In this document: positions 1 to 64,000 of the stretch, piece after piece | Layout: each line of letters begins with the position of its first letter | Position numbering within the stretch: position 1 is the stretch's first letter | Assembly: GCF_032118995.1 (NCBI RefSeq) | Contig: NC_092657.1 | Coordinates: forward strand, 3,903,891 to 3,967,890 | Length of the DNA: 64,000 bases | From: Asterias amurensis | Taxonomy: Eukaryota > Echinodermata > Asteroidea > Forcipulatida > Asteriidae | Reading direction: 5' to 3' | Notes under the pieces: model-generated | What the model was told of the DNA's origin: nothing | Databases searched by the model: none | What the model saw: only the letters and a program-made list of their open reading frames with translations | Translations under genes and position numbers: made by a program

Positions 1-672
1 CAAATCCACCATAAGAACCCCAAGCTGTGTTGGACTCCCAATCTTCCATATCTATTCTGAGCCGCCATCGACCTGATTCGGTAAGGTCACGCAGGATATC
101 ATTCCCCAACCAGAACTCATTCTGCAGATCACCAAAACCAGATTGATATTCAGCCCTTGTACGGTAAAAGTCAACAGAGCCATCTTGTCTCCTCTGGAAC
201 ACGATCCAGCCTCCTCCATCTGTCTCCATATCACAGTAAACCTGTAACCCATCAGTCAGACTTGTAGGAAAGATGGTGTATAAACCATTGATGCGGTAAC
301 CAGCTTGGTACAATCCAGACAACTGCTGTAACTTGGAGTGGTGGGTAGTGAAAATGACAAAGTTTTGATGCTGTTATCATAGTAGGCACTCCCTTGAATC
401 GCAACAAAGTCATTAGGGCTGTGAATTCTGCTGGCATTATTCAACTCACAACTACCTCTTACGAAGTGATAGTTGAATGATGCACACTGTGGATCCATAG
501 AGCAGTCTCGCCCACAGATCACAGGAGAAGATACAGTCTTCCACTCAAACACATGATTCAGTAAGGCTCGGTTTTCAGCCATGTAGAAATCCTCAGTGAG
601 CTGACGTGGAGTCTTACTCTGACAGGATTGTGCCATGAAAGTCAAAAACAGGATTGTGATGATAACTGTCAT
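1..672 (-). pseudogene. PAN/apple + fibrinogen-C secreted protein, copy 1 (partial, frameshifted)
   Basis: The reading frame starts at the ATG at 670-672 because an in-frame TAA lies just upstream. Residues 1-19 are a hydrophobic signal peptide ending near QSCQS. A PAN/apple-type module follows (CGRDCSMDPQCASFNY, then CELNN). Near base 312 one base is missing compared with the copy at 7985-8965 (GATTG instead of GAGTTG), so the apple frame runs out at 256. The fibrinogen-C domain continues in the shifted frame down to base 1, with DGLQVYCDMETDGGGW and NEFWLGND; the window edge cuts off its C-terminus. Proteins of this kind are secreted recognition lectins (FReD family); an immune role is inference. 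The break is not in a homopolymer, so a real lesion is more likely than a sequencing slip. Confidence 0.85.
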
Positions 673-702
673 GATGAAGCTGTAGTTTGAGTCTTTTTAA
701 TG

Positions 703-713
703 CATATATAAAA
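703..713 (-). promoter_or_regulatory. TATA box of FReD copy 1
   Basis: Read on the minus strand, TTTTATATATGC lies about 32-42 bases upstream of the ATG. This implies a very short 5' UTR if the TATA box is used. Copy 2 has a weaker relative (CTTATATGCAT) at the same place, near 4485-4495. Confidence 0.5.
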
Positions 714-734
714 CAGGATCCGAAGAGTTAGATT

Positions 735-1150
735 TCAGTCAACCTTAGACTCTGCCTGAACTGCTTAAATCTCCTTCAAGACGTTGCTGTGTTTTATACT
801 GAAGTGATGAGGATCAGTGGAGTTTGGTTTTTGTTGATTTCAGTCAACCTTATACTCTGTGCCTACAGTATCTTGATGCCCTTTCATCGGTTGTTTCTTT
901 ACTGAAATGATGAGGATCAATGGAGTTTGGTTATTTTTGGATTTCAGTCAGCCTTATACTCTGTGCCTGCAGTATTTTGACGTCCTCTTATTGGTTGTTT
1001 CTTTACTGAAGTGATGAGGTTCGATGGAGTTTGGTTATTTTGGATTTCAGTCAACCTTATACTCTGTGCCTGCGGTATCTTGATGTCCTTTCATCGGTTG
1101 TTTCTTTACTGAAATGATCAGGATCAGTGGAGTTTGGTTATTTTGAAGGC
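735..1150. repeat. Upstream tandem repeat, about 105-bp period, four copies
   Basis: The phrase GATTTCAGTCAACCTTA recurs near 736, 836, 942 and 1045, each time followed by ACTCTGTGCCTGCAG-like text and TTTCATCGGTTGTTTC. Copy 2 of the gene has only one such unit (about 4548-4645), so this promoter-proximal repeat has expanded in one paralogue. It sits directly upstream of the TATA box. Confidence 0.75.
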
Positions 1151-1739
1151 AGCCTAGCGTAGTACGTCGTTGCTTTTACTAATGGTATCTGAAGGCTAAC
1201 CATAGTAACAAGTCAATACATAAATTGTGTTTAGTATAATTGGTCCTTGCTAAAAAGCTACATTAAGCATGTTTGAATAGTCTCAGGCAATTAGCTATTA
1301 TTTGTCTCGAGCAACTAATTAACTAATGAGAGACAAGCAATTTGCAAATCCAGTGGTGACATCGCTCTTGTGTATCTTTACATTAGTAACGCTTGCTGAA
1401 CTTTTCCACTTTACAGGAGAGCTCCATTAAAGAAAGAGGCTAAACTATGGTCTATAATTATTTGAGTGTTGCTTTCTTGTTTCAAGTTTGCATTGCCTTT
1501 AAACACTCTGTTGAACATTTCTGATAATTCCTCCAGCTAGTAAAATTGTTTTGAACTCCCAGATCCAAAATTGAACTCCACAATGAAATTAATAAAACAC
1601 ACCATAAGTTTTTCAGTGAATAGTTTTCTGTTCTTCTGATTCTGATCCCTTCAAAACAACTTTGTAAACCCAAAACAATTGGTATCAACAATCAGATTAT
1701 CAAAACCTCCAGGCCCTAGCATGACTTCAAAAATGTTTC
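1151..1739. other. No gene seen
   Basis: AT-rich intergenic sequence with no convincing coding or RNA signal. The ORFs found here are short and featureless. Confidence 0.5.
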
Positions 1740-1914
1740 AAAGCACTTATGTCTAGGTGTGAAAATTAACCCCTTTCTCAAAAACTATGATACTTCAGGG
1801 GGAGCCGTTTTTCACAATGTTTTATACTATCAACAGCTCTCCATTGCTCGTTGCCAAGTAAGTTTTTATGCTAAAAACAATTTTGAGTAATTGCCAATAG
1901 TGTCCAGTGCCTTT
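1740..1914. mobile_element. Fragment of TTAA palindromic MITE (GGCAGTGGACAC family)
   Basis: Only the right part is recognisable: AAACTATGATACTTCAG, GGGGAGCCGTTTTTCACA, then GCCAATAGTGTCCAGTGCCT followed by TTAA at 1914-1917. The left part has decayed or been lost. Confidence 0.65.
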
Positions 1915-2149
1915 AATTTGGCCCATTTAACAAGAAGTCGAGTATAACAAGTACTAAGGTGATTGAGTTGGAATACTGAGTGTCCGAGAACCAAGTATTC
2001 TTTTCATTGGTCCTTTCATTGGTGCAACACTCTAGAGGCAAAAACAAAGGCCTGAAGCCAAGTGGAGGCAGAGGCTTGTGTTGTCTTGGCCTTTGGAAAT
2101 GTCGTGGCCGAGCAGTTAAAAGCACTGGATTCAAACTCTAGTGTTTCTG

Positions 2150-2560
2150 ATCAACACGTTTCCCCCTTTATGTAATATAATTAGTTGTTGAGTGACAACC
2201 AAATTGTACAATTAAGGTTTTTAATTGATATGGAGTTGCAGAGAAGGGCGTGCTCCTACCATGCTAGCCTTGATTACGTCATCATATTAGGCAATAATGT
2301 CATGAATATTCATGAGCATTCTCAAGTCTTTATCTAGACCAAATAAGACTTGAACTTTTGTGCAACACTTTTCCTCCTTGAAGTAATATAATTAGTTGTT
2401 GACTGACAACCAAATTGTCAGTTAAGGTTTTTAATTGATAAGGAGTTGCAGAGAAGGCATGCTGCTACCAAGCTATCATTGATTACATCATCGTATTAAG
2501 CAATGTCATGAATATTCATGAGCATTCTCTGGCAAGTCTTTATCAATATGAAGTTAGACC
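2150..2560. repeat. 190-bp tandem repeat, block 1
   Basis: Two units share GAGTGACAACCAAATTGTAC-like text, AGGTTTTTAATTGATA, GGAGTTGCAGAGAAGG and ATGTCATGAATATTCATGAG. Related blocks lie upstream of the other two FReD copies. They are therefore part of the duplicated module and not independent insertions. Confidence 0.8.
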
Positions 2561-2599
2561 GCGGCTGTTCGTCTTCTTCTTCTTCCTTATAAAGTGCAG

Positions 2600-3440
2600 C
2601 CTTTAAATGGTTGAAGATGTATTGTACTAAGCGCTGGAAATCGACCAATGGTGGGAACGATCAAGGTAATGTTCAAAACTCATGTTACCGCTGCGCTGTT
2701 CAGACATGCTACATGCGTTTTTGTTGCACGTCACGTGATTGGTTCTCGACCAATTAAGTTTCACAGTTTGTTACCGAGGTATGAAAAAACTCCATGTTGT
2801 CCTAGGGCAACCTTGGCTAAGTTTCCCATGGGTTCGTGACCAGTTGTAGTGGTGCTTATAGTGATCTGATTTGTTCCCAATCGTTTGAGTTGACCAAACC
2901 ACTGCAGTCTGCGTTTTCTGCAATCTGAATGTTTCATATAGTTGGCCAATAATTTCATGATGATTCCTGTTCATCGATCCCATCAGTCCATCCAACCTAT
3001 TCGTTGTGATGAGGTCTGTGATGTGGAATGCTAAAACCATTTTCTCACCCATTTTTGTGGGTGCTTTTGTCTTAGTTGGGTGGTATCCAGTTAAAGTGGG
3101 TGGGTTTTAAGTGAAAAGATACCCCACTGTTCTGCAGCCAATTTCACGAAACAATGTACATACAGCCAGCCACAATATTTGATACTCCTGATGTTGCCAT
3201 TTAAAGTCTTTGCAATGTCTCTGCGATCAATGCTTACAGCATCAAGACTCTCTTATAGAGTCGTTTCCATCGTAGAGTTGGTTTAAATATGTACTGGATT
3301 TTTTGAAATCGGAACCAACGAATTCGGGTTTCGGTTCTACAGAAGAGTGAACCCGCAGTCCGGTTCTCAAATTAGAACCAGGTAGAATCACGTAACCGAA
3401 AGAACAGCCCAAACTTAGTACATGTATTTGTGAATTTTTG
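2600..3440. repeat. Duplicated intergenic module, copy 1 (pairs with 7150-7945)
   Basis: This stretch matches 7150-7945 almost base for base: GGGAACGATCAAGGTAATG, CACGTCACGTGAT, GTTACCGAGGTATGAAAAAA, and on to the 3' side of the FReD gene. A shorter relative lies at 5440-5640. It shows that the tandem duplication unit is about 4.5 kb and includes a gene, its 5' flank and this block. The short ORFs inside are not supported by anything else. Confidence 0.85.
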
Positions 3441-3477
3441 CTTCAAAATGTGTTACAACTCAACTGTGAGGTTAAGT

Positions 3478-4454
3478 TTACTGGCGTATTTTCATGCTGC
3501 ATTTCTTCAGGGAGTAGTATGGTTTTTCCATAGATGCCATTGTATTCCCTGTCCTAGACTAACATCTGCATGTGGGTAGTATTTACCATTAAGATGAGCC
3601 CATAAGCATGCGTTAAACCACCAGCCGCCACGATAAAGCTGTGCACAATTACTTGAGTGTGAATCATCCTGGTCCTTTGTTGTGAATGGCTATCCATTAT
3701 GATATACCATTGCATCACCAGATGTACTCTGAGCATCATATGAACCAACATGGAGAGTGTACTTGTTACCGGTAACACTGAACTCACCATAAGAAGCCCA
3801 TTTTGTGTTGGACTCCCAATCTTCCATACCTACTCTGAGTTGCCATTGTCCTGATCCAGTAAGGTCACGCAGGTTATCATTCCCTAACCAGAACTCATTC
3901 TGCAGATCACCAAACCCAGATTGGTATTCAGTCCAGTTACGGTAAAAGTCAACTGAGCCATCTTGTCTCCTCTGAAACACGATCCAGCCTCCTCCATCTG
4001 TCTCCATATCACAGTAAACCTGTAACCCATCAGTCAGACTTGGTGGGAAGATTGTGTACAAACCATTGCTGCGGTAACCAGCTTGATACAACTCCATACA
4101 ACTGCTGTATCTTGTAGTGATGGGTAGTAAAAATGAAAAAGTGTCCAAGTTGTCATCATAGTAGGCACTTCTTTGAGTCTCAACAAAATCATCAGGACTG
4201 TGAGCTCTGCTGCCATTATTCAACTCACAACTACCTCTTATGATGTGATAGTTGAATGATGCACACTGTGGATCCATAGAGCAGTCTCGCCCACAGATCA
4301 CAGGAGAAGATACAGTCTTCCACTGAAACACATGATTCAGTAAGGCTCGATTTTCAGCCAAGTAAAAATCCTTAGTAACTTTTTGCAGAGTCTCACTTTG
4401 ACAGGATTGTACCATGAAAGTCAGAAATAGGGATGCAACGATAATTATTATCAT
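3478..4454 (-). pseudogene. PAN/apple + fibrinogen-C secreted protein, copy 2 (nonsense and frameshift)
   Basis: The likely start is the inner ATG at 4452-4454, which matches the starts of the other copies; an in-frame ATG at 4487 gives a longer N-terminus. The signal peptide (IIIIVASLFLTF), apple module (CGRDCSMDPQC, CELNNG) and fibrinogen-C domain (YSSCMELYQAGYRSNG, DGLQVYCDMETDGGGW) are intact. At 3690-3692 a TAG stands where copy 3 has TTA (Leu). Beyond it the frame stays open through NCAQLYRGGWWFNACLWAHL, then a one-base deletion near 3528 (CATACTACTCC against CATTACTACTCC) shifts the last residues. The normal end would be the TAA at 3478-3480. Two independent lesions make a functional full-length product unlikely. 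Confidence 0.88.
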
Positions 4455-4829
4455 GATGAAGCTGTACTTTGATACTTTTGAATGCATATAAGATGTAACA
4501 AATCCTGAAGTGGACTGTATTTCAAAATGAAAATACAGAGTTAGATTTCAGTCAACCCTACACTCTCTGCCTACAGTATCTTGACGTCCTTTCATCGGTT
4601 GTTTCTTTACTGAAGTGATGAGGATCAGTGGAGTTTGATTATTTTGAAGGTACAGTGAAGTGTAGTGCGTCAGTGCTGTTACTAATGGTAACTGAAGGGT
4701 AACCCATGGTAACTAGTAAACAACAACACTTTGTACCATTTGATTGGTCCTTTCAGGCAATGTCATGAATATTTATTTTAGCGTTCGCTGGCAAGTCTAT
4801 TTCTTGACGAAACTGGACCTGACCTCCTG

Positions 4830-5440
4830 TGCAACACGTTTCTCCTGAATGTAATGTAATTAATTGTTGAGTGACAACCAAATAGCACTAATAACGTCTT
4901 AATTAGTTGAGGTCTAGCAGAGGGCGTGCTCCTTCCAAGCTAACCTTGATTACACCATCATATTAGGCAATGACATGAATATTCATGAGCATTCTCCGGC
5001 AAGTCTATCTAGACCAAACTAAACTTGACTTTCTGTACAACACGTTTTCCCCTTTATGTAATACAATTAGTTTGTGAGTGACAACCAAATTGTACAATTA
5101 ACGTTTTTAATTGATAAGGAGTTGCAAAGAAGGTCGTGCTCCTATTAAGCTATCATTGATTACATCATCATAAAAGGCAGTGTCATGAATATTCATGAGC
5201 ATTCTTAAGTCTTTATCTAGACCAAATTAGACTTGAACTTTTGTGCAACACTTTGTAGTAATATAATTAGTTGTTAAATGACAACCAAATTGCACAATTA
5301 AGGTTTTTAATTGATAAGGAGTTGCAGAGAAGGCATGCTCCTACCAAGCTATCATTGATTACATCATCATATTAGGCAATGTCATGAATATTCATGAGCA
5401 TTCTCTGGCAAGTTTTATCAATATGAAGTTAGACCGCGGC
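4830..5440. repeat. 190-bp tandem repeat, block 2
   Basis: About three units of the repeat seen at 2150-2560. The first unit keeps an uninterrupted ACGTCTTAATTAGTTGAGG near 4890-4910. That is the empty counterpart of the MITE-filled site at 6217-6602. Confidence 0.8.
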
Positions 5441-5644
5441 TGTTTTGTACTAAGCGCTGAAAATCGACCGACGGTGGGAACGATCAAGGTGATGTTCAAA
5501 ACACATGTTACCGCTCGGTGTTCAGACATGGTTCATGCGTTTTTGTTGCACGTCACGTGATTGGTTCTCGACCAATTAAGTTTCACAGTTTGTTACCGAG
5601 GTATAAAAAACTCCATGTTGTCCTAGGGCAACCTTGGCTAGGGC

Positions 5645-6216
5645 AACACATGATTCAGTAAGGCTCGATTTTCAGCCAAGTAAAAATCCTTAGTAACTTT
5701 TTGCAGAGTCTCACTCTGACAGGATTGTACCATGAAAGTCAGAAATAGGGATGCAACGATAACTATTATCATGATGAAGCTGTACTTTGATACTTTTGAA
5801 TGCATATAAGATGTAACAAATCCTGAAGTGGACTGTATTTCAAAATGAAAATACAGAGTTAGATTTCAGTCAACCCTACACTCTCTGCCTACAGTATCTT
5901 GACGTCCTTTCATCGGTTGTTTCTTTACTGAAGTGATGAGGATCAGTGGAGTTTGGTTATTTTGAAGGTACAGTGAATTGTAGTGCGTCAGTGCTGTTAC
6001 TAATGGTAACTGAAGGGTAACCCAAGGTAACTAGTAAACAACAACTTTTTGTACCATTTGATTGGTCCTTTCAGGCAATGTCATGAATATTTTTTTTAGC
6101 GTTCGCTGGCACGTCTATTTCTTGTCCAAAATGGACTTGACCTCCTGTGCAACACGTTTCTCCTGAATGTAATGTAATTAATTGTTGAGTGACAACCAAA
6201 TAGCACTAATAACATC
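5645..6216 (-). pseudogene. 5' fragment of a fourth FReD copy with promoter flank
   Basis: From 5645 the sequence is a near-identical duplicate of 4325-4890: part of the apple domain, the signal peptide, the start codon and the upstream flank of copy 2. It joins abruptly to the module that normally reads CCTTGGCTAAGTTTCCC; here it reads CCTTGGCTAGGGCAACACAT. No fibrinogen domain is attached, so the fragment cannot make the normal protein. Short repeated AGGGCAAC text at the junction suggests a microhomology-type join (inference). Confidence 0.85.
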
Positions 6217-6220
6217 TTAA

Positions 6221-6598
6221 AGGCAGTGGACACTATTGGCAATTAGTCAAAATAATTATTAGCATAAAACCATACTTGGTAATGAGTAAGGGGGACAGGT
6301 TGGTAGTATAAAACATTGTGAGAAACAGCTCCCTCTGAAGTGGAGTAGTTTTCGAGACACAAGTAATTATCCACAAATTTGATTTCGAGACCTCAAGTTT
6401 AGAATTTGAGGTCCCGAAATCAAGCACCTTAAAGCACACAACTTCATGTGACAAGGTTGTTTTTTCTTTCATAGTTATCTCGCAGCTCTGATGACCAATC
6501 GAGCTCAAATTTTCACAGGTTTGTTATTTTATGCATATGTTGAGATACACCAAGTGGGAAGACTGGTCTTTGACAATTACCAATAGTGTCCACTGGCT
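6221..6598. mobile_element. TTAA MITE, full copy with known empty site
   Basis: Ends are AGGCAGTGGACACTATTGG and CCAATAGTGTCCACTGGCT, flanked on both sides by TTAA (6217-6220 and 6599-6602). The paralogous site near 4893 has a single TTAA without the element. The inside is largely palindromic: GAGACCTCAAGTTT then AAATTTGAGGTC around 6388. There is no coding capacity. Confidence 0.92.
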
Positions 6599-6599
6599 T

Positions 6600-7145
6600 T
6601 AATTAGTTGAGGCCTAGCAGAGGGTGTGCTCCTACCATGCCAATTGGATTACTCTATTATATTAGGCAATGTCATGAATATTATTCATAAGCATTCTCCG
6701 GCAAGTCTATCTAGACCAAACTAAACTTCACCTTCCGTGCAACACGTTTCCCCCTTAATGTAATATAATACGTTGTTGAGTGACAACCAAATTGTACAAT
6801 TAAGGTTTTTAATTGATAAGGAGTTGCAAAGAAGGTCATGCTCTTACCATGCTATAAACCTTGGTGACATCATAAAAGGCAATGTCATGAATATTCATGA
6901 GCATTCTCAAGTCTTTATCTAGACCAAATTAGACTTGAACTTTTGTGCAACATTTTTCCTCCTTGAAATAATAAAATTAGTTGTTGATTGACAACCAAAT
7001 TGCACAATTAAGGTTTGTAATTGATAAGGAGTTGCAGAGAAAGCATGCTCCTACCAAGCTGTCATTGATTACATCATCATATTAGGCAATGTCATGAATA
7101 TTCATGAGCATTCTCTGGCAAGTCTTTATCAATATGAAGTTAGAC
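6600..7145. repeat. 190-bp tandem repeat, block 3
   Basis: Three units of the same repeat as at 2150 and 4830, interrupted on the left by the MITE at 6221-6598. Confidence 0.8.
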
Positions 7146-7149
7146 CGCG

Positions 7150-7945
7150 GCTGTTTTTTACTAAGCACTGGAAATCGACCAATGGTGGGAACGATCAAGG
7201 TAATGTTCAAAACTCCTGTTACCGCTGCGCTGTTCAGACATGCTACATGCGTTTTTGTTGCACGTCACGTGATCGGTTCTCGACCAATTAAGTTTCACAG
7301 TTTATTACCGAGGTATGAAAAAACTCCATGTTGTCCTAGGGCAACCTTGGCTAAGTTTCCCATGGGTTCATGACCAGTTGTAGTGGTGCTTATAGTGATC
7401 TGATTTGTTCCCAATCGTTTGAGTTGACCAAACCACTGCAGTCTGCGTTTTCTCCAATAAATTCATGATGATTCCTGTTCATGGATCCCATCAGTCCATC
7501 CAACCTATTCGTTCTGATGAGGTCTGTGATGTGGAATGCTAAAACCATTTTCTCACCCATTTTTGTGGGTGCTTTTGTCTTATTTGGGTGGTATCCAGTT
7601 AAAGTGGGTGGGTTTTAGGTGAAAAGATACCCCACAGTTCTGCAGCCAATTTCACGCAACAATGTACATACAGCCGGCCACAAATGATATTTGATACTCC
7701 TGATGTTGCCATTTAAAGTCTTTGCAATGTCTCTGCGATCAATGCTTACAACTACAAGACTCTCTTATAGAGTTGTTTCCATCGTAGAGTTGGTTTAAAT
7801 ATGTACTGGATCTTTTGAAATCGGAACCAACGAATTCGGGTTTTCGGTTCTACAGAAGAGTGGACCCGCAGTCCGGTTCTCAAATTAGAACCAGGTAGAA
7901 TCACGTAACCGAAAGAACCGCCCAAACTTAGTACACGTATTTGTG
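7150..7945. repeat. Duplicated intergenic module, copy 2
   Basis: Partner of 2600-3440. A small deletion near 7455 removes the text around the GTTTCATATAGTTGG present in the other copy. Confidence 0.85.
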
Positions 7946-7984
7946 AATTTTTGCTTTATAATGTGTTACAACTCGACTGTGAGG

Positions 7985-8965
7985 TTAAGTGACTTGGCGT
8001 AATTTCATGCTGCATTTCTTCAGGGAGTAGTAATGGCCTTTCCATAGATGCCATTGTATTCCCTGTCCTAGACTAACATCTGCATGTGGGTAGTATTTAC
8101 CATTAAGATGAGCCTATAAGCATGCGTTAAACCACCAGCCGCCACGATAAAGCTGTGCACAATTATTTGAGTGTAAATCATCATCCTGGTCCTTTGTTGT
8201 GAATGGTAATCCATTATGATAGTTCATTGAATCACCAGATGTACTCTGAGCATCATATGAACCAACATGGAGAGTGTACTTGTTACCTGTAACACTGAAC
8301 TCACCATAAGAAGCCCAAGATGTGTTGGACCCCCAATCTTCCATATCTACTCTGAGTTGCCATTGTCCTGATCCAGTAAGGTCACGCAGGATATCATTCC
8401 CTAACCAGAACTCATTCTGCAGATCACCAAACCCAGATTGGTATTCAGTCCAGTTACGGTAAAAGTCAACAGAGCCATCTTGTCTCCTCTGGAACACGAT
8501 CCAGCCTCCTCCATCTGTCTCCATATCACAGTAAACCTGTAACCCATCATCAGGTGGGAAGATTGTGTACACACCATTGCTGCGGTAACCAGCTTGATAC
8601 AACTCCAGACAAATGCTGTATCTTGTAGTGCTGGGTTGTGAAAATGACAAAGTGTCCAAGTTGTCATCATAGTAAGCAGTCCCTTGTTTCTCATCAAAGT
8701 CATCAGGGCTGTGAGCTCTGCTGCCATTATTCATCACACATGTACCTCTTATGATGTGATAGTTGAATGATGCACACTGTGGATCCATAGAGCAGTCTCG
8801 CCCACAGATTACAGGAGTAGATACAGTCTTCAACTGAAACACATGATTCAGTAAGGCTCGGTTTTCAGCCAAGTAGAAATCACCGATGAATTGTCGTGGA
8901 GTCTCACTCTGACAGGATTGTACCATCAGTATCAGATAAAGAGCTGTGGTGATAACTAGCATCAT
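7985..8965 (-). pseudogene. PAN/apple + fibrinogen-C secreted protein, copy 3 (one amber codon)
   Basis: Start ATG at 8963-8965; signal peptide MMLVITTALYLILMVQSCQS; apple module with CGRDCSMDPQC; fibrinogen-C domain from YSICLELYQAGYRSNG through NEFWLGND, GNKYTLHVGSYDAQSTSGD and NCAQLYRGGWWFNACL. A TAG at 8114-8116 stands where copy 2 has TGG (Trp). After it the frame stays open to a TAA at 7985-7987, encoding AHLNGKYYPHADVSLGQGI and a basic C-terminus. With this single codon restored the family length would be about 325 residues, so this is the least damaged copy. A recent null allele, an assembly error or stop readthrough cannot be told apart here. Confidence 0.88.
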
Positions 8966-9649
8966 GAAGCTGTCGATAGAATATAGAAGAGCAAGTGTTA
9001 GATTTTACTAAACCCTATGGTTATTTTGAAGGAACAGTAGTTCGTCAATACTGTTAATGGAAACCATAGTCACATGTAAATAAACTATTACTTGTAGTTT
9101 GTTCTCTCTGGCCTCATTCAGTACTTTAACATTCATGGACTCTGGAAGGGATAAATATTAAACCATTTATGATTCAATATTTGTAGTTTGCATATGAACG
9201 CCAACCATGCGATGTCTTCCTAGCTCTTTGCCTTGATAAAATATTGAGCACTTTTCAGTGAAGAAAAAAGAAGGTCAATGCAAATTGCTTAGCTTACATA
9301 TAGACAAATTTATTATTCATAACTACCCCAGACAGTTACTCTACTCCTATTGGTGGAGAGCGCGTCACGTGGGTGTGCATAAACCTTGCACACTGGAGCT
9401 CTGTTTATGCACACTGAGCTGGCTTCCGCGTGTCAGGCGCGCAAGATTATCACGCGGAATGCGCAAATCATATCTATCAGCCATTGATTCTATATCTATG
9501 CTATCAGCGCGTAATCTAAGCGTGCGCACATGTACACACAACCCACACGCCTCGAACAGATTCTTCACAAAGTTTTGGAAAACAATATTTCAAACCTCAA
9601 GTTTTCAATTGTTAAAGTGTCTATAACTGTATTTGTTTACGTTTTTTAA
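8966..9649. other. No gene seen; GC-richer patch at 9360-9540
   Basis: The stretch between FReD copy 3 and the next MITE has no recognisable protein. At 9360-9540 there is a patch with many CG dinucleotides (GCGCGTCACGTGGG, ACGCGGAATGCGC). It could be a dispersed repeat or the promoter of an unseen gene; nothing decides between them. Confidence 0.35.
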
Positions 9650-9846
9650 CAAAAGGGGATTTATAAATGGGAAAGAGTAGCGGCTCGTTCTTCAACGTCC
9701 GTTTAAAACCTTGCAGGATCGTTGCCAGGCGATAAAGGCCCTCGCCTTCGACTCAGGCCTTTATCACATGGCTGCCGACCCTGCCGGCTTTAAACGAAAG
9801 TTGAAGAAATCGTCGCTACCCTTTTATTCCCTTATTTATTAAGGAG
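9650..9846. mobile_element. Palindromic MITE, about 195 bp
   Basis: The left half (GGGATTTATAAATGGGAAAG, GTAGCGGCTCG, CGTTTAAAACC, GCGATAAAGGCC) is answered in reverse by GGCCTTTATC, GGCTTTAAACG, CGTCGCTACCC and TTTTATTCCCTTATTTATTA. It is non-coding and would fold as one long hairpin. Confidence 0.75.
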
Positions 9847-10369
9847 TCAGCCCTTCAGATATTATAGGAAAGCATCGTACATTGAGGAAGGATGAGAAAT
9901 ATAATATTATTCACACATGCTGCTTCTCCTTCTGTTTATTTTGTTTAATTAGTTCCTTCAGTTGTTAGCTTTGTTAGGGTTCCTGCGCCAGGAGTGTCAC
10001 CTGTGACAGACATGGCGCATTACAAGTTTCCTTTATTATTATTATAATTATTCCAAAGACTCTTTGTTGTTAATTGGTGATGGAAAAGGGGCTTTCTTTG
10101 CTTTACCAGAGCTAAGTTGTTACATACCAAGCAGCCATATCAGGGAAACTTCATTGATTGTTGAAGGAAGACATTCAATTCTTATAAGAAAAGTCAAGGA
10201 AAACAAATTTCTTGTGTCTTTGTGCACAAAATTAGGCCTAAGTACACCGCAGCAGTGGCGACACCCAGAAATTGCTTGCTTGGATTGGTTTATAGCTTTG
10301 TGTACCGGAAAATGTGTACTTGAAAATTAACCATTATTAAATCATGACTATGCAATTGTTTTAATTTAG
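9847..10369. other. No gene supported
   Basis: The ORF at 10064-10330 (88 codons) has no motif I recognise and no splice or initiation context that recommends it. Confidence 0.3.
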
Positions 10370-10552
10370 ATATGACTGTACTGCGAGAACGCATAACAAC
10401 TGCATCTCTTAAAGACCCCTTTCAACCACGAAGCAGCACCTTAGTCAACAGTGCCAATTTGTCATCAAGTGCCAGTTTGTCATCCGTACTGTGAAGACCA
10501 ACTCGGAGCAATGTTTGGGATGGTGCTGCGCCGTTCTCCCCAATTGTGTGAG
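10370..10552 (+). other. Possible internal exon (183 bp)
   Basis: A pyrimidine-rich acceptor (TTGTTTTAATTTAG) precedes 10370 and a donor (GAG then GTAAAT) follows 10552. One frame is open for 40 codons from ATGACTGTACTGCGAGAACG with a Ser-rich end (SSTLVNSANLSSSASLSSVL) and then stops. Other frames are open in the second half. No family is recognised; it may be an exon, an untranslated exon or chance. Confidence 0.25.
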
Positions 10553-10744
10553 GTAAATCCTTGTTTTGCTTGTTTACTTGTCAAGTTTTGCCTAAAAAGT
10601 CTACAAGGCCTTGTGCACCTGAAAATGTGTATAGGGCCTTGTGTACTTGAAAATGTGTCAAATTTTGCCTGAAAAAGTCTACAAGGCTATATAATATTGG
10701 TAGCATCTATGTTGCTGCATGGGATAATTAAGCTATCACCATCA

Positions 10745-10994
10745 GGGCCCAATTTTATGGCTCTGCTTACCGACGAATTCTGCGCTTACAATCACGATTC
10801 CCCGCTTACGTGCAAGCGCCGAATTTCTGCATTAGCCTTGTAAGCGTAGAATGCCCATTAATGTGGAGTACGTATGCGCAGAAGCTAAACTTCGCTGCTA
10901 ACCCGTGAAATACGCTTGCTGTAAGCACAGAGGTCCCTGCTTCTGTAAGCGCCGATTCTATGCCTACGGTAAGCAAAGCCATGATATTGGGCGC
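10745..10994. mobile_element. Palindromic MITE with GGGCCCAATTT ends, about 250 bp
   Basis: Starts GGGCCCAATTTTATGGCTC and ends in the inverse (GAGCCATG-like, ATTGGGCGC). Inside are many TAAGCGCC/GCGCTTA inverted pieces. It belongs with the elements at 53966-54168 and 19706-19800. Confidence 0.65.
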
Positions 10995-11221
10995 AGGTGA
11001 CATTCATCATTACAGTCCTGATGGCAAGTACATTGGATGCACCATTAAGAGCCGTGTGCATCCGAATGGTATAACACTCACACCAGCTGGTGATCTGCAT
11101 CCATTAAAATAGACAACCAGGTGTAATGACACGTTTTGGAAAAACTGAAGAAAAAAAATACAGCAAAAAGACCATCAGGGATTGAACAATATATAATAAA
11201 GAAAACTCATTATGTATTCCT

Positions 11222-11800
11222 CTTTCAATGCATGGTGAGGTATCAATATATATTTGGTTTGCGGTAACACCATGTGTGTGTCTACTCGCCAGTTAGACTT
11301 TGTTCTTTAGAGAACTGTCTTGCTATTATAATCTACTACCGCAGAGTGTATTTTCGGATGTTCGGGAGACTTCTCAGTTCTGAAAAGAACTGTCCATGCT
11401 TTTAACTACATGTGTAGAAGGTATACATACAGACAAATCGGCTGGGAACTTAGTACTACTTTAACTTTTAGTAGATCGAGGGGACTTCTCCTAATAAACT
11501 TCCCTACATGTACCTCGTGAGTTCTTGATTTGTGTCACCGTTTTGACTAGCTTGCTCTAGTCATCGTCAGGAGACTGAAGAGTGGGAGAGATGGGGACCT
11601 ATTTATAGGGGTTCAGAGGTTTCAGTGTAGAGGCGGTTTTTAACTACTACCTGGGCTAGAGGGACTACTATTTTAGCTTTATTAGAGGATCGTTGTTAAC
11701 TTCACTACCACGTATTGGGTTATAGATTTGTCCCAACGTTTCAACTAGCTTGCTCACTGTCAGGAGACTTTCATAGTAATATTGACTTTGTTTCCCCCTT
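11222..11800. repeat. Dispersed repeat with inverted-hairpin tail
   Basis: GGTATCAATATATATTTGG and GCGGTAACACCATGTGTGTG are shared with 30110-30160 and, more degraded, 41985-42035. Further right, a hairpin GACTAG-CTTGCT-CTAGTC (11545-11565) and a broken second version (11735-11760) follow CCGTTTTGACT / CAACGTTTCAACT text. This resembles the tails of some non-LTR or Penelope-like elements, but no ORF supports an assignment. Confidence 0.5.
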
Positions 11801-11820
11801 TAGTGCAAGCTCTTGTCAAG

Positions 11821-12859
11821 ATGGCCACAATGCATCGTCTTAATATGACAGATCCTCTGGACCATTTCAAACATGGTACTCTAACATGTGAAGCCTAAAC
11901 ACTACGGGCCATCAATCGGGCAGAGGAACTAAACCACTTCAACTATTTCGTCTCAAAGGATACAGACAGGATGTTGAAAGAAGCCAAGGACTCAGATGTG
12001 AGGTACAAGAACAAGACTGATCGGGCATTAGAGGGAGTCCTAGCTAGTTGCCATCAAAGATAATATCAAAGTTGGAGGTGAAGCAACTGGAGCTGGTACC
12101 CCAGGTCTAGCAGATCTCAGACCCAAGAAAACTGCTGAGGTTGCAGGAGCCATCCATGCCGGTCGGACTAATGTAACAAGCACGAACTAACTCACGGTCC
12201 TCTCACAGTAAACTCACACACAGGGTCCAGTCATAACTTCTATAACTTTGATTACATTTGTGGAGGCAGCAGTGGTGGTACGACCGGATCGGTCCGAGAG
12301 CCGGTGCCATACAACGGCGTCTACCGAATGCGCCCTACTGTCGGGCGATGGCCTCTGGACTTTGATGTCAAGTTGATGCATCTGAGGGACACAGTCGGGC
12401 CCTCCTTTGACAAGTGCCACGGACATCGCCATTTTGGATCACATGATGATCAGGGAAGAGCCTCACAAGGAACTGCTACCCGGTGACGTCAGGATTGGGG
12501 TAAGCAGACCACATTTCTGGGAGGGTTTGGCACCGAGCTGAAGGAATACGCTGAGAGGTTTTGTAGTGAATTTTAAAGAGAAAGGATTTCTTGTGGTTGT
12601 TGTCGATGAGGGAGGGATTCTTGGCGTGGATGAAATGTTCGATCAATAAACAAGATTCCGACCATGGACCATGAACTCATACCCAGGCTCAGGGAGTATC
12701 TGGGAAAAAAACGGTCATGAAGTTTCAGTTGAGAAACTCATCACCCAAATAGCCACAGATGATGTCAGGGATTCATTCCAGAGGGCGCTGGTCAACCTGC
12801 CAGGTGAAGACATAGACCTTTCCGCAAATACCATTGTGCAAGCACAGACTGTTGAATGA
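11821..12859 (+). pseudogene. Amidase-signature enzyme, intronless and decayed
   Basis: Frames put together piecewise resemble amidase-signature enzymes, which hydrolyse amides with a Lys-Ser-Ser triad. Blocks in order: LTCEA then RAINRAEELNHFNYFVS; AIKDNIKVGGEATGAGTPGL with the catalytic-Lys context; GRTN; ICGGSSGG with the cis-Ser; GSVREPV with the nucleophile-Ser context; RPTVGRWPLDFD; LRDTVGPSF; VRIGVSRPHFWE. Lesions: TAA at 11896-11898, an insertion before AIKDN near 12044, frame changes near 12180, about 14 residues lost between GGSSGG and GSVRE, another frame change near 12440, and further stops near 12573 and 12645. No introns are visible over about 1 kb, so it is either a retrocopy or a remnant of an intronless gene. 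It looks closer to bacterial-type mandelamide/indoleacetamide hydrolases than to FAAH (impression only). Confidence 0.8.
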
Positions 12860-13016
12860 GGTGCATTGTTGGATAGATATGGATCAAATTTGATCACCAG
12901 CTAGACCACAATGCCCCCCTAATTCCATCATGCATTTCATAACAAACGGTTTCAAACGCTTTTCATAGAGATGAACTCGCCTGATCCAAGCCACTGTTTC
13001 CCTTTAAAGACACTGG

Positions 13017-13189
13017 GGTGGATTTCACAAAGGTAGTCCTAACTTAGGACTAGTCCTAGACAATGCTAAGAGATAGGACCAGTCCTAAGTTAGGATGAGT
13101 TACTGGTCCTAACTTAGGACCAGTCCTATCTCTTAGCATTGCCTAGGACTAGTCCTAAGTTAGGACTACCTTTGTGAAATCCACCCCAG
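13017..13189. mobile_element. Near-perfect palindromic MITE (TTCACAAAG family)
   Basis: The two arms, GGATTTCACAAAGGTAGTCC and its reverse complement, run through repeated CTAACTTAGGACTAGTCCTA units to a centre near 13103. Related elements lie at 19352-19499, 23618-23771 and possibly 30307-30770. Confidence 0.85.
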
Positions 13190-13214
13190 GACACTCTTGG
13201 TAATTGTCAGACTC

Positions 13215-13406
13215 ATTTCTTACTTCCTGCAAATGCGAATGCGAGGCGAATGTTGACGTCACAAAATTCGCTACCAATTTCGCAGCGGTTCAACTGCGTT
13301 TGACCCACTTGCGAATATCGCTGTGAAAGGGTAATTGTGACGTCAAAATCATGTCAAATTCGCTTCGCATTCACAATTAGCCGGGCTCGGGTATGAACCG
13401 GGCTCA
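13215..13406. mobile_element. Palindromic MITE with CCGGGCT end and TGACGTCA cores
   Basis: Inverted pieces are GCGAATGCGAGGCGAAT with TTCGCTTCGCATTC, and TGACGTCAC with GTGACGTCA. The right end is GAACCGGGCTC; the left end is degraded. A better kept relative is at 25247-25380. Confidence 0.65.
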
Positions 13407-13679
13407 AGTCTTCACAGTTGGTGTAACTCAACATATGCATAAAAGATCTCAACATGCATGAAATAACAAAACGTAATTGTGTGCTTTGAGATGCTTGATT
13501 TTGAGACCTCAAATTCTAAATCTTTCTCGAAAACTACATTACTTCAGAGGGAGCTGTTACTCACAATGTTTATACTATCAACAGCTCCACACTACTCTCT
13601 ACCAAGAAAGATTTATGCTAGCAAATATTTTGAGTAATTACCAATAGCGTCCACTGCCGTAAAGCACCCTTTTTTCAGG

Positions 13680-14265
13680 TGATTTTCTCATAATTTTTTG
13701 TTTTAAACCAAATTATCTACTCTATTTTCATTTACATTGCAACGGGCTGTTTAATTATGTTTAATACCAGAGTATGATCACCCGGCAAAAAATTAAAAAA
13801 TGCAAAGATTAAATACAATCTGAAACTGGTATCCTGCAAATGTTTTGCTAAGCAAATGATTGACAAGCAATATTTTCTCCTATTTTTATATTTTTTCTAT
13901 CAACTTGGGCATAGAGCCAAATTTCATACAGTCTGTATAGACTCTGTAAACGCAACAACATGCTAAGCCCAGAATAGTATTGCATGCTATCTAGGGTACG
14001 CATTGTTACTGCAAGTCTATCTGGAAGTATACTGTTGTTTTGTATTAGTGTGATTGCTGATTAAATATTGATATAATGATTATTAATATTAATCCTTTAA
14101 ATATAGTAACAATATGAAGTTAATGCTGTTGTTTTTCTTGTTGTTGTTCTTAATGACTCTTGATGAGCCTATCGAAAGGAAACTAATAATGAGCCATTCT
14201 TAGAAATGGTGGACATGTGTTGTTTTGATTTTGACAATCAGTGTAAGGTCAAGATTTGGAGGCTC
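13680..14265. other. AT-rich, no gene seen
   Basis: No splice-bounded open frame, RNA gene or repeat is recognised. Confidence 0.5.
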
Positions 14266-15190
14266 TGGACCATGGGCGTCAATTAGGGGAGCGACAGGGG
14301 GACATGTCGTGTCCCCCCCCCCCATCTTTTGGAGGGTGGGGAATACAATATCAAATGTCCCCCCCCCATCTTTTTGACCACCTTTATCATGAAGCCCAAG
14401 TTTTGCACTGTGTAAGACCAAACCCTGTATCCCACCGTGGGCATTAATCCTGTGGGCATTAATCCTAGGGGCAAAGGATGACACAACTTTTTTTAAGGGT
14501 GGGGGACACCATATCATATGTCCCCCTCAAAATTGGCCCAAAATTGCATCCCAGAGCATCAAAAATGCAAAGCAAAAATTTCCGGGGCCCTTAATCGGGC
14601 CCACACCCCACGCCATAAGGCTTCTCACACGCATGCTCCATCGTTGACAGATTTGCACCTCCCCCTTGAAAAAGTGAAAGGGACGTGTCCCCCACCCACC
14701 CCATTTTCGAAGGGTGGGGGACACAATATCAAAATGTTCCCCATGTCTTTTGACCACCATGGGCATATAATCCTGGGAAAAAAGGATGAAACAACTTTTT
14801 GAAGGGTGGGGGACACTATATCAAATGTCCCCCCTCAAAATTGGCCCTAGATTGCATCGCAGAGCATCTAAAATGCACAATTTTCCCGGGCCCTTAAGCG
14901 GGCCCGGACCCATGCCCTAAAGGTTTCACACTCGCATGCTCACTCTTTGACAGATTTGCCCCCTAAAACTTATGTCGTAGATCTGCACCTGAACTTGATG
15001 CTGTTAACTCAAAAGGTTCTACTGCTGCTCACATTTTAAAGGTTTATGTTCTGTTCTGGCCTAAGATTGCACCACAGAGCATCTAAAATGCAAAAATTTT
15101 CCCGGACCCATGCCGTAAAGCCCCCCCCCCCCCGCATGCTCACTCGTTGACAGATTAGCACCCTATAGCTTGTGTCGTAGATCGGCACCT
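14266..15190. repeat. C-rich dispersed repeat, about three diverged units
   Basis: Alternating blocks of GGTGGGGGACAC-like text with ATATCAAATGTCCCCCC, and ATTGCAT-CGCAGAGCATCT followed by GGGCCCTTAAGCGGGCCC. The second block recurs at 15640-15700, 54350-54420, 55600-55960. Runs of 8-12 C mark the block ends and may be unreliable in assembly. Confidence 0.6.
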
Positions 15191-15204
15191 GAAGATACTG
15201 TTAA

Positions 15205-15579
15205 AGGCAGTGGACACTATTGGAAATTACTCAAAATAAAAACCTTACTTGGTAACGAGTAATGGGGAGCTGTTGATGGTATAAAACATTGTGAGAAACG
15301 GCTCCCTCTGAAGTGATGTAGTTTTCGAGAAGGAAGTAATTTTCCACGAATTTGATTTCGAGACCTCAGATTAAGAACTTGAGGTCTCGAAATCAACCGT
15401 CTAAACGCACACAACTTTGTATGACAAGGGTGTTTTTTTTTTCTTTCATTATTATCTCGCAAGTTCGATGAACGATTGAGCTCAAATTTTCACAGGTTTG
15501 TTATTTTATGCATATAATAGTTTAGATACACCAACTGTGAAGGCTAGTCTTTGACAATTACCAATAGTGTCCACTGCCT
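15205..15579. mobile_element. TTAA MITE, full copy
   Basis: TTAA (15201-15204), then AGGCAGTGGACACTATTGG, ending CCAATAGTGTCCACTGCCT before TTAA (15580-15583). The central inverted GAGACCTCAGATT / AACTTGAGGTCTCG is well kept. Confidence 0.9.
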
Positions 15580-15639
15580 TTAACTTAAAAGGTTCTACTG
15601 CTGCTCTTATTCTAAAGGCTTTATTCTATTCTGAACATC

Positions 15640-16100
15640 TTGAATGCAAAATTGTCCTGGGCCCTTAGGCGGGCCCTATCCGGGCATAAAAGGCTTCGCG
15701 TTCAGCTTTATAGCAGGCCCCATCCTTAATAGATGTGCCACACCCACCAATCCCTCCCCTAAAATTTCTTGTCTTGATCCACCACCCTTGACGATGCTGG
15801 TGATGATGGGGATGAAACGCCGTATGAGCATTATAATACAGAAACAATAATGGATATTACGAAGCTATAATTGAGTTGTTTTTTTAGGTACAATAACCAT
15901 GATAGCGAAAATAGGTGCATCATAGCTTGAAATAGGCATTAAATTCCAACATCTGAGGGGGGGCACATCACCCCTCAGACTCCCTAGATTGCACAAGAGA
16001 GCATCTACGGACTAAAATTTTCCGCGCCGTAAATTTTATGTGCCCCCCCCCCCCCCCCCATCTTTCAAGACGGATTGACGCCCCTGCCTGCTCTGGAGAC
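15640..16100. repeat. C-rich dispersed repeat fragments
   Basis: GGGCCCTTAGGCGGGCCCTA and a run of about 18 C followed by ATCTTTCAAGACGGATTGAC. They are related to 14266-15190. Confidence 0.5.
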
Positions 16101-16309
16101 CACTTGGTGTATCCCAACATAGGCCTATGCATATGGTTCGTATTAAAATAACCGTGAATTTTTTTTATCAATTTGCCATCGAAGCTGTAAGAGAACAAGT
16201 ATTTAATATGATAATAATAGGTTTTCCGGCCATTTTGAGCAAAATAAAAACCGTTCGTTTATATTAAAACAAATTCAAACTCGTGCATTTCTCCTAATGA
16301 TCCTCTTAA

Positions 16310-16695
16310 CGACACTGGATACCTTGGTTAATTTTCAAAGACCAGTATTCTCGGCTGGTGTATCTCAATTATGCATGAAATAACAAACCTATATGAACAT
16401 TTGAGCTCAATCGGTTGTCGAAGTTGCGAGATAATAATGAAATAAATAAAAAAACACCCTTGCCATAGGAAGTTGTGTGCTTTCAGATGCTTGATTTCGA
16501 GACCTCACATTCTAAATCTGAGGTCTCGAAATCAAATTCGAGGAAAATTACTTCTTTCTCGAAAACTACATCACTTCAGAGGGAGCCGTTTCTCACAGTG
16601 TTTTATACTATCAACAGCTCCCCATTACTCGTTACCAAGTAAGGTTTTATGCCAATAGTTATTTTGAGTAAAAACACCAATAATGTCCTCTGCCT
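16310..16695. mobile_element. TTAA MITE, inverted full copy
   Basis: Left flank TTAA (16306-16309) and end GACACTGGATACCTTGG; right end ATGTCCTCTGCCT before TTAA (16696-16699). The palindromic centre at 16495-16530 (GATTTCGAGACCTC / GAGGTCTCGAAATC) is perfect over 14 bases. Confidence 0.85.
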
Positions 16696-17119
16696 TTAAG
16701 GTTTCTTTTTTTAGTATTCGTTTTCCTGCACATATTATTTCGGGTTTTTTTCTCATTCAGATTGATTTCAGTCCTTCTATTTTTCACTTCATGCATTTAA
16801 GACCACACTTTGACCGTTCTAAAGTGTAATTCCTATCAACCAACATTAATTGATGAAATTGAATGGTTGGCCAGCTCTATGTTGTTGGCTTTTACAAAAT
16901 TGAATGAGTCTTGCAAACTGGTAAAATTGAATGATCTTATTATGTTGGCCAGTGAATGCTAAACTGGTGAAATTGAATCACTTCTTTTGACTGCTGAATG
17001 CTTATCCCAACGGAGCATTCATCAAACCAAATAAATGAGCCGGTGTTAAAATGAATGGATGTTTGTTGCAATTGGCTGGGCAGGATAACTTGTATATGCT
17101 CACATTGTACAGAAAAAGT

Positions 17120-18190
17120 GCCACTCCCCAATAAGAACAATGTAGAAAATGCGGTAAAAAGTTGCAACGCAAAGTGAAAATATGATGGAAAAATACCACA
17201 CTTAAAGACATGGTCAAGCCCCCTTTCCCAAAGAAAACAAAATTAAATAAATAAATACAATTTATGATAAAGAAATAAAAAAATACTGGCGCAATTCGAC
17301 GAAAAGACCTATGGGTGGCTCCCCAAACCTTGTGCTCTCTCAACGGGGCGGGAAACGTAGTAAACATGCAACAGAAAAAATTTCACTCCAAAATAAAAGT
17401 GTAGAAAATGCGGTAAAAAGTTAAAACAGTTGCGTCTCAAAGCAAAAATGCGATGGAAATAACACCACACCTAAAGACAAGGTCATGCTCTCTACCCACA
17501 AGAAAAAGAAGAAAAAAATAATAAATAAAATCTACGATAAAAATCACTAGATTGGCGCAATTCGACGGCAACAAACCTAGGGGTGGCTCCCCGAACCTCG
17601 TGCTAAGAAAAACACATGCCAGAAAAACACCTTGGTTCTTGCGTCTCTCGAGGGGGCGGGAAACCAGAAGTAAACGGGCGACAGAAAAATATCCCACGCC
17701 CATATAAAAACGATGTAGAAAATGCGGTAAAAAGTTAAAAAAGTTGCGACGCAAAGTCAAAACACAATGGGAAAAAATTTCATGACTAAAAGACAAGGTC
17801 ATGCCCCCTCCACCAATAAAAAAAGAGGGAATTTTTTAAAATAAATTCTTCGATAAAAACACCCAAACTGGCTTAATTCGCCGGACAAAACCTAGGGGTG
17901 GCTCCCCGAACCTCGTGCTCTGAAATATGGGGGGCGGGAACCTATCATGCTACAGAAAGAAATGCTACTCCCCAATAAAAACGATATTGAAAATGTGGTA
18001 AAAAATAAAAACAGTTGCGAAGCAAAGTACAAATTTGACGGGAAAAAAATGCCGAACCTAAAGACAATGTCATGCCCCCTTTCCCAAAGAAAATTGTAAC
18101 AAATTAGTAAATAAAATCTACAATAGAAACCCCAAGACTGACGGAATAAACCTAGGGGTGGCTCCCCGAACCTCATGCTTAGAAACAACA
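17120..18190. repeat. Tandem repeat of about 260-315 bp, four diverged units
   Basis: GTAGAAAATGCGGTAAAAAG recurs near 17142, 17400, 17715 and (as TTGAAAATGTGGTAAAAA) 17988. Each is followed by AAAGACAAGGTCATGCCCCC, ATAAATAAAATCTACGATAA and CCTAGGGGTGGCTCCCCGAA. Open frames of about 100-120 codons on the minus strand follow the unit structure and show no domain. I treat them as chance products of AT-rich repeats. Confidence 0.75.
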
Positions 18191-18599
18191 TGCCAAAAGA
18201 ACATCGTGTTGTTGCTGCATTCCTGCATATCGACGCCCTACTTCACTGCCTTTGTTCTTGCTCCAGAAACATTGCATCAGCCCTTCCAAAGTTCATTCAG
18301 TATATTCTCCAATTTGGATTAAGTATGGAATGTTGCTCTTTTGTTAAGGTCTTCATTGTTAAGGAAATTCAGAGTTTTGCTGTTTTCGAGCACTCGTTGT
18401 GGCGAATCATTCTGGCTTGGACCTTTGTGCTATATCGAACATCGTGACCGCATGTTGCAACGTGGGGAATGGACCTCACGTTTTCACCAAAAAAACTGCA
18501 GTATATTTAAGACTTATTTACTGTTTTAACCCTCTACTATGTATGGTGAAAATCAACCAAGTTGCCTAGTTCTGACTACAGACTTTAAAAAACAAATTT

Positions 18600-18731
18600 G
18601 AAGTTCGGTGCTGAGATTTTGCGGCCGAGCAGAGCACGTTTTATGGCCATAAGAATAAACAGCATGGCAAAATCTGGTCGACCAAAGCCGAACACATCGC
18701 TCCAGCCGACGACATCTTGTTGCAAATTGAG
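18600..18731 (+). other. Possible first exon of the 18.6-29.8 kb transcript
   Basis: A GC-richer block (GCGGCCGAGCAGAGCACG, CCAGCCGACGACATC) ends at a strong donor, TTGAG then GTAAGACTT at 18732. No acceptor is clear on the left, so a first exon is suggested. It has no long open frame. Confidence 0.35.
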
Positions 18732-19351
18732 GTAAGACTTGGGTCCAGGGACCTTAACTATTCAGCTCAAACTATCGGTGGGATAACCAGATATTTTATC
18801 TTGGGGCCAAGGTGAAAAATACACAATTTCAGAGGGCTATTTAATGTTCCAAGTAATTCGTTTTCCAATTATTCAGTGGAATAATAAATAAGACAAAGCG
18901 AAAGGCTCCGTGCGCGGTTTTTAACTTAGTAATAGTCAGCCAAAACCACCAGTGGCATAATATTTTCAATCAGGGCAAAGGTGGCAAAGACATAATTTAG
19001 TGGGCTTTTTAATGTATCAAACCATTTATTGGTGTGTTGTTTGGTCATTTTAAGGGTGGATGACACGAGGGCTCTGAGGGCGGGGGCGTAACGTGTTTTA
19101 ATTTTAGGGGGGCTTTAATCCCGGCCATATCTCGTTGGGGGGGGGGGACCACCACCACAAGTCAAAACCAAAAGTCATTTTGTCTTTTTCCGTTGCACTT
19201 TTTAACGCCCTTTTTAAGGCAGGCAAAAACGCAACTTAAAGGGGCATATTGAACTAATTTATTATTTGTTTGAATCAATTTATTATTTGTTTGAATCTGG
19301 GCAGTCGAGTTGGCTTTAGTTTCTGTCCCTGCCTTTCACTTCTGTGGAACC

Positions 19352-19499
19352 TGGGGCGGATTTCACAAAGTTAGGACTAGTCTTATCTCGAGTTAGGACC
19401 AGTTACTCGTCCTAACTTAGGACTATCCGTGCAATTTGTGTATCTCCTAGGACTAGTCCTAAGTTAGGACTAGTCTTAACTCTTTGTGAAGTCGACCCA
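19352..19499. mobile_element. Palindromic MITE (TTCACAAAG family), second copy
   Basis: Ends are TGGGGCGGATTTCACAAAG and CTTTGTGAAGTCGACCCA. Inner TTAGGACTAGTC blocks are shared with 13017-13189. Confidence 0.75.
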
Positions 19500-19705
19500 T
19501 GGTTCGATATATGCACCAGTGCCTTACATGTGGATTGGGGTTTCCAGTTCCTGTATGACTGGGTGGGTTTTTCCTGTAGAGGTTTTTCTCACATGTCTAA
19601 AACTCAAATTTCTTGATTTACTATTATCTTCTGGTTTTGTTATCTTCATGTTTTTTGTGTGTATTTTGTTTAATGTTGGGGTTTTTTTCGTGGGGGGGGC
19701 GTAAC

Positions 19706-19800
19706 CTGGGCCAAATTTCATAGAGCTGCTAAGCACAAAAATTCACTTTGCATGAAATTTATTCCGTTTTAAAACAGACTTACCAGTCACATTTATCCGG
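19706..19800. mobile_element. Half of a GGGCCCAATTT-type MITE
   Basis: GGGCCAAATTTCATAGAGCT, GCTAAGCACAAAAATTC and CAGACTTACCAGTCAC match the left half of 53966-54168. No right half is present. Confidence 0.6.
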
Positions 19801-19946
19801 AGGCCGTTGGTACGAATCCCACTCTAGTCAATTCTTTGTTCAACTCCAGAAGTATTTTTAAATTTACTCAGTCAGTTTCCCTTGTGGTTTATAATGAAAA
19901 TCTTCTTAAATGTATAATTGATGTTTATTTTGTTGGTTTTCTCCAG

Positions 19947-20091
19947 TCCGAGATGGGGAGCGACCTAGGCAACTAAAATGTTCACCTACAAAACATCAGA
20001 ATAATGGGATGATGACTGACATAGTAGACAGCTGTAACTTGGACTGAGACGGGATCGACTTGGTGATCAGCAGCGGACTCTCTTTCACGAG
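19947..20091 (+). other. Candidate exon B (145 bp)
   Basis: Acceptor TTGTTGGTTTTCTCCAG precedes it and donor ACGAG then GTAACT follows it. In the frame that joins exon C there is a TGA near 20047 and then an open run GIDLVISSGLSFT to the donor. A protein would thus have to start downstream or use another acceptor. Confidence 0.4.
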
Positions 20092-20143
20092 GTAACTTTT
20101 ATATCCTCAAGCCATCAGAGAATCAGCAGCTAAACATTTTAAA

Positions 20144-20440
20144 TGGGTGACTTTTTGACGCTTGGTGGCAGCAAGCAAACTTACCAGGTAGAATCCATAG
20201 ACCTTTTTCGCAAATGCTCGGGCGTGCGCATAAAGCTTGGTGCATTGTGGTCTAGCTGGTGAACATATTTGATCCATAGCTATCCCACAATGCAGCTCAT
20301 TCAACAGTTTGCGATTGTGCAATGGTATTTGCGAAAAGGTCTATTATTCTTGGGTATTGGGTGCATGCTCAGAACTAGTTTTAAACCAATGGAGCTGTAC
20401 CTGGTAAGTCTGCTGCCACCTAGCGTTCCAAAGTCTCCCA
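20144..20440. mobile_element. Palindromic MITE (TGGGAGACTTTGGGACGCT family)
   Basis: The left end, TGGGTGACTTTTTGACGCTT then GGTGGCAGCA, is answered by TGCTGCCACCTAGCGTTCC and AAAGTCTCCCA on the right. Inside, TAGACCTTTTTCGCAAA pairs with TTTGCGAAAAGGTCTA. The same family is nested at 62621-62751. Confidence 0.75.
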
Positions 20441-21111
20441 TCACAGGCTCTAAGATTTGGATCTTTATCCCACACCCCACCAGTAATTCCAGCTCCTTTT
20501 CAAAGTTTTAAAAGCTGCTGAAAGCCTACTTGTCAGCAACAAGTCATAGAAAGTTATAGGGACTTTTCAAACCTACTCGATTTGGCTTTGGATTCGACTC
20601 AGGCTAACTTGGTCCCGAGGTTGTTTTAAGAATTGCGCATGCTTTGCGTATACGCACCCAAGGGTTACAGACAAGAGGACGGAGACTGAAGATGAATCCA
20701 AAGCCGAAGCCATTGTTTTGAAAAAGGCCATAGAGAGACTTGCATCAGTGATGGGCTCTCTACTCTACCTGAATATTGTAGGCTTGGCCTGGCAATAGTT
20801 TTCCACCTGTTTTTGATTCCATTATCATTGTTTATGTTTTTTCTTGGTCATTTACGGAGCGCTTTACATCCATTGGAAAAGGCTCTTATTAAGTGTTATT
20901 TCTATTCAAATTCAAAATTTCTATTCAAATTCAGATTTATTTCCATATTGAATACAAAATTCCAAACAGTACCGAGCCAAAATATTAATAAAAATTAGTA
21001 TAAAGCATGTTTCACAAAAGCAGAAAACTTGTTTATAAAGTTGGAGGCATCATCTAGAACCCCAGGCTTGTGGAAAGGTGCCTGATGGGCAGACAAACAC
21101 CATAAGCAAAG

Positions 21112-21258
21112 CAAGGTAGACAGGTAAAAAGAACAAAGACAGAAAATTTCTATCTTCGTTCTTTCTACCTGTCTATCTTGTTTCATAGACAAGTAGGAAG
21201 AAAAAAGACAGAAAATTTTTGTCTTTGTTCTTTCTACCTGTTTATCTTGTGTCGCTTT
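21112..21258. repeat. Inverted/direct repeat hairpins
   Basis: AAGGTAGACAGGTAAAAAG and CTTTCTACCTGTCTATCTTG face each other across AAAGACAGAAAATTTCTATC. A second, imperfect pair follows at once (AGACAAGTAGGAAG / CTTTCTACCTGTTTATCTTG). They form two tandem hairpins of unknown origin. Confidence 0.7.
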
Positions 21259-21309
21259 ATAACAATGGTGATATAATTAATACAAAAATAATATTTATTT
21301 ATTATCCAG

Positions 21310-21413
21310 CCAAACTTCAAGGGACCTTGATGGGACTGACATCAGATGGCAGTTGAAGATCTATGGATATGTGGATATCTGGTCGTCCATTGAAAGTCGT
21401 CAAATGGACAAAG
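21310..21413 (+). other. Candidate coding exon C (104 bp)
   Basis: Acceptor TTTATTATCCAG; donor CAAAG then GTAAAC. One frame (starting at the second base) is open throughout: QTSRDLDGTDIRWQLKIYGY then VDIWSSIESRQMDK, leaving one base over. That base joins in phase to exon D, giving about 58 open codons over the two exons. No family is recognised. Confidence 0.5.
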
Positions 21414-21457
21414 GTAAACAAAACTTTGCATTAAATCTGAGCTCCACTTTTTAAAAA

Positions 21458-21735
21458 ACACTGGACACTATTGGTAATTGACAAAGACCAGTCTTCACTT
21501 GGTGTATCTCAACATATGCACACAATACCAAACCTGGGAAAATTTGAGCTTGTCATAAAAAACACCCTTGTCGCACGAAGGGGTGTGCTTTCAGATGCTT
21601 GATTTTGAGACTGTAAAATCTAATTCTGAGGTCTTGAAATCAAATTTATGGAAAATTACTCTCTCCAAACCTACCAAGTAAGTTTTCATGCTAACAATTA
21701 TTTTGAGTAGTTACCAAGTGTGTCCACTGCCTTTT
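21458..21735. mobile_element. TTAA MITE, internally deleted copy
   Basis: Left end AAACACTGGACACTATTGGT; right end AGTGTGTCCACTGCC. The segment between the palindromic centre and the right end is shortened. Confidence 0.75.
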
Positions 21736-22178
21736 AGGTTTTGTTGCCTTTTGTATATTAAGTTTTTGGCAAGGTAAAGGAATCTTTGCTGTATATCTAA
21801 GCTCCAATTTTTAAAGGGTTTGATACCCTTGTAGATCAAATCTAGATCTACTCACTGTGAATGAAGATGTAAGTAATATAAGCTACCAGAGAAGGTTCAG
21901 TTTCATTAGAAAGAAAAAAAAACAGTAAAAATTGCAGAGCAGTGTTTTCATCAGAGTCGCCTCAGCAAGTAACTTTTGAAGGGAAGCTACTTATAACCAA
22001 TAATTATCTTTATTATCTTTATTAATTATCTATACTATGCATAAGTCTGGCGCCATTTGTGTCTTTTTCTGTCGTGCCAAAAGCACACAATCCTTTTGAT
22101 GTCCGCTTTTGAAACTCGTCTCTTTGATTTGGTGGACTTTATTAATTTATTTTCCCTCTTTTTGATTTTTCTATTTAG

Positions 22179-22248
22179 AGTTGACCAGATGCCTGTTGTC
22201 TATGGAATGTGATGTGGACGTACAACGGAGTTTCACCAATGGACTAAG
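22179..22248 (+). other. Candidate coding exon D (70 bp)
   Basis: Acceptor TTTTTCTATTTAG; donor ACTAAG then GTAAGG, a near-consensus site. In the phase set by exon C it is fully open: ELTRCLLSMECDVDVQRSFT then NGL. The next exon would have to accept two leftover bases (AG). Joining to either 34-35 bp block at 24.6-24.8 kb gives an early stop. Confidence 0.5.
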
Positions 22249-22249
22249 G

Positions 22250-23600
22250 TAAGGAAAACTTTGCTGTTCATCCGGCCTCCACTTTCCAAGTTTGCTTTCG
22301 CGATTCACCTTTTTGGATAAGTTTGAATTTATCCCTGTTTTAATCTCTCCAGAAAAAGTGTGCAGAGGTACTAAAAAAATAGTAGACTGTACAAAAATAA
22401 CACAAGCTCTGAAACTAAATTCATACAACAAAACAATATAAAAAATGTTTTATATATTGCTATTTTATCAAGAACACAATGGGTTGTGATGATACACAGC
22501 AAAAGGAACTTGGCAACGATGATACAAAATTGCAACTTTAAACCATCATTGAAAAACTGATGGTCAAAATTATAACTATGGGGAGGCCCTATAACCTGTT
22601 AAAAAGAACAAAACCAAATTTGATTATTGAAAGATTGATTGCTATTTGTGGAGGTCGGATAACGCGAGTTGACCTGAAAGGCGTCGAGTCTTCAAGAGTG
22701 TGAAGTCTGCGAACGGTAAGAGGAGATCTAACCCGTTCTCTTGCAGAGTCCCACCCCACTGTACTGCCCCCGCCCCCAATGTTCTGCGACCTTGTTGATG
22801 TTGTCCTTGCGTGCATTAGTTTTCAAGGTGAACTCATGGCATCTTTTTTTTTCTGGCATATTTCTTGAGATGCATATTGGTCAAAGCCAATGATGCTTTT
22901 TTCTAATTAGGAGACTGGTCTTACTGGAAATTTCTGGCTAGGTTGATACTTCACGTCGTCAGTTGTCATGATTATTCAATAATTGTCACAATTTCATATT
23001 TCTAAGAGCGTAATGTTCACAAAAGAAGAATAACAAAGATGTTAGTCTGTTCAGTATTTTAAGTCCATTCAGTAATTAAAAACTTTAACTTAATGTAAAT
23101 ACTGTGTAATGACCATTCATTTGATGATTAATGTCTGGTTTGGGGGAATGATAAATAAATAATTTAGACCTGTTAAATTAGTATTTACATTTACCCAATA
23201 CCAGCATTACATTAATTTTGAATAAGAGACATTTTCAACTGAGGTAGAGTTTAAAACTTAAAAAATAATAACACGAAGAAACAGAATAGCTTTGATCATT
23301 TTGATCAAAAATCAATTAAAATTAAAGTTTTTTGTTTATTTATTTATTACTGTTTTTTTTTTAAGGGGGCTCGGCTTTAGCAATCAGTAGTTACTTAAAG
23401 CTGTTATCACCAAAAACATAAATCTTCTATGCCAACAATCTTAAGAGAAATAAGAGCAAAACTACCCTTATCAACAAAATTTTGAGCGCTGCGAAAAAAC
23501 TATCGTCGGAAAAAGAAAAGGATGTAGATGGTAAAAAAAAAAAAAAATGAAGAAGACCAGAGAAATCCAGAGGACAAAGGAGCAGAAAGGGAGCAGCTCA
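22250..23600. other. No gene seen; intron-like sequence
   Basis: AT-rich sequence with one GC-richer patch (22640-22830) containing a donor-like GTAAGAGG and, 36 bases on, an acceptor-like CTTGCAG. That is too close together for an intron. Homopolymer A/T runs lie at 23348 and 23535. Confidence 0.4.
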
Positions 23601-23617
23601 TCCGCAGAGAAGACATC

Positions 23618-23771
23618 TGGGGTCGATTTCACAAAGCAATTAAAACCATTGTAAGAAAAATTGTCAGTATCACCATTGTGATTTGCATTGTGACATCACA
23701 CTTTACCAAGCAACTACGATTGATTTGCAGTTCAGATCAATCTTGGCTCTTTGTGAAGTCGTCCCCCAGGT
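23618..23771. mobile_element. Palindromic MITE (TTCACAAAG family), diverged copy
   Basis: The ends GGGGTCGATTTCACAAAG and CTTTGTGAAGTCGTCCCC are inverted copies. The interior has diverged. Confidence 0.7.
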
Positions 23772-24284
23772 GCCTAGGTAAGTACGGGTGGTAAGACAGA
23801 AAGGCCTAGAGTACTTAGCTAAGCCTAGAGAATAAGACTACCCCCCTAACTCCCTCAGCAGGTTTGACTGGCATGGGTAAATGTATAAGCTGTGACTGGC
23901 GTGTCACTTAGTCTTGATTCAAGATGCTCAATCTCGTTTACTGTGAGTTGATACAAAACATGTACCTTCACATTTTAAGGACTGTGAAAAGAAGTCCTTA
24001 AACAAATAAAAATAATGCCTTGAACCAAGACAAAGAACTCTGCCGTCATCAGCAAATGCCGCACTTGACTGGATGATGAAGACTCTCCCTTTGATGTCCA
24101 TGATGAGGGACTGGAGCCAAGTGAGGTCGGGTGTTTGCAGAAATGGTTAAGTATAACAGGTTAAGTATAGTCAGGTAAAAGTACCTGGGTATAAGTGTCA
24201 AAGGTCAAGTTTAGCCCTTTATCTCATGTGCATTCTAACCTTTCCTCCACAGCTCTAATCCCTTTTTTTGCAGGTTCTACTCTC

Positions 24285-24525
24285 TTCATGTAAAAGAGTG
24301 AAAATGTCACTGTCTTGTCCGGGTGGTGTCAGTTTCGCTCTTTTAAGAGTGAAAATCAATCTGTGTAACTCTTTTTGAGTGAAATTGGAACAAACTTCAC
24401 TCTAAATTGAGTTGAATGTACCAGTGTTTCACTCTAAAAAGAGTTGTCCGCCATATGGCTCTTTGCAAGAGTGGTATGGCGGACAAAACAAGTGGTTTTC
24501 ACTCTTTTAACAGTAAGAGAGTATC
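24285..24525. mobile_element. Palindromic element built on CACTCTTTTAAGAGTG
   Basis: AAAAGAGTGAAAATG at the left and CACTCTTTTAACAGTAAGAG at the right, with several internal inversions (TTCACTCTAAA, TTTAGAGTGAA-like; CCGCCATATGGCTC with ATGGCGGAC). A truncated direct copy lies at 24645-24735. Confidence 0.6.
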
Positions 24526-24579
24526 CCCTTTTGTTGCAACTTTAAATAACAGCCTCTATTTTTTGTCTTTTGTCCACAG

Positions 24580-24613
24580 AGTTTCCCTGAAGTAGATGTT
24601 CTGGCAGGCGTTT
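24580..24613 (+). other. Candidate micro-exon E (34 bp)
   Basis: Flanked by TTTTGTCTTTTGTCCACAG and GTAAGT. Frame 0 reads SFPEVDVLAGV without a stop. An almost identical block follows 204 bases on. Confidence 0.4.
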
Positions 24614-24783
24614 GTAAGTTGAAGTGTAGAAATTGAGCAGTACCCGTCTTTCACTTTAAAAAGAGTTGTCCTCCATATGGCTCTTTGCAAGAGTAGAGTG
24701 TTTTTTCACTCTTTTACACTAAGAGGGTAATTCCTTTTGTTGCAGCCTAAATAACCGCCTCTGTTTTTGTCTTTTGTCCACAG

Positions 24784-24818
24784 AGTTTCCCTGAAGTAGA
24801 TGTTCTGGCAGGTGTTTT
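24784..24818 (+). other. Candidate micro-exon E', tandem copy of E (35 bp)
   Basis: Same acceptor and donor as E with one extra T before the donor, so the two versions differ in phase. The duplication unit is about 200 bp and includes the flanking intron. Confidence 0.4.
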
Positions 24819-25122
24819 GTAAGTGCAGAAATTGAACAAAGTGTCTCGAGGTTGAGGTCACAATAAGGTCACTGTATATGACACAAGCCTTTCTGAGGTT
24901 TGGCAGACACTTTATGGGTGCACTGTTTGGTTTGGCTGTATACAGACAATTTTACCCAAACCTAATATTATCACTTGAGTGTGTGTCCACCGCATCTCAA
25001 AATGGCTTGTGGTTTTGGTTAAGTATTTGAGGTGTCTCAGGTAACGTATTTGGAGAACTGACTTTGGGCAATTGATGTGACCACAAAATGCTAATCTTTT
25101 TAGTTATAAGTTTTCCTTACAG

Positions 25123-25220
25123 AATGCAGATGATGTCAGATTGAAGATGATGAACATGTGCTGAATCTCAGCCGAGGTGATGGCTATACTTGCAGGGACT
25201 GGGGTCTTGCAAAGGATGTG
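25123..25220 (+). other. Candidate exon F (98 bp)
   Basis: Acceptor TTTTCCTTACAG and donor GATGTG then GTAATG. All three frames stop within the exon. It would hold the stop codon of a short coding gene, or belong to a non-coding RNA. Confidence 0.4.
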
Positions 25221-25246
25221 GTAATGTATCTGGTTGGAAGTGAGTT

Positions 25247-25380
25247 CAGCCCGGTTCATACTTTCTGCGAATGCTTCGAGCGAAGCAAATTCCTCTGCGT
25301 CACAAAGGGAGTGCGTACCGATTGTTGCGTCACCAAAATCCGCTTCGCATTAGCTTTCGCAGGAAGTTTGAACCGGGCTT
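25247..25380. mobile_element. Palindromic MITE, AGCCCGGTTCATACTT ends
   Basis: AGCCCGGTTCATACTTTCTG is answered by CAGGAAGTTTGAACCGGGCT. GCGAATGCTTCGAGCGAAGC pairs with GCTTCGCATTAGC inside. Confidence 0.8.
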
Positions 25381-25906
25381 TACTGATAAAGAAGCTATCT
25401 ACTAAACTGGTGGACAACAACTCAAACAAGAAGATTGGAGGATCGTGTACTAATCTGAACAAAAGTTTTCAATTACTTTGAAAGGAGCCTTTGAAACTCA
25501 TGCCTAAAGGACATCTGAAACAAATCTCTTAAGAAGAAACCAACCAACAAAATCTGAAATTTTTCTTCAGGAACCCATGTGCCTGTACAATACAATCAAA
25601 TTGACATCCTTCCTGAAACATAAGTCTTCTTCTTTCAATCATAAAGATGCGTAGAGAACAGCAAATATTACCAAAGTGATCTCATGAGAACTCAAATTTG
25701 TCCGTAAAACCGAGGATTTGGTCCGAACATCCATTTCCATCCATTTTAGTTGATTGACATTGTCAGCCCGAAACAAAATTATTAATGGGTGTTCAAAAAC
25801 ATCCTCAGTTTGATGGAAAAACTTCAGTTCACATGAGTTTACTTTTGTTATATTTTGCTTTTAGAGATGAATTTTTCGGTGTCTAATAATCTTTCTCTCA
25901 TTTCAG

Positions 25907-25948
25907 CAACTTCCTTATGGAGTGGTGAATGCGGTCTGACCTGTTTAG
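25907..25948 (+). other. Candidate exon G (42 bp)
   Basis: Acceptor TTTCTCTCATTTCAG and donor GTTTAG then GTGAGC. It sits directly before the minisatellite. Confidence 0.35.
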
Positions 25949-25964
25949 GTGAGCATGGAATGAG

Positions 25965-27235
25965 TGAGTGGTGACTACAACTGAACTATGAACATTGTTG
26001 GAGGGTAACACAGGGAGTGGTGACTACAACTGAACCATGAACAATATTGGAGGGCGATGGATAGTGGTGACTACAATCGAAATACGAGCATGGAATGAGT
26101 GAGTGGTGACTACAACTGAACCATGAACATTGTTGGAGGGTAACACAGGGAGTGGTGACTACAACTGAACCATGAACAATATTGGAGGGCAATAGATTGT
26201 GGTGACTACGATCGAAATATGAACAATATTGGAGGGTTACAGGGAGTGGTGACTACAACCAAACTATGAACAATGTTAAAGGGCAACACAGGGAGTGGTG
26301 ACTACAACTGAACTATGATCAATATTGGAGAGTTACAGGAAAGTGGGGACTACAACAATACTATAAACAATACTGGAGGGCGAGAGAGAGAGAGTAGTGA
26401 CTCAACAACTGAACAATATTGAAGAGCAACATATAGTGGTGACTGCAATCAAGCTTTGAACAATATCATTGGAGGGCAACAGAGAGTGGTGACTACAACA
26501 GAACTATGAACAATATTGGAGGCAACAGAGAGTGGTGACTACCACCGGACTATGAACAATTTTGGAGGTAACAGAGAGTGGTGACTACAATCGAACTATG
26601 AACAATATTGGAGGGCAACAGAGAGTGGTGACTACAATCGAACTATGAACAAAATTGGAGGCAACAGAGAGTGGTGACTACAACCGGACTATGAACAATT
26701 TTGGAGGCAACAGTGACTGGTGACTCAACTGAATTATGAACATTGTGGGAGGGCAACAGTGACTGGTGACTCAACTGAACTGTCAACATTGGGAGGCAAC
26801 AGTGACTGGTGACTCAACTGAACTATGAACATTGTGGGAGGGCAACAGTGACTGGTGACTCAACTGAACTATGAACATTGTGGGAGGGCAGCAGTGACTG
26901 GTGCCTCAACTGAACTATGAACATTGTGGGAGGGCAACAGTGACTGGTGACTCAACTGAACTGCGAACATTGTGGGAGGCAACAGTGACTGGTGACTCAA
27001 CTGGACTATGAACATTGTGGGAGGCAACAATGACTGGTGACTCAACTGAACTATGAACATTGTGGGAGGGCAACAGAGAGTGGTGACTACAACAGAACTG
27101 TGACAACAATATTAGAGGCAACATAGAGTGGGACTGTACAACCGAACCATGACATTATTTGAAGGCAACAGCGAGTGGTGACTACAACCAAACTATGAAC
27201 AATATTGGAGGGCAACAGGGAGTGGCGATATCAAG
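25965..27235. repeat. Minisatellite, about 47-bp unit, about 27 copies
   Basis: The unit core is GTGGTGACTACAACTGAACT then ATGAACAATATTGGAGGGCA. From about 26700 a variant with CAGTGACTGGTGACTCAACT dominates, so two subfamilies sit in separate blocks. Minus-strand open frames here are repeats of one peptide and not genes. Confidence 0.92.
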
Positions 27236-27675
27236 CATACCTGTTTGGAGGGACATCGTTGGAGGATGTGTAAAGATTCACCAAGAGACCGCTTGGTAAG
27301 TTTAACAAATAAAACATTCAAAGCCACTCTTGCATGAGAAGTTTCAGCGAAAAAAAAATGACAAAGGATTTTATGTTTTAGAATCAAACCATCGATTTGA
27401 AAGAATATATCAACTCCCATCTTTAAGTTGGCAATAATTACACCGACAACAAACTGGTGAAAAACAAGCCTTGTGATAAAGTTTTTCAAAAAAAAGAAAA
27501 ATGTGGAGAGGAGAACAAAGACGAAAATGCATGTTGTGTTGCATTCTGAGATGAAGAATGGAACTTGAAAATGTTTCCTTCACATATAGCAATCTAACTT
27601 GACTATTCCTCAGAACAACTGATACTTTTATCGCGATATCAAAAGTAACGAGTGAATTTTCTTAATTTCTCACAG
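27236..27675. other. Intron-like spacer between minisatellite and satellite
   Basis: A donor (CGCTTG then GTAAGT at 27296) and an acceptor (AATTTCTCACAG ending 27675) bracket AT-rich sequence. This suggests that the minisatellite tail and the satellite belong to one transcript. Confidence 0.35.
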
Positions 27676-29850
27676 GATATGAGATGACGAGATGACATCA
27701 TGTATTCATCGATTCTCTTTGGACTGTGTGCCACCTGCTGAAGAAGGACTGCATCAAGTCTAGCCAGAAGACTCTCTGCTCCAAGTTCAACTGTTAAAGG
27801 GACATTGGGATTTTGAAGGTATACCTGATATTGAACTATTATACTACTAGTCCTAGAAGGATTGAGTCATGTTTAATAGCCATTGACTCTACGCTACAAG
27901 CTGAACCGTCTAAGTGACGGCGCGACGGGGAGGCTCATCAATGCTTTTTGGACTGTGTTCCACCAGCTGAAGGACTGCATCAAGTCTAGCCAGAAGACTC
28001 TCTGCTTCAAGTTCAACTGTTAAAGGGACATTGGGATTTTGAAGGTATACCTGATATTGAACTATTATACTACTAGTCCTAGAAGGATTGAGTCATGTTT
28101 ATTAGCCAATTGACTCTACGCTACAAGCTCAACCGTCTAAGTGACGGCGCGACAGGGAGGCTCATGAATGCTTTTTGGACTGTGTGCCACCTGCTGAAGA
28201 AGGACTGCATCAAGTCTAGCCAGAAGACTCTCTGCTCCAAGTTCAACTGTTAAAGGGACATTGGGATTTTGAAGGTATACCTGATATTGAACTATTATAC
28301 TACTAGTCCTAGAAGGATTGAGTCATGTTTATTAGCCAATTGACTCTACGCTACAAGCTCAACCGTCTAAGTGACGGCGCGACGGGGAGGCTCATGAATG
28401 CTTTTTGGACTGTGTTCCACCAGCTGAAGGACTGCATCAAGTCTAGCCAGAAGACTCTCTGCCCCAAGTTCAACTGTTAAAGGGACATTGGGATTTTGAA
28501 GGTATACCTGATATTGAACTATTATACTACTAGTCCTAGAAGGATTGAGTCATGTTTATTAGCCAATTGACTCTACGCTACAAGCTCAACCGTCTAAGTG
28601 ACGGCGCGACGGGGAGGCTCATGAATGCTTTTTGGACTGTGTTCCACCAGCTGAAGGACTGCATCAAGTCTAGCCAGAAGACTCTCTGCCCCAAGTTCAA
28701 CTGTTAAAGGGACATTGGGATTTTGAAGGTATACCTGATATTGAACTATTATACTACTAGTCCTAGAAGGATTGAGTCATGTTTATTAGCCAATTGACTC
28801 TACGCTACAAGCTCAACCGTCTAAGTGACGGCGCGACGGGGAGGCTCATGAATGCTTTTTGGACTGTGTTCCACCAGCTGAAGGACTGCATCAAGTCTAG
28901 CCAGAAGACTCTCTGCCCCAAGTTCAACTGTTAAAGGGACATTGGGATTTGGAAGGTATACCTGATATTGAACTATTATACTACTAGTCCTAGAAGGATT
29001 GAGTCATGTTTATTAGCCAATTGACTCTACGCTACACGCTCAACCGTCTAAGTGACGGCACGACGGGGAGGCTCATCAATGCTTTTTGGACTGTGTTCCA
29101 CCAGCTGAAGGACTGCATCAAGTCTAGCCAGAAGACTCTCTGCTCCAAGTTCAACTGTTAAAGGGACATTGGGATTCTGAAGGTATTCCTGATATTGAAC
29201 TATCATACTACTAGTCCTAGAAGGACTGAGTCATGTTTATTAGCCATTGACTCTACGCTACAAGCTCAACTGTCTAAGTGACGGCGCGACAGGGAGGCTC
29301 ATGAATGCTTTTTGGACTGTGTTCCACTAGCTGAAGGACTGCATCAAGTCTAGCCAGAAGACTCTCTGCCCCAAGTTCAACTGTTAAAGGGACATTGGGA
29401 TTTTGAAGGTATACCTGATATTGAACTATTATACTACTAGTCCTAGAAGGATTGAGTCATGTTTAATAGCCATTGACTCTACGCTACAAGCTCAACCGTC
29501 TAAGTGACGGCGCGACGGGGAGGCTCATGAATGCTTTTTGGACTGTGTTCCACCAGCTGAAGGACTGCATCAAGTCTAGCCAGAAGACTCTCTGCCCCAA
29601 GTTCAACTGTTAAAGGGACATTGGGATTTTTAAGGTATACCTGATATTGAACTATTATACTACTAGCCCTAGAAGGATTGAGTCATGTTTATTAGCCATT
29701 GACTCTACGCTACAAGCTTAACCGTCTAAGTGACGGCGCGACGGGGAGGCTCATCAATGCTTTTTGGACAGTGTTCCACTGGCTGAAGGACTGGTTCAAG
29801 TCTAACCAGCTGACTGTCTGACTCAAGTTCAACTGTCAATGTGAAGTCTG
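27676..29850. repeat. Satellite of 226-231 bp unit, nine copies
   Basis: AAAGGGACATTGGGATT occurs at 27796, 28022, 28252, 28479, 28706, 28933, 29160, 29386 and 29612. Copies differ by few bases; the one large difference is an in-frame AAG insertion (CTGAAGAAGG) in units 1 and 3. The last unit is degraded and runs into AT-rich sequence. The array follows a splice-acceptor-like site, so it may form the last exon of the 18.6-29.8 kb transcript. Confidence 0.93.
28095..29161 (+). other. Five identically placed 51-52 codon ORFs in consecutive satellite units
   Basis: The ORFs are 28095-28253 (52 codons with the AAG insertion), 28325-28480, 28552-28707, 28779-28934 and 29006-29161 (51 codons each). 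Each starts ATGTTTATTAGCCAATTG and ends CCCAAGTTCAACTGTTAA or close to it. The peptide begins MFISQLTLRYKLNRLSDGAT and ends with three Cys in its last 15 residues (DCIKSSQ, TLCPKFNC). Units outside this block lack one base (CCATTG) and lose the N-terminus, and the unit near 29.3 kb has a TAG. No family is recognised; a chance ORF in a homogenised satellite is the main alternative. Confidence 0.35.
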
Positions 29851-30099
29851 TAAAACAATTTTATTTTATGAAAAAAATGTAGAATTAAACTGGAACAATA
29901 TTTAAAGTTGTTTATGTCTATTTACTAAAATGTTTTCAAGTAATTCGTTTAACTTTTAAGATTGATTCAGTTGAGACTATTTTGGACCAGTTCATCTATA
30001 CCAATGATGCAAACTTTACACTAATTTCAAGTGTTAATCATCTTAATTAATGAGCACAACAAAAAAGACAAGGGAATTTTTCATATATAGGATTTGAGG

Positions 30100-30220
30100 C
30101 ATTGCATGGTGGGGTATCAATATATATTTGGTTTGCGGTAACACCATGTGTGTATATCTACTTGCCAGGTAGAGTTGTTCTTGGGGAACTGTCTTGCTTT
30201 ATTCTACTGCCGAGGAGTAG
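30100..30220. repeat. Dispersed repeat, second copy of the 11222 type
   Basis: GCATGGTGGGGTATCAATAT, TTTGCGGTAACACCATGTG and GAACTGTCTTGC are shared with 11222-11340. Confidence 0.7.
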
Positions 30221-30306
30221 AAAAACAGGAATTTTTCATAGCAAAATGCGCAAGCAGCATGTTGCAAAGCGATCGCAAACAATACAATTGCAACAACGCA
30301 TCAAAA

Positions 30307-30770
30307 GGGCTTGATTTCACAAGAACTCAGATTGATCAAATAATCAATCTTAAAGCCATTGGACCCTTTCGGTTCAGAAAAAAAAAAGTTCACAGATTTA
30401 CAAATTACTTACATGGTTTACAGACGGCAATGGTGAAAGACTTCTCTTGAAATATTATTCCATGAAATGCCATACTTTTTGAGAAAACAGCATAACAATA
30501 TAAATTCTCGTTAACGAGAATTACGGATTTATTTTAAACACATGTCATGACACGGAGAAACGCGTGGAAACAAGGGTGGGTGTTTCCGTTGTTTGTTATG
30601 TGATATAGAAGTTCTGGTACACAAAGTGTGGGCATTGGACAACACTGTTTACCGAAAGGGTCCAATGGCTTTAATTGCTTAGCAAAGTCTGAAGTCACAA
30701 AACAAATCACTTTGGTCAAATTGACAACTCATCTTAAGTTGAATCTTAGTACTTTGTGAAACCGAGCCCA
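30307..30770. mobile_element. Possible MITE with TTCACAAG / CTTTGTGAAAC ends
   Basis: GGGCTTGATTTCACAAGAAC on the left and TTTGTGAAACCGAGCCC on the right are inverted and resemble the ends of 13017-13189. The interior shows only scattered inverted pieces (CATTGGACCCTTTCGGT / ACCGAAAGGGTCCAATGG). Confidence 0.6.
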
Positions 30771-30803
30771 ATACTAGTTCACCCTAACACTAACTTTAAC
30801 TTA

Positions 30804-31159
30804 AAGATGCTATGTCAGATTTTTGGCCCCAATTATTGAAAAATAGATTTTTTTTTGAGTGAATGGTATTTCAAAGAGTAATACCCACTCTGACTTTTAC
30901 TTTAAATGGTCAGGAACCATGGCAAAAATTGTATACGTTTCTTATAAAACACATAGAATTGGTCACGTGATATATTGTCGGGATCCCGATAAAAACTAAT
31001 TTTGAGCACTTTATTTCACTGCCACTAATAACTGGCGGACTTTTTCAAGTAATGGCTCAAATGAAAGCTTGTAACTCTCTCGACCCCCATCAAAATACCT
31101 ATTGAATTTTAAATCAAAATTTTGGGGTCAAATCGGCCAAAAATCTGACATAGCATCTT
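30804..31159. mobile_element. Non-autonomous element with 25-bp terminal inverted repeats
   Basis: The ends AAGATGCTATGTCAGATTTT and its inverse are perfect over about 25 bases, preceded by TTA/TTAA-type flanks. There is no ORF inside. Confidence 0.85.
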
Positions 31160-32837
31160 AAAGTAAGCACAGTAAATAGCAAAGTATCATTAAAAATATT
31201 CATTTTGTCTTGTAGTGCTCGATATCAACCAAGTTATTAATATAATTGTTGGAAATTAGGCTATTTTTTATAAAGTTTCTTTTTACGAAACTTTTGGAAG
31301 AAGGAATGTTTTTTAAATAAACATCTGGTTTTAGTGTTGTAACTTCTGTTATGAGCATTCGTATGAGCATAGACAAAATGTTTAGCATATTATTAAGTGT
31401 ACAGTTACTTTTTTGTACCAATAGTTGGTCTGTTTTTTTTACCAAATAATTAGTAACAAATTTAAACAAAACTTGTTTTTATTATCTCTTTTGAGCAATA
31501 TTTATGCAATAAATAATTGAGGAAAGAAGCTTATTGTCTGCCAACTTATTTATTGTCATTAAAATATTTACAGTCTACACAATTATGCATACCAAGTGAG
31601 AAGATTGTCTTCGACATTCACCAATAGTGTCCACTGCTTTAAATATGCCTTATCAAAGAAGTACTATACTGCCATGAGTACGATTATCAAAGATCAGTTC
31701 AGGCACCCCCAAGTTTTCTCAAAATATAAAACAGCTATTAAGTGTGTTTGTGTTTGACCCAAATTTAATAAAAACGCAAGACTATACCCTTTTGATTTGT
31801 TAAAATAGTTGACCCAAATTTGATAGAAAACACCTTTTTTTCCCTTCTTTTTTTTAAATCTGGCCTTCCGCTTGTGGTTGTTTAACATTTGAAATTTTTT
31901 AAATAAAAAACGCTGGACTTGAACAAACTTTACCGAAAAATAATTTATAACTGGCCACACTGGTTACCCACTAGTTCTGCTTCCCTCATAATACGAACAG
32001 CTTAGCAACATTTCCCCCAGACTTTTGCCCAAATCTTAATTTGTCAGTATGCCTAATCATCAAAGATGATTCAGGTGTGATAATGGTTATATATAGGGAG
32101 GGGGTTGAGAATGTCCGACATCCTAAAGAGAGCAAGACCCCTTCCTTAACCACTGACAAAAAACGACCCCTAGGTAAAAATTATGAAGTTTTATAAACTG
32201 CATTATTAATTTCGGCAACCCGGCTTATGGAATAATATAGTGATTTGGGAATGTTCAGGCTAAAGACTTTGTCAAGTTTGACAGTACTTTAACTCTCAGT
32301 AAATTTGCAGATTGATTCATTTGGTTACCGATCTGGTAATGTTCAACTGAAACCAATTTTTTTTTCTATTTTTTTTTCTTCATTTTGATCAGAGCTTATT
32401 CCTCCATGATCAGAGCAACTTAATTTGGGCTTAAGATGGTTATCTCAATTTCCAAAAGCGCGTCAATGATCACATCCCCTGAGAATTAGCCAAGATTTAA
32501 ATTAGAGTTAGACTGATTTATTCAGTCAACGTTAAAAAGTTAAAAACAAAAACATATAGAACTTACAATAACAAAATAACATTAAAAAACTAACGAAGAA
32601 GAAATCAGCAAAACCAGTCTTGAGCGCCCTCTCTAATTTTTTAACAACAAAAATAAGAAGTAACATTCGCTTTTGACACTGAGAAATTTAAAGCACTGAA
32701 TGTGGCATAAATCTTTAACAGTTGTAACCCTCCACCCCCTCGAAATAAACAACACAATAAATAAAACAATTATTTTTTTGTATTAATTAATTGATTTAAT
32801 TGTTTATGCCTTGCGCCCATTCTACGCTTGCGCCCAG
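31160..32837. other. AT-rich, no gene; short MITE scrap at 31575-31644
   Basis: The only recognisable item is a fragment of the GGCAGTGGACAC family's right end (ACCAATAGTGTCCACTGC). Long ORFs here are lysine/asparagine-rich and unsupported. Confidence 0.5.
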
Positions 32838-33400
32838 GTACTGGTGGGTGTCGGTGGGTTTACTGTAAACATCTGTGACAAGGCCATTAGGAGACTTGGT
32901 TATTGTCACATCTAGAAAGTTCACACTGGTGAGAGATTGTTCGGTAGTGAACTTTATGGTGGGGTGAAATGAGTTGATATGGTTAGTAAACTCATCCAAG
33001 CTGTCTTGGTCACCACACCAGATGGAGAAAATATCATCAATAAATCTCCACCAAACTAGTGGTCGGTTGGGGGCGGAGGACAGGAGTCTGTCCTCCAACT
33101 GAGACATGAATAGGTTAGCGTATGAGGGTGCCATTTTGGTACCCATGGCAGTACCCTGTACCTGTAGAAAATGCCTGTCAGAAAATGTGAAATTGTTCTT
33201 CATTAGAATGTGGCTCATGAGTTCCTTAGTATGACTCACTGAGGGGCGGGACTGATTACTAGCATTGAGGGCAGAGACACATGCACCGATGCCTTCATGA
33301 TGGGGTATATTAGTATACAGTGATGAAACATCAAAAGTAACCAAAATAGCAGAGTCAGGTATTTGGTGCTTGACCTCATCTAGTTTGTTATATATATTTG
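32796..33400 (-). pseudogene. Penelope-like reverse transcriptase fragment, left arm
   Basis: The frame runs from NKLDEVKHQIPDSAILVTFD through SSLYTNIP (motif A), GTAMGTKMAPSYANLFM (motif B), RFIDDIFSIW (motif C) and NFLDVTI to KPTDTHQY, where the palindrome limit cuts it. The remaining residues to 32796 come from flanking sequence. The N-terminal part is lost at a TA microsatellite, and there is no GIY-YIG endonuclease. This covers the fingers/palm only, so no activity is expected, although its catalytic residues are kept. Confidence 0.9.
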
Positions 33401-33770
33401 TGGTTTATTATTTGATATATATATATATATATATAATTTTTTTTTTAGAGGGGGGGGGGGGTGGTTGAAGTGTACCGAAGGCTTTAGAAGTTAGATTACT
33501 TGGTGGCGCAAATTTGAGTGAGATATTTTCAACAATGCAATAAGGTCACTTTTTAATAATCTACCTACACGTTATTTATTCCTACATTAATAATAAGCTG
33601 AGAAACAACAAAAACTAGACCTCATATATTACCTTTAGTTCTTTCAACTTTGCGCTAAATCATTTCAAATTAAACAAACGTAAGGCTACTTGGTTTAATT
33701 ACTACAGTTAGTTACAGTGTAAGCGTTTATTCATCACTTTTCATAATATGAGGACGAACGTGGGATAATT
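33401..33770. other. TA microsatellite, G run and unique arm sequence
   Basis: (TA)n at about 33415-33435, a T run and a 13-base G run lie beside the RT fragment. Their mirror is at 46960-47010. Confidence 0.7.
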
Positions 33771-34059
33771 GTGTGCCCACGTTCTTCCTAGAAAAAAATA
33801 AAATACGCCACATCGGGGTCGACCCAGGGAAGCTAAACGAACGCACCAGTGATTCAAGCCTTCGATTCTCGCATTTCAAATCATTCCGCGAGATCTTGCG
33901 GGAGCCAGTTTGCCCCTTTGATCTTGGACAGGCACCGGTGATTGGAACCAGCTAAAGCAACCGACAGGTACCCAATTTCCACGCTACGCGAAATAAACAT
34001 CTAATGAGTAGTAGAGGTCTTGGTACTCGACGGCTTGATGCCGTGACGCGATTTTCAAA
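33771..34059 (+). promoter_or_regulatory. Promoter-like region upstream of the arm gene, left
   Basis: Rich in CG dinucleotides compared with the surroundings, without repeats, and almost identical to its mirror at 46362-46650. It ends CGCGATTTTCAAAATGGCCA, which resembles a YY1/initiator-type start (inference). Confidence 0.35.
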
Positions 34060-34529
34060 ATGGCCACCAGCCATGCTTGTGAAGTTGTCAACACCGTGGA
34101 TATACTTAGGATGATTTGGTGTGATTTAATGTCTCTATGGGTAAGCTTTATCATGCAGCTTATTTGAGTTAATAATGTAGAATAGGATGAAGGTCTCGTG
34201 GAAGGCGTGCAACCACCTAGTTTGTCATAAAACGGGCAATTCTTGTCGCAATTTTATTCCACCTTCATCATGCTCAACATAAACAACGGCAATCCGGAAG
34301 TAGCAGTAACGTTAGAGCATAGGTCAATAGGTCAATACCCCCATTGCATTGTCATTGCCAACTTGCCGTCAATCAGATCGTGGATGAAGAATTCCTCCAT
34401 TATCTGATGAAACAATCGACTTTTCTGTGTAGTTCTCAGATTATCTACCACTCCTACTTATATCGGCCACTTCTACATGTTTCTATGTCAGTTTTTGTTT
34501 ACATGTTATGTAACACTGAGCTGTCGTAA
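34060..34529 (+). CDS. Two-exon gene candidate, left arm copy (77 codons)
   Basis: Exon 1, 34060-34140, starts in a good context (CAAAATGG) and encodes MATSHACEVVNTVDILRMIW then CDLMSLW. It ends at a TGG followed by GTAAGC. After a 236-bp intron, the acceptor GTCAATCAG leads to exon 2 (34377-34529), in the same phase: IVDEEFLHYLMKQSTFLCSS, then a hydrophobic stretch with SVFVYML, and TAA. The protein is not recognised. It could be the truncated start of a longer host gene caught in the duplication. The right arm carries the same structure. RNA evidence is lacking. Confidence 0.42.
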
Positions 34530-34689
34530 ACTGTTTACCAACCAAAATGACCGGTGCTCTGATATTCGGAGTCGTAGGCCTACCATCCAAAAGAATTGAT
34601 TTGCAGATTGCCTTTCTCATATCAGGTTGTTAAATCTAAAACTGGTTTGCCACCTATACTGCCAAATGGTGTGTTAAGACAAAATAATT

Positions 34690-35175
34690 TTTTTAATCGT
34701 CTGAAATTTCATCCAGATGTGTGGTGTGATGGAGGGCGAGGTGCACAGAAAAACCTTGGTCTGAGTCGTTTACCTTAGCAACTTTTTGAGATTGTCTAGT
34801 TTTCGATGCCCCCAAATCAAGATTAGAATTAATATTAATTTGAGGCCCTTCCAATTGTTCCAGCAATCTGTAATCCGTAGAGCGTCTTTTGCACATAAAT
34901 TAAATTTTGAGGCAAATCTGAGAGAACATTTTTTGAGGGTGAAAAAAACCGTCAAGTTATACCCAGTGCCGTTTTCTCAAAAATCGGCCGAAAAAATTGT
35001 GAAAAAACCGTCAAGTTATACCCAGTGCCGTTTTCTCAAAAATCGGCCGAAAAAATTGTGTTTTCAAAATCGCCTGAAAATTAATACATAGGCCTAAGTG
35101 TACACCATTAGAGTGCGACAAATCTTGGTTTTAGTCGTCTACCATAGTAACTTTTTGATATAATTGTTTTTATTG
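34690..35175. repeat. Solitary relatives of the 323-bp satellite, left arm
   Basis: CATCCAGATGTGTGG to AACTTTTTGAGATTG, then GAGGCAAATCTGAGAGAACA and AAAAATCGGCCGAAAAAATT, mirror the unit at 39.5-41.4 kb. A 59-base block containing CCGTCAAGTTATACCCAGTG is doubled here (about 34948-35060) but single in the right arm. Confidence 0.75.
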
Positions 35176-35439
35176 CCTGATTTTCGATATAACAATGTCT
35201 CAAATAATAATTGTATCAAACTCAATAAAAAAGAATTGTACCATCCCGGCGAGTACCCACCAAGAATACTGGTGGAAATGAAACGATAGTACCCGCCGTC
35301 ATGTTGATCCCAGCTAGCCTACTAAAGATTCAGCCACCCAACCCCAATACCCCGCTACCCTTTCCCCAGCGACTGACAACCCCCAATTCCCATCGAAATG
35401 CCCGACCAACTTCCCCAGTGAACTAATTTTCTATACCTA

Positions 35440-36120
35440 CAGCATGTGCCTTCGACTCAAATAATTATTTTTCAAGTCCCCTATTGTGCCTATGTTTCCT
35501 TGCAAACTATTATGCGCCATATACTTACAGCGTGTGCCTTCCATCCACTCACCAATTTTTTAAATCACAACCAAAGAGTCCCCTGTCTATCCGTCAGTAA
35601 AGCGTATGCCTTCCACTCTCAAATTATTTACCAAGTCCAAAGCAAGGATTTCCCTATGCCATTGTACCATGCGTGCCATTTCCCCATTAATTAAACTAAT
35701 TGTCTGTCTTTATGCCTACAGCGTGTGCCTTCAACTCGTCGAATACTTTTTAAGTCCGAAATCAAGAGCCCACTATCTACTACCAATACCCATCAGTAAA
35801 GCGTATTATGCCTTCCACTCGCAAATTATTTACCAAGTCCAAAGCAAGGATTTCCCTATGCCATTGTACCATGCGTGCCATTTCCCCATTAATTAAACTA
35901 ATTGTCTGTCTTTATGCCTACAGCGTGTGCCTTCAACTCGTCGAATACTTTTTAAGTCCGAAATCAAGAGTCCACTATCTACTACCAATACCCGTCAGTA
36001 AAAGCGTATTATGCCTTCCACTCGCAAATTATTTACTAAGTCCAAAGCAAGGACTTCCCTATGCCATAGTACCATGCGTACCCCTTTTCCCATTAAACTA
36101 TACAGTGTGTAGATTTTAAC
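35440..36120. repeat. 200-bp tandem repeat, expanded in the left arm
   Basis: GTATGCCTTCCACTC or GTATTATGCCTTCCACTCGC, with CAAATTATTTACCAAGTCC and AGCAAGGATTTCCCTATGCC, occurs three times (about 35600, 35805, 36010). The right arm has a single unit near 44830-44900. Confidence 0.8.
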
Positions 36121-36439
36121 TCAAATAATGTTTTAAGTCCGAACCAATGAGTTTCCCATGCCTATGTAACCAGCCCACAACTTGTGCATTTCACTCGAAA
36201 TTACTAAGTATAAAGCACTGATTTTACTATGCCATAGCATCGTGTGTAAAGTGTTCCACTCGCAAATTATATACCAAATATGAAGTATAATATACTAAGT
36301 ACAAAGCATTGATATTCCCATACCATAGTGTCCTATGAAAAGTATTCAACTCACAAATTATATACTAAGTATAAAGCACTGAAATCCCGTGCCATAGCTT
36401 TCTGTGTAAAGTATGAACCGAAGGTTTATCAGGTCTAAA

Positions 36440-36650
36440 ATGCGAATTATCCTGGGGGGGACCCAAGTGGGTGTCGTGGGTAGGTGTCGGCCTCCCAAGC
36501 AAAGGATCCCCGGTTCGAACCCCGGTGGTGGCAGCGCTGCTGCCGTCCGAGAAGTCTTGACCCACCAGACAGTGGCACACACCGCGCAGTGGCACTCACC
36601 GCTAGCACTCGCTGAGGAAAGAAACTTAAAACTTAAAACTTAAAACGAAC
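36440..36650 (+). mobile_element. tRNA-derived SINE, left arm
   Basis: A tRNA(Gly)-like head (CGTGGGTAGGTGTCGG, GCCTCCCAAGC with CCC at the anticodon position, and the B box GGTTCGAACCC) is followed by a GC-rich body and a simple tail of three ACTTAAA units (36625-36645). Confidence 0.75.
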
Positions 36651-36722
36651 CTATGCTCTTTTTTATGTAAGTTTAAAGATTTTTGTAAAAAAAACATTTT
36701 TAAAACGTCTCAAACTTTTCTG

Positions 36723-36789
36723 AAGCTGGATTCGATCCCGGGACCCTCCGGTCCAGAGACCAGAGCCCTTCCATTGAGCCACGTCTCCT
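36723..36789 (-). tRNA. tRNA-like unit L2
   Basis: A box TGGCTCAATGGAAGGGC and B box GGATCGAATCC. The loop shows CTG at the anticodon place, but the acceptor arm does not pair, so it is probably not a working tRNA. It lies beside the SINE. Confidence 0.5.
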
Positions 36790-36858
36790 CTTACTTCATT
36801 TGCGTTCGAGTTTAATTTTAAACCTTCGTATGACAAACTTTTAATTAAAACGTAGTAA

Positions 36859-36930
36859 AAAAACACCCGGGAATCGAACTCCGTACCATTGGGTGTAGAG
36901 TCCGGAGCCCTTCCATTGAGCCACGTCTCC
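36859..36930 (-). tRNA. tRNA-like unit L3, CTA at the anticodon position
   Basis: The D arm pairs at all four positions (GCTC/GGGC) with GG in the loop. The variable loop has the standard five bases. The T loop is TTCGATT. The anticodon loop reads CTCTACA, but only two or three of five stem pairs form. A T run follows within about a dozen bases. Confidence 0.5.
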
Positions 36931-37000
36931 TCTTACTTTTATTGCGTTCCAGTTTAATGTTATACCTTAGAATGAACAACTTTAAATCAAAACGTAGTAA

Positions 37001-37071
37001 AAGAACACCCGGGAATCGAACTCCGTACCATTGGGTGTAGAGTCGGGAGCCCTTCCATTGGGCCACTACTA
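37001..37071 (-). tRNA. tRNA-like unit L4, CTA
   Basis: As L3, with TGGCCCAATGGAAGGGCT and GAGTTCGATTCCC; terminator TTCTTTT. Confidence 0.5.
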
Positions 37072-37243
37072 CTCTTACTTCATTTTCGTTCGAGTTTAAT
37101 GATATACCCTAGAATGAACAATTTTAAATCAAAACGTATTGTAGCTTACGCCTTCCACTCGCAAATTATTTACCAAGTGTAAAGCAAGGATTTCCCTATG
37201 CCATAGGATACCGCGCAAACCAATGTTCTCAAGCATACTAAAA

Positions 37244-37316
37244 GAACACAGATCGGGAATCGAACCCCGTACCATTGGGTGTAGAGCCCGGAGCCCTTCC
37301 ATTGGGCCACTTCTAC
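37244..37316 (-). tRNA. tRNA-like unit L5, CTA
   Basis: TGGCCCAATGGAAGGGCTCC, loop GCTCTACACC, B box GGGTTCGATTCCC-like (ACGGGGTTCGATTCCCG). Confidence 0.5.
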
Positions 37317-37482
37317 TCTTACTTCGTTTGCGTTCGAGTTTAATGTTGTACCCTAGAATGAACAATTTTAAATCAAAACGTATTATTTGCCTCCCACTCG
37401 CAAACTATTTACCAAGTGTAAAGCATGGATTTCCCTATACCATAGGGAACCGCGTAAACCAATGTTCTCGAGCGTAGAAAAA

Positions 37483-37556
37483 GAACACATATCGGGATTC
37501 GAACCCCGTACCATTGGATGTAGAGCCCGAAGCCCTTCCATTGGGCCACTAGTACT
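37483..37556 (-). tRNA. tRNA-like unit L6, CTA
   Basis: TGGCCCAATGGAAGGGCTTC, B box GGGGTTCGAATCCCG, followed by TTCTTTTTCTACGC. Confidence 0.5.
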
Positions 37557-37725
37557 CTTACATTATTTGCATTCGAGTTTAATTATATACCCTAGAGTGA
37601 ACAACTTTATATTAAAACATATTGTAGCTTATGCCTTCCACTCGCATTAATTATTGATTAGGTGAAGCAAGGATTTCCCTATGCCGTGGGTACCGCGTAA
37701 ACCAATGTTCTTCAACGCAGAAAAA

Positions 37726-37797
37726 GAACACACACCGGGGTTCGAACCCAGCACCGTTGGCTTCAGAGTCCAGAGCCCTACAACTGTGCCACTTTCA
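37726..37797 (-). tRNA. tRNA-like unit L7, CTG (Gln-like)
   Basis: TGGCACAGTTGTAGGGCTC, GGACTCTGAAGCC and GGGTTCGAACCCCGG. The anticodon arm resembles tRNA-Gln(CUG) but pairs imperfectly. Confidence 0.5.
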
Positions 37798-37970
37798 TTC
37801 TTGATAACAACAGGTTCGAGTTTAAAGATAAACCGTAGAATGAATTCAACTTTAAATCAAAACGTTATAGCGGGTGCCTTCCTCTCGCATGTTATTTATT
37901 AGGTATAAAGCAAGGATTTCCCTATGCCATAGGGTTCCGCTTAAACCAATGTTCTTACGCGTAGAAAAAG

Positions 37971-38041
37971 ACACAAGCCGGGGCTCGAACTCAGTACCTT
38001 TGCGCTCAGAATCCGGAGCTCTACCACTGGGCCACCGCTCT
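37971..38041 (-). tRNA. tRNA-like unit L8, CTG
   Basis: TGGCCCAGTGGTAGAGCTC is the best A box in the array. The loop is TTCTGAG and the B box GAGTTCGAGCC. Confidence 0.5.
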
Positions 38042-38209
38042 TCTTGAGAACAATGGGCTCGAGTTTTACTATATACCTTAAAGTGGACAACTTTAAACCC
38101 AAACGTATATAGCGAGTGCCTTCCACTCGCGTGTTTTACAAGGATTTCCCGATGCCATAGTACCCCCGGTAATGTAAAGATTAGGACTGGGTACAACAGA
38201 GTTGATGCA

Positions 38210-39464
38210 TGCACAAATTCGACGGTGTTTGGGATAAATAAAATGCACGGGACTAAAACGGGTCCGTTAAACTGAGAAAATATAAGCGATTGAAAAAGTC
38301 TCTAGAAGCGGGGCAAATCGGGCGAATCGGGGGTGGGGGGGGGGGGCTTATTCAAACACAGGGCGTTATGTAGCCAACAAAACAATTAATTATTATATGT
38401 AATAAATTATTGACAATTTTAAGTAATTGAACTCTGAAAAAACGGCACGGATTCTTTTTAATGTTTTTATTTTATTTATTATTTTATTATGGAGTTTGTA
38501 CATTTCACATTAAACTGCTCTCTTTAAATAAAAACAAACAAATAAATAATACAGCCAATTTACACACTCAAATTTTAGCAGCAAAAAAAATGTGTACAAA
38601 ATATTGTAATTAAATTATTACATAATTAAAACGTCGAGTGAATGTGTTGTGTAAATAATACAAATGTTAATTGGCGGTGTTATATACTTATATTTATTTA
38701 TTTCATTTCTCGGGAATAAAAAAGTAAAATATTGCACATTAATTACGTTAATTTCTTTTTTAAATACAGAAGAGAAACTTAAATACAGAAACAGCTGGAG
38801 CCCGAAGGTTTGCATTGAAGAAACACTGAGTTTCCGTCTAGAGTCTCTCCTCTCCAACTGACTATGAAGCTACCATAGTCACTATGTCAGACTTGGCTCA
38901 TGCTAAGCAAAGTAAACATTGCCAAACACTGATGTAATATATACTATGTACTTGACAAATCCGCAATGAATCATTACATACAATAAGAAAAATCCCTGAA
39001 TTTTCAAAGGAAAAAAAAAATATATATATATATATACTGAATAACAGAGAATTAACTAGGGAGCGATAAACACACCATCGCACTTAGTGTCGTGAACAGT
39101 AGACCTACATACAAGAGCATACCAGCTAAATGTAGTGTATGCTACGATGCCATAAACATAGAAATCACAGACATTGCTATTACCGGTGTTCTTGAGAGGT
39201 CTGAAAGACAATATAGAATCAGAATATACGAATAAACATGAGTCTTGCCTGAACAGTTTCCTGAAGATTAAAACCACACCAAAATGCTCTAAATATCGTC
39301 CACGGTGACAGCCAGAGTCAACTGCACGCTTGGACACCGTTTTGAATACACGTGTACGCGGCAAATTACTTGGGACGAAGCATTGGTTATAAGACCAACT
39401 ATAGGGTACCCGACTGTTAGTTGTCTTGCCGCAGTATCTTGCTTTTTAGGCATCGTTAAATCCG
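38210..39464. repeat. Inner left arm, diverged
   Basis: It mirrors 41385-42550 with many substitutions and small indels (for instance CTGTCACCGTGGACGATATT on the minus strand against CTGTCTCCGTGGACGATATT). There is a G run at 38330-38346 and a TA tract at 39020-39036. No gene is seen. Confidence 0.8.
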
Positions 39465-41384
39465 AAATGAGGCATTATCTCAAAATGTAGCCATCGTAGA
39501 CGACTAAAACCAAGATTTTCCTGCTCCTCGCCCCCAATTACACCTAGGTATGAAATTTCAGGCGATTTGGAAGACAAAAATTTCGGCCGATTTTTGGAAA
39601 AAACGACAAGGGGGTAAGCTTGACGTTTTTTCACCCTCGGAAATTTGTTCTCTCCGAATTGCCTCAAAATTTAACCAAAGGAAGTTCGTCATGTGTAAAA
39701 GGCAGTCTCCAAGTTACAGGTTGCTGGAACAATAGGATGGGTCTCAAATTTTCATTTTAATCTGGATTTTAAACCGTCGTACTATCCGAATTAAGGCATT
39801 ATCTCAAAAAGTAGCCATCGTAGACGACTGAAACCGAGATTTTCCTGATCCACGCCCTCTATTACACCTAGGTATGAAATTTCAGGCGATTTGAAAGACA
39901 AAAATTGCGGCCGATTTCTGAAAAACGACAAGGGGGGTAAGCTTGACGTTTTTTCAGCCTCGGAAACATTTTCTCTCCGAATTGCCTCAAAATTTAACCA
40001 AAGGAAGTTCGTCATGTGTAAAAGACAGTCTCCAAGTTACAGGTTGCTGGAACAATAGGATGGGTCTCAAATATTCATTTTAATCTGGATTTTAAACCGT
40101 CGTACTATCCGAATTAAGGCATTATCTCAAAAAGTAGCCATCGTAGACGACTGAAACCAAGATTTTCCTGCTCCACGCCCTCTATTACACCTAGGTATGA
40201 AATTTCAGGCGATTTGAAAGACAAAAATTTCGGCCGATTTCTGAAAAAACGACAAGGGGGTAAGCTTGACGTTTTTTCACCCTCGGAAATTTTTTCTCTC
40301 CGAATTGCCTCAAAATTTAACCAAAGGAAGTTCGTCATGTGTAAAAGACAGTCTCCAAGTTACAGGTTGCTGGAACAATAGAATGGGTCTCAAATATTCA
40401 TTTTAATCTGGATTTTAAACCGTCGTACTATCCGAATTAAGGCATTATCTCAAAGAGTAGCCATCGTAGACGACTGAAACCAAGATTTTCCTGCTCCACG
40501 CCCTTTATTACACCTAGGTATGAAATTTCAGGCGATTTGAAAGACAAAAATTGCGGCCGATTTCTGAAAAAACGACATGGGGGTAAGCTTGACGTTTTTT
40601 CACCCTCGGAAATTTTTTCTCTCCGAATTGCCTCAAAATTTAACCAAAGGAAGTTCGTCATGTGTAAAAGACAGTCTCCAAGTTACAGGTTGCTGGAACA
40701 ATAGGATGGGTCTCAAATATTCATTTTAATCTGGATTTTAAACCGTCGTACTATCCGAATTAAGGCATTATCTCAAAGAGTAGCCATCGTAGACGACTGA
40801 AACCAAGATTTTCCTGCTCCACGCCCTTTATTACACCTAGGTATGAAATTTCAGGCGATTTGAAAGACAAAAATTGCGGCCGATTTCTGAAAAAAACGAC
40901 AAGGGGGGTAAGCTTGACGTTTTTTCACCCTCGGAATTTTTTTCTCTCCGAATTGCCTCAAAATTTAACCAAAGGAAGTTCGTCATGTGTAAAAGGCAGT
41001 CTCCAAGTTACAGGTTGCTGGAACAATAGGATGGGTCTCAAATATTCATTTTAATCTGGATTTTAAACCGTCGTACTATCCGAATTAAGGCATTATCTCA
41101 AAAAGTAGCCACCGTAGACGACTGAAACCAAGATTTTCCTGCTCCACGCCCTCTATTACACCTAGGTATGAAATTTCAGGCGATTTGGAAGACAAAAATT
41201 TCGGCCGATTTTTGAAAAAACGACAAGGGGGGGGGGACACGTTTTTTCACCCTCGGAAATTTTTTCTCTCCGAATTGCCTCAAAATTTAACCAAAGGAAG
41301 TTCGTTATGTGTAAAAGACAGTCTCCAAGTTTAAGACTGCTGGAACAATGGGATGGCTTTTAAATTCATTTTAACCTCTCTTTT
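39465..41384. repeat. 323-bp satellite, six units, at the palindrome centre
   Basis: Starts at 39469, 39793, 40116, 40439, 40762 and 41087 (GGCATTATCTC). Shared text includes AGTAGCCATCGTAGACGACT, TATGAAATTTCAGGCGATTT and CAGTCTCCAAGTTACAGGTT. The minus-strand frames of 74 codons beginning MTNFLWLNFEAIRRE recur in three units simply because the units repeat. The last unit is the most diverged. Confidence 0.95.
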
Positions 41385-42600
41385 TGGAGGCACTGCTATA
41401 TCAAGAAGTAAGCAACATTGCGACAAGAACACGAATAGTCGGGTACCTTATAGTTGGCCTTATAACCAGTAACCAGTGATTTACCGCGTACACATATGTA
41501 TTCAAAAAGATCTCCAACCATGCAGTTGACTCTGGCTGTCTCCGTGGACGATATTTAGAGCCTTTTGATGTAGTTTTAATCTTCAGGCAACTGTTCAGGC
41601 AAGACTAATGTGTACTCGTTTATTCTGATTCAATATAAAGTTGTTCAAACCCATGGTAAAAGCAATGTTTGTGATTTGTATGTTTCTATTAGCTACAGGT
41701 CTACACTTTATCTAGCTTGTATGCTTGTGTATGTACGTGTAGGTCTACGTTGCACAACACAATGGGCGATGGTGTGTTATTGCTCAATATAATTCTCTGT
41801 TAGTCAGTAGGACCATATAGGTTGCTGTTTTCCCGTTGATTATTCGGGGATTAAAACAAAACGGCCAGAATTGGTGGTGAGATCGTAAAATTGTTCCAAT
41901 CTAATTATTCACTGCATACAATTTGTATAGCCCATCTAACATTGGCAATGCTTTGATGTTGTACCCTGTGTAGGATTTGAAACTTTGCATGGTGGAAATA
42001 CGACATGGAAAGGTTTGTGGTAACACCATGCAATGACTATCATCTCTAAATATGGGGTGGTTCTGAAAAAAACCGTCTATGTAAATTTTGACGTTTCGAT
42101 CAGTATTCTCTGATCGCCTTTGGAGAAAAACAAAATTCTTGTAAAAAGAAAAAAAAAATTGCTGCTTAAAATAAATTTGAATGTGTCAATTATTGTCTGA
42201 ATTCTTTTTATATTGATTTAAAGGGCAGTCATAATGTGAAATGTAGAAACTCAAACATTAAACAAATATTGAATTAAAACAAAAAAGAATACTCCGTCCC
42301 GTGCCTTATTTAGAGTTCAATTTACTTAGATTATCAAATATTTATTACATATAATAATAAATGGTTTTGTTACTCGCATTGTTACGCCCCCCTGTTTGAA
42401 TATGCCCCCCTCCCGTCGCCCGCTTCTAGAGACTTTTTCAATCGCTGATATTTTTTGTTATATTTTCTGATATTTTCAGTTTAATAGACCCGTTTTAGTC
42501 CCGTGCATTTTATTTATCTCAAACACCGTCGAGTTTGTGCATGCATCAACTCTGTTGTACCCAGTCCAAACCTTTACATTACCTGGGGTACTATGGCATC
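41385..42600. repeat. Inner right arm, diverged, with an extra insertion
   Basis: Mirror of the inner left arm. At about 41965-42115 it carries sequence without a left counterpart: CTTTGCATGGTGGAAATACG, GTGGTAACACCATGC, then ACGTTTCGATCAGTATTCTC. This is related to the dispersed repeat at 11222 and 30100. Confidence 0.75.
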
Positions 42601-42708
42601 AGGAAATCCTTGTAAAACACGCGAGTGGAAGGCACTCGCTATACACGTGATTATTTAAAGTTGTCCACTCTGAGGTTTATAATAAAACTCGAACCCATTG
42701 TTCTTAAG

Positions 42709-42779
42709 AAGAGCGGTGGCCCAGTGGTAGAGCTCCGGATTCTGAGCGCAAAGGTACTGAGTTCGAGCCCCGGCGTGTG
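42709..42779 (+). tRNA. tRNA-like unit R8, CTG
   Basis: Mirror of L8, with TGGCCCAGTGGTAGAGCTCC and GAGTTCGAGCCCCGG; TCTTTTTCTACGC follows. Confidence 0.5.
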
Positions 42780-42952
42780 TCTTTTTCTACGCGTAAGAAC
42801 ATTGGTTTAAGCGGAACCCTATGGCATAGGGAAATCCTTGCTTAATACCTAATAAATAACATGCGAGTGGAAGTCACCCGCTGTTACGTTTTGATTTAAA
42901 GTTGAATTCATTCTAAGGTTTATATTTAAACTCGAACCTTTACTAATGAAGA

Positions 42953-43023
42953 AGGACAGTGGCACAGAGGTAGGGCTCTGGACTCTGAAGCCAAAGGTGC
43001 TGGGTTCGAACCCCGGGGTGTGT
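42953..43023 (+). tRNA. tRNA-like unit R7, CTG
   Basis: Mirror of L7, TGGCACAGAGGTAGGGCTCT. It has a better D loop (AGAGGTAG) than L7. Confidence 0.5.
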
Positions 43024-43198
43024 TCTTTTTCTGCGTTGAAGAACATTGGTTAACGCGGTACCCTACGGCATAGGGAAATCCTTGCTTAACCCCTAATCAA
43101 TAATTAATGCGAGTGGAAGGCATAAGTTACAATATGTTTTGATTAGAAATTGTTCACTCTAGGGTATGTAACTAAACTCAAACGCAAATGAAGTAAGA

Positions 43199-43268
43199 GT
43201 AGTAGTGGCCTAATGGAAGGGTTCCGGGCTCTACACCCAATGGTGCGGGGTTCGAACCCCGGTCTGTG
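43199..43268 (+). tRNA. tRNA-like unit R6, CTA
   Basis: TGGCCTAATGGAAGGGTTCC, loop GCTCTACACC, T arm GGGGTTCGAACCCCGG. Confidence 0.5.
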
Positions 43269-43437
43269 TTCTTTTTCTACGCTTGAGAACATTGGTTTAC
43301 GCGGTTCCCTATGGCATAGGGAAATCATTGCTTTACACTTGCTAAATAATTTGCGAGTGGGAGGCAAATAATACGTTTTGAATTAAAATTGTTCATTCTA
43401 GGGTATATCATTAAACTCGAACGCTAATGAAGTAATA

Positions 43438-43508
43438 GTAGTAGTGGCCCAATGGAAGGGCTCCGGGCTCTACACCCAATGGTACGGAGTTCGATTCCCG
43501 ATCTGTGT
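43438..43508 (+). tRNA. tRNA-like unit R5, CTA
   Basis: TGGCCCAATGGAAGGGCTCC; GAGTTCGATTCCCG; TTCTTTTAG. Confidence 0.5.
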
Positions 43509-43681
43509 TCTTTTAGTATGCTTGAGAACATTGGTTTGCACGGTATCCTATGGCATAGGGAAATCCTTGCTTTACACTTGGTAAATAATTTGCGAGTGGA
43601 AGGCATAAGCTACAATACGTTTTGATTTAAAATTGTTCATTCTAGGGTATATCATTAAACTCGAACGAAAATGAAGTAAGA

Positions 43682-43750
43682 GTAGTAGTGGCCCAATTGA
43701 AGGGCTCCCGACTCTACACCCAATGGTACGGAGTTCGATTCCCGTGTGTT
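43682..43750 (+). tRNA. tRNA-like unit R4, CTA
   Basis: TGGCCCAATTGAAGGGCTCC has lost one G of the D loop. Two bases are missing after the B box relative to L4. Confidence 0.45.
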
Positions 43751-43822
43751 CTTTTACTACGTTTTGATTTAAAGTTGTTCATTCTAAGGTATAACATTAA
43801 ACTGGAACGCAATAAAAGTAAG

Positions 43823-43893
43823 AGTAGACGTGGCTCAATGGAAGGGCTCCGGACTCTACACCCAATGGTACGGAGTTCGATTCCCGGGTGTTT
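43823..43893 (+). tRNA. tRNA-like unit R3, CTA
   Basis: TGGCTCAATGGAAGGGCTCC, loop ACTCTACACC, GAGTTCGATTCCCGGG, then TTTTTTT. Confidence 0.5.
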
Positions 43894-43964
43894 TTTTACT
43901 ACGTTTTAATTAAAAGTTTGTCATACGAAGGTTTAAAATTAAACTCGAACGCAAATGAAGTAAG

Positions 43965-44035
43965 AGGAGACGTGGCTCAATGGAAGGGCTCCGGACTCTA
44001 CACCCAATGGTACGGAGTTCGATTCCCGGGTGTTC
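43965..44035 (+). tRNA. tRNA-like unit R2b, CTA (extra unit absent from left arm)
   Basis: Nearly identical to R3 in the tRNA-like part, and to the R2 unit in its flank. This shows that a unequal exchange added one unit of about 142 bp after the arms formed. Confidence 0.55.
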
Positions 44036-44107
44036 TTTTACTACGTTTTAATTAAAAGTTTGTCATACGAAGGTTTAAAATTAAACTCGAACGCAAATGA
44101 AGTAAGA

Positions 44108-44173
44108 GGAGACGTGGCTCAATGGAAGGGCTCTGGTCTCTGGACCGGAGGGTCCCGGGATCGAATCCAGCTT
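44108..44173 (+). tRNA. tRNA-like unit R2, CTG
   Basis: Mirror of L2: TGGCTCAATGGAAGGGCTCT, GGATCGAATCC. Confidence 0.5.
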
Positions 44174-44234
44174 CAGAAAAGTTGGAGACGTTTTAAAAAT
44201 GTTTTTTTAATAATTTTTTTTAAACTTATATAAA

Positions 44235-44445
44235 AAAGAGCATAGGTTCGTTTTAAGTTTTAAGTTTAAAGTTTCTTTCCTCAGCGAGTGCTAGCGGTGA
44301 GTGCCACTGCGCGGTGTGTGCCACTGTCTGGTGGGTCGAGACTTCTCGGACGGCAGCCGCGCTGCCACCACCGGGGTTCGAACCGGGGACCCTTTGCTTG
44401 GGAGGCCGACACCTACCCACGACACCCACTTGGGTCCCCCCCAGG
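44235..44445 (-). mobile_element. tRNA-derived SINE, right arm
   Basis: Mirror of 36440-36650, with the same Gly-like head and TTTAAGT tail (one unit altered). It was therefore present before the arms duplicated. Confidence 0.75.
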
Positions 44446-45339
44446 ATAATTCGCATTTTAGACCTGATAAACCTTCGGTTCATACTTTACACAGAAAGCT
44501 ATGGCACGGGATTTCAGTGCTTTATACTTAGTATATAATTTGTGAGTTGAATACTTTTCATAGGACACTATGGTATGGGAATATCAATGCTTTGTACTTA
44601 GTATATTATACTTCATATTTGGTATATAATTTGCGAGTGGAACACTTTACACATGATGCTATGGCATAGTAAAATCAGTGCTTTATACTTAGTAATTTCG
44701 AGTGAAATGCACAAGTTGTGAGCTGGTTACATAGGCTTGGGAAACTCATTGGTTCGGACTTTAAACATTATTTGAGTTAAAATCTACACACTGTATAGTT
44801 TAATGGGAAAAGGGGTACGCATGGTACTATGGCATAGGGAAGTCCTTGCTTTGGACTTGGTAAATAATTTGAGAGTGGAAGGCATACGCTTTACTGACGG
44901 ATAGACAGGGGACTATTTGGTTGTGATTTAAAAAATTGGTGAGTGGATGGAAGGCACACGCTGTAAGTATATGGCGCATAATAGTTTGCAAGGAAACATA
45001 GGCACAATAGGGGACTTGAAAAATAATTATTTGAGTCGAAGGCACATGCTGTAGGTATAGAAAATTAGTTCACTGGGGAAGTTGGTCGGGCATTTCGATG
45101 GGAATTGGGGATTGTCAGTCGCTGGGGAAAGGGTAGCGGGGTATTGGGGTTGGGTGGCTGAGTCTTTAGTAGGCTAGCTGGGATCAACATGACGGCGGGT
45201 ACTATCGTTTCATTTCCACCAGTATTCTTGGTGGGTACTCGCCGGGATGGTACAATTCTTTTTTATTGAGTTTGATACAATAATTATTTGAGACATTGTT
45301 ATATCGAAAATCAGGCAATAAAAACAATTATATCAAAAA

Positions 45340-45760
45340 GTTACTAAGGTAGACGACTAAAACCAAGATTTGTCGCACTCTAATGGTGTACACTTAGGCT
45401 TATGTATTAATTTTCAGGCGATTTTGAAAACACAATTTTTTCGGCCGATTTTTGAGAAAACGGCACTGGGTACAACTTGACGGTTTTTTTCACCCTCAAA
45501 AAATGTTCTCTCAGATTTGCCTCAAAATTTAACCAAAGAAAGTTCTTTATGTGCAAAAGACGCTCTATACGGATGACAGATCGCTGGAACAATTGGAAGG
45601 GCCTCAAATTAATATTAATTTTAATCTTGATTTGGGGGCATCGAAAGTTGCTAAGGTAAACGACTCAGACCATGGTTTTTCTGTGCACCTCGCCCTCCAT
45701 CACACCACACATCTGGATGAAATTTCAGACGATTAAAAAAATTATTTTGTCTTAACACAC
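45340..45760. repeat. Solitary relatives of the 323-bp satellite, right arm
   Basis: Mirror of 34690-35175 but with the 59-base block single. TTTCGGCCGATTTTTGAGAA and TTTGCCTCAAAATTTAACCA are close to the central units. Confidence 0.75.
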
Positions 45761-45899
45761 CATTTGGCAGTATAGGTGGCAAACCAGTTTTAGATTTAAC
45801 AACCTGATATGAGAAAGGCAATCTGCAAATCAATTCTTTTGGATGGTAGGCCTACGACTCCGAATATCAGAGCACCGGTCATTTTGGTTGGTAAACAGT

Positions 45900-46361
45900 T
45901 TACGACAGCTCAGTGTTACATAACATGTAAACAAAAACTGACATAGAAACATGTAGAAGTGGCCGATATAAGTAGGAGTGGTAGATAATCTGAGAACTAC
46001 ACAGAAAAGTCGATTGTTTCATCAGATAATGGAGGAATTCTTCATCCACGATCTGGCAAGTTGGCAATGACAATGAAATGGGGTATTGACCTATTGACCT
46101 ATGCTCTAACGTTACTGCTACTTCCGGATTGCCGTTGTTTATGTTGAGCATGATGAAGGTGGAATAAAATTGCGACAAGAATTGCCCGTTTTATGACAAA
46201 CTAAGTGGTTGCACGCCTTCCACGAGGCCTTCATCCTATTCTACATTATTAACTCAAATAAGCTGCATGATAAAGCTTACCCATAGAGACATTAAATCAC
46301 ACCAAATCATCCTAAGTATATCCACGGTGTTGACAACTTCACAAGCATGGCTGGTGGCCAT
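45900..46361 (-). CDS. Two-exon gene candidate, right arm copy (77 codons)
   Basis: Exon 1 is 46281-46361 and exon 2 is 45900-46052, both in the same phase as the left copy. The intron is 228 bases: the acceptor region reads CTTGCCAG, having lost the GTCAAT present on the left, yet still ends in AG. The retained start codon, donor, acceptor, phase and stop in both arms fit constraint or recent duplication equally well. The product is not recognised. Confidence 0.42.
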
Positions 46362-46650
46362 TTTGAAAATCGCGTCACGGCATCAAGCCGTCGAGTACCA
46401 AGACCTCTACTACTCAGTAGATGTTTATTTCGCGTAGCGTGGAAATCGGGTACCTGTCGGTTGCTTTAGCTGGTTCCAATCACCGGTGCCTGTCCAAGAT
46501 CAAAGGGGCAAACTGGCTCCCGCAAGATCTCGCGGAATGATTTGAAATGCGAGAATCGAAGGCTTGAATCACTGGTGCGTTCGTTTAGCTTCCCTGGGTC
46601 GACCCCGATGTGGCGTATTTTATTTTTTTCCAGGAAGAACGTGGGCACAC
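46362..46650 (-). promoter_or_regulatory. Promoter-like region, right arm
   Basis: Mirror of 33771-34059 with only a few substitutions (for example CCTAG to CCTGG and ACCCAATTT to ACCCGATTT on the minus strand). Confidence 0.35.
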
Positions 46651-46974
46651 AATTATCCCACGTTCGTCCTCATATTATGAAAAGTGATGAATAAACGCTT
46701 ACACTGTAACTAACTGTAGTAATTAAACCAAGTAGCCTTACGTTTGTTTAATTTGAAATGATTTAGCGCAAAGTTGAAAGAACTAAAGGTAATATATGAG
46801 GTCTAGTTTTTGTTGTTTCTCAGCTTATTATTAATGTAGGAATAAATAACTTGTAGGTAGATTATTAAAAAGTGACCTTATTGCATTGTTGAAAATATCT
46901 CACTCAAATTTGCGCCACCAAGTAATCTAACTTTTAAAGCCTTCGGTACACTTCAACCACCCCCACCCCCCCTC

Positions 46975-47010
<36 letters not shown>

Positions 47011-47012
<2 letters not shown>

Positions 47013-47541
47013 CAAACTAGATGAGGTCAAGCACCAAATACCTGACTCTGCTATTTTGGTTACTTTTGATGTTTCATCACTGTATACTAATATACCCCAT
47101 CATGAAGGCATGAGTGCATGTGTCTCTGCCCTCAATGCTAGTAATCAGTCCCGCCACTCAGCGAGTCATATTAAGGAACTCATGAGCCACATTCTAATGA
47201 AGAATAATTTCACATTTTCTGACAGGCATTTTCTACAGGTACAGGGTACTGCCATGGGTACCAAAATGGCACCCTCATACGCTAACCTATTCATGTCTCA
47301 GTTGGAGGACAGACTCCTGTCCTCCGCCCCCAACCGACCACTAGTTTGGTGGAGATTTATTGTTGATATTTTCTCCATCTGGTGTGGTGACCAAGACAGC
47401 TTGGATGAGTTTATTAACCATATCAACTCATTTCACCCCACCATAAAGTTCACTACCGAACAATCTCTCACCAGTGTGAACTTTCTAGATGTGACAATAA
47501 CCAAGTCTCCTAATGGCCTTGTCACAGATGTTTATCAGTAA
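47011..47541 (+). pseudogene. Penelope-like reverse transcriptase fragment, right arm (catalytic Asp lost)
   Basis: Mirror of the left fragment with the same motifs A and B. Motif C reads RFIVDIFSIW, so the first catalytic Asp is Val. An extra base after GATGTTTAT gives a stop at 47539-47541, before KPTDTHQY. The left copy has neither change. Confidence 0.9.
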
Positions 47542-47563
47542 ACCCACCGACACCCACCAGTAC

Positions 47564-47640
47564 TCTCTTAACCTTTGACCCCTGAACTTTGACCTACCTT
47601 TTAACCCCTGAACTTTGACCTTTGACCCCTCTTAAAAAAC
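47564..47640. promoter_or_regulatory. Cluster of nuclear-receptor-like half sites
   Basis: TTTGACCTTTGACCCC and repeated GAACTTTGACC text form several AGGTCA-type half sites with one-base spacing (DR1) on the minus strand. The stretch itself is a short direct repeat, so simple repetition may explain the motif. Confidence 0.35.
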
Positions 47641-47849
47641 GTTTACCTCACGTTTGTACAGTCTATAGGTTTTGTTTATTCCATTAAAACTATAGACTCA
47701 AATAAAGGACTCTTATAATACAAGTGGTTTCTGTTATATCAATTTCTTTATTTCTTACTCTTGTTTAAGAAATACAACAAATGAACTTTATTACAACTGT
47801 TATAAGTTTTACATTCAAAATTAACTGTAACATTAAAGTAAAATTAGAC

Positions 47850-48600
47850 GTATCAAGAGAAGTTGTTAGACGTTAGAAGAGAAGTTGTTAGCCATTTGGA
47901 GAGAAGTTGTTAGATGTAAGGAGAGAAGGTGTTGGCTGTAAGGAGAGAAGTGGTTGGACGTAAGGAGAGAAGTTGTTAGACGTTTGAAGAGAAGTGAATA
48001 AGATGCAAGGAGAGAAGTTGTCAGATATGAAGAGAAGTCAATTACACATGAGAGAAATTGTCAGACTTAAGGAGAGAAGTTGTTAGACGTATGAAGAGAA
48101 GAAGTGAACTACACGCAAGAATAGAAGTTGGAGAGAAGTTGTTAGACGTATAGAGGGAAGTTGTCAGATGTATGAAGAGAAGTGAATTAGACATAAGGAG
48201 AGAATTTAGTAGATGTATGAAGAGAAGTGAATAAGACGCAAGGAGAAAAGTTGTTAGACGTATGAAACGAAGTGAATGAGACATATGAAGAGAAGTGAAT
48301 TAGACTAGACGTTAGAAGAGAAGTTGTTAGACGTTTAAAAAGATGTGAATTAGACATCTGAAGAGAAGTGAATTAGACGTAAGAAGAGTTGTTAGATGAA
48401 TGGAGAGAAGTTGTCACACGTGAGGAGAGAAGCGAATTTGATGTATAGAGAGAAGTTGTTAGAAGTATGGAGAGAAGTTGTCAGCCATGAAGAAGTGAAT
48501 TAGACGTGAGCAGAGTAATTGTCAGACGTAAGGAGAGAAGTTGTTACACAGATGAAGAGAAGTGAATAAGGAGTAAAGAGATAAGTTGTGAGAGGTATGG
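47850..48600. repeat. Minisatellite, about 22-bp unit, block 1
   Basis: Units vary around GAGAGAAGTTGTTAGACGTA and GAAGAGAAGTGAATTAGACG, in irregular order. There is strong purine bias on the plus strand. The minus-strand frames inside are repeats. Confidence 0.9.
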
Positions 48601-48634
48601 AGAGAAGTGGTTGTTTGACATAAAATTACGGCCT

Positions 48635-48905
48635 ACCAAGAGGAGGGAAGTTGTAGTTCGACGCTTAGAATTTTTCCACGATTAAGTGACAGCAGTCTTT
48701 TCAGTAGAAGAATCTGTACAAGTTGACTCCATTGATCCGCAGTCTTCTCAGTTCTCTAACCTCAGCTCCATGATAGTGCAAGAAGACTGTACCCAAGGTC
48801 CTGTAAAGACAAAAGATAACGATATATTTAGGTTACAAGAAAAATCAACTTCGAATCAGAGATCAGTATGTTTTACTCAAGTGTATTACTTGACACTAAA
48901 GTGGT
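48635..48905 (+). repeat. Non-satellite segment, first copy (partner 50110-50345)
   Basis: AGGAGGGAAGTTGTAGTT, GCAGTCTTTTCAG-AGAAGAATCTGTACAAG, GTCTTCTCAGTTCTCTAAC and CAGCTCCATGAT are shared. This copy has an open frame of 73 codons (48686-48907, SVEESVQVDSIDPQSSQF), but a small deletion breaks that frame in the other copy. It may be a decayed exon or 3' region between satellite blocks. Confidence 0.6.
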
Positions 48906-48929
48906 AGTAAAACATAAAAGAGAAGTGAG

Positions 48930-50105
48930 TTAGCACATGGAGAGAAGTGGTATTTAGACGTATGTAGAGAAGTGAATTAGACCTATAGAGAGAAGTTGTC
49001 AGATAGATGAAGAGAAGTGAATTGGACGTATCGAGAGAAGTTGTTCGACAGGTGGAGAGAAGTTGTTAGATGTTTGTAGAAAAGTTGTTAGATGTATGGA
49101 GAGCAGTGGTGGTTAGATATATAGAGAGAAGTTGATAGAAGGGTGGGCAGTGGTTGTTAGACGTTTAGAAAGGAGCAAGTTAGATGTATGGAGAGAAGTG
49201 AAGTTGATGGAGGCATGGAGAGAAGTTGTCAGATATATGAAAAGAAGTTGTACGACGTATATGGAGAGAAATTGTAAGACGTATGAAGAGAAGTTGTCAA
49301 ACGTAAGGATAGAAGCGAATTAGACGTCAAGAGAAGTTTTCAGATGTATGGAGAGAAGTTGTCAGACACATGGAGAGAAGTGGTAAGACGTATGGAGGCA
49401 ACGTGTAAGACGTATGGAGAGAAGTTGTTAGATGCTTGGAGTGAAGTTGTTATACGTATGGAGAGAAGTGGTTAGATATATAGAGAGAAGTTGATAGATG
49501 AATGGAGGGCAGTGATTGTTTAGACATTTAGAAAGAAGCGAATTAGACGTATGGAGAGAAACGAAGTTGATGGAGGCATGGAGAGAAGTTGTCAGACATA
49601 TGGAAAGAAGTTGTAAGACGTACATGTGGAGAGAATTTGTAAGACGTATGGAGAGAAGTTGTAACATGTATAGAGAGAAGCTGTTAGACAGAGGAAGAGA
49701 AGTGAACTAGACGTGTGGAGACAAGTTGTTAGATGTATGGAGAGAAGTTGTTAGATGTATGGAGAGAAGTTGTTAGATGCATGGAGAGAAGTTGTTAGAT
49801 GTTTGGAGAGAAGTGGTTATTAGATTTATAGAGAGAAGTTGATAGATGTATGGAGGGCAGTGGTTGTTAGACGTTTAGAAAGAAGAAAATTAGATGTATG
49901 GAGAGAAGCGAATTTAACATATGGAGAGAAGTTGTCAGACAGATGAAGAGAAGTTGTAAGACGCAAGAAGAGAAGTTGTCAGACGTATAGAGACAAGCTG
50001 GTAGGCGTATGGAGAGAAGTGAACGTTGGACATATGGAGGAAAGTGGTGGATAGATGTATGGAAAGAAGTCATTTAGACGTCGAGAGAGAAGTGGACATA
50101 AATTT
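48930..50105. repeat. Minisatellite, about 22-bp unit, block 2
   Basis: Same unit as block 1, with higher-order pieces of about 380 bp (GATGGAGGCATGGAGAGAAG at 49207 and 49569; GGGCAGTGGTTGTTAGACG at 49142 and 49855). Confidence 0.9.
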
Positions 50106-50109
50106 GAAG

Positions 50110-50345
50110 GGAAGTTGAAGATTACCATCAGGAGGGAAGTTGTAGTTTGACTGAAGAATTTGTCCACGATAAAGTGAAAGCAGTCTTTTCATTTGAAGAA
50201 TCTGTACAAGATGCATTGATCCCTGGTCTTCTCAGTTCTCTAACGTCAGCTCCATGATGGCTCAAGAAGATTGCACCCATGGCCCTGTAAAGACAACAGA
50301 TAAAAAGATATATGTACGATTACAAAAAAAATTATTTAGAATCCA
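50110..50345 (+). repeat. Non-satellite segment, second copy
   Basis: Follows block 2 exactly as the first copy follows block 1, so the duplication unit includes satellite plus this segment. Confidence 0.7.
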
Positions 50346-50433
50346 AGTTTAGATGTACAATTTTTGTTGGTACACTCCCAATTTGTTTGACCTTTTGTCT
50401 TCCATCTAGAAGCTTTGAGCTTTGCTTTTGGTT

Positions 50434-50637
50434 AGCCTGCTCACGAGCCCAGCCTCTGCCTGCTCACGAGCCCAGCCTCTGCCTGCTCACGAGCCCAGCC
50501 TCTGCCTGCTACTGAGCCCAGCCTCCGCCTGCCCAAGCACCAAGCCTCTGCCTGCCAATGAGCCCAGCCTCTGCCTGCCCGAGAGCCCAACCTCTGCCTG
50601 CCCGAGAGCCTAGCTTCTGCTACCCAAGAGCCCACAA
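50434..50637. repeat. Minisatellite, 23-bp unit, nine copies
   Basis: CCTGCTCACGAGCCCAGCCT and variants (CCCGAGAGCCCAACC), much richer in GC than its surroundings. Frames in it are open only because 23-bp periodicity cycles through the three phases. Confidence 0.92.
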
Positions 50638-50639
50638 TG

Positions 50640-51205
50640 AAAATAAATTATGTTTAAACCTTGACTTTTAGTTTTCAATGATTGAGTTTCTTAAGTAACA
50701 TTAACCTGTTTTAAACAATCTTGAAGAAATTATTTTTGCTTTCTCCAATTGCTCTTTTTATAGCAACATACCTTGCATATTTTCCTTTACCGTAACAGTC
50801 CATATTTGTTGCTTGCGACTTGACACTGTCGATTTAGGTGCTGCTCCATGGATGACTTGGGTTCCTAGGAGATATAATTATTTTTTACATTAGTCTTGTT
50901 TTAAAAATGGTTCTAACACAATGGTTTTATCTAAATGGACTCACAATCGTGTAATTAAGAACATTATTGCCGGCAATCTATTTCAGTTTCAAAATTGCAG
51001 TTCCGGACTTAGGTAGTGCAGTCCACTACTGGGACTACTTTCATTGGACTCTCGTTTGTGATAACACCGACACCACCCTCAAGGTGAGGAGCCCAATGCA
51101 CCTTTAAGATTACCCACCAAGTATCCCTGGTCAGGAGTACATGTAGGACCCCACATGCCATGTGCAAGTATGCAGGTCCCTTTGTTCATTAAAGTAGCTT
51201 ATCGA
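50640..51205. other. No gene seen
   Basis: Ordinary AT-rich intergenic sequence. Confidence 0.5.
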
Positions 51206-51213
51206 GTTGCCAT

Positions 51214-51847
51214 TAGTGCTGGGCGAATAGTGAAATTTTGTTATTCGGATACCGCTGGCCAACTATCCGAAATTAACCGGATATTTGAATAGTTTTTTCG
51301 CCGCTAGAGGGCGCTGTTTAAAAAAAAAGAAATATTTTTTTGCCGCTAGAGGGCGCTGTTCGTTTGTGAATGAGATCTTTTGGGCGGATTGATATTAGTT
51401 TTAGACAGTGTCACTCGGTTCATTCATAAAAATGACCGGATCTAATTTAAAGATGGCGATTTGCTTTTTCTTTTGATCGTGATTGACTCTACGTGAAGGA
51501 AAACTTTTGTAATCTTTGAACAAATTACGTCAGAAATGTCATTGTTTTAACTCTTCACGGAGGTGAGCATAGTTAAATACTTAATATATGCTGTTTTATG
51601 CTGTCTTAATAGAAGTTTCATAAGGATTCAGACAAAACATTCATATCAGTTGTCGCCCGACGTCCGCGGATATTCGGATATTAAAGAATATCCGGTTACT
51701 CGGTTGTAATTACAGAATTATCCCGTTTGTAAATAGGTATTCGCGCCCTATGCGGATATCCGGTTTATAAAAAAAAGGCATTCGCGGTTACGGATAGGAA
51801 AACCTATTCGCCATTAACCGGATATTCGAATAATTCGCCCAGGCCTA
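51214..51847. mobile_element. hAT-type non-autonomous transposon, 634 bp
   Basis: An 8-bp target duplication, GTTGCCAT, sits at 51206-51213 and 51848-51855. Terminal inverted repeats are TAGTGCTGGGCGAATAG on the left and TAGGCCTGGGCGAATTATTC (read inward) on the right. An 8-bp duplication with TAG-type ends fits hAT. The interior has inverted pieces (ATTCGGATA, TATCCGAAT-like) and no transposase. Confidence 0.92.
51301..51356 (+). promoter_or_regulatory. Two CTCF-like motifs inside the hAT element
   Basis: CCGCTAGAGGGCGC at 51301-51314 and again at 51343-51356 agrees with the vertebrate CTCF consensus CCASYAGRKGGCRS at 13 of 14 positions. The two sites have the same orientation and are 42 bases apart. 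Confidence 0.5.
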
Positions 51848-51855
51848 GTTGCCAT

Positions 51856-52950
51856 ACCAACAAGGTTATGTGCGCGTTTGCTTGCATTGCTGTATTTATT
51901 CATAACATGAAGAAAGTGCCTAAAATATATTAATATTATCAAAACTATATTATTTTGATATTTGAAATTAATCATCACTCTTTAAAGTGTTCAATACTGA
52001 TTAATGCACCTTTTGAAAGCTTGATAAAAAAAAGCTTGAAATGAAAACACAACCCAGCTTGTCAGCTCGGGTCAAGGCATAAAACTGATTTTGAGAGCCA
52101 CGTGGATGTATTGTGCACAATTACTCCAGAGTTCAACATTGGACTGGAGTGAATATTAAAAGTGTGTTTTTGGATGTTCACCTATTACTAGAGGGTGAAA
52201 CTCCTGTATCAGAGGCTAGTCTTGAACATCTCCTTTATGACGAGTAGATGTAGCACGACATCTTGAAGCCCAACTGCAACACAAAAATTACACAATTTGC
52301 AACATTTACATTTTTTTGCCAAACATTATCCATCAGTAAAACATTTTCTGTTTGCTATACAGTACTTTTCATTCATAAATAAATCAAGACAAAACCTTGA
52401 AAGCAGTAACTAATGGTTGACTGAACTCATGCACGTCGGGACAATTTGAACTGGTGCAAGCAAAATAAACAACAGTGTAGGTCTAACTCGGGGGATAGCA
52501 AATGTCCAAAACAGTTCTTTTGGGGGGTGTTGATATACAAACATCAGATAGCCCTGTCAGAATAAAACCTTTGTAGAACATAACAACATTTTAAAATTAC
52601 CAAAGGTTACAAGTTTGTAATGTGTTTTTCGAGAAAACAGCCAAGGATACTTTCCAACAATCTTTAAACCCCTACAGAAGTAGTACCGCTTCCAGTCAGC
52701 TGTACAGTTAAACAAATTTGCACAAACTTTGACAAACCTATCAGATTCTGCTATTGTAAAATGTTCATTCAATGTTCAACAGTTGCACAAAAGATGGTTC
52801 CTTAATATTTTTCATAGGCCAGCAGGGCTACTTAAGAAGCAAGTTCGCCTAGCTCTCAGCACTCCCTGCGTTTCTATAGTGGGCTAGTGACTGTGGCCTG
52901 TGTGTTTGTTTCTGCAGTGTGCTTGGTCATGTCTATTTATCTAGAGTTTT
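51856..52950. other. AT-rich, no gene supported
   Basis: A minus-strand frame at 52557-52772 (71 codons) has no recognisable family or splice context. Confidence 0.45.
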
Positions 52951-52952
52951 AA

Positions 52953-53283
52953 AGGCACTGTTCACTTTTGGTAATTTCTAAAAATAATTGTAAGCATAAA
53001 AACTTAGTACTTGGTAACAAGCAAATGGAGAGCTGTTGATAGTATAAAACATTGTGAGAACATCTCCCTCTGAAGTAACATAGTTTTTGAGAAAAGGTTA
53101 ATTTCTCAGTAATATGTTTGCATTAATTTTGAGACCTCTTGCGTGAGGTCTCAAAATCAAGCATGAAAGCACACAACTTTATGTGACAAGGGTGTTTATT
53201 GTTCCATTATTAGCTCACAATTTTCACAGGTTTGTTGAGATGCAGCAAGTGAGAAGAGTTACCAAAGGTTACTGTCCAGTTCT
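52953..53283. mobile_element. TTAA MITE, diverged copy
   Basis: TTAA then AGGCACTGTTCACTTTTGGT; right end CCAAAGGTTACTGTCCAG. The palindromic centre TTTTGAGACCTC / GAGGTCTCAAAA is kept. Confidence 0.8.
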
Positions 53284-53965
53284 TTAAGCCCCTAGTCCAT
53301 TCTGTTCTGGATTGAAGTTGCAACTACAATTAGCTAGAATGTTGTTCTTAACTCACCATGTCTCATCATCCTCTCCCTGTCTCAGACCTCATCACCCAAC
53401 TGTCGGTAGTCAATTAGTTCAGACATCTTGACTGTAAGGGCAGACTACACCATGATCTGGAAAAGGAAAGGAAATTGTATACAGCATTATTATGACAGTT
53501 TCCATTAAGTAGTTACTGGGCAGCCCCCACCAAGGGGAATTATATAGGGCCCCTATCATATGGATCAACAAATTTTATGCATAATATGTACGACCACTGT
53601 ATTGGGAATAAATTCCATTAATGTCCATTTCATGTTGAGTTAAGAGTCAGTGTTGACTTTCCTAAACGAGTACTGTGTAGCACTCATTACAAGTACCAGT
53701 ACTACAAGACTGAAAAATTAACCAAAGATTCAAGCGGATTCTACAGAGCATTACTTCCAAACTTAAGGAGACTCCATTGATAAACGTCGAGTGTGGTCTG
53801 ACTCGTGCCAAAACGCATCAACTGAAAAACACCATCCAAACAAAGGAAATGGTTTTGTCTGCATCAATTATTGAAGGGTGTTCAAAATAGCCATCAGTGC
53901 TGGAGGAATTAAGGCTGGTTCACTCTTGCACTGGAGTCCACTCTTTGACTTGAGACCAATCTCCA
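53284..53965. other. No gene seen
   Basis: No repeat or coding signal recognised. Confidence 0.45.
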
Positions 53966-54168
53966 GGGCCCATTTCATAGAGCCGCTAAGCACAAAAATT
54001 TGCTTAACATGAAATTTCTTCATTGATAAAAACAAGATTACCAACCACATTTTCACCTGATTCTCAGGATAAGCAAACATCAGCTGAACACCAGTAACAA
54101 GCAATATGCAACAAAAAATTTCATGCTAAGTAAATTTGTGTGCTTAGCAGCTCTATGAAATTGGGCCC
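53966..54168. mobile_element. Palindromic MITE with GGGCCCAATTTCATAGAG ends
   Basis: GGGCCCATTTCATAGAGCCG then CTAAGCACAAAAATTTGC is answered by TAAATTTGTGTGCTTAGC and AGCTCTATGAAATTGGGCCC. Confidence 0.9.
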
Positions 54169-54289
54169 AGTCCTTCTAGTACTCAGATCACTGTTAGTCG
54201 GACTCAGCCCTGGGAATCTATGACTCAGCTCGAGACTGGGAAAGTGCACGTCACGCATCCATAGGGCAACATGCCTTTGCCAGGTTCAG

Positions 54290-54950
54290 GAGTCAATGTA
54301 ACAAAAATGTGCCGATTTTAAGACAAAATTGATTCAATGCATTAAGGTCAAATCGCACCGCAGAACGTCTAGAATCACATAATTTCTGGGGCCCTTAGGC
54401 AGGCCCTGCACCCCAGGCACGTAAGGGCAACATGCTTTGGCAGGTTTAGATTAATTCGCAGGTACCAACTGAGCTATTTAGTCCTACATGTTTATCAACG
54501 ATCTCCTATTTTGTGAATATCTTTGGTTCAGGGTGCCAGTCAGAAGCCATACAGTACAACTGGGTAGCCAGGGATCACACCCAAGATTACGATACAACCT
54601 GGGAAGCGGCAGCCAGGCAATCACCTTAAGGGCATGCAACTTTTTATTTCAAGTATCAAAGAATTAACCACAAATGGTTACTGACTAAGGAAAATCTAAA
54701 TGAATTGGGCTTCATCAAACAAAAGTTTACTATCAGCAGAATTTTTTTACCAACGACCTCTGGATTTGCGTGCTGGTGCATTATACCAACTGAGAACTTT
54801 TGGCGGTATTCCTGAATACATTTGTTCGGGGGTGCCAGTCATTAGAAGCCATACAACTGTTATTGCTGTGGTAGGCCTATATTACATTGTAGCCAGGGAT
54901 CTCGCACAAGATTCGTTGCAACCTGGGAAGTTGCAGCCAGGGGATCAAAT
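54290..54950. mobile_element. SINE-like repeats, two copies, with C-rich repeat pieces
   Basis: A tRNA-like head on the minus strand (ACTGAG or AACTGAGCTATTTAG read as CTAAATAGCTCAGTT) is followed on the plus strand by GGGTGCCAGTC-AGAAGCCATAC, GTAGCCAGGGATC and CAACCTGGGAAG. It occurs at 54440-54620 and 54750-54950. The head is degenerate. ATCGCACCGCAGAACGTCTA and GGCCCTTAGGCAGGCCCTGC belong to the C-rich family of 14266-15190. Confidence 0.5.
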
Positions 54951-55260
54951 TCAGGAGATGCAATGTTTTATCTCAGATATTTATATCAAAACACAAGGTA
55001 AACTGATAGGGAAACTTTAAATCTTGTCGAAGCAGCAACTAAATTAACCTGTAACACATCACATGTTGTCTAAACACCAAACAAACGCATTACAATGCAA
55101 CGCAGTAGAAATGAAACCCCTAAATTGCATCAAAATGAAACAAAGTGTAAATGAAATTCAGGAGATGCAATGTTTTATTTCAGATATTAAATATCAGAAC
55201 ACAAGGGAAACTGATTGGGAAACTGTAAATCTTGTCGAAACAGCAGCTTAGTTAACACAT
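54950..55260. repeat. Tandem duplication of about 204 bp
   Basis: CAGGAGATGCAATGTTTTAT begins at 54952 and 55160. TCTTGTCGAAGCAGCAACTA and TCTTGTCGAAACAGCAGCTT follow in each. The open frames (54700-55020 and 55063-55251) follow the repeat and lack any known domain. Confidence 0.75.
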
Positions 55261-55589
55261 CACATGTTTTTTAGAGACAAAACAAATGCATCACAATGCA
55301 ACACTGTAGAAATTAATCAAAACCCTGCCAAATAATGCATCTCAATGAAACGAAGTAGAAACGAAAACCCTAAATTGCATCAAAATGCAACAAAGTAGAA
55401 ATGAAAACCCGGCCAAATGCATTGACGCAAATCATGTACATGTACATACCCGTGACCCAATAAGATTACAGATTTTAAATAGACTGGCTCCCGCTCATAG
55501 TCACCAAGAAAATAAACAATTAATATCAAAAAGTAATGATGAGACATAACTAATTTTAGATTGCTTTGGAAACAAGTCTATTAGCCAGA

Positions 55590-55965
55590 AATTTCTCAGA
55601 TCGCACCACAGAGCATCTAGAACCAACAAATTTTGTGTGCCCTTGACAATTACCAAATGAACACGGTGCCTTTAAAGACAACATTTATTCAATGGATTAA
55701 GCAAAAACAGATCGCACCACAAAGCATCTAGAATAAAACAAAAAATTCAGGGGCTCATGTGCCCTTCACCCCATGCTGTAAGAGCAAAATTGATTTGGCG
55801 GGTTCAGGAGTCAATGTAATGTAACCAAAAAAGGGGATGATTGAAAGACAAATTTGTTCAAAGAAGGTTTTAGGTCATATCGCACCACAGGCCATCAAGA
55901 CTCAAACAATTTCAAGGGCCCTTTGGGCAGGCCCTGCATCCCAGGCTATGAGGGCAACATGCTTT
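55590..55965. repeat. Further copies of the GCACCACAGAGCATCT repeat
   Basis: TCGCACCACAGAGCATCTAG at 55600, TCGCACCACAAAGCATCTAG near 55712 and TCGCACCACAGGCCATCAAG near 55880, the last with GGGCCCTTTGGGCAGGCCC. Confidence 0.65.
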
Positions 55966-56194
55966 GGCATATTCGGGGAGTCAACCTAACAAAACAAACA
56001 ATGTGATAGGAAAGATTTACTCTGTTGAGGGCGTTGCGCTCGCTCAGTCCCTTGACAAACCTGGGTAAATTTATTGTTTTGCCTGCCACATGTACTTCAA
56101 AAACTGTGGACAACTACATGTAGTGCTGATTTTGCAGGTTTATGTGAAGGATAATCATAAGGATCAACTGATTTGATTTGGGGTTGAAAAAAGA

Positions 56195-56360
56195 TAATTT
56201 ACAAGCGTGGGATTTGAACCTTCGCCCTCCAGACTAACAACCTCTAGAAAAGTACTTTACCAACTATTGACGGCATTCCTTTTTTTTTTTAATTGGGTGT
56301 CAGTCAGTCAGAAACCATACATGTACGTAGCCCCCAGCTCACACCCAAATTATCAAATAG
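56195..56360 (-). mobile_element. tRNA-derived SINE fragment
   Basis: On the minus strand a box-A-like TAGTTGGTAAAGTAC lies before GAGGTTGTTAGTCTGGAGG and the B box GGTTCAAATCCC. Its body (GGGTGTCAGTCAGTCAGAAA) links it to the copies at 54.4-54.9 kb. Confidence 0.6.
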
Positions 56361-56463
56361 TAAACCACAAGAGAAACTTTAGCTGACAGTGTGATACAAT
56401 AATATAAACACTTCTCAAGCACCACTTGTGTCTTTTTTTATGATCAAAGAGTTGGGTTGACTT

Positions 56464-56527
56464 ACCAAGCATACAGGGACTAGAAGCAAACATCACAAGA
56501 CCCTGGCTGGTTGAATCCACACTCACG
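56464..56527 (-). other. Exon-like cassette 1 (deleted)
   Basis: The donor GTAAG is kept, but about 30 bases before it are missing. The frame has TAG at the usual place (TTCTAG). Confidence 0.4.
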
Positions 56528-57327
56528 GAAGGGGTACATTAAAGAAAAGTAAGAAGAAAAAAAACAAAGTTAAGAAAACAAGCCTTCACTTTCGTTTCTA
56601 AATTTAAATTTGCAAACTTTTAAACTAGCAACTGATATTTTGAGGACAAAAATCTGTGCAGAGTTTTCATAGAGGACAAGTTCAGAAGACAATTGAAAAC
56701 TAAATGAGTAGTTCCAAAGAAAGGTTTCTTTTCTAGTTTATTACCCACTGAAGGCTCACGCTGTCACGGCATGATATAGTAAGCAGTGAGGTGGAATCAA
56801 GACTTGAAAGTGCCCAGGACGTTAACAATAATTTAGACATAGGGGGCCTACATACTGATCTGTCTAATTTATCCAGTGTGTGCCCAAGTTTTTGAATTTT
56901 CTATATTCTCAGCGTCTTTGAGTACCTTATTTTATAGATACGTGAGCTATATAAGACTTCGATATTATTGTATACGGATTTTGTCTAATTTATCCACAGT
57001 GTGTCCAAGTTTGGGGATTTTCTTTCAATTCAAGTGTGCTTACATTTATTCAGATGACAAATCAAATCATAAACTAAATGATTGGGGGAAATCATTGAGC
57101 AAGAGGCATTACTTCAGACAGAAGTATTTCCATGGACAATTTGTCCTAGAGTCAAAACTATAAAAGTTTTAAGATTAAATCCTATTTGAAACCTTTTTAA
57201 TTACCAACAAAATGAATCGGCCATTTAAGAAAGATGCTTTGCCTATTGACAGTGTGATACAATAATATAAACACTTCTCAAGCACCACTTGTGTCTATTT
57301 TATGATCAAAGAGTTGGGTTGACTTAC

Positions 57328-57417
57328 CAGGTAGTTGTTTGATGGAATTTCAATCCTGGTGCATGTATACAGGGACTGGAAGCAAACATCACAAGATCTT
57401 GGCTGGCTGAACTCACA
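57328..57417 (-). other. Exon-like cassette 2 (open, 90 bp)
   Basis: This is the best copy. Read on the minus strand it is open throughout, CEFSQPRSCDVCFQSLYTCT then RIEIPSNNYL, followed by GTAAGT. Four Cys in 30 residues suggest a secreted Cys-rich module. The acceptor is a plain AG after CCGTG. Confidence 0.45.
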
Positions 57418-57494
57418 CTCACGGTAAAGGGGTACATCAAAGAAAAGCAAAAAAAAAAAAAATGTTAAGTAAATGAGCCCTCATTTTAATCTAA

Positions 57495-57872
57495 GGCACT
57501 GGGCACTATTGGTAATTACTTAAAATAACTATAAAGATAAAATAATACGTGTCAACGAGTAATGGGAGAGGTTGATAGTATAAAAAATTGTGAGAAACAG
57601 CTCCCTGTGAATAAATGTACTTTTTCTGAAAGAAGTTATTTACCACATACATATGATTTCAAAACCTCAGAATTAGACTTTGAGCTCTTGAAACCAATCA
57701 TTTGAAAGCACATATCTTTGTGTGACAAGAGTGTTTTTTATTTCATACTGGTCTCGCAACTTCAACGACCAACTGAGCTCAAATTTTCACAGGTTTGTTA
57801 TTTTATGCATATGTTGAGATACACCAAGTGAGAAGACTGGTCTTTGACAATTACCAAAGGTGTCCAGTGTCT
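57495..57872. mobile_element. TTAA MITE copy
   Basis: GGCACTGGGCACTATTGGTA to AAAGGTGTCCAGTGTC, with TTAA on the right and a mutated CTAA on the left. Confidence 0.8.
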
Positions 57873-57999
57873 TTAAGATGCATTGTGTATTACCCTAAAT
57901 TTCAAATAAGGTATTAGCTGACAGTGTGAAACAAAAATAGAAACACATCTCAAGCACCACTTCGGTCTATTTTTTGATCAAAGAGTTGGGTTGACTTAC

Positions 58000-58087
58000 C
58001 AGGTAGTTGTTTGATGAAATTTCACTCCTGGTGATAGTATAGGGACCAGAAGCAATTATCACAAGATCTTGGCTGGTTGAATTCAGA
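58000..58087 (-). other. Exon-like cassette 3
   Basis: The donor GTAAG is present. The frame has Trp (TTCTGG) at the variable codon, then a one-base deletion brings a stop. Confidence 0.4.
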
Positions 58088-58141
58088 CTCATGGTATAGG
58101 AGTACATGAAAGAAAAACAAAAAAACGAGCCTTCATTTTAA

Positions 58142-58514
58142 GGCAGTGGACACTATTGGTAAACACTCAAAATAATTATGAGCGTAAAACGGTACTTGTT
58201 AAAGAGTAATGGGGAGCGGTTGATAGTATAAACATTGTGAAAAACGGCTCTCTGTGAAGTGACAAAGTTTTTGAGGAAAAAGTTATTTTCCACGTATTTG
58301 ATTGTGAGAACTAGGAATAAGATTTTGAGGACTTGAAATCAAGCATCTGAAAGCACACAGGTTCATGTGACAAGGGTGTTTTTATTTCATTATTATCTCG
58401 CAACTTCGACAACCACTTGAGCTCAAACTTTCACAGGTTTGTTATGTTATGCATGTTGAGATACACAAAGTGAGAAGACTGGTCTTTGACAATTAGCGAA
58501 GGTGTCCAATGTCT
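58142..58514. mobile_element. TTAA MITE copy
   Basis: GGCAGTGGACACTATTGGTA to GCGAAGGTGTCCAATGTC, TTAA on both sides. Confidence 0.85.
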
Positions 58515-58641
58515 TTAAGATGCATTGTGTTCTACCCTCAATTTCAAATTAGGGTATAAGCTTACAGTGTGAGTCATTATTATAACACTTCTCACGCACC
58601 ACTTGTGTCTATTTTATGATCAAAGAGTTTGGTTGACTTAC

Positions 58642-58731
58642 CAAGTAGTTGTTGGATGGAGTTTCACTCCTGGTGCAAGCATACGGGAACTAGAAGCAAA
58701 CATCACAAAATACTGGCTGGTTGAATTCACA
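58642..58731 (-). other. Exon-like cassette 4
   Basis: 90 bp with donor GTAAGT; TAG at the variable codon (TTCTAG). Confidence 0.4.
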
Positions 58732-59370
58732 CTCACAGCAAAGGGGCACATGAAAGAAAAGCAAAAAAACAAATGTTAAGTAAACAAGCCTTCATTTTGT
58801 TTACTTAATTCAAACTTGCAAACTTTTATGTTTTAAACTGGCAATTGATATTTTGAGGACAAAAATCTGTGCAGAATTTTCATAGAGGACAAGTTGAGAA
58901 GACAATTGAAAACTAAATGAGTAGTTCTAAAGAAAGGTTTCTTTTCTAATTAGATTACCCACTGAAGGCTCACATGGTCACGGAGTGACGTATAACGCAG
59001 TGAGGTAGAATCAAGATTGGAAAGTGCCCCGGGTGTTAACAATCATTTAGACATACTACATACTGATTTTGTCTGATTTATCCAGAGTGTGTGGGGATTT
59101 TCTTTCAATTCAAGTGTGCGTACATTTTTTCTGATGATAAAACAAAGCATAAACTTAATAATTGGGGGAAATCATTTGGCAAGAGGCATTACTTCAGACA
59201 GAAGTATTTCCATGAACAATTTGTCCTAGAGCAAAAACTATGAAAGTTTTAAGATTAAATCTTATTTGAAACCTTTTTGATGATCACCAAAATGAATCGG
59301 CCATTTAAGAAAGATGCTTTGCGTATTACCCTACATTTCAAATCAGGGTATTAGCTGACAGTGTAATACG

Positions 59371-59482
59371 TATAGGATAATGCCCGAGGTGCGCGTCATT
59401 CGTGGGTAAGAATGGCCCGAGGGCGAAGCCCGAGGGCCATTCGTACCCACGAATGACGCGTTCACCGAGGGCATTATGCGAC
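59371..59482. repeat. Palindrome around CGAGGGCGAAGCCCGAGGG
   Basis: ATAATGCCCGAGGTGCGCGT and GTCATTCGTGGGTAAGAATG are answered by CATTCGTACCCACGAATGAC, GCGTTCACCGAGGGCATTAT. It adjoins the next element and is absent from the other array units, so it came with an insertion. Confidence 0.8.
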
Positions 59483-59486
59483 TTAA

Positions 59487-60396
59487 CCCACACCTGTGAC
59501 GTCATGCTATTGTTAAAATCGCTCCATTATTTCGCACGAATGGCGCGATATTGTTTAATTTTTAATCAATTGTTTGTATGTATTACGTAAGCTTGTTCAC
59601 TCCAGTGAACACCACTGGTGGTGTGTGAACAATGGACGAAGACCAACATTTAGGAAATATGCTCGTTCCTTCGATAGTGGCATCATAGATCGGGAGCGAA
59701 AGTGGCAGCAGATAAGTGATTTTGTTTCTTGACTTTAAGTAAATTTATACAAGTAAGTGATAGAAACAGACAATCAGATGATGTTGTAGCCGACTTTCTC
59801 GGTCTACAAAAAACCCAAAAGGTGAAGATAAAAGAAGTGACCTACCCGCGAACAAGCCTGTAGTTTCAGATTTGTTTTTAATAAACAAATTTAAGCTACC
59901 GTTATGATCAACAATTTCAGTTGAATTCCTGTTATTTTATGATGATATTGAAAAAAGTATCTTTGCAATCTTAAATTTTAGGGACTTTACTCACTTACCA
60001 TGTTTATGTATGATAAATTAAGCATTTTGAATTAATAAAAACTAAAAAACAAAAATACTGGTTAAAATGAAATTGATTTATCTGACTTTAAGACCTGCTT
60101 GAATTACTGTTGTAGTTCTATAATTATTTTTTAACATCTCAGCTAAATAATAATTTAATAATGTAGCTGTTCACTTGTGGAAAGTGTTAACGATCATTTT
60201 GCAATACATGTGTAGCTCAATAAACCTGTGTTTAAAACCATTAAAAACAAAATAATATATGGTCCATGGCGTCATTGACTTCATTTACTTTATTCCCTAA
60301 CTCTTTTATGCACAATGGGTGAATAGATGTACCCATCGCGCCATTCGTGCAAAATAATGGAGCGATTTAACAATAGCATGACGTCACAGGTGTGGG
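59487..60396. mobile_element. piggyBac-like non-autonomous element, 910 bp
   Basis: TTAA at 59483-59486 and 60397-60400. The terminal inverted repeats start CCCACACCTGTGACGTCATG and stay matched for about 70 bases (CTATTGTTAAA, CGCTCCATTATTT, GCACGAATGGCGCGAT). CCC ends with TTAA fit piggyBac. No transposase is present. Confidence 0.85.
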
Positions 60397-60427
60397 TTAA
60401 AATAATATAAACACTTCTCAAGCACCA

Positions 60428-60502
60428 CTTACCGAAGGAGAGAATTCTGCACTTACTATTAGAGGCAAACACCACAAGATAGTGGCTGGTTGAATTCATC
60501 AA
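60428..60502 (-). other. Exon-like cassette 5 (degraded)
   Basis: GAATTCAACCAGCCACTATC and TTGTGGTGTTTGCC are recognisable. The part before the donor has been replaced. Confidence 0.3.
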
Positions 60503-60553
60503 TAGCGCTCAGTGCGGGGGATCATGAAAGAAAAGCAAAAACAATATTATTAA

Positions 60554-60798
60554 AGGCAGTGGACACTATTGGTAATTACTCAAAACAATTATTAGAATAA
60601 AACCTTACTTGGTAAGAAGGAATGGGGAGCTATTGATAGTATAAAACATTGTGAGAAATGGCTCCCTCGAAAGTAACGCAATTGTTCAAATTGACCAATT
60701 GAGCTCAAATGTTCACAGGTTTGTTATTTTATGCATAAGTTGAGATACACCAAGTAAGAAGACTGGTCTTTGACAATTACCAAAGGTGTCCAGTGTCT
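60554..60798. mobile_element. TTAA MITE, internally deleted
   Basis: AGGCAGTGGACACTATTGGT to AAAGGTGTCCAGTGTC with TTAA on both sides. About 130 bases including the palindromic centre are missing. Confidence 0.85.
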
Positions 60799-60907
60799 TT
60801 AAGAAAGATGCATTGAGTATTATTACCGACAGTGTGATACAATAATATAAACACTTCTGCAGCACCAGTTGTGTCTATTTTATGATCAAAGAGTTGGGTT
60901 GACTTAC

Positions 60908-60988
60908 CAAGTAGTTGTAAGATGGAATTTCACTTTCATACAGGGACTAGAAGCAAACATCACGAGATCTTGGCTGGTTGAATTCACA
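60908..60988 (-). other. Exon-like cassette 6
   Basis: Donor GTAAGT kept. A short deletion (CACTTTCATACAGG) and TTCTAG. Confidence 0.35.
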
Positions 60989-61656
60989 CTCACGGTAAAG
61001 GGGTAAATCAAAGAAACGCAAAAAAACAATGTTAAGTAAACAAGCCCTCATTTTGGTTACTTAATTCAAACTTGTGTAGAATTGTTCACAAAACAATTAA
61101 ATGAGTAGTTCCACAGAAAGTTTTCTTTTCTAGTTAGATTACCCACTGCAGGCTCGTGTGGTCACGGAGTGGCGTAAAACGCAGTGAGGTAGAATCAAGA
61201 TTTGAAAGTGCCCACACGACGTTAAGAATATTTAAGACATACATACATGTACTGATCTGATTTTGTCTAATTTATCCAGAGTGTGTCCAAGTTTTGGGAT
61301 TTTCTTTCAATTCAAGTGTGCTTACATTTATTCAGATGACAAATCAAATCATACATTTGTAAACTAGTTGGTTTGGAGAAATCACTTTGCATGAAGCATT
61401 ACTTCAGACATAAGTATTTCCATGGACAATTATTTTGTCCTAGAGCAAAAACTATGAAAGTTTTAAGATTAAATCTTATTTTAAACCTTTTTGATGATCA
61501 CCAAAATGTATCGGCCATTTAAGAAAGATGCTTTGCGTATTACCCTACATTTCAAATCAGGGTATTAGCTGACAGTGTGATACAATAATATAAACACATA
61601 CTGTAATCAAGCACCACTTGTGTCTATTTTATGATCAAAGAGTTGGGTTGACTTAC

Positions 61657-61746
61657 CAAGTAGTTGTTAGATGGAATTTCACTCCTGGTGCAAGCATACA
61701 GGGACTAGAAGCAAACATCACAAGATCTTGGCTGGTTGAATTCACA
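61657..61746 (-). other. Exon-like cassette 7
   Basis: 90 bp, preceded on the minus strand by a good acceptor (GCCCCTTTACAG) five bases upstream; donor GTAAGT. TTCTAG interrupts the long frame, but also creates a second acceptor whose 48-base exon (SLYACTRSEIPSNNYL) is open. Confidence 0.4.
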
Positions 61747-62175
61747 CTCACTGTAAAGGGGCACATGAAAGAAAAGCCACAAAACAAATGGTAAGTAAAC
61801 AAGCCTTCATTTTGTTTACTTAATTCAAACTTGCAAACTAAAGTTTTAAACTGGCAATTGATATTTTCAGAAAGAAAATCTGTGCAGAATTGTCAACTAA
61901 ATGAGCAGTTCCAAAGAAATGTTTCTTTTCTAATTAGATTTTGTCTAATTTATCCAGAGTATGTCCAAGTCAAGTGTGCTTACATTTATTCGGATGACAA
62001 ATCAAATCATAAACTAAATGATCGGGGGAAATCATTTTGAAAGAGGCATTTTTTTTTTTTCAGACAGAAGTATTTCCATGGACAAATTTGTCCTAAAGCA
62101 AAAACTAAGAAAGTTTTAAGATTAAATCATATTTGAAACCTTTTTGATGATCACAAAAATGTATCGGACTATTAA

Positions 62176-62844
62176 AGGCAGCGGACGCTATTGGATATTC
62201 AGGCCCGATACTTCATGGAGGCAACGAAGGCGATTGCCTCCGTGTCCCCTGGTCATTGCCTTGGTGCCCTTGAAATGCTCCAGTACAAATTTGCAATTGT
62301 GTATTAACCTAAAATTTGCAACTTCACCATAGGGTGCCTTTTACCAAGAAGAAAATGCCTTGGTGCCCTTGCCCTTTCAAAAACGTTAGCATAAAACCTT
62401 ACTTGGTAAGAGTAATGAGCAGCTGTTGATAGTATAAAACACTGTGAGAAACGGCTCCCTTCTGAAGTAACAAGTTTTTGAGAAAAGAAGTAATTTTCCA
62501 CGAATTTGTTTTTGAGACCTCAATTTAGTTTTGGAGATCTCAAAATCAAGCATCTGAAAGCACCTTCGTGTGACAAGGGTGTTTTTTCTTTCATTATTAT
62601 GTTGCAACCTGTACGACTAATGGGAGAATTTTGGGACGCTTGGTGGCAGCAGACTTACCAGGTAAAATCCATTGTTCTCGGTCATGTGCGCACGCTCAGA
62701 TGGACATTTACCCAGTAAGTCTGCTGCCACCTAGCGTCCCAAAGTCTCCCATTGAGCTCAATTTTTCACGGGTTTCTTACTTGATGTGAGATACACCAGG
62801 TGAGAAGACTGGTCTTTGACAATTACCAAAGGTGTCCAGTGCCT
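62176..62844. mobile_element. TTAA MITE copy holding two insertions
   Basis: AGGCAGCGGACGCTATTGG at the left, CAAAGGTGTCCAGTGCCT at the right, TTAA flanks. The family text is broken by about 62205-62388 (GAGGCAACGAAGGCGATTGC and GGTGCCCTTGAAATGCTCC) and by the palindromic element at 62621-62751. Confidence 0.85.
62621..62751. mobile_element. Nested palindromic MITE (TGGGAGACTTTGGGACGCT family)
   Basis: TGGGAGAATTTTGGGACGCT and GGTGGCAGCAGACTTACC on the left; GGTAAGTCTGCTGCC-like (AGTAAGTCTGCTGCCACC) and AGCGTCCCAAAGTCTCCCA on the right. Confidence 0.88.
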
Positions 62845-62966
62845 TTAAGATGCACTGTGTAATACCCTAAATTTCAAAGTAGGGTAAAGGCTGACAGTGT
62901 GATACAAAAACACTTATCAAGCACCACCTGTGTCTATTTTATGATCAAAAATTTGCATTGACATAC

Positions 62967-63061
62967 CAAGTAGTTGTATAAAGATGAAATTTCACTCCCG
63001 ATGCATGCATACAGGGACTGGAAGCAAACATCACTTAAGATCTTGGCTGGTTGAATTCACA
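62967..63061 (-). other. Exon-like cassette 8
   Basis: TTCCAG (Gln) at the variable codon. The donor is GTATGT and there are small insertions (TTAAG, TATA). Confidence 0.35.
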
Positions 63062-63127
63062 CTCATGGAAGGGGTACATTAAAGAAAACGGGAAGAAAAA
63101 CAAAGTTAAGTAAACAAGCCTTTATTT

Positions 63128-63378
63128 TGGTTAATGAAAGAAAAAACACCCATGTCACACGAAGTTGTGTGCATTTAGATGGTTGATTTCGAGACCTCAA
63201 GTTCTAAACTTGAGGAGTCAGAATCAAATTCGAGGAAAATTACATCTTTCTTGAAAACTATGTCACTTCAGAGGGAGCCGTTTCTCACAATGTTTTGTAC
63301 TATCAACCTCTCCCCATTACTCGTTACCAAGTGAGGTTTTATGCTGATAACTCTTTTGAGTAATTACGAATAGTGTAG
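63128..63378. mobile_element. TTAA MITE, right part
   Basis: From ACACCCATGTCACACGAAG through the centre (GATTTCGAGACCTCAAG) to GAGTAATTACGAATAGTGTA. The terminal GTCCACTGCC is replaced by a short duplication (GACGAATAGTGTAG). Confidence 0.7.
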
Positions 63379-63639
63379 GACGAATAGTGTAGGACCATGG
63401 GTGTGTATGGCAGGCCTACATGTTTCTGAATTATTTTGGAGAGCTGTTGATAGTATAAAACATTGGCTTTGAATAAAAGAATGTTGAGAACACCAGTCAC
63501 ATTGACATGGACTGGAGATTGATGTTTCTGCCGATTTTTGTGTGGATAGGTGGGCGTCATTTTAATCGAATCCCCAGTAAAACAAATTAGTGTCATGCAT
63601 TGGCTTTGAATAAAAATTATGTACATGTAAAACCCCCAC

Positions 63640-64000
63640 AAAATGGGGGGGGGGGGGTGGGGAATGAAATAATTTGTAGGCCAAGGCCAGCTACACGAGG
63701 GGTTAGTTTAGGCCCTTAAAGTCAACAACACATAAATGTAAACCGAAAACAAAAATAGGGGAAAATTAAATAATTATTTAGAGGTCCTAGCCTCGGCCAC
63801 AATGGTTGTAGTACTAGTAGTAGGCCATACAAATAAAATAAAAACTTAAAAGCCAACAACATATTAGGTTAATGTAAAACAAAAACAAAAATGGGGGAAA
63901 AATTGGGAAAAAATGGGGAAAAAACAAAATACTTTGTGGGCTAGACCCACTTGTGTGGAAAGACCAGCTAGCCCCGGCCACATGGGGCTAGTGTAGTAGT
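63640..64000. repeat. G run and two-unit A/G-rich repeat
   Basis: GGGG tract at 63645-63662, then AAAAACAAAAATAGGGGAAA and AAAAACAAAAATGGGGGAAA about 150 bases apart, each with GGCCA-CACGAGG-like text. Confidence 0.55.

Follow-up and report, generated by a model that had tools for sequence, protein, structure and literature searches.

The window, a 64,000-nucleotide stretch of the Asterias amurensis genome, contains a mirror-image stretch (32838..47563) that is a real palindrome. Self-BLAST of the window returned inverted matches that are kilobases long and far above the chance level: 32838-35001/47563-45431 (96% with gaps), 34999-35690/45493-44800 (98%), 35992-37138/44900-43758 (96%) and 36755-38575/43999-42173 (90%). 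The left arm (WL; 32838..39440, forward strand) is the inverted match to 47563-41410; the right arm (WR; 41410..47563) lies on the reverse strand. They surround a centre (39460..41374, forward strand) in which Tandem Repeats Finder identified a 323-bp unit repeated 5.9 times in direct orientation. The initial annotation had described a 14.7-kb palindrome. This holds for the inverted arms, but the centre is a direct array that is not palindromic, and the arms have diverged unevenly: WL and WR differ by 0.9% at 33480-36100, 1.8% at 36100-37200, 7.2% at 37200-38300 and 34% at 38300-39440, a region alignable with difficulty in part (20% in the better-aligned 39018-39440). They also differ in tandem copy number. 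Each arm includes a tandem array in which 142/243-bp units have a degenerate tRNA-like core (left, 36755..38130, reverse strand; right, 42616..44141, forward strand) and an insert of ~105 bp (33746..33849, forward; 46572..46675, reverse). The arms yielded no recognisable gene in an analysis whose Pfam scan covered only the reverse transcriptase (RT) piece at their ends.

The RT fragment and the limits of the palindrome

Both arms terminate in a Penelope-like RT fragment. The left copy (32838..33388, reverse strand; RVT_1, 1.9e-10) corresponds to residues 446-628 of an intact 854-aa ORF located elsewhere in the genome (L009) that carries both RT and GIY-YIG endonuclease domains. The right copy (47012..47563, forward strand) differs from it by 8 substitutions and one 1-bp insertion. 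This 551-bp piece is internal to an L009-type ORF and has no element ends. Both of its sides are cut, the N-terminal one at 33388 next to (TA)n. The 5'-truncation reported at the limit of the palindrome therefore exists, but at the inner side (33388), while the limit itself is a cut further along the ORF. A search for further Penelope-like sequence in the window, run with a positive control, found none (best other match, E 5.3), and a search for solved structures of the Penelope-like protein gave 0 hits. With residues 446-628 only, the window does not include the RT plus GIY-YIG ORF that would identify a Penelope-like element, and the RT piece is a passenger in the palindrome. Inverted pLTRs occur in Penelope-like elements with a GIY-YIG endonuclease, according to the available part of PMC3846280. 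An inverted insertion of this pLTR type was considered and rejected, since the RT piece has no element ends.

Both arms start with GTACTGGTGGGTGTCGGTGGG, the codons of KPTDTHQY read outward, and comparison of the 200 bases outside each limit detected no likeness between the flanks. The two ends, together with these flanks, thus bear out the observation that both arms begin at one RT position between unlike neighbours. The arm ends fall within 2 bp of one common RT base (the left limit becomes 32836 instead of 32838 if a 2-bp AG match to Penelope-like sequence is counted), which suggests that both descend from one cut RT end. There are 41 RT matches in all, and our reading covered 21 of the 39 outside the window, in 20 stretches, leaving 18. 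The limit base is not an element end, because all 19 of the related RT copies read in register run on through it. The limit is a rearrangement breakpoint. No target duplication is present at the limits (left flank, ...CGCCCAG; right flank, TCTCTTA...). The terminal GTAC was rejected as such a duplication, being native RT sequence in other copies. The left flank (31667..32837, forward strand) shows patchy homology to C10:2806433-2808594 and C16:599247-599731, near two related palindromes (P2 and P3, respectively); the final clear patch stops at 32759, with a weak 15-bp match at ~32818. The right flank (47564..47860, forward strand) is a repeat which elsewhere, in 5 stretches read, is preceded by other sequence at its first base, and the junction at 47563/47564 was therefore taken as a breakpoint.

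A family of inverted-repeat loci

At least 27 related loci, on at least four chromosomes (C10, C16, C4 and C2), make up the family to which the palindrome belongs, and only some of them display both arms. Family matches are confined to segments of few chromosomes. The sister palindrome P2 lies ~1.15 Mb from the window locus and carries the RT piece and the ~105-bp insert in one arm (P2R) only. P2 extends outward beyond its RT piece, which is shorter and ends at another base. P3 (C16) is also palindromic, with no RT seen. A distant member on C2 has arms with 86% likeness to each other over 254 bases and 79% to those of the window; the comparison of P5 (C2) was limited to ~0.6 kb, and P4 (C16:1.88-1.90) was left out of the reading. 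The insert is carried by WL, WR and P2R. It is absent from the five other arms that include the site (P2L, P3R, with 34 bp of other sequence, and C10:4.57, 2.21 and 3.34), and the P3L and C16:0.99 arms break off at the site. None of these seven arms has an RT match over the parts read. The insert also matches as inverted pairs on C1, C8, C12 and C14, an arrangement by which it may be called MITE-like. The window locus appears to belong to a small set of old inverted-repeat loci rather than being an inserted element. The family may itself be undescribed, but it probably does not represent a new kind of mobile element.

One such element had been envisaged, namely a foldback-type transposon (similar to FB, TU, Galileo or Tetris) whose ends are a captured Penelope-like fragment and which moved as a single unit. 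The long inverted repeats, internal tandem arrays and middle domain do resemble foldback anatomy. However, besides the lack of a target duplication, the family arm was not beside RT in any of the 20 stretches read, the RT piece of P2 ends elsewhere and is passed by its arm, the family is restricted to chromosome segments, and the left flank resembles the P2 and P3 neighbourhoods. Among the loci read (a minority of the family, with 21 of the 39 RT matches outside the window), only the window ends at the limit RT base. We consider such a transposon extremely improbable.

The arm arrays and the distribution of the loci raise another reading. The tRNA-like core scores 22.4 bits with the tRNA covariance model against a cut-off of 29, and does not qualify as a tRNA gene or Pol III unit; ARAGORN (bacterial code) found 0 tRNA genes and Rfam 0 matches at the gathering threshold. 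A-box-like columns match the consensus in 0.88-0.96 of the cells from six sources, and B-box-like columns in 0.82-0.87, the upstream part giving 0.82-0.89; from these alignments the B-box-like columns appear to be under no extra constraint and the A-box-like columns under a slight one at most. On C10 the loci (0.75-6.3 Mb) lie within the first 6.3 Mb at intervals of 0.22-0.70 Mb, and all 13 of them taken together are evenly spaced (P(min gap) 0.0008, P(CV) 0.0004-0.0005). On C16 and C2, an even spacing requires the removal of the outliers at 4.30 and 28.13 Mb; when every locus is retained, P(min gap) equals 0.051 and 0.49, and the CVs of 0.38 and 0.997 are not low. An undescribed, evenly spaced system of inverted-repeat "stations" with tRNA-like arrays, perhaps chromosome-organising or boundary sites comparable to the TFIIIC-site boundaries reported for fission yeast in the sources available, is a speculative and rather improbable reading. 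Stations would then occupy C10 and parts of C16, C4 and C2, exchange both inside loci and from one locus to another would maintain their similarity, and the window copy would preserve a single conversion event tagged by a retroelement.

The mosaic right arm and its probable origin

Diagnostic sites and divergence both indicate that WR is a mosaic, with an outer part of P2R type and an inner part of P2L type. At 33850-36100 (tandem stretch left out) its distance is 1.26% to P2R and 6.0% to P2L; at 39018-39440 the relation is reversed (20.1% and 2.25%). The P2 arms differ at 122 sites in 33740-36100, where WR has the P2R base at 110 and the WL base at 121, P2L-type bases numbering 11 in WR and 10 in WL. 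At 38100-39441, in contrast, WR has the P2L base at 279 of 324 sites and WL the P2R base at 313. Between 36.1 and 38.1 kb WR is mixed (69 P2R-type and 44 P2L-type of 114 sites) and tandem repeats blur the signal. Judged by these sequence comparisons, the outer right arm (~3.5-5 kb) is left-arm (P2R) type DNA and the inner part is of the other type. The outer arm of WR is therefore closer to its partner (WL-WR, 0.94%) than to the corresponding sister arm (WR-P2L, 6.0%), the mark of arm-to-arm conversion, whereas in the inner arm WR-P2L distances are 2-6% (2.25-6.1%) and WL-WR distances 20-34%. The inner arms of the window match the two arms of P2 one to one.

This pattern bears on a single recent foldback inverted duplication of the whole 14.7 kb at its centre, initiated by a break in the RT. 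The outer arms are ~99% identical with one common cut end, and foldback duplications with a spacer have been described in human genomes (accessible part of PMC3907307). Such an event predicts even divergence along the arm rather than 0.9% outside and 20-34% inside. Each inner arm moreover matches its own P2 arm, and P3 is palindromic without RT. The palindrome did not start at the RT end, and a duplication begun there, as initially proposed, can account for no more than the outer ~3.5-5 kb of one arm; for the whole palindrome we regard it as very unlikely. An assembly artefact, joining haplotypes or copies of one arm, seems equally improbable. The outer arms are near-identical and the 14.7-kb unit is close to the ~15-kb library size given in the available text on the probable source assembly (PMC10625585). 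Nevertheless the centre is asymmetric, the inner arms are distinct and matched to those of the sister, the arms differ by substitutions as well as tandem copy number, and a 551-bp repeat would be short for misjoining ~15-kb HiFi reads.

Given the mosaic WR, and the RT and insert in one P2 arm only, we therefore think it likely that the outer right arm of an old inverted-repeat palindrome was overwritten, RT included, from the left arm or the sister. The resemblance of the left flank to the P2 and P3 neighbourhoods also counts in favour of this explanation. The comparisons support copying from one arm to the other, or from a single P2R-type source into the two of them, through recombination or repair synthesis. 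The outer limit that the arms share is a cut inside the RT, each side joined to unrelated sequence. P2R-type DNA ending in a break at the limit base may have been copied outward until the template end, with the inner inverted homology as the site of foldback or strand invasion; both arms would stop at the same base because synthesis ran off the broken template. End joining would then have linked one end to the left flank and the other to the right flank, with loss of the outer arm at the left-flank join, where P2 has 18 kb and P3 0.8 kb. Run-off synthesis would leave no direct trace; a coincidental double deletion, or a template switch halted at an existing junction, are alternatives to this step.

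WL, WR and P2R have in common two RT substitutions, against 21 other copies (one also occurs in 2 of the 21); WL has 5 changes of its own and WR 4. These few private changes beside the shared ones suggest that copying came soon after capture. WL is 1.2-2.7% from P2R in four segments and the left flanks of window and sister are 15-28% apart, so that exchange between loci probably took part and copying may have run in either direction. It is possible that P2L lost RT and insert by conversion from an empty unit. Alternatively, two-sided gene conversion might have acted on arms that already ended at the same RT base through an earlier event. Gene conversion is well known between palindrome arms (e.g. 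human Y palindrome P6, in the partial sources consulted) and would homogenise the outer arms. Since P2 carries the RT in one arm only, the common limit would still need a cause, and we judge this variant unlikely.

Comparison with known systems

If overwriting of the outer arm is correct, an apparent new mobile element is replaced by mapped arm-to-arm copying in an invertebrate palindrome family, the retroelement cut serving as marker of the broken end. A candidate sex-determining region has been reported at 7-12 Mb (available part of PMC11757944); if C10 is Asterias amurensis chromosome 10, the C10 loci (0.75-6.3 Mb) adjoin this region and are not within it.

The source of the 551-bp fragment is the point of likeness to Penelope-like elements with GIY-YIG, of which L009 is an intact relative in the genome; their known inverted pLTRs do not account for the palindrome. 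Long inverted repeats, internal tandem repeats and a middle domain are shared with foldback transposons such as FB, Galileo, the sea-urchin TU and Tetris, the last with target duplications of 8-10 bp in the available part of PMC4079207. However, no target duplication, shared termini or scattering was seen in the window family, whose outer limits vary among the members read. In fold-back inverted duplications at broken ends (PMC3907307) and yeast inverted-repeat annealing (PMC6103520), as described in the accessible portions, one broken end can set the arm limit and can join unrelated DNA, as proposed here. In the window, by contrast, copying is apparently limited to the outer part of a pre-existing palindrome, and no dicentric or terminal deletion is evident at the locus. 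The large palindromes of the human Y and X and of the willow sex chromosome, insofar as the partial sources describe them, share long inverted arms around a spacer, arm parts closer to the partner than to the arm of the sister, and insertions in both arms. The window family differs from them in that it numbers at least 27 loci on four chromosomes, is built mostly from tandem arrays and probably undergoes exchange among its loci.

The palindrome and its family of loci

Within the window (G000:C10:3903891-3967890, in a searched genome of 491,506,623 bases and 23 contigs), the palindrome proposed by the initial annotation was recovered as inverted matches pairing 32838-38575 with 47563-42173. Its left (WL, 32838-39440) and right (WR, 41410-47563) arms flank a centre formed by a 323-bp array in direct orientation. 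They diverge by 0.94% at 33480-36100, 1.8% at 36100-37200, 7.2% at 37200-38300 and 34% at 38300-39440, parts of which can barely be aligned (20% at 39018-39440). At 36755-38130 and 42616-44141 lie tandem arrays whose units have a degenerate tRNA-like core (22.4 bits, under the cut-off). Elsewhere, ORFs with a fibrinogen C-domain and a PAN domain lie at 3690-4547 and 8114-9004; one of them has 135 matches, mostly on C10.

The centre flank (39040-39440) has 29 matches, found only on C10, C16 and C4 (25/25 candidates scored). Among the 40 candidates scored out of 646, relatives of the arm stretch 33480-34280 lie on C10, C16 and C4, with more distant ones on C2 and one weak relative each on C5 and C19; the matches on C1, C8, C12 and C14 are to a 105-bp insert or, in two weak cases on C14, to its edge. 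The tRNA-like array unit has at least 303 matches, those listed (40 scored out of 144 candidates) all being on C10, C16, C4 and C2, and all at family loci. The three queries combined give, window counted, at least 13 family loci on C10, 6 on C16, 2 on C4 and 6 on C2. The 13 C10 loci (0.75-6.3 Mb) are separated by gaps of 0.22-0.70 Mb, a spacing more even than random placement; on C16 and C2 this holds only if outlying loci are dropped. Opposite-orientation matches 12-17 kb apart suggest palindromic members in the window and at C10:2.77-2.79 Mb (P2), C16:0.60-0.615 (P3), C16:1.884-1.896, C2:20.468-20.481 and perhaps C2:20.165-20.181; the window, P2 and P3 are those read end to end.

The reverse-transcriptase fragment and the joints

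As had been claimed, both arms are cut at the same base of a Penelope-like RT (32838-33388 and 47012-47563), the limits agreeing within 2 bp, the sequences beyond them differ, and no target duplication is seen at the window joints. A genome search with 32838-33200 returned at least 41 matches, two being the window's own; this is a lower bound because the search missed the shorter RT piece of P2. Twenty stretches outside the window, holding 21 of the other 39 matches, were examined, and RT runs on through the limit base in 19/19 copies aligned in register. The limit is no element end. The twentieth stretch, outside this count, carries two inverted Penelope-like copies at C12:4050752 (+) and 4054491 (-), which stand at a different offset and span about 4.1 kb from the outer end of one matched part to that of the other. 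Another copy (L009) encodes an intact 854-aa ORF with RVT_1 and GIY-YIG, of which the window fragment represents residues 446-628. Compared with the window, the C-terminal remainder gave no match (best E 5.3) and the N-terminal remainder none (control 1.8e-112).

P2 is inverted relative to the window, and its right arm (P2R) matches the window arms at 94.5% and 97%. It holds about 350 bp of RT (window 33040-33388), taking the place of some 530 bp of family sequence. P2R also carries the 105-bp insert and goes on past both into outer sequence also present in the left arm (P2L, 81%) and common to P3. The P3 outer arm also occurs at C10:2.21 and C10:3.34. Since the window RT piece is 202 bp longer than that of P2R, both probably derive from a longer captured piece, cut at a different point in each palindrome. 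At the insert site (window 33746-33849) the P3 left arm and the C16:990376 arm break off, while the P3 right arm carries 34 other bases; the site would be a recurrent breakpoint or insertion spot.

The left flank resembles C10:2806433-2808594, about 18 kb outside P2R, in 72-85% patches, and the P3 left flank in two patches (74% and 86%) 0.8 kb from the P3 arm. Because of this homology to both neighbourhoods, the left side of the window palindrome looks to be in place, its outer arm lost. A repeat with 22 further matches makes up the right flank. In the five stretches examined, mutually similar other sequence precedes its first base on C10 and C11, yet another sequence does so on C16, and one C11 pair stops short of that base. 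On these flank comparisons, both joints are taken as breakpoints. This repeat (window 47564-47860, with C11, C16 and C21 relatives) forms divergent, inverted pairs at a distance of about 0.3-0.9 kb. On C11, C16 and C17, repeats of the left and right flanks are found 15-22 kb from each other.

The mosaic right arm

With six arms aligned, WL is P2R-type over its whole length (1.2-2.7%). The outer part of WR is also P2R-type, at 1.26% versus 6.0% to P2L (33850-36100, tandem stretch left out; the 6.0% replaces a value of 9.2% inflated by a misaligned insertion), with the P2R base at 110/122 diagnostic sites. Its inner part is P2L-type, at 2.25% versus 20.1% to P2R (39018-39440) and 6.1% versus 33.8% (38300-39440), with the P2L base at 279/324 sites. 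Between them, a mixed zone (36.1-38.1 kb) has 69 P2R-type and 44 P2L-type sites of 114. The RT pieces of WL, WR and P2R have two substitutions in common against 21 other copies, with 5 and 4 private changes in WL and WR.

From this mosaic it follows that sequence was copied between arms or between loci; together with the RT substitutions, it indicates that outer WR, with RT and insert, was copied shortly after the capture, either from WL or from some P2R-type source. The P3 arms differ by 2-7%, and the arms of a C2 member are 86% alike and 79% to the window arms (short comparison), which suggests that other members are homogenised too. The best explanation for both arms stopping at one base would be that synthesis ran to the end of a template with a break inside the RT, the run-off ends then being sealed by end joining.

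Comparison with known systems

Searches on echinoderm palindromes and on Asterias/starfish inverted repeats, palindromes and satellite DNA showed no account of this family among the papers listed, which does not prove absence. TU is a foldback element of sea urchins. Among described systems, a passage of PMC4079207 cites the sea-urchin TU foldback, and PMC3907307 and PMC6103520 describe, respectively, fold-back at DNA breaks and inverted-repeat annealing at breaks.
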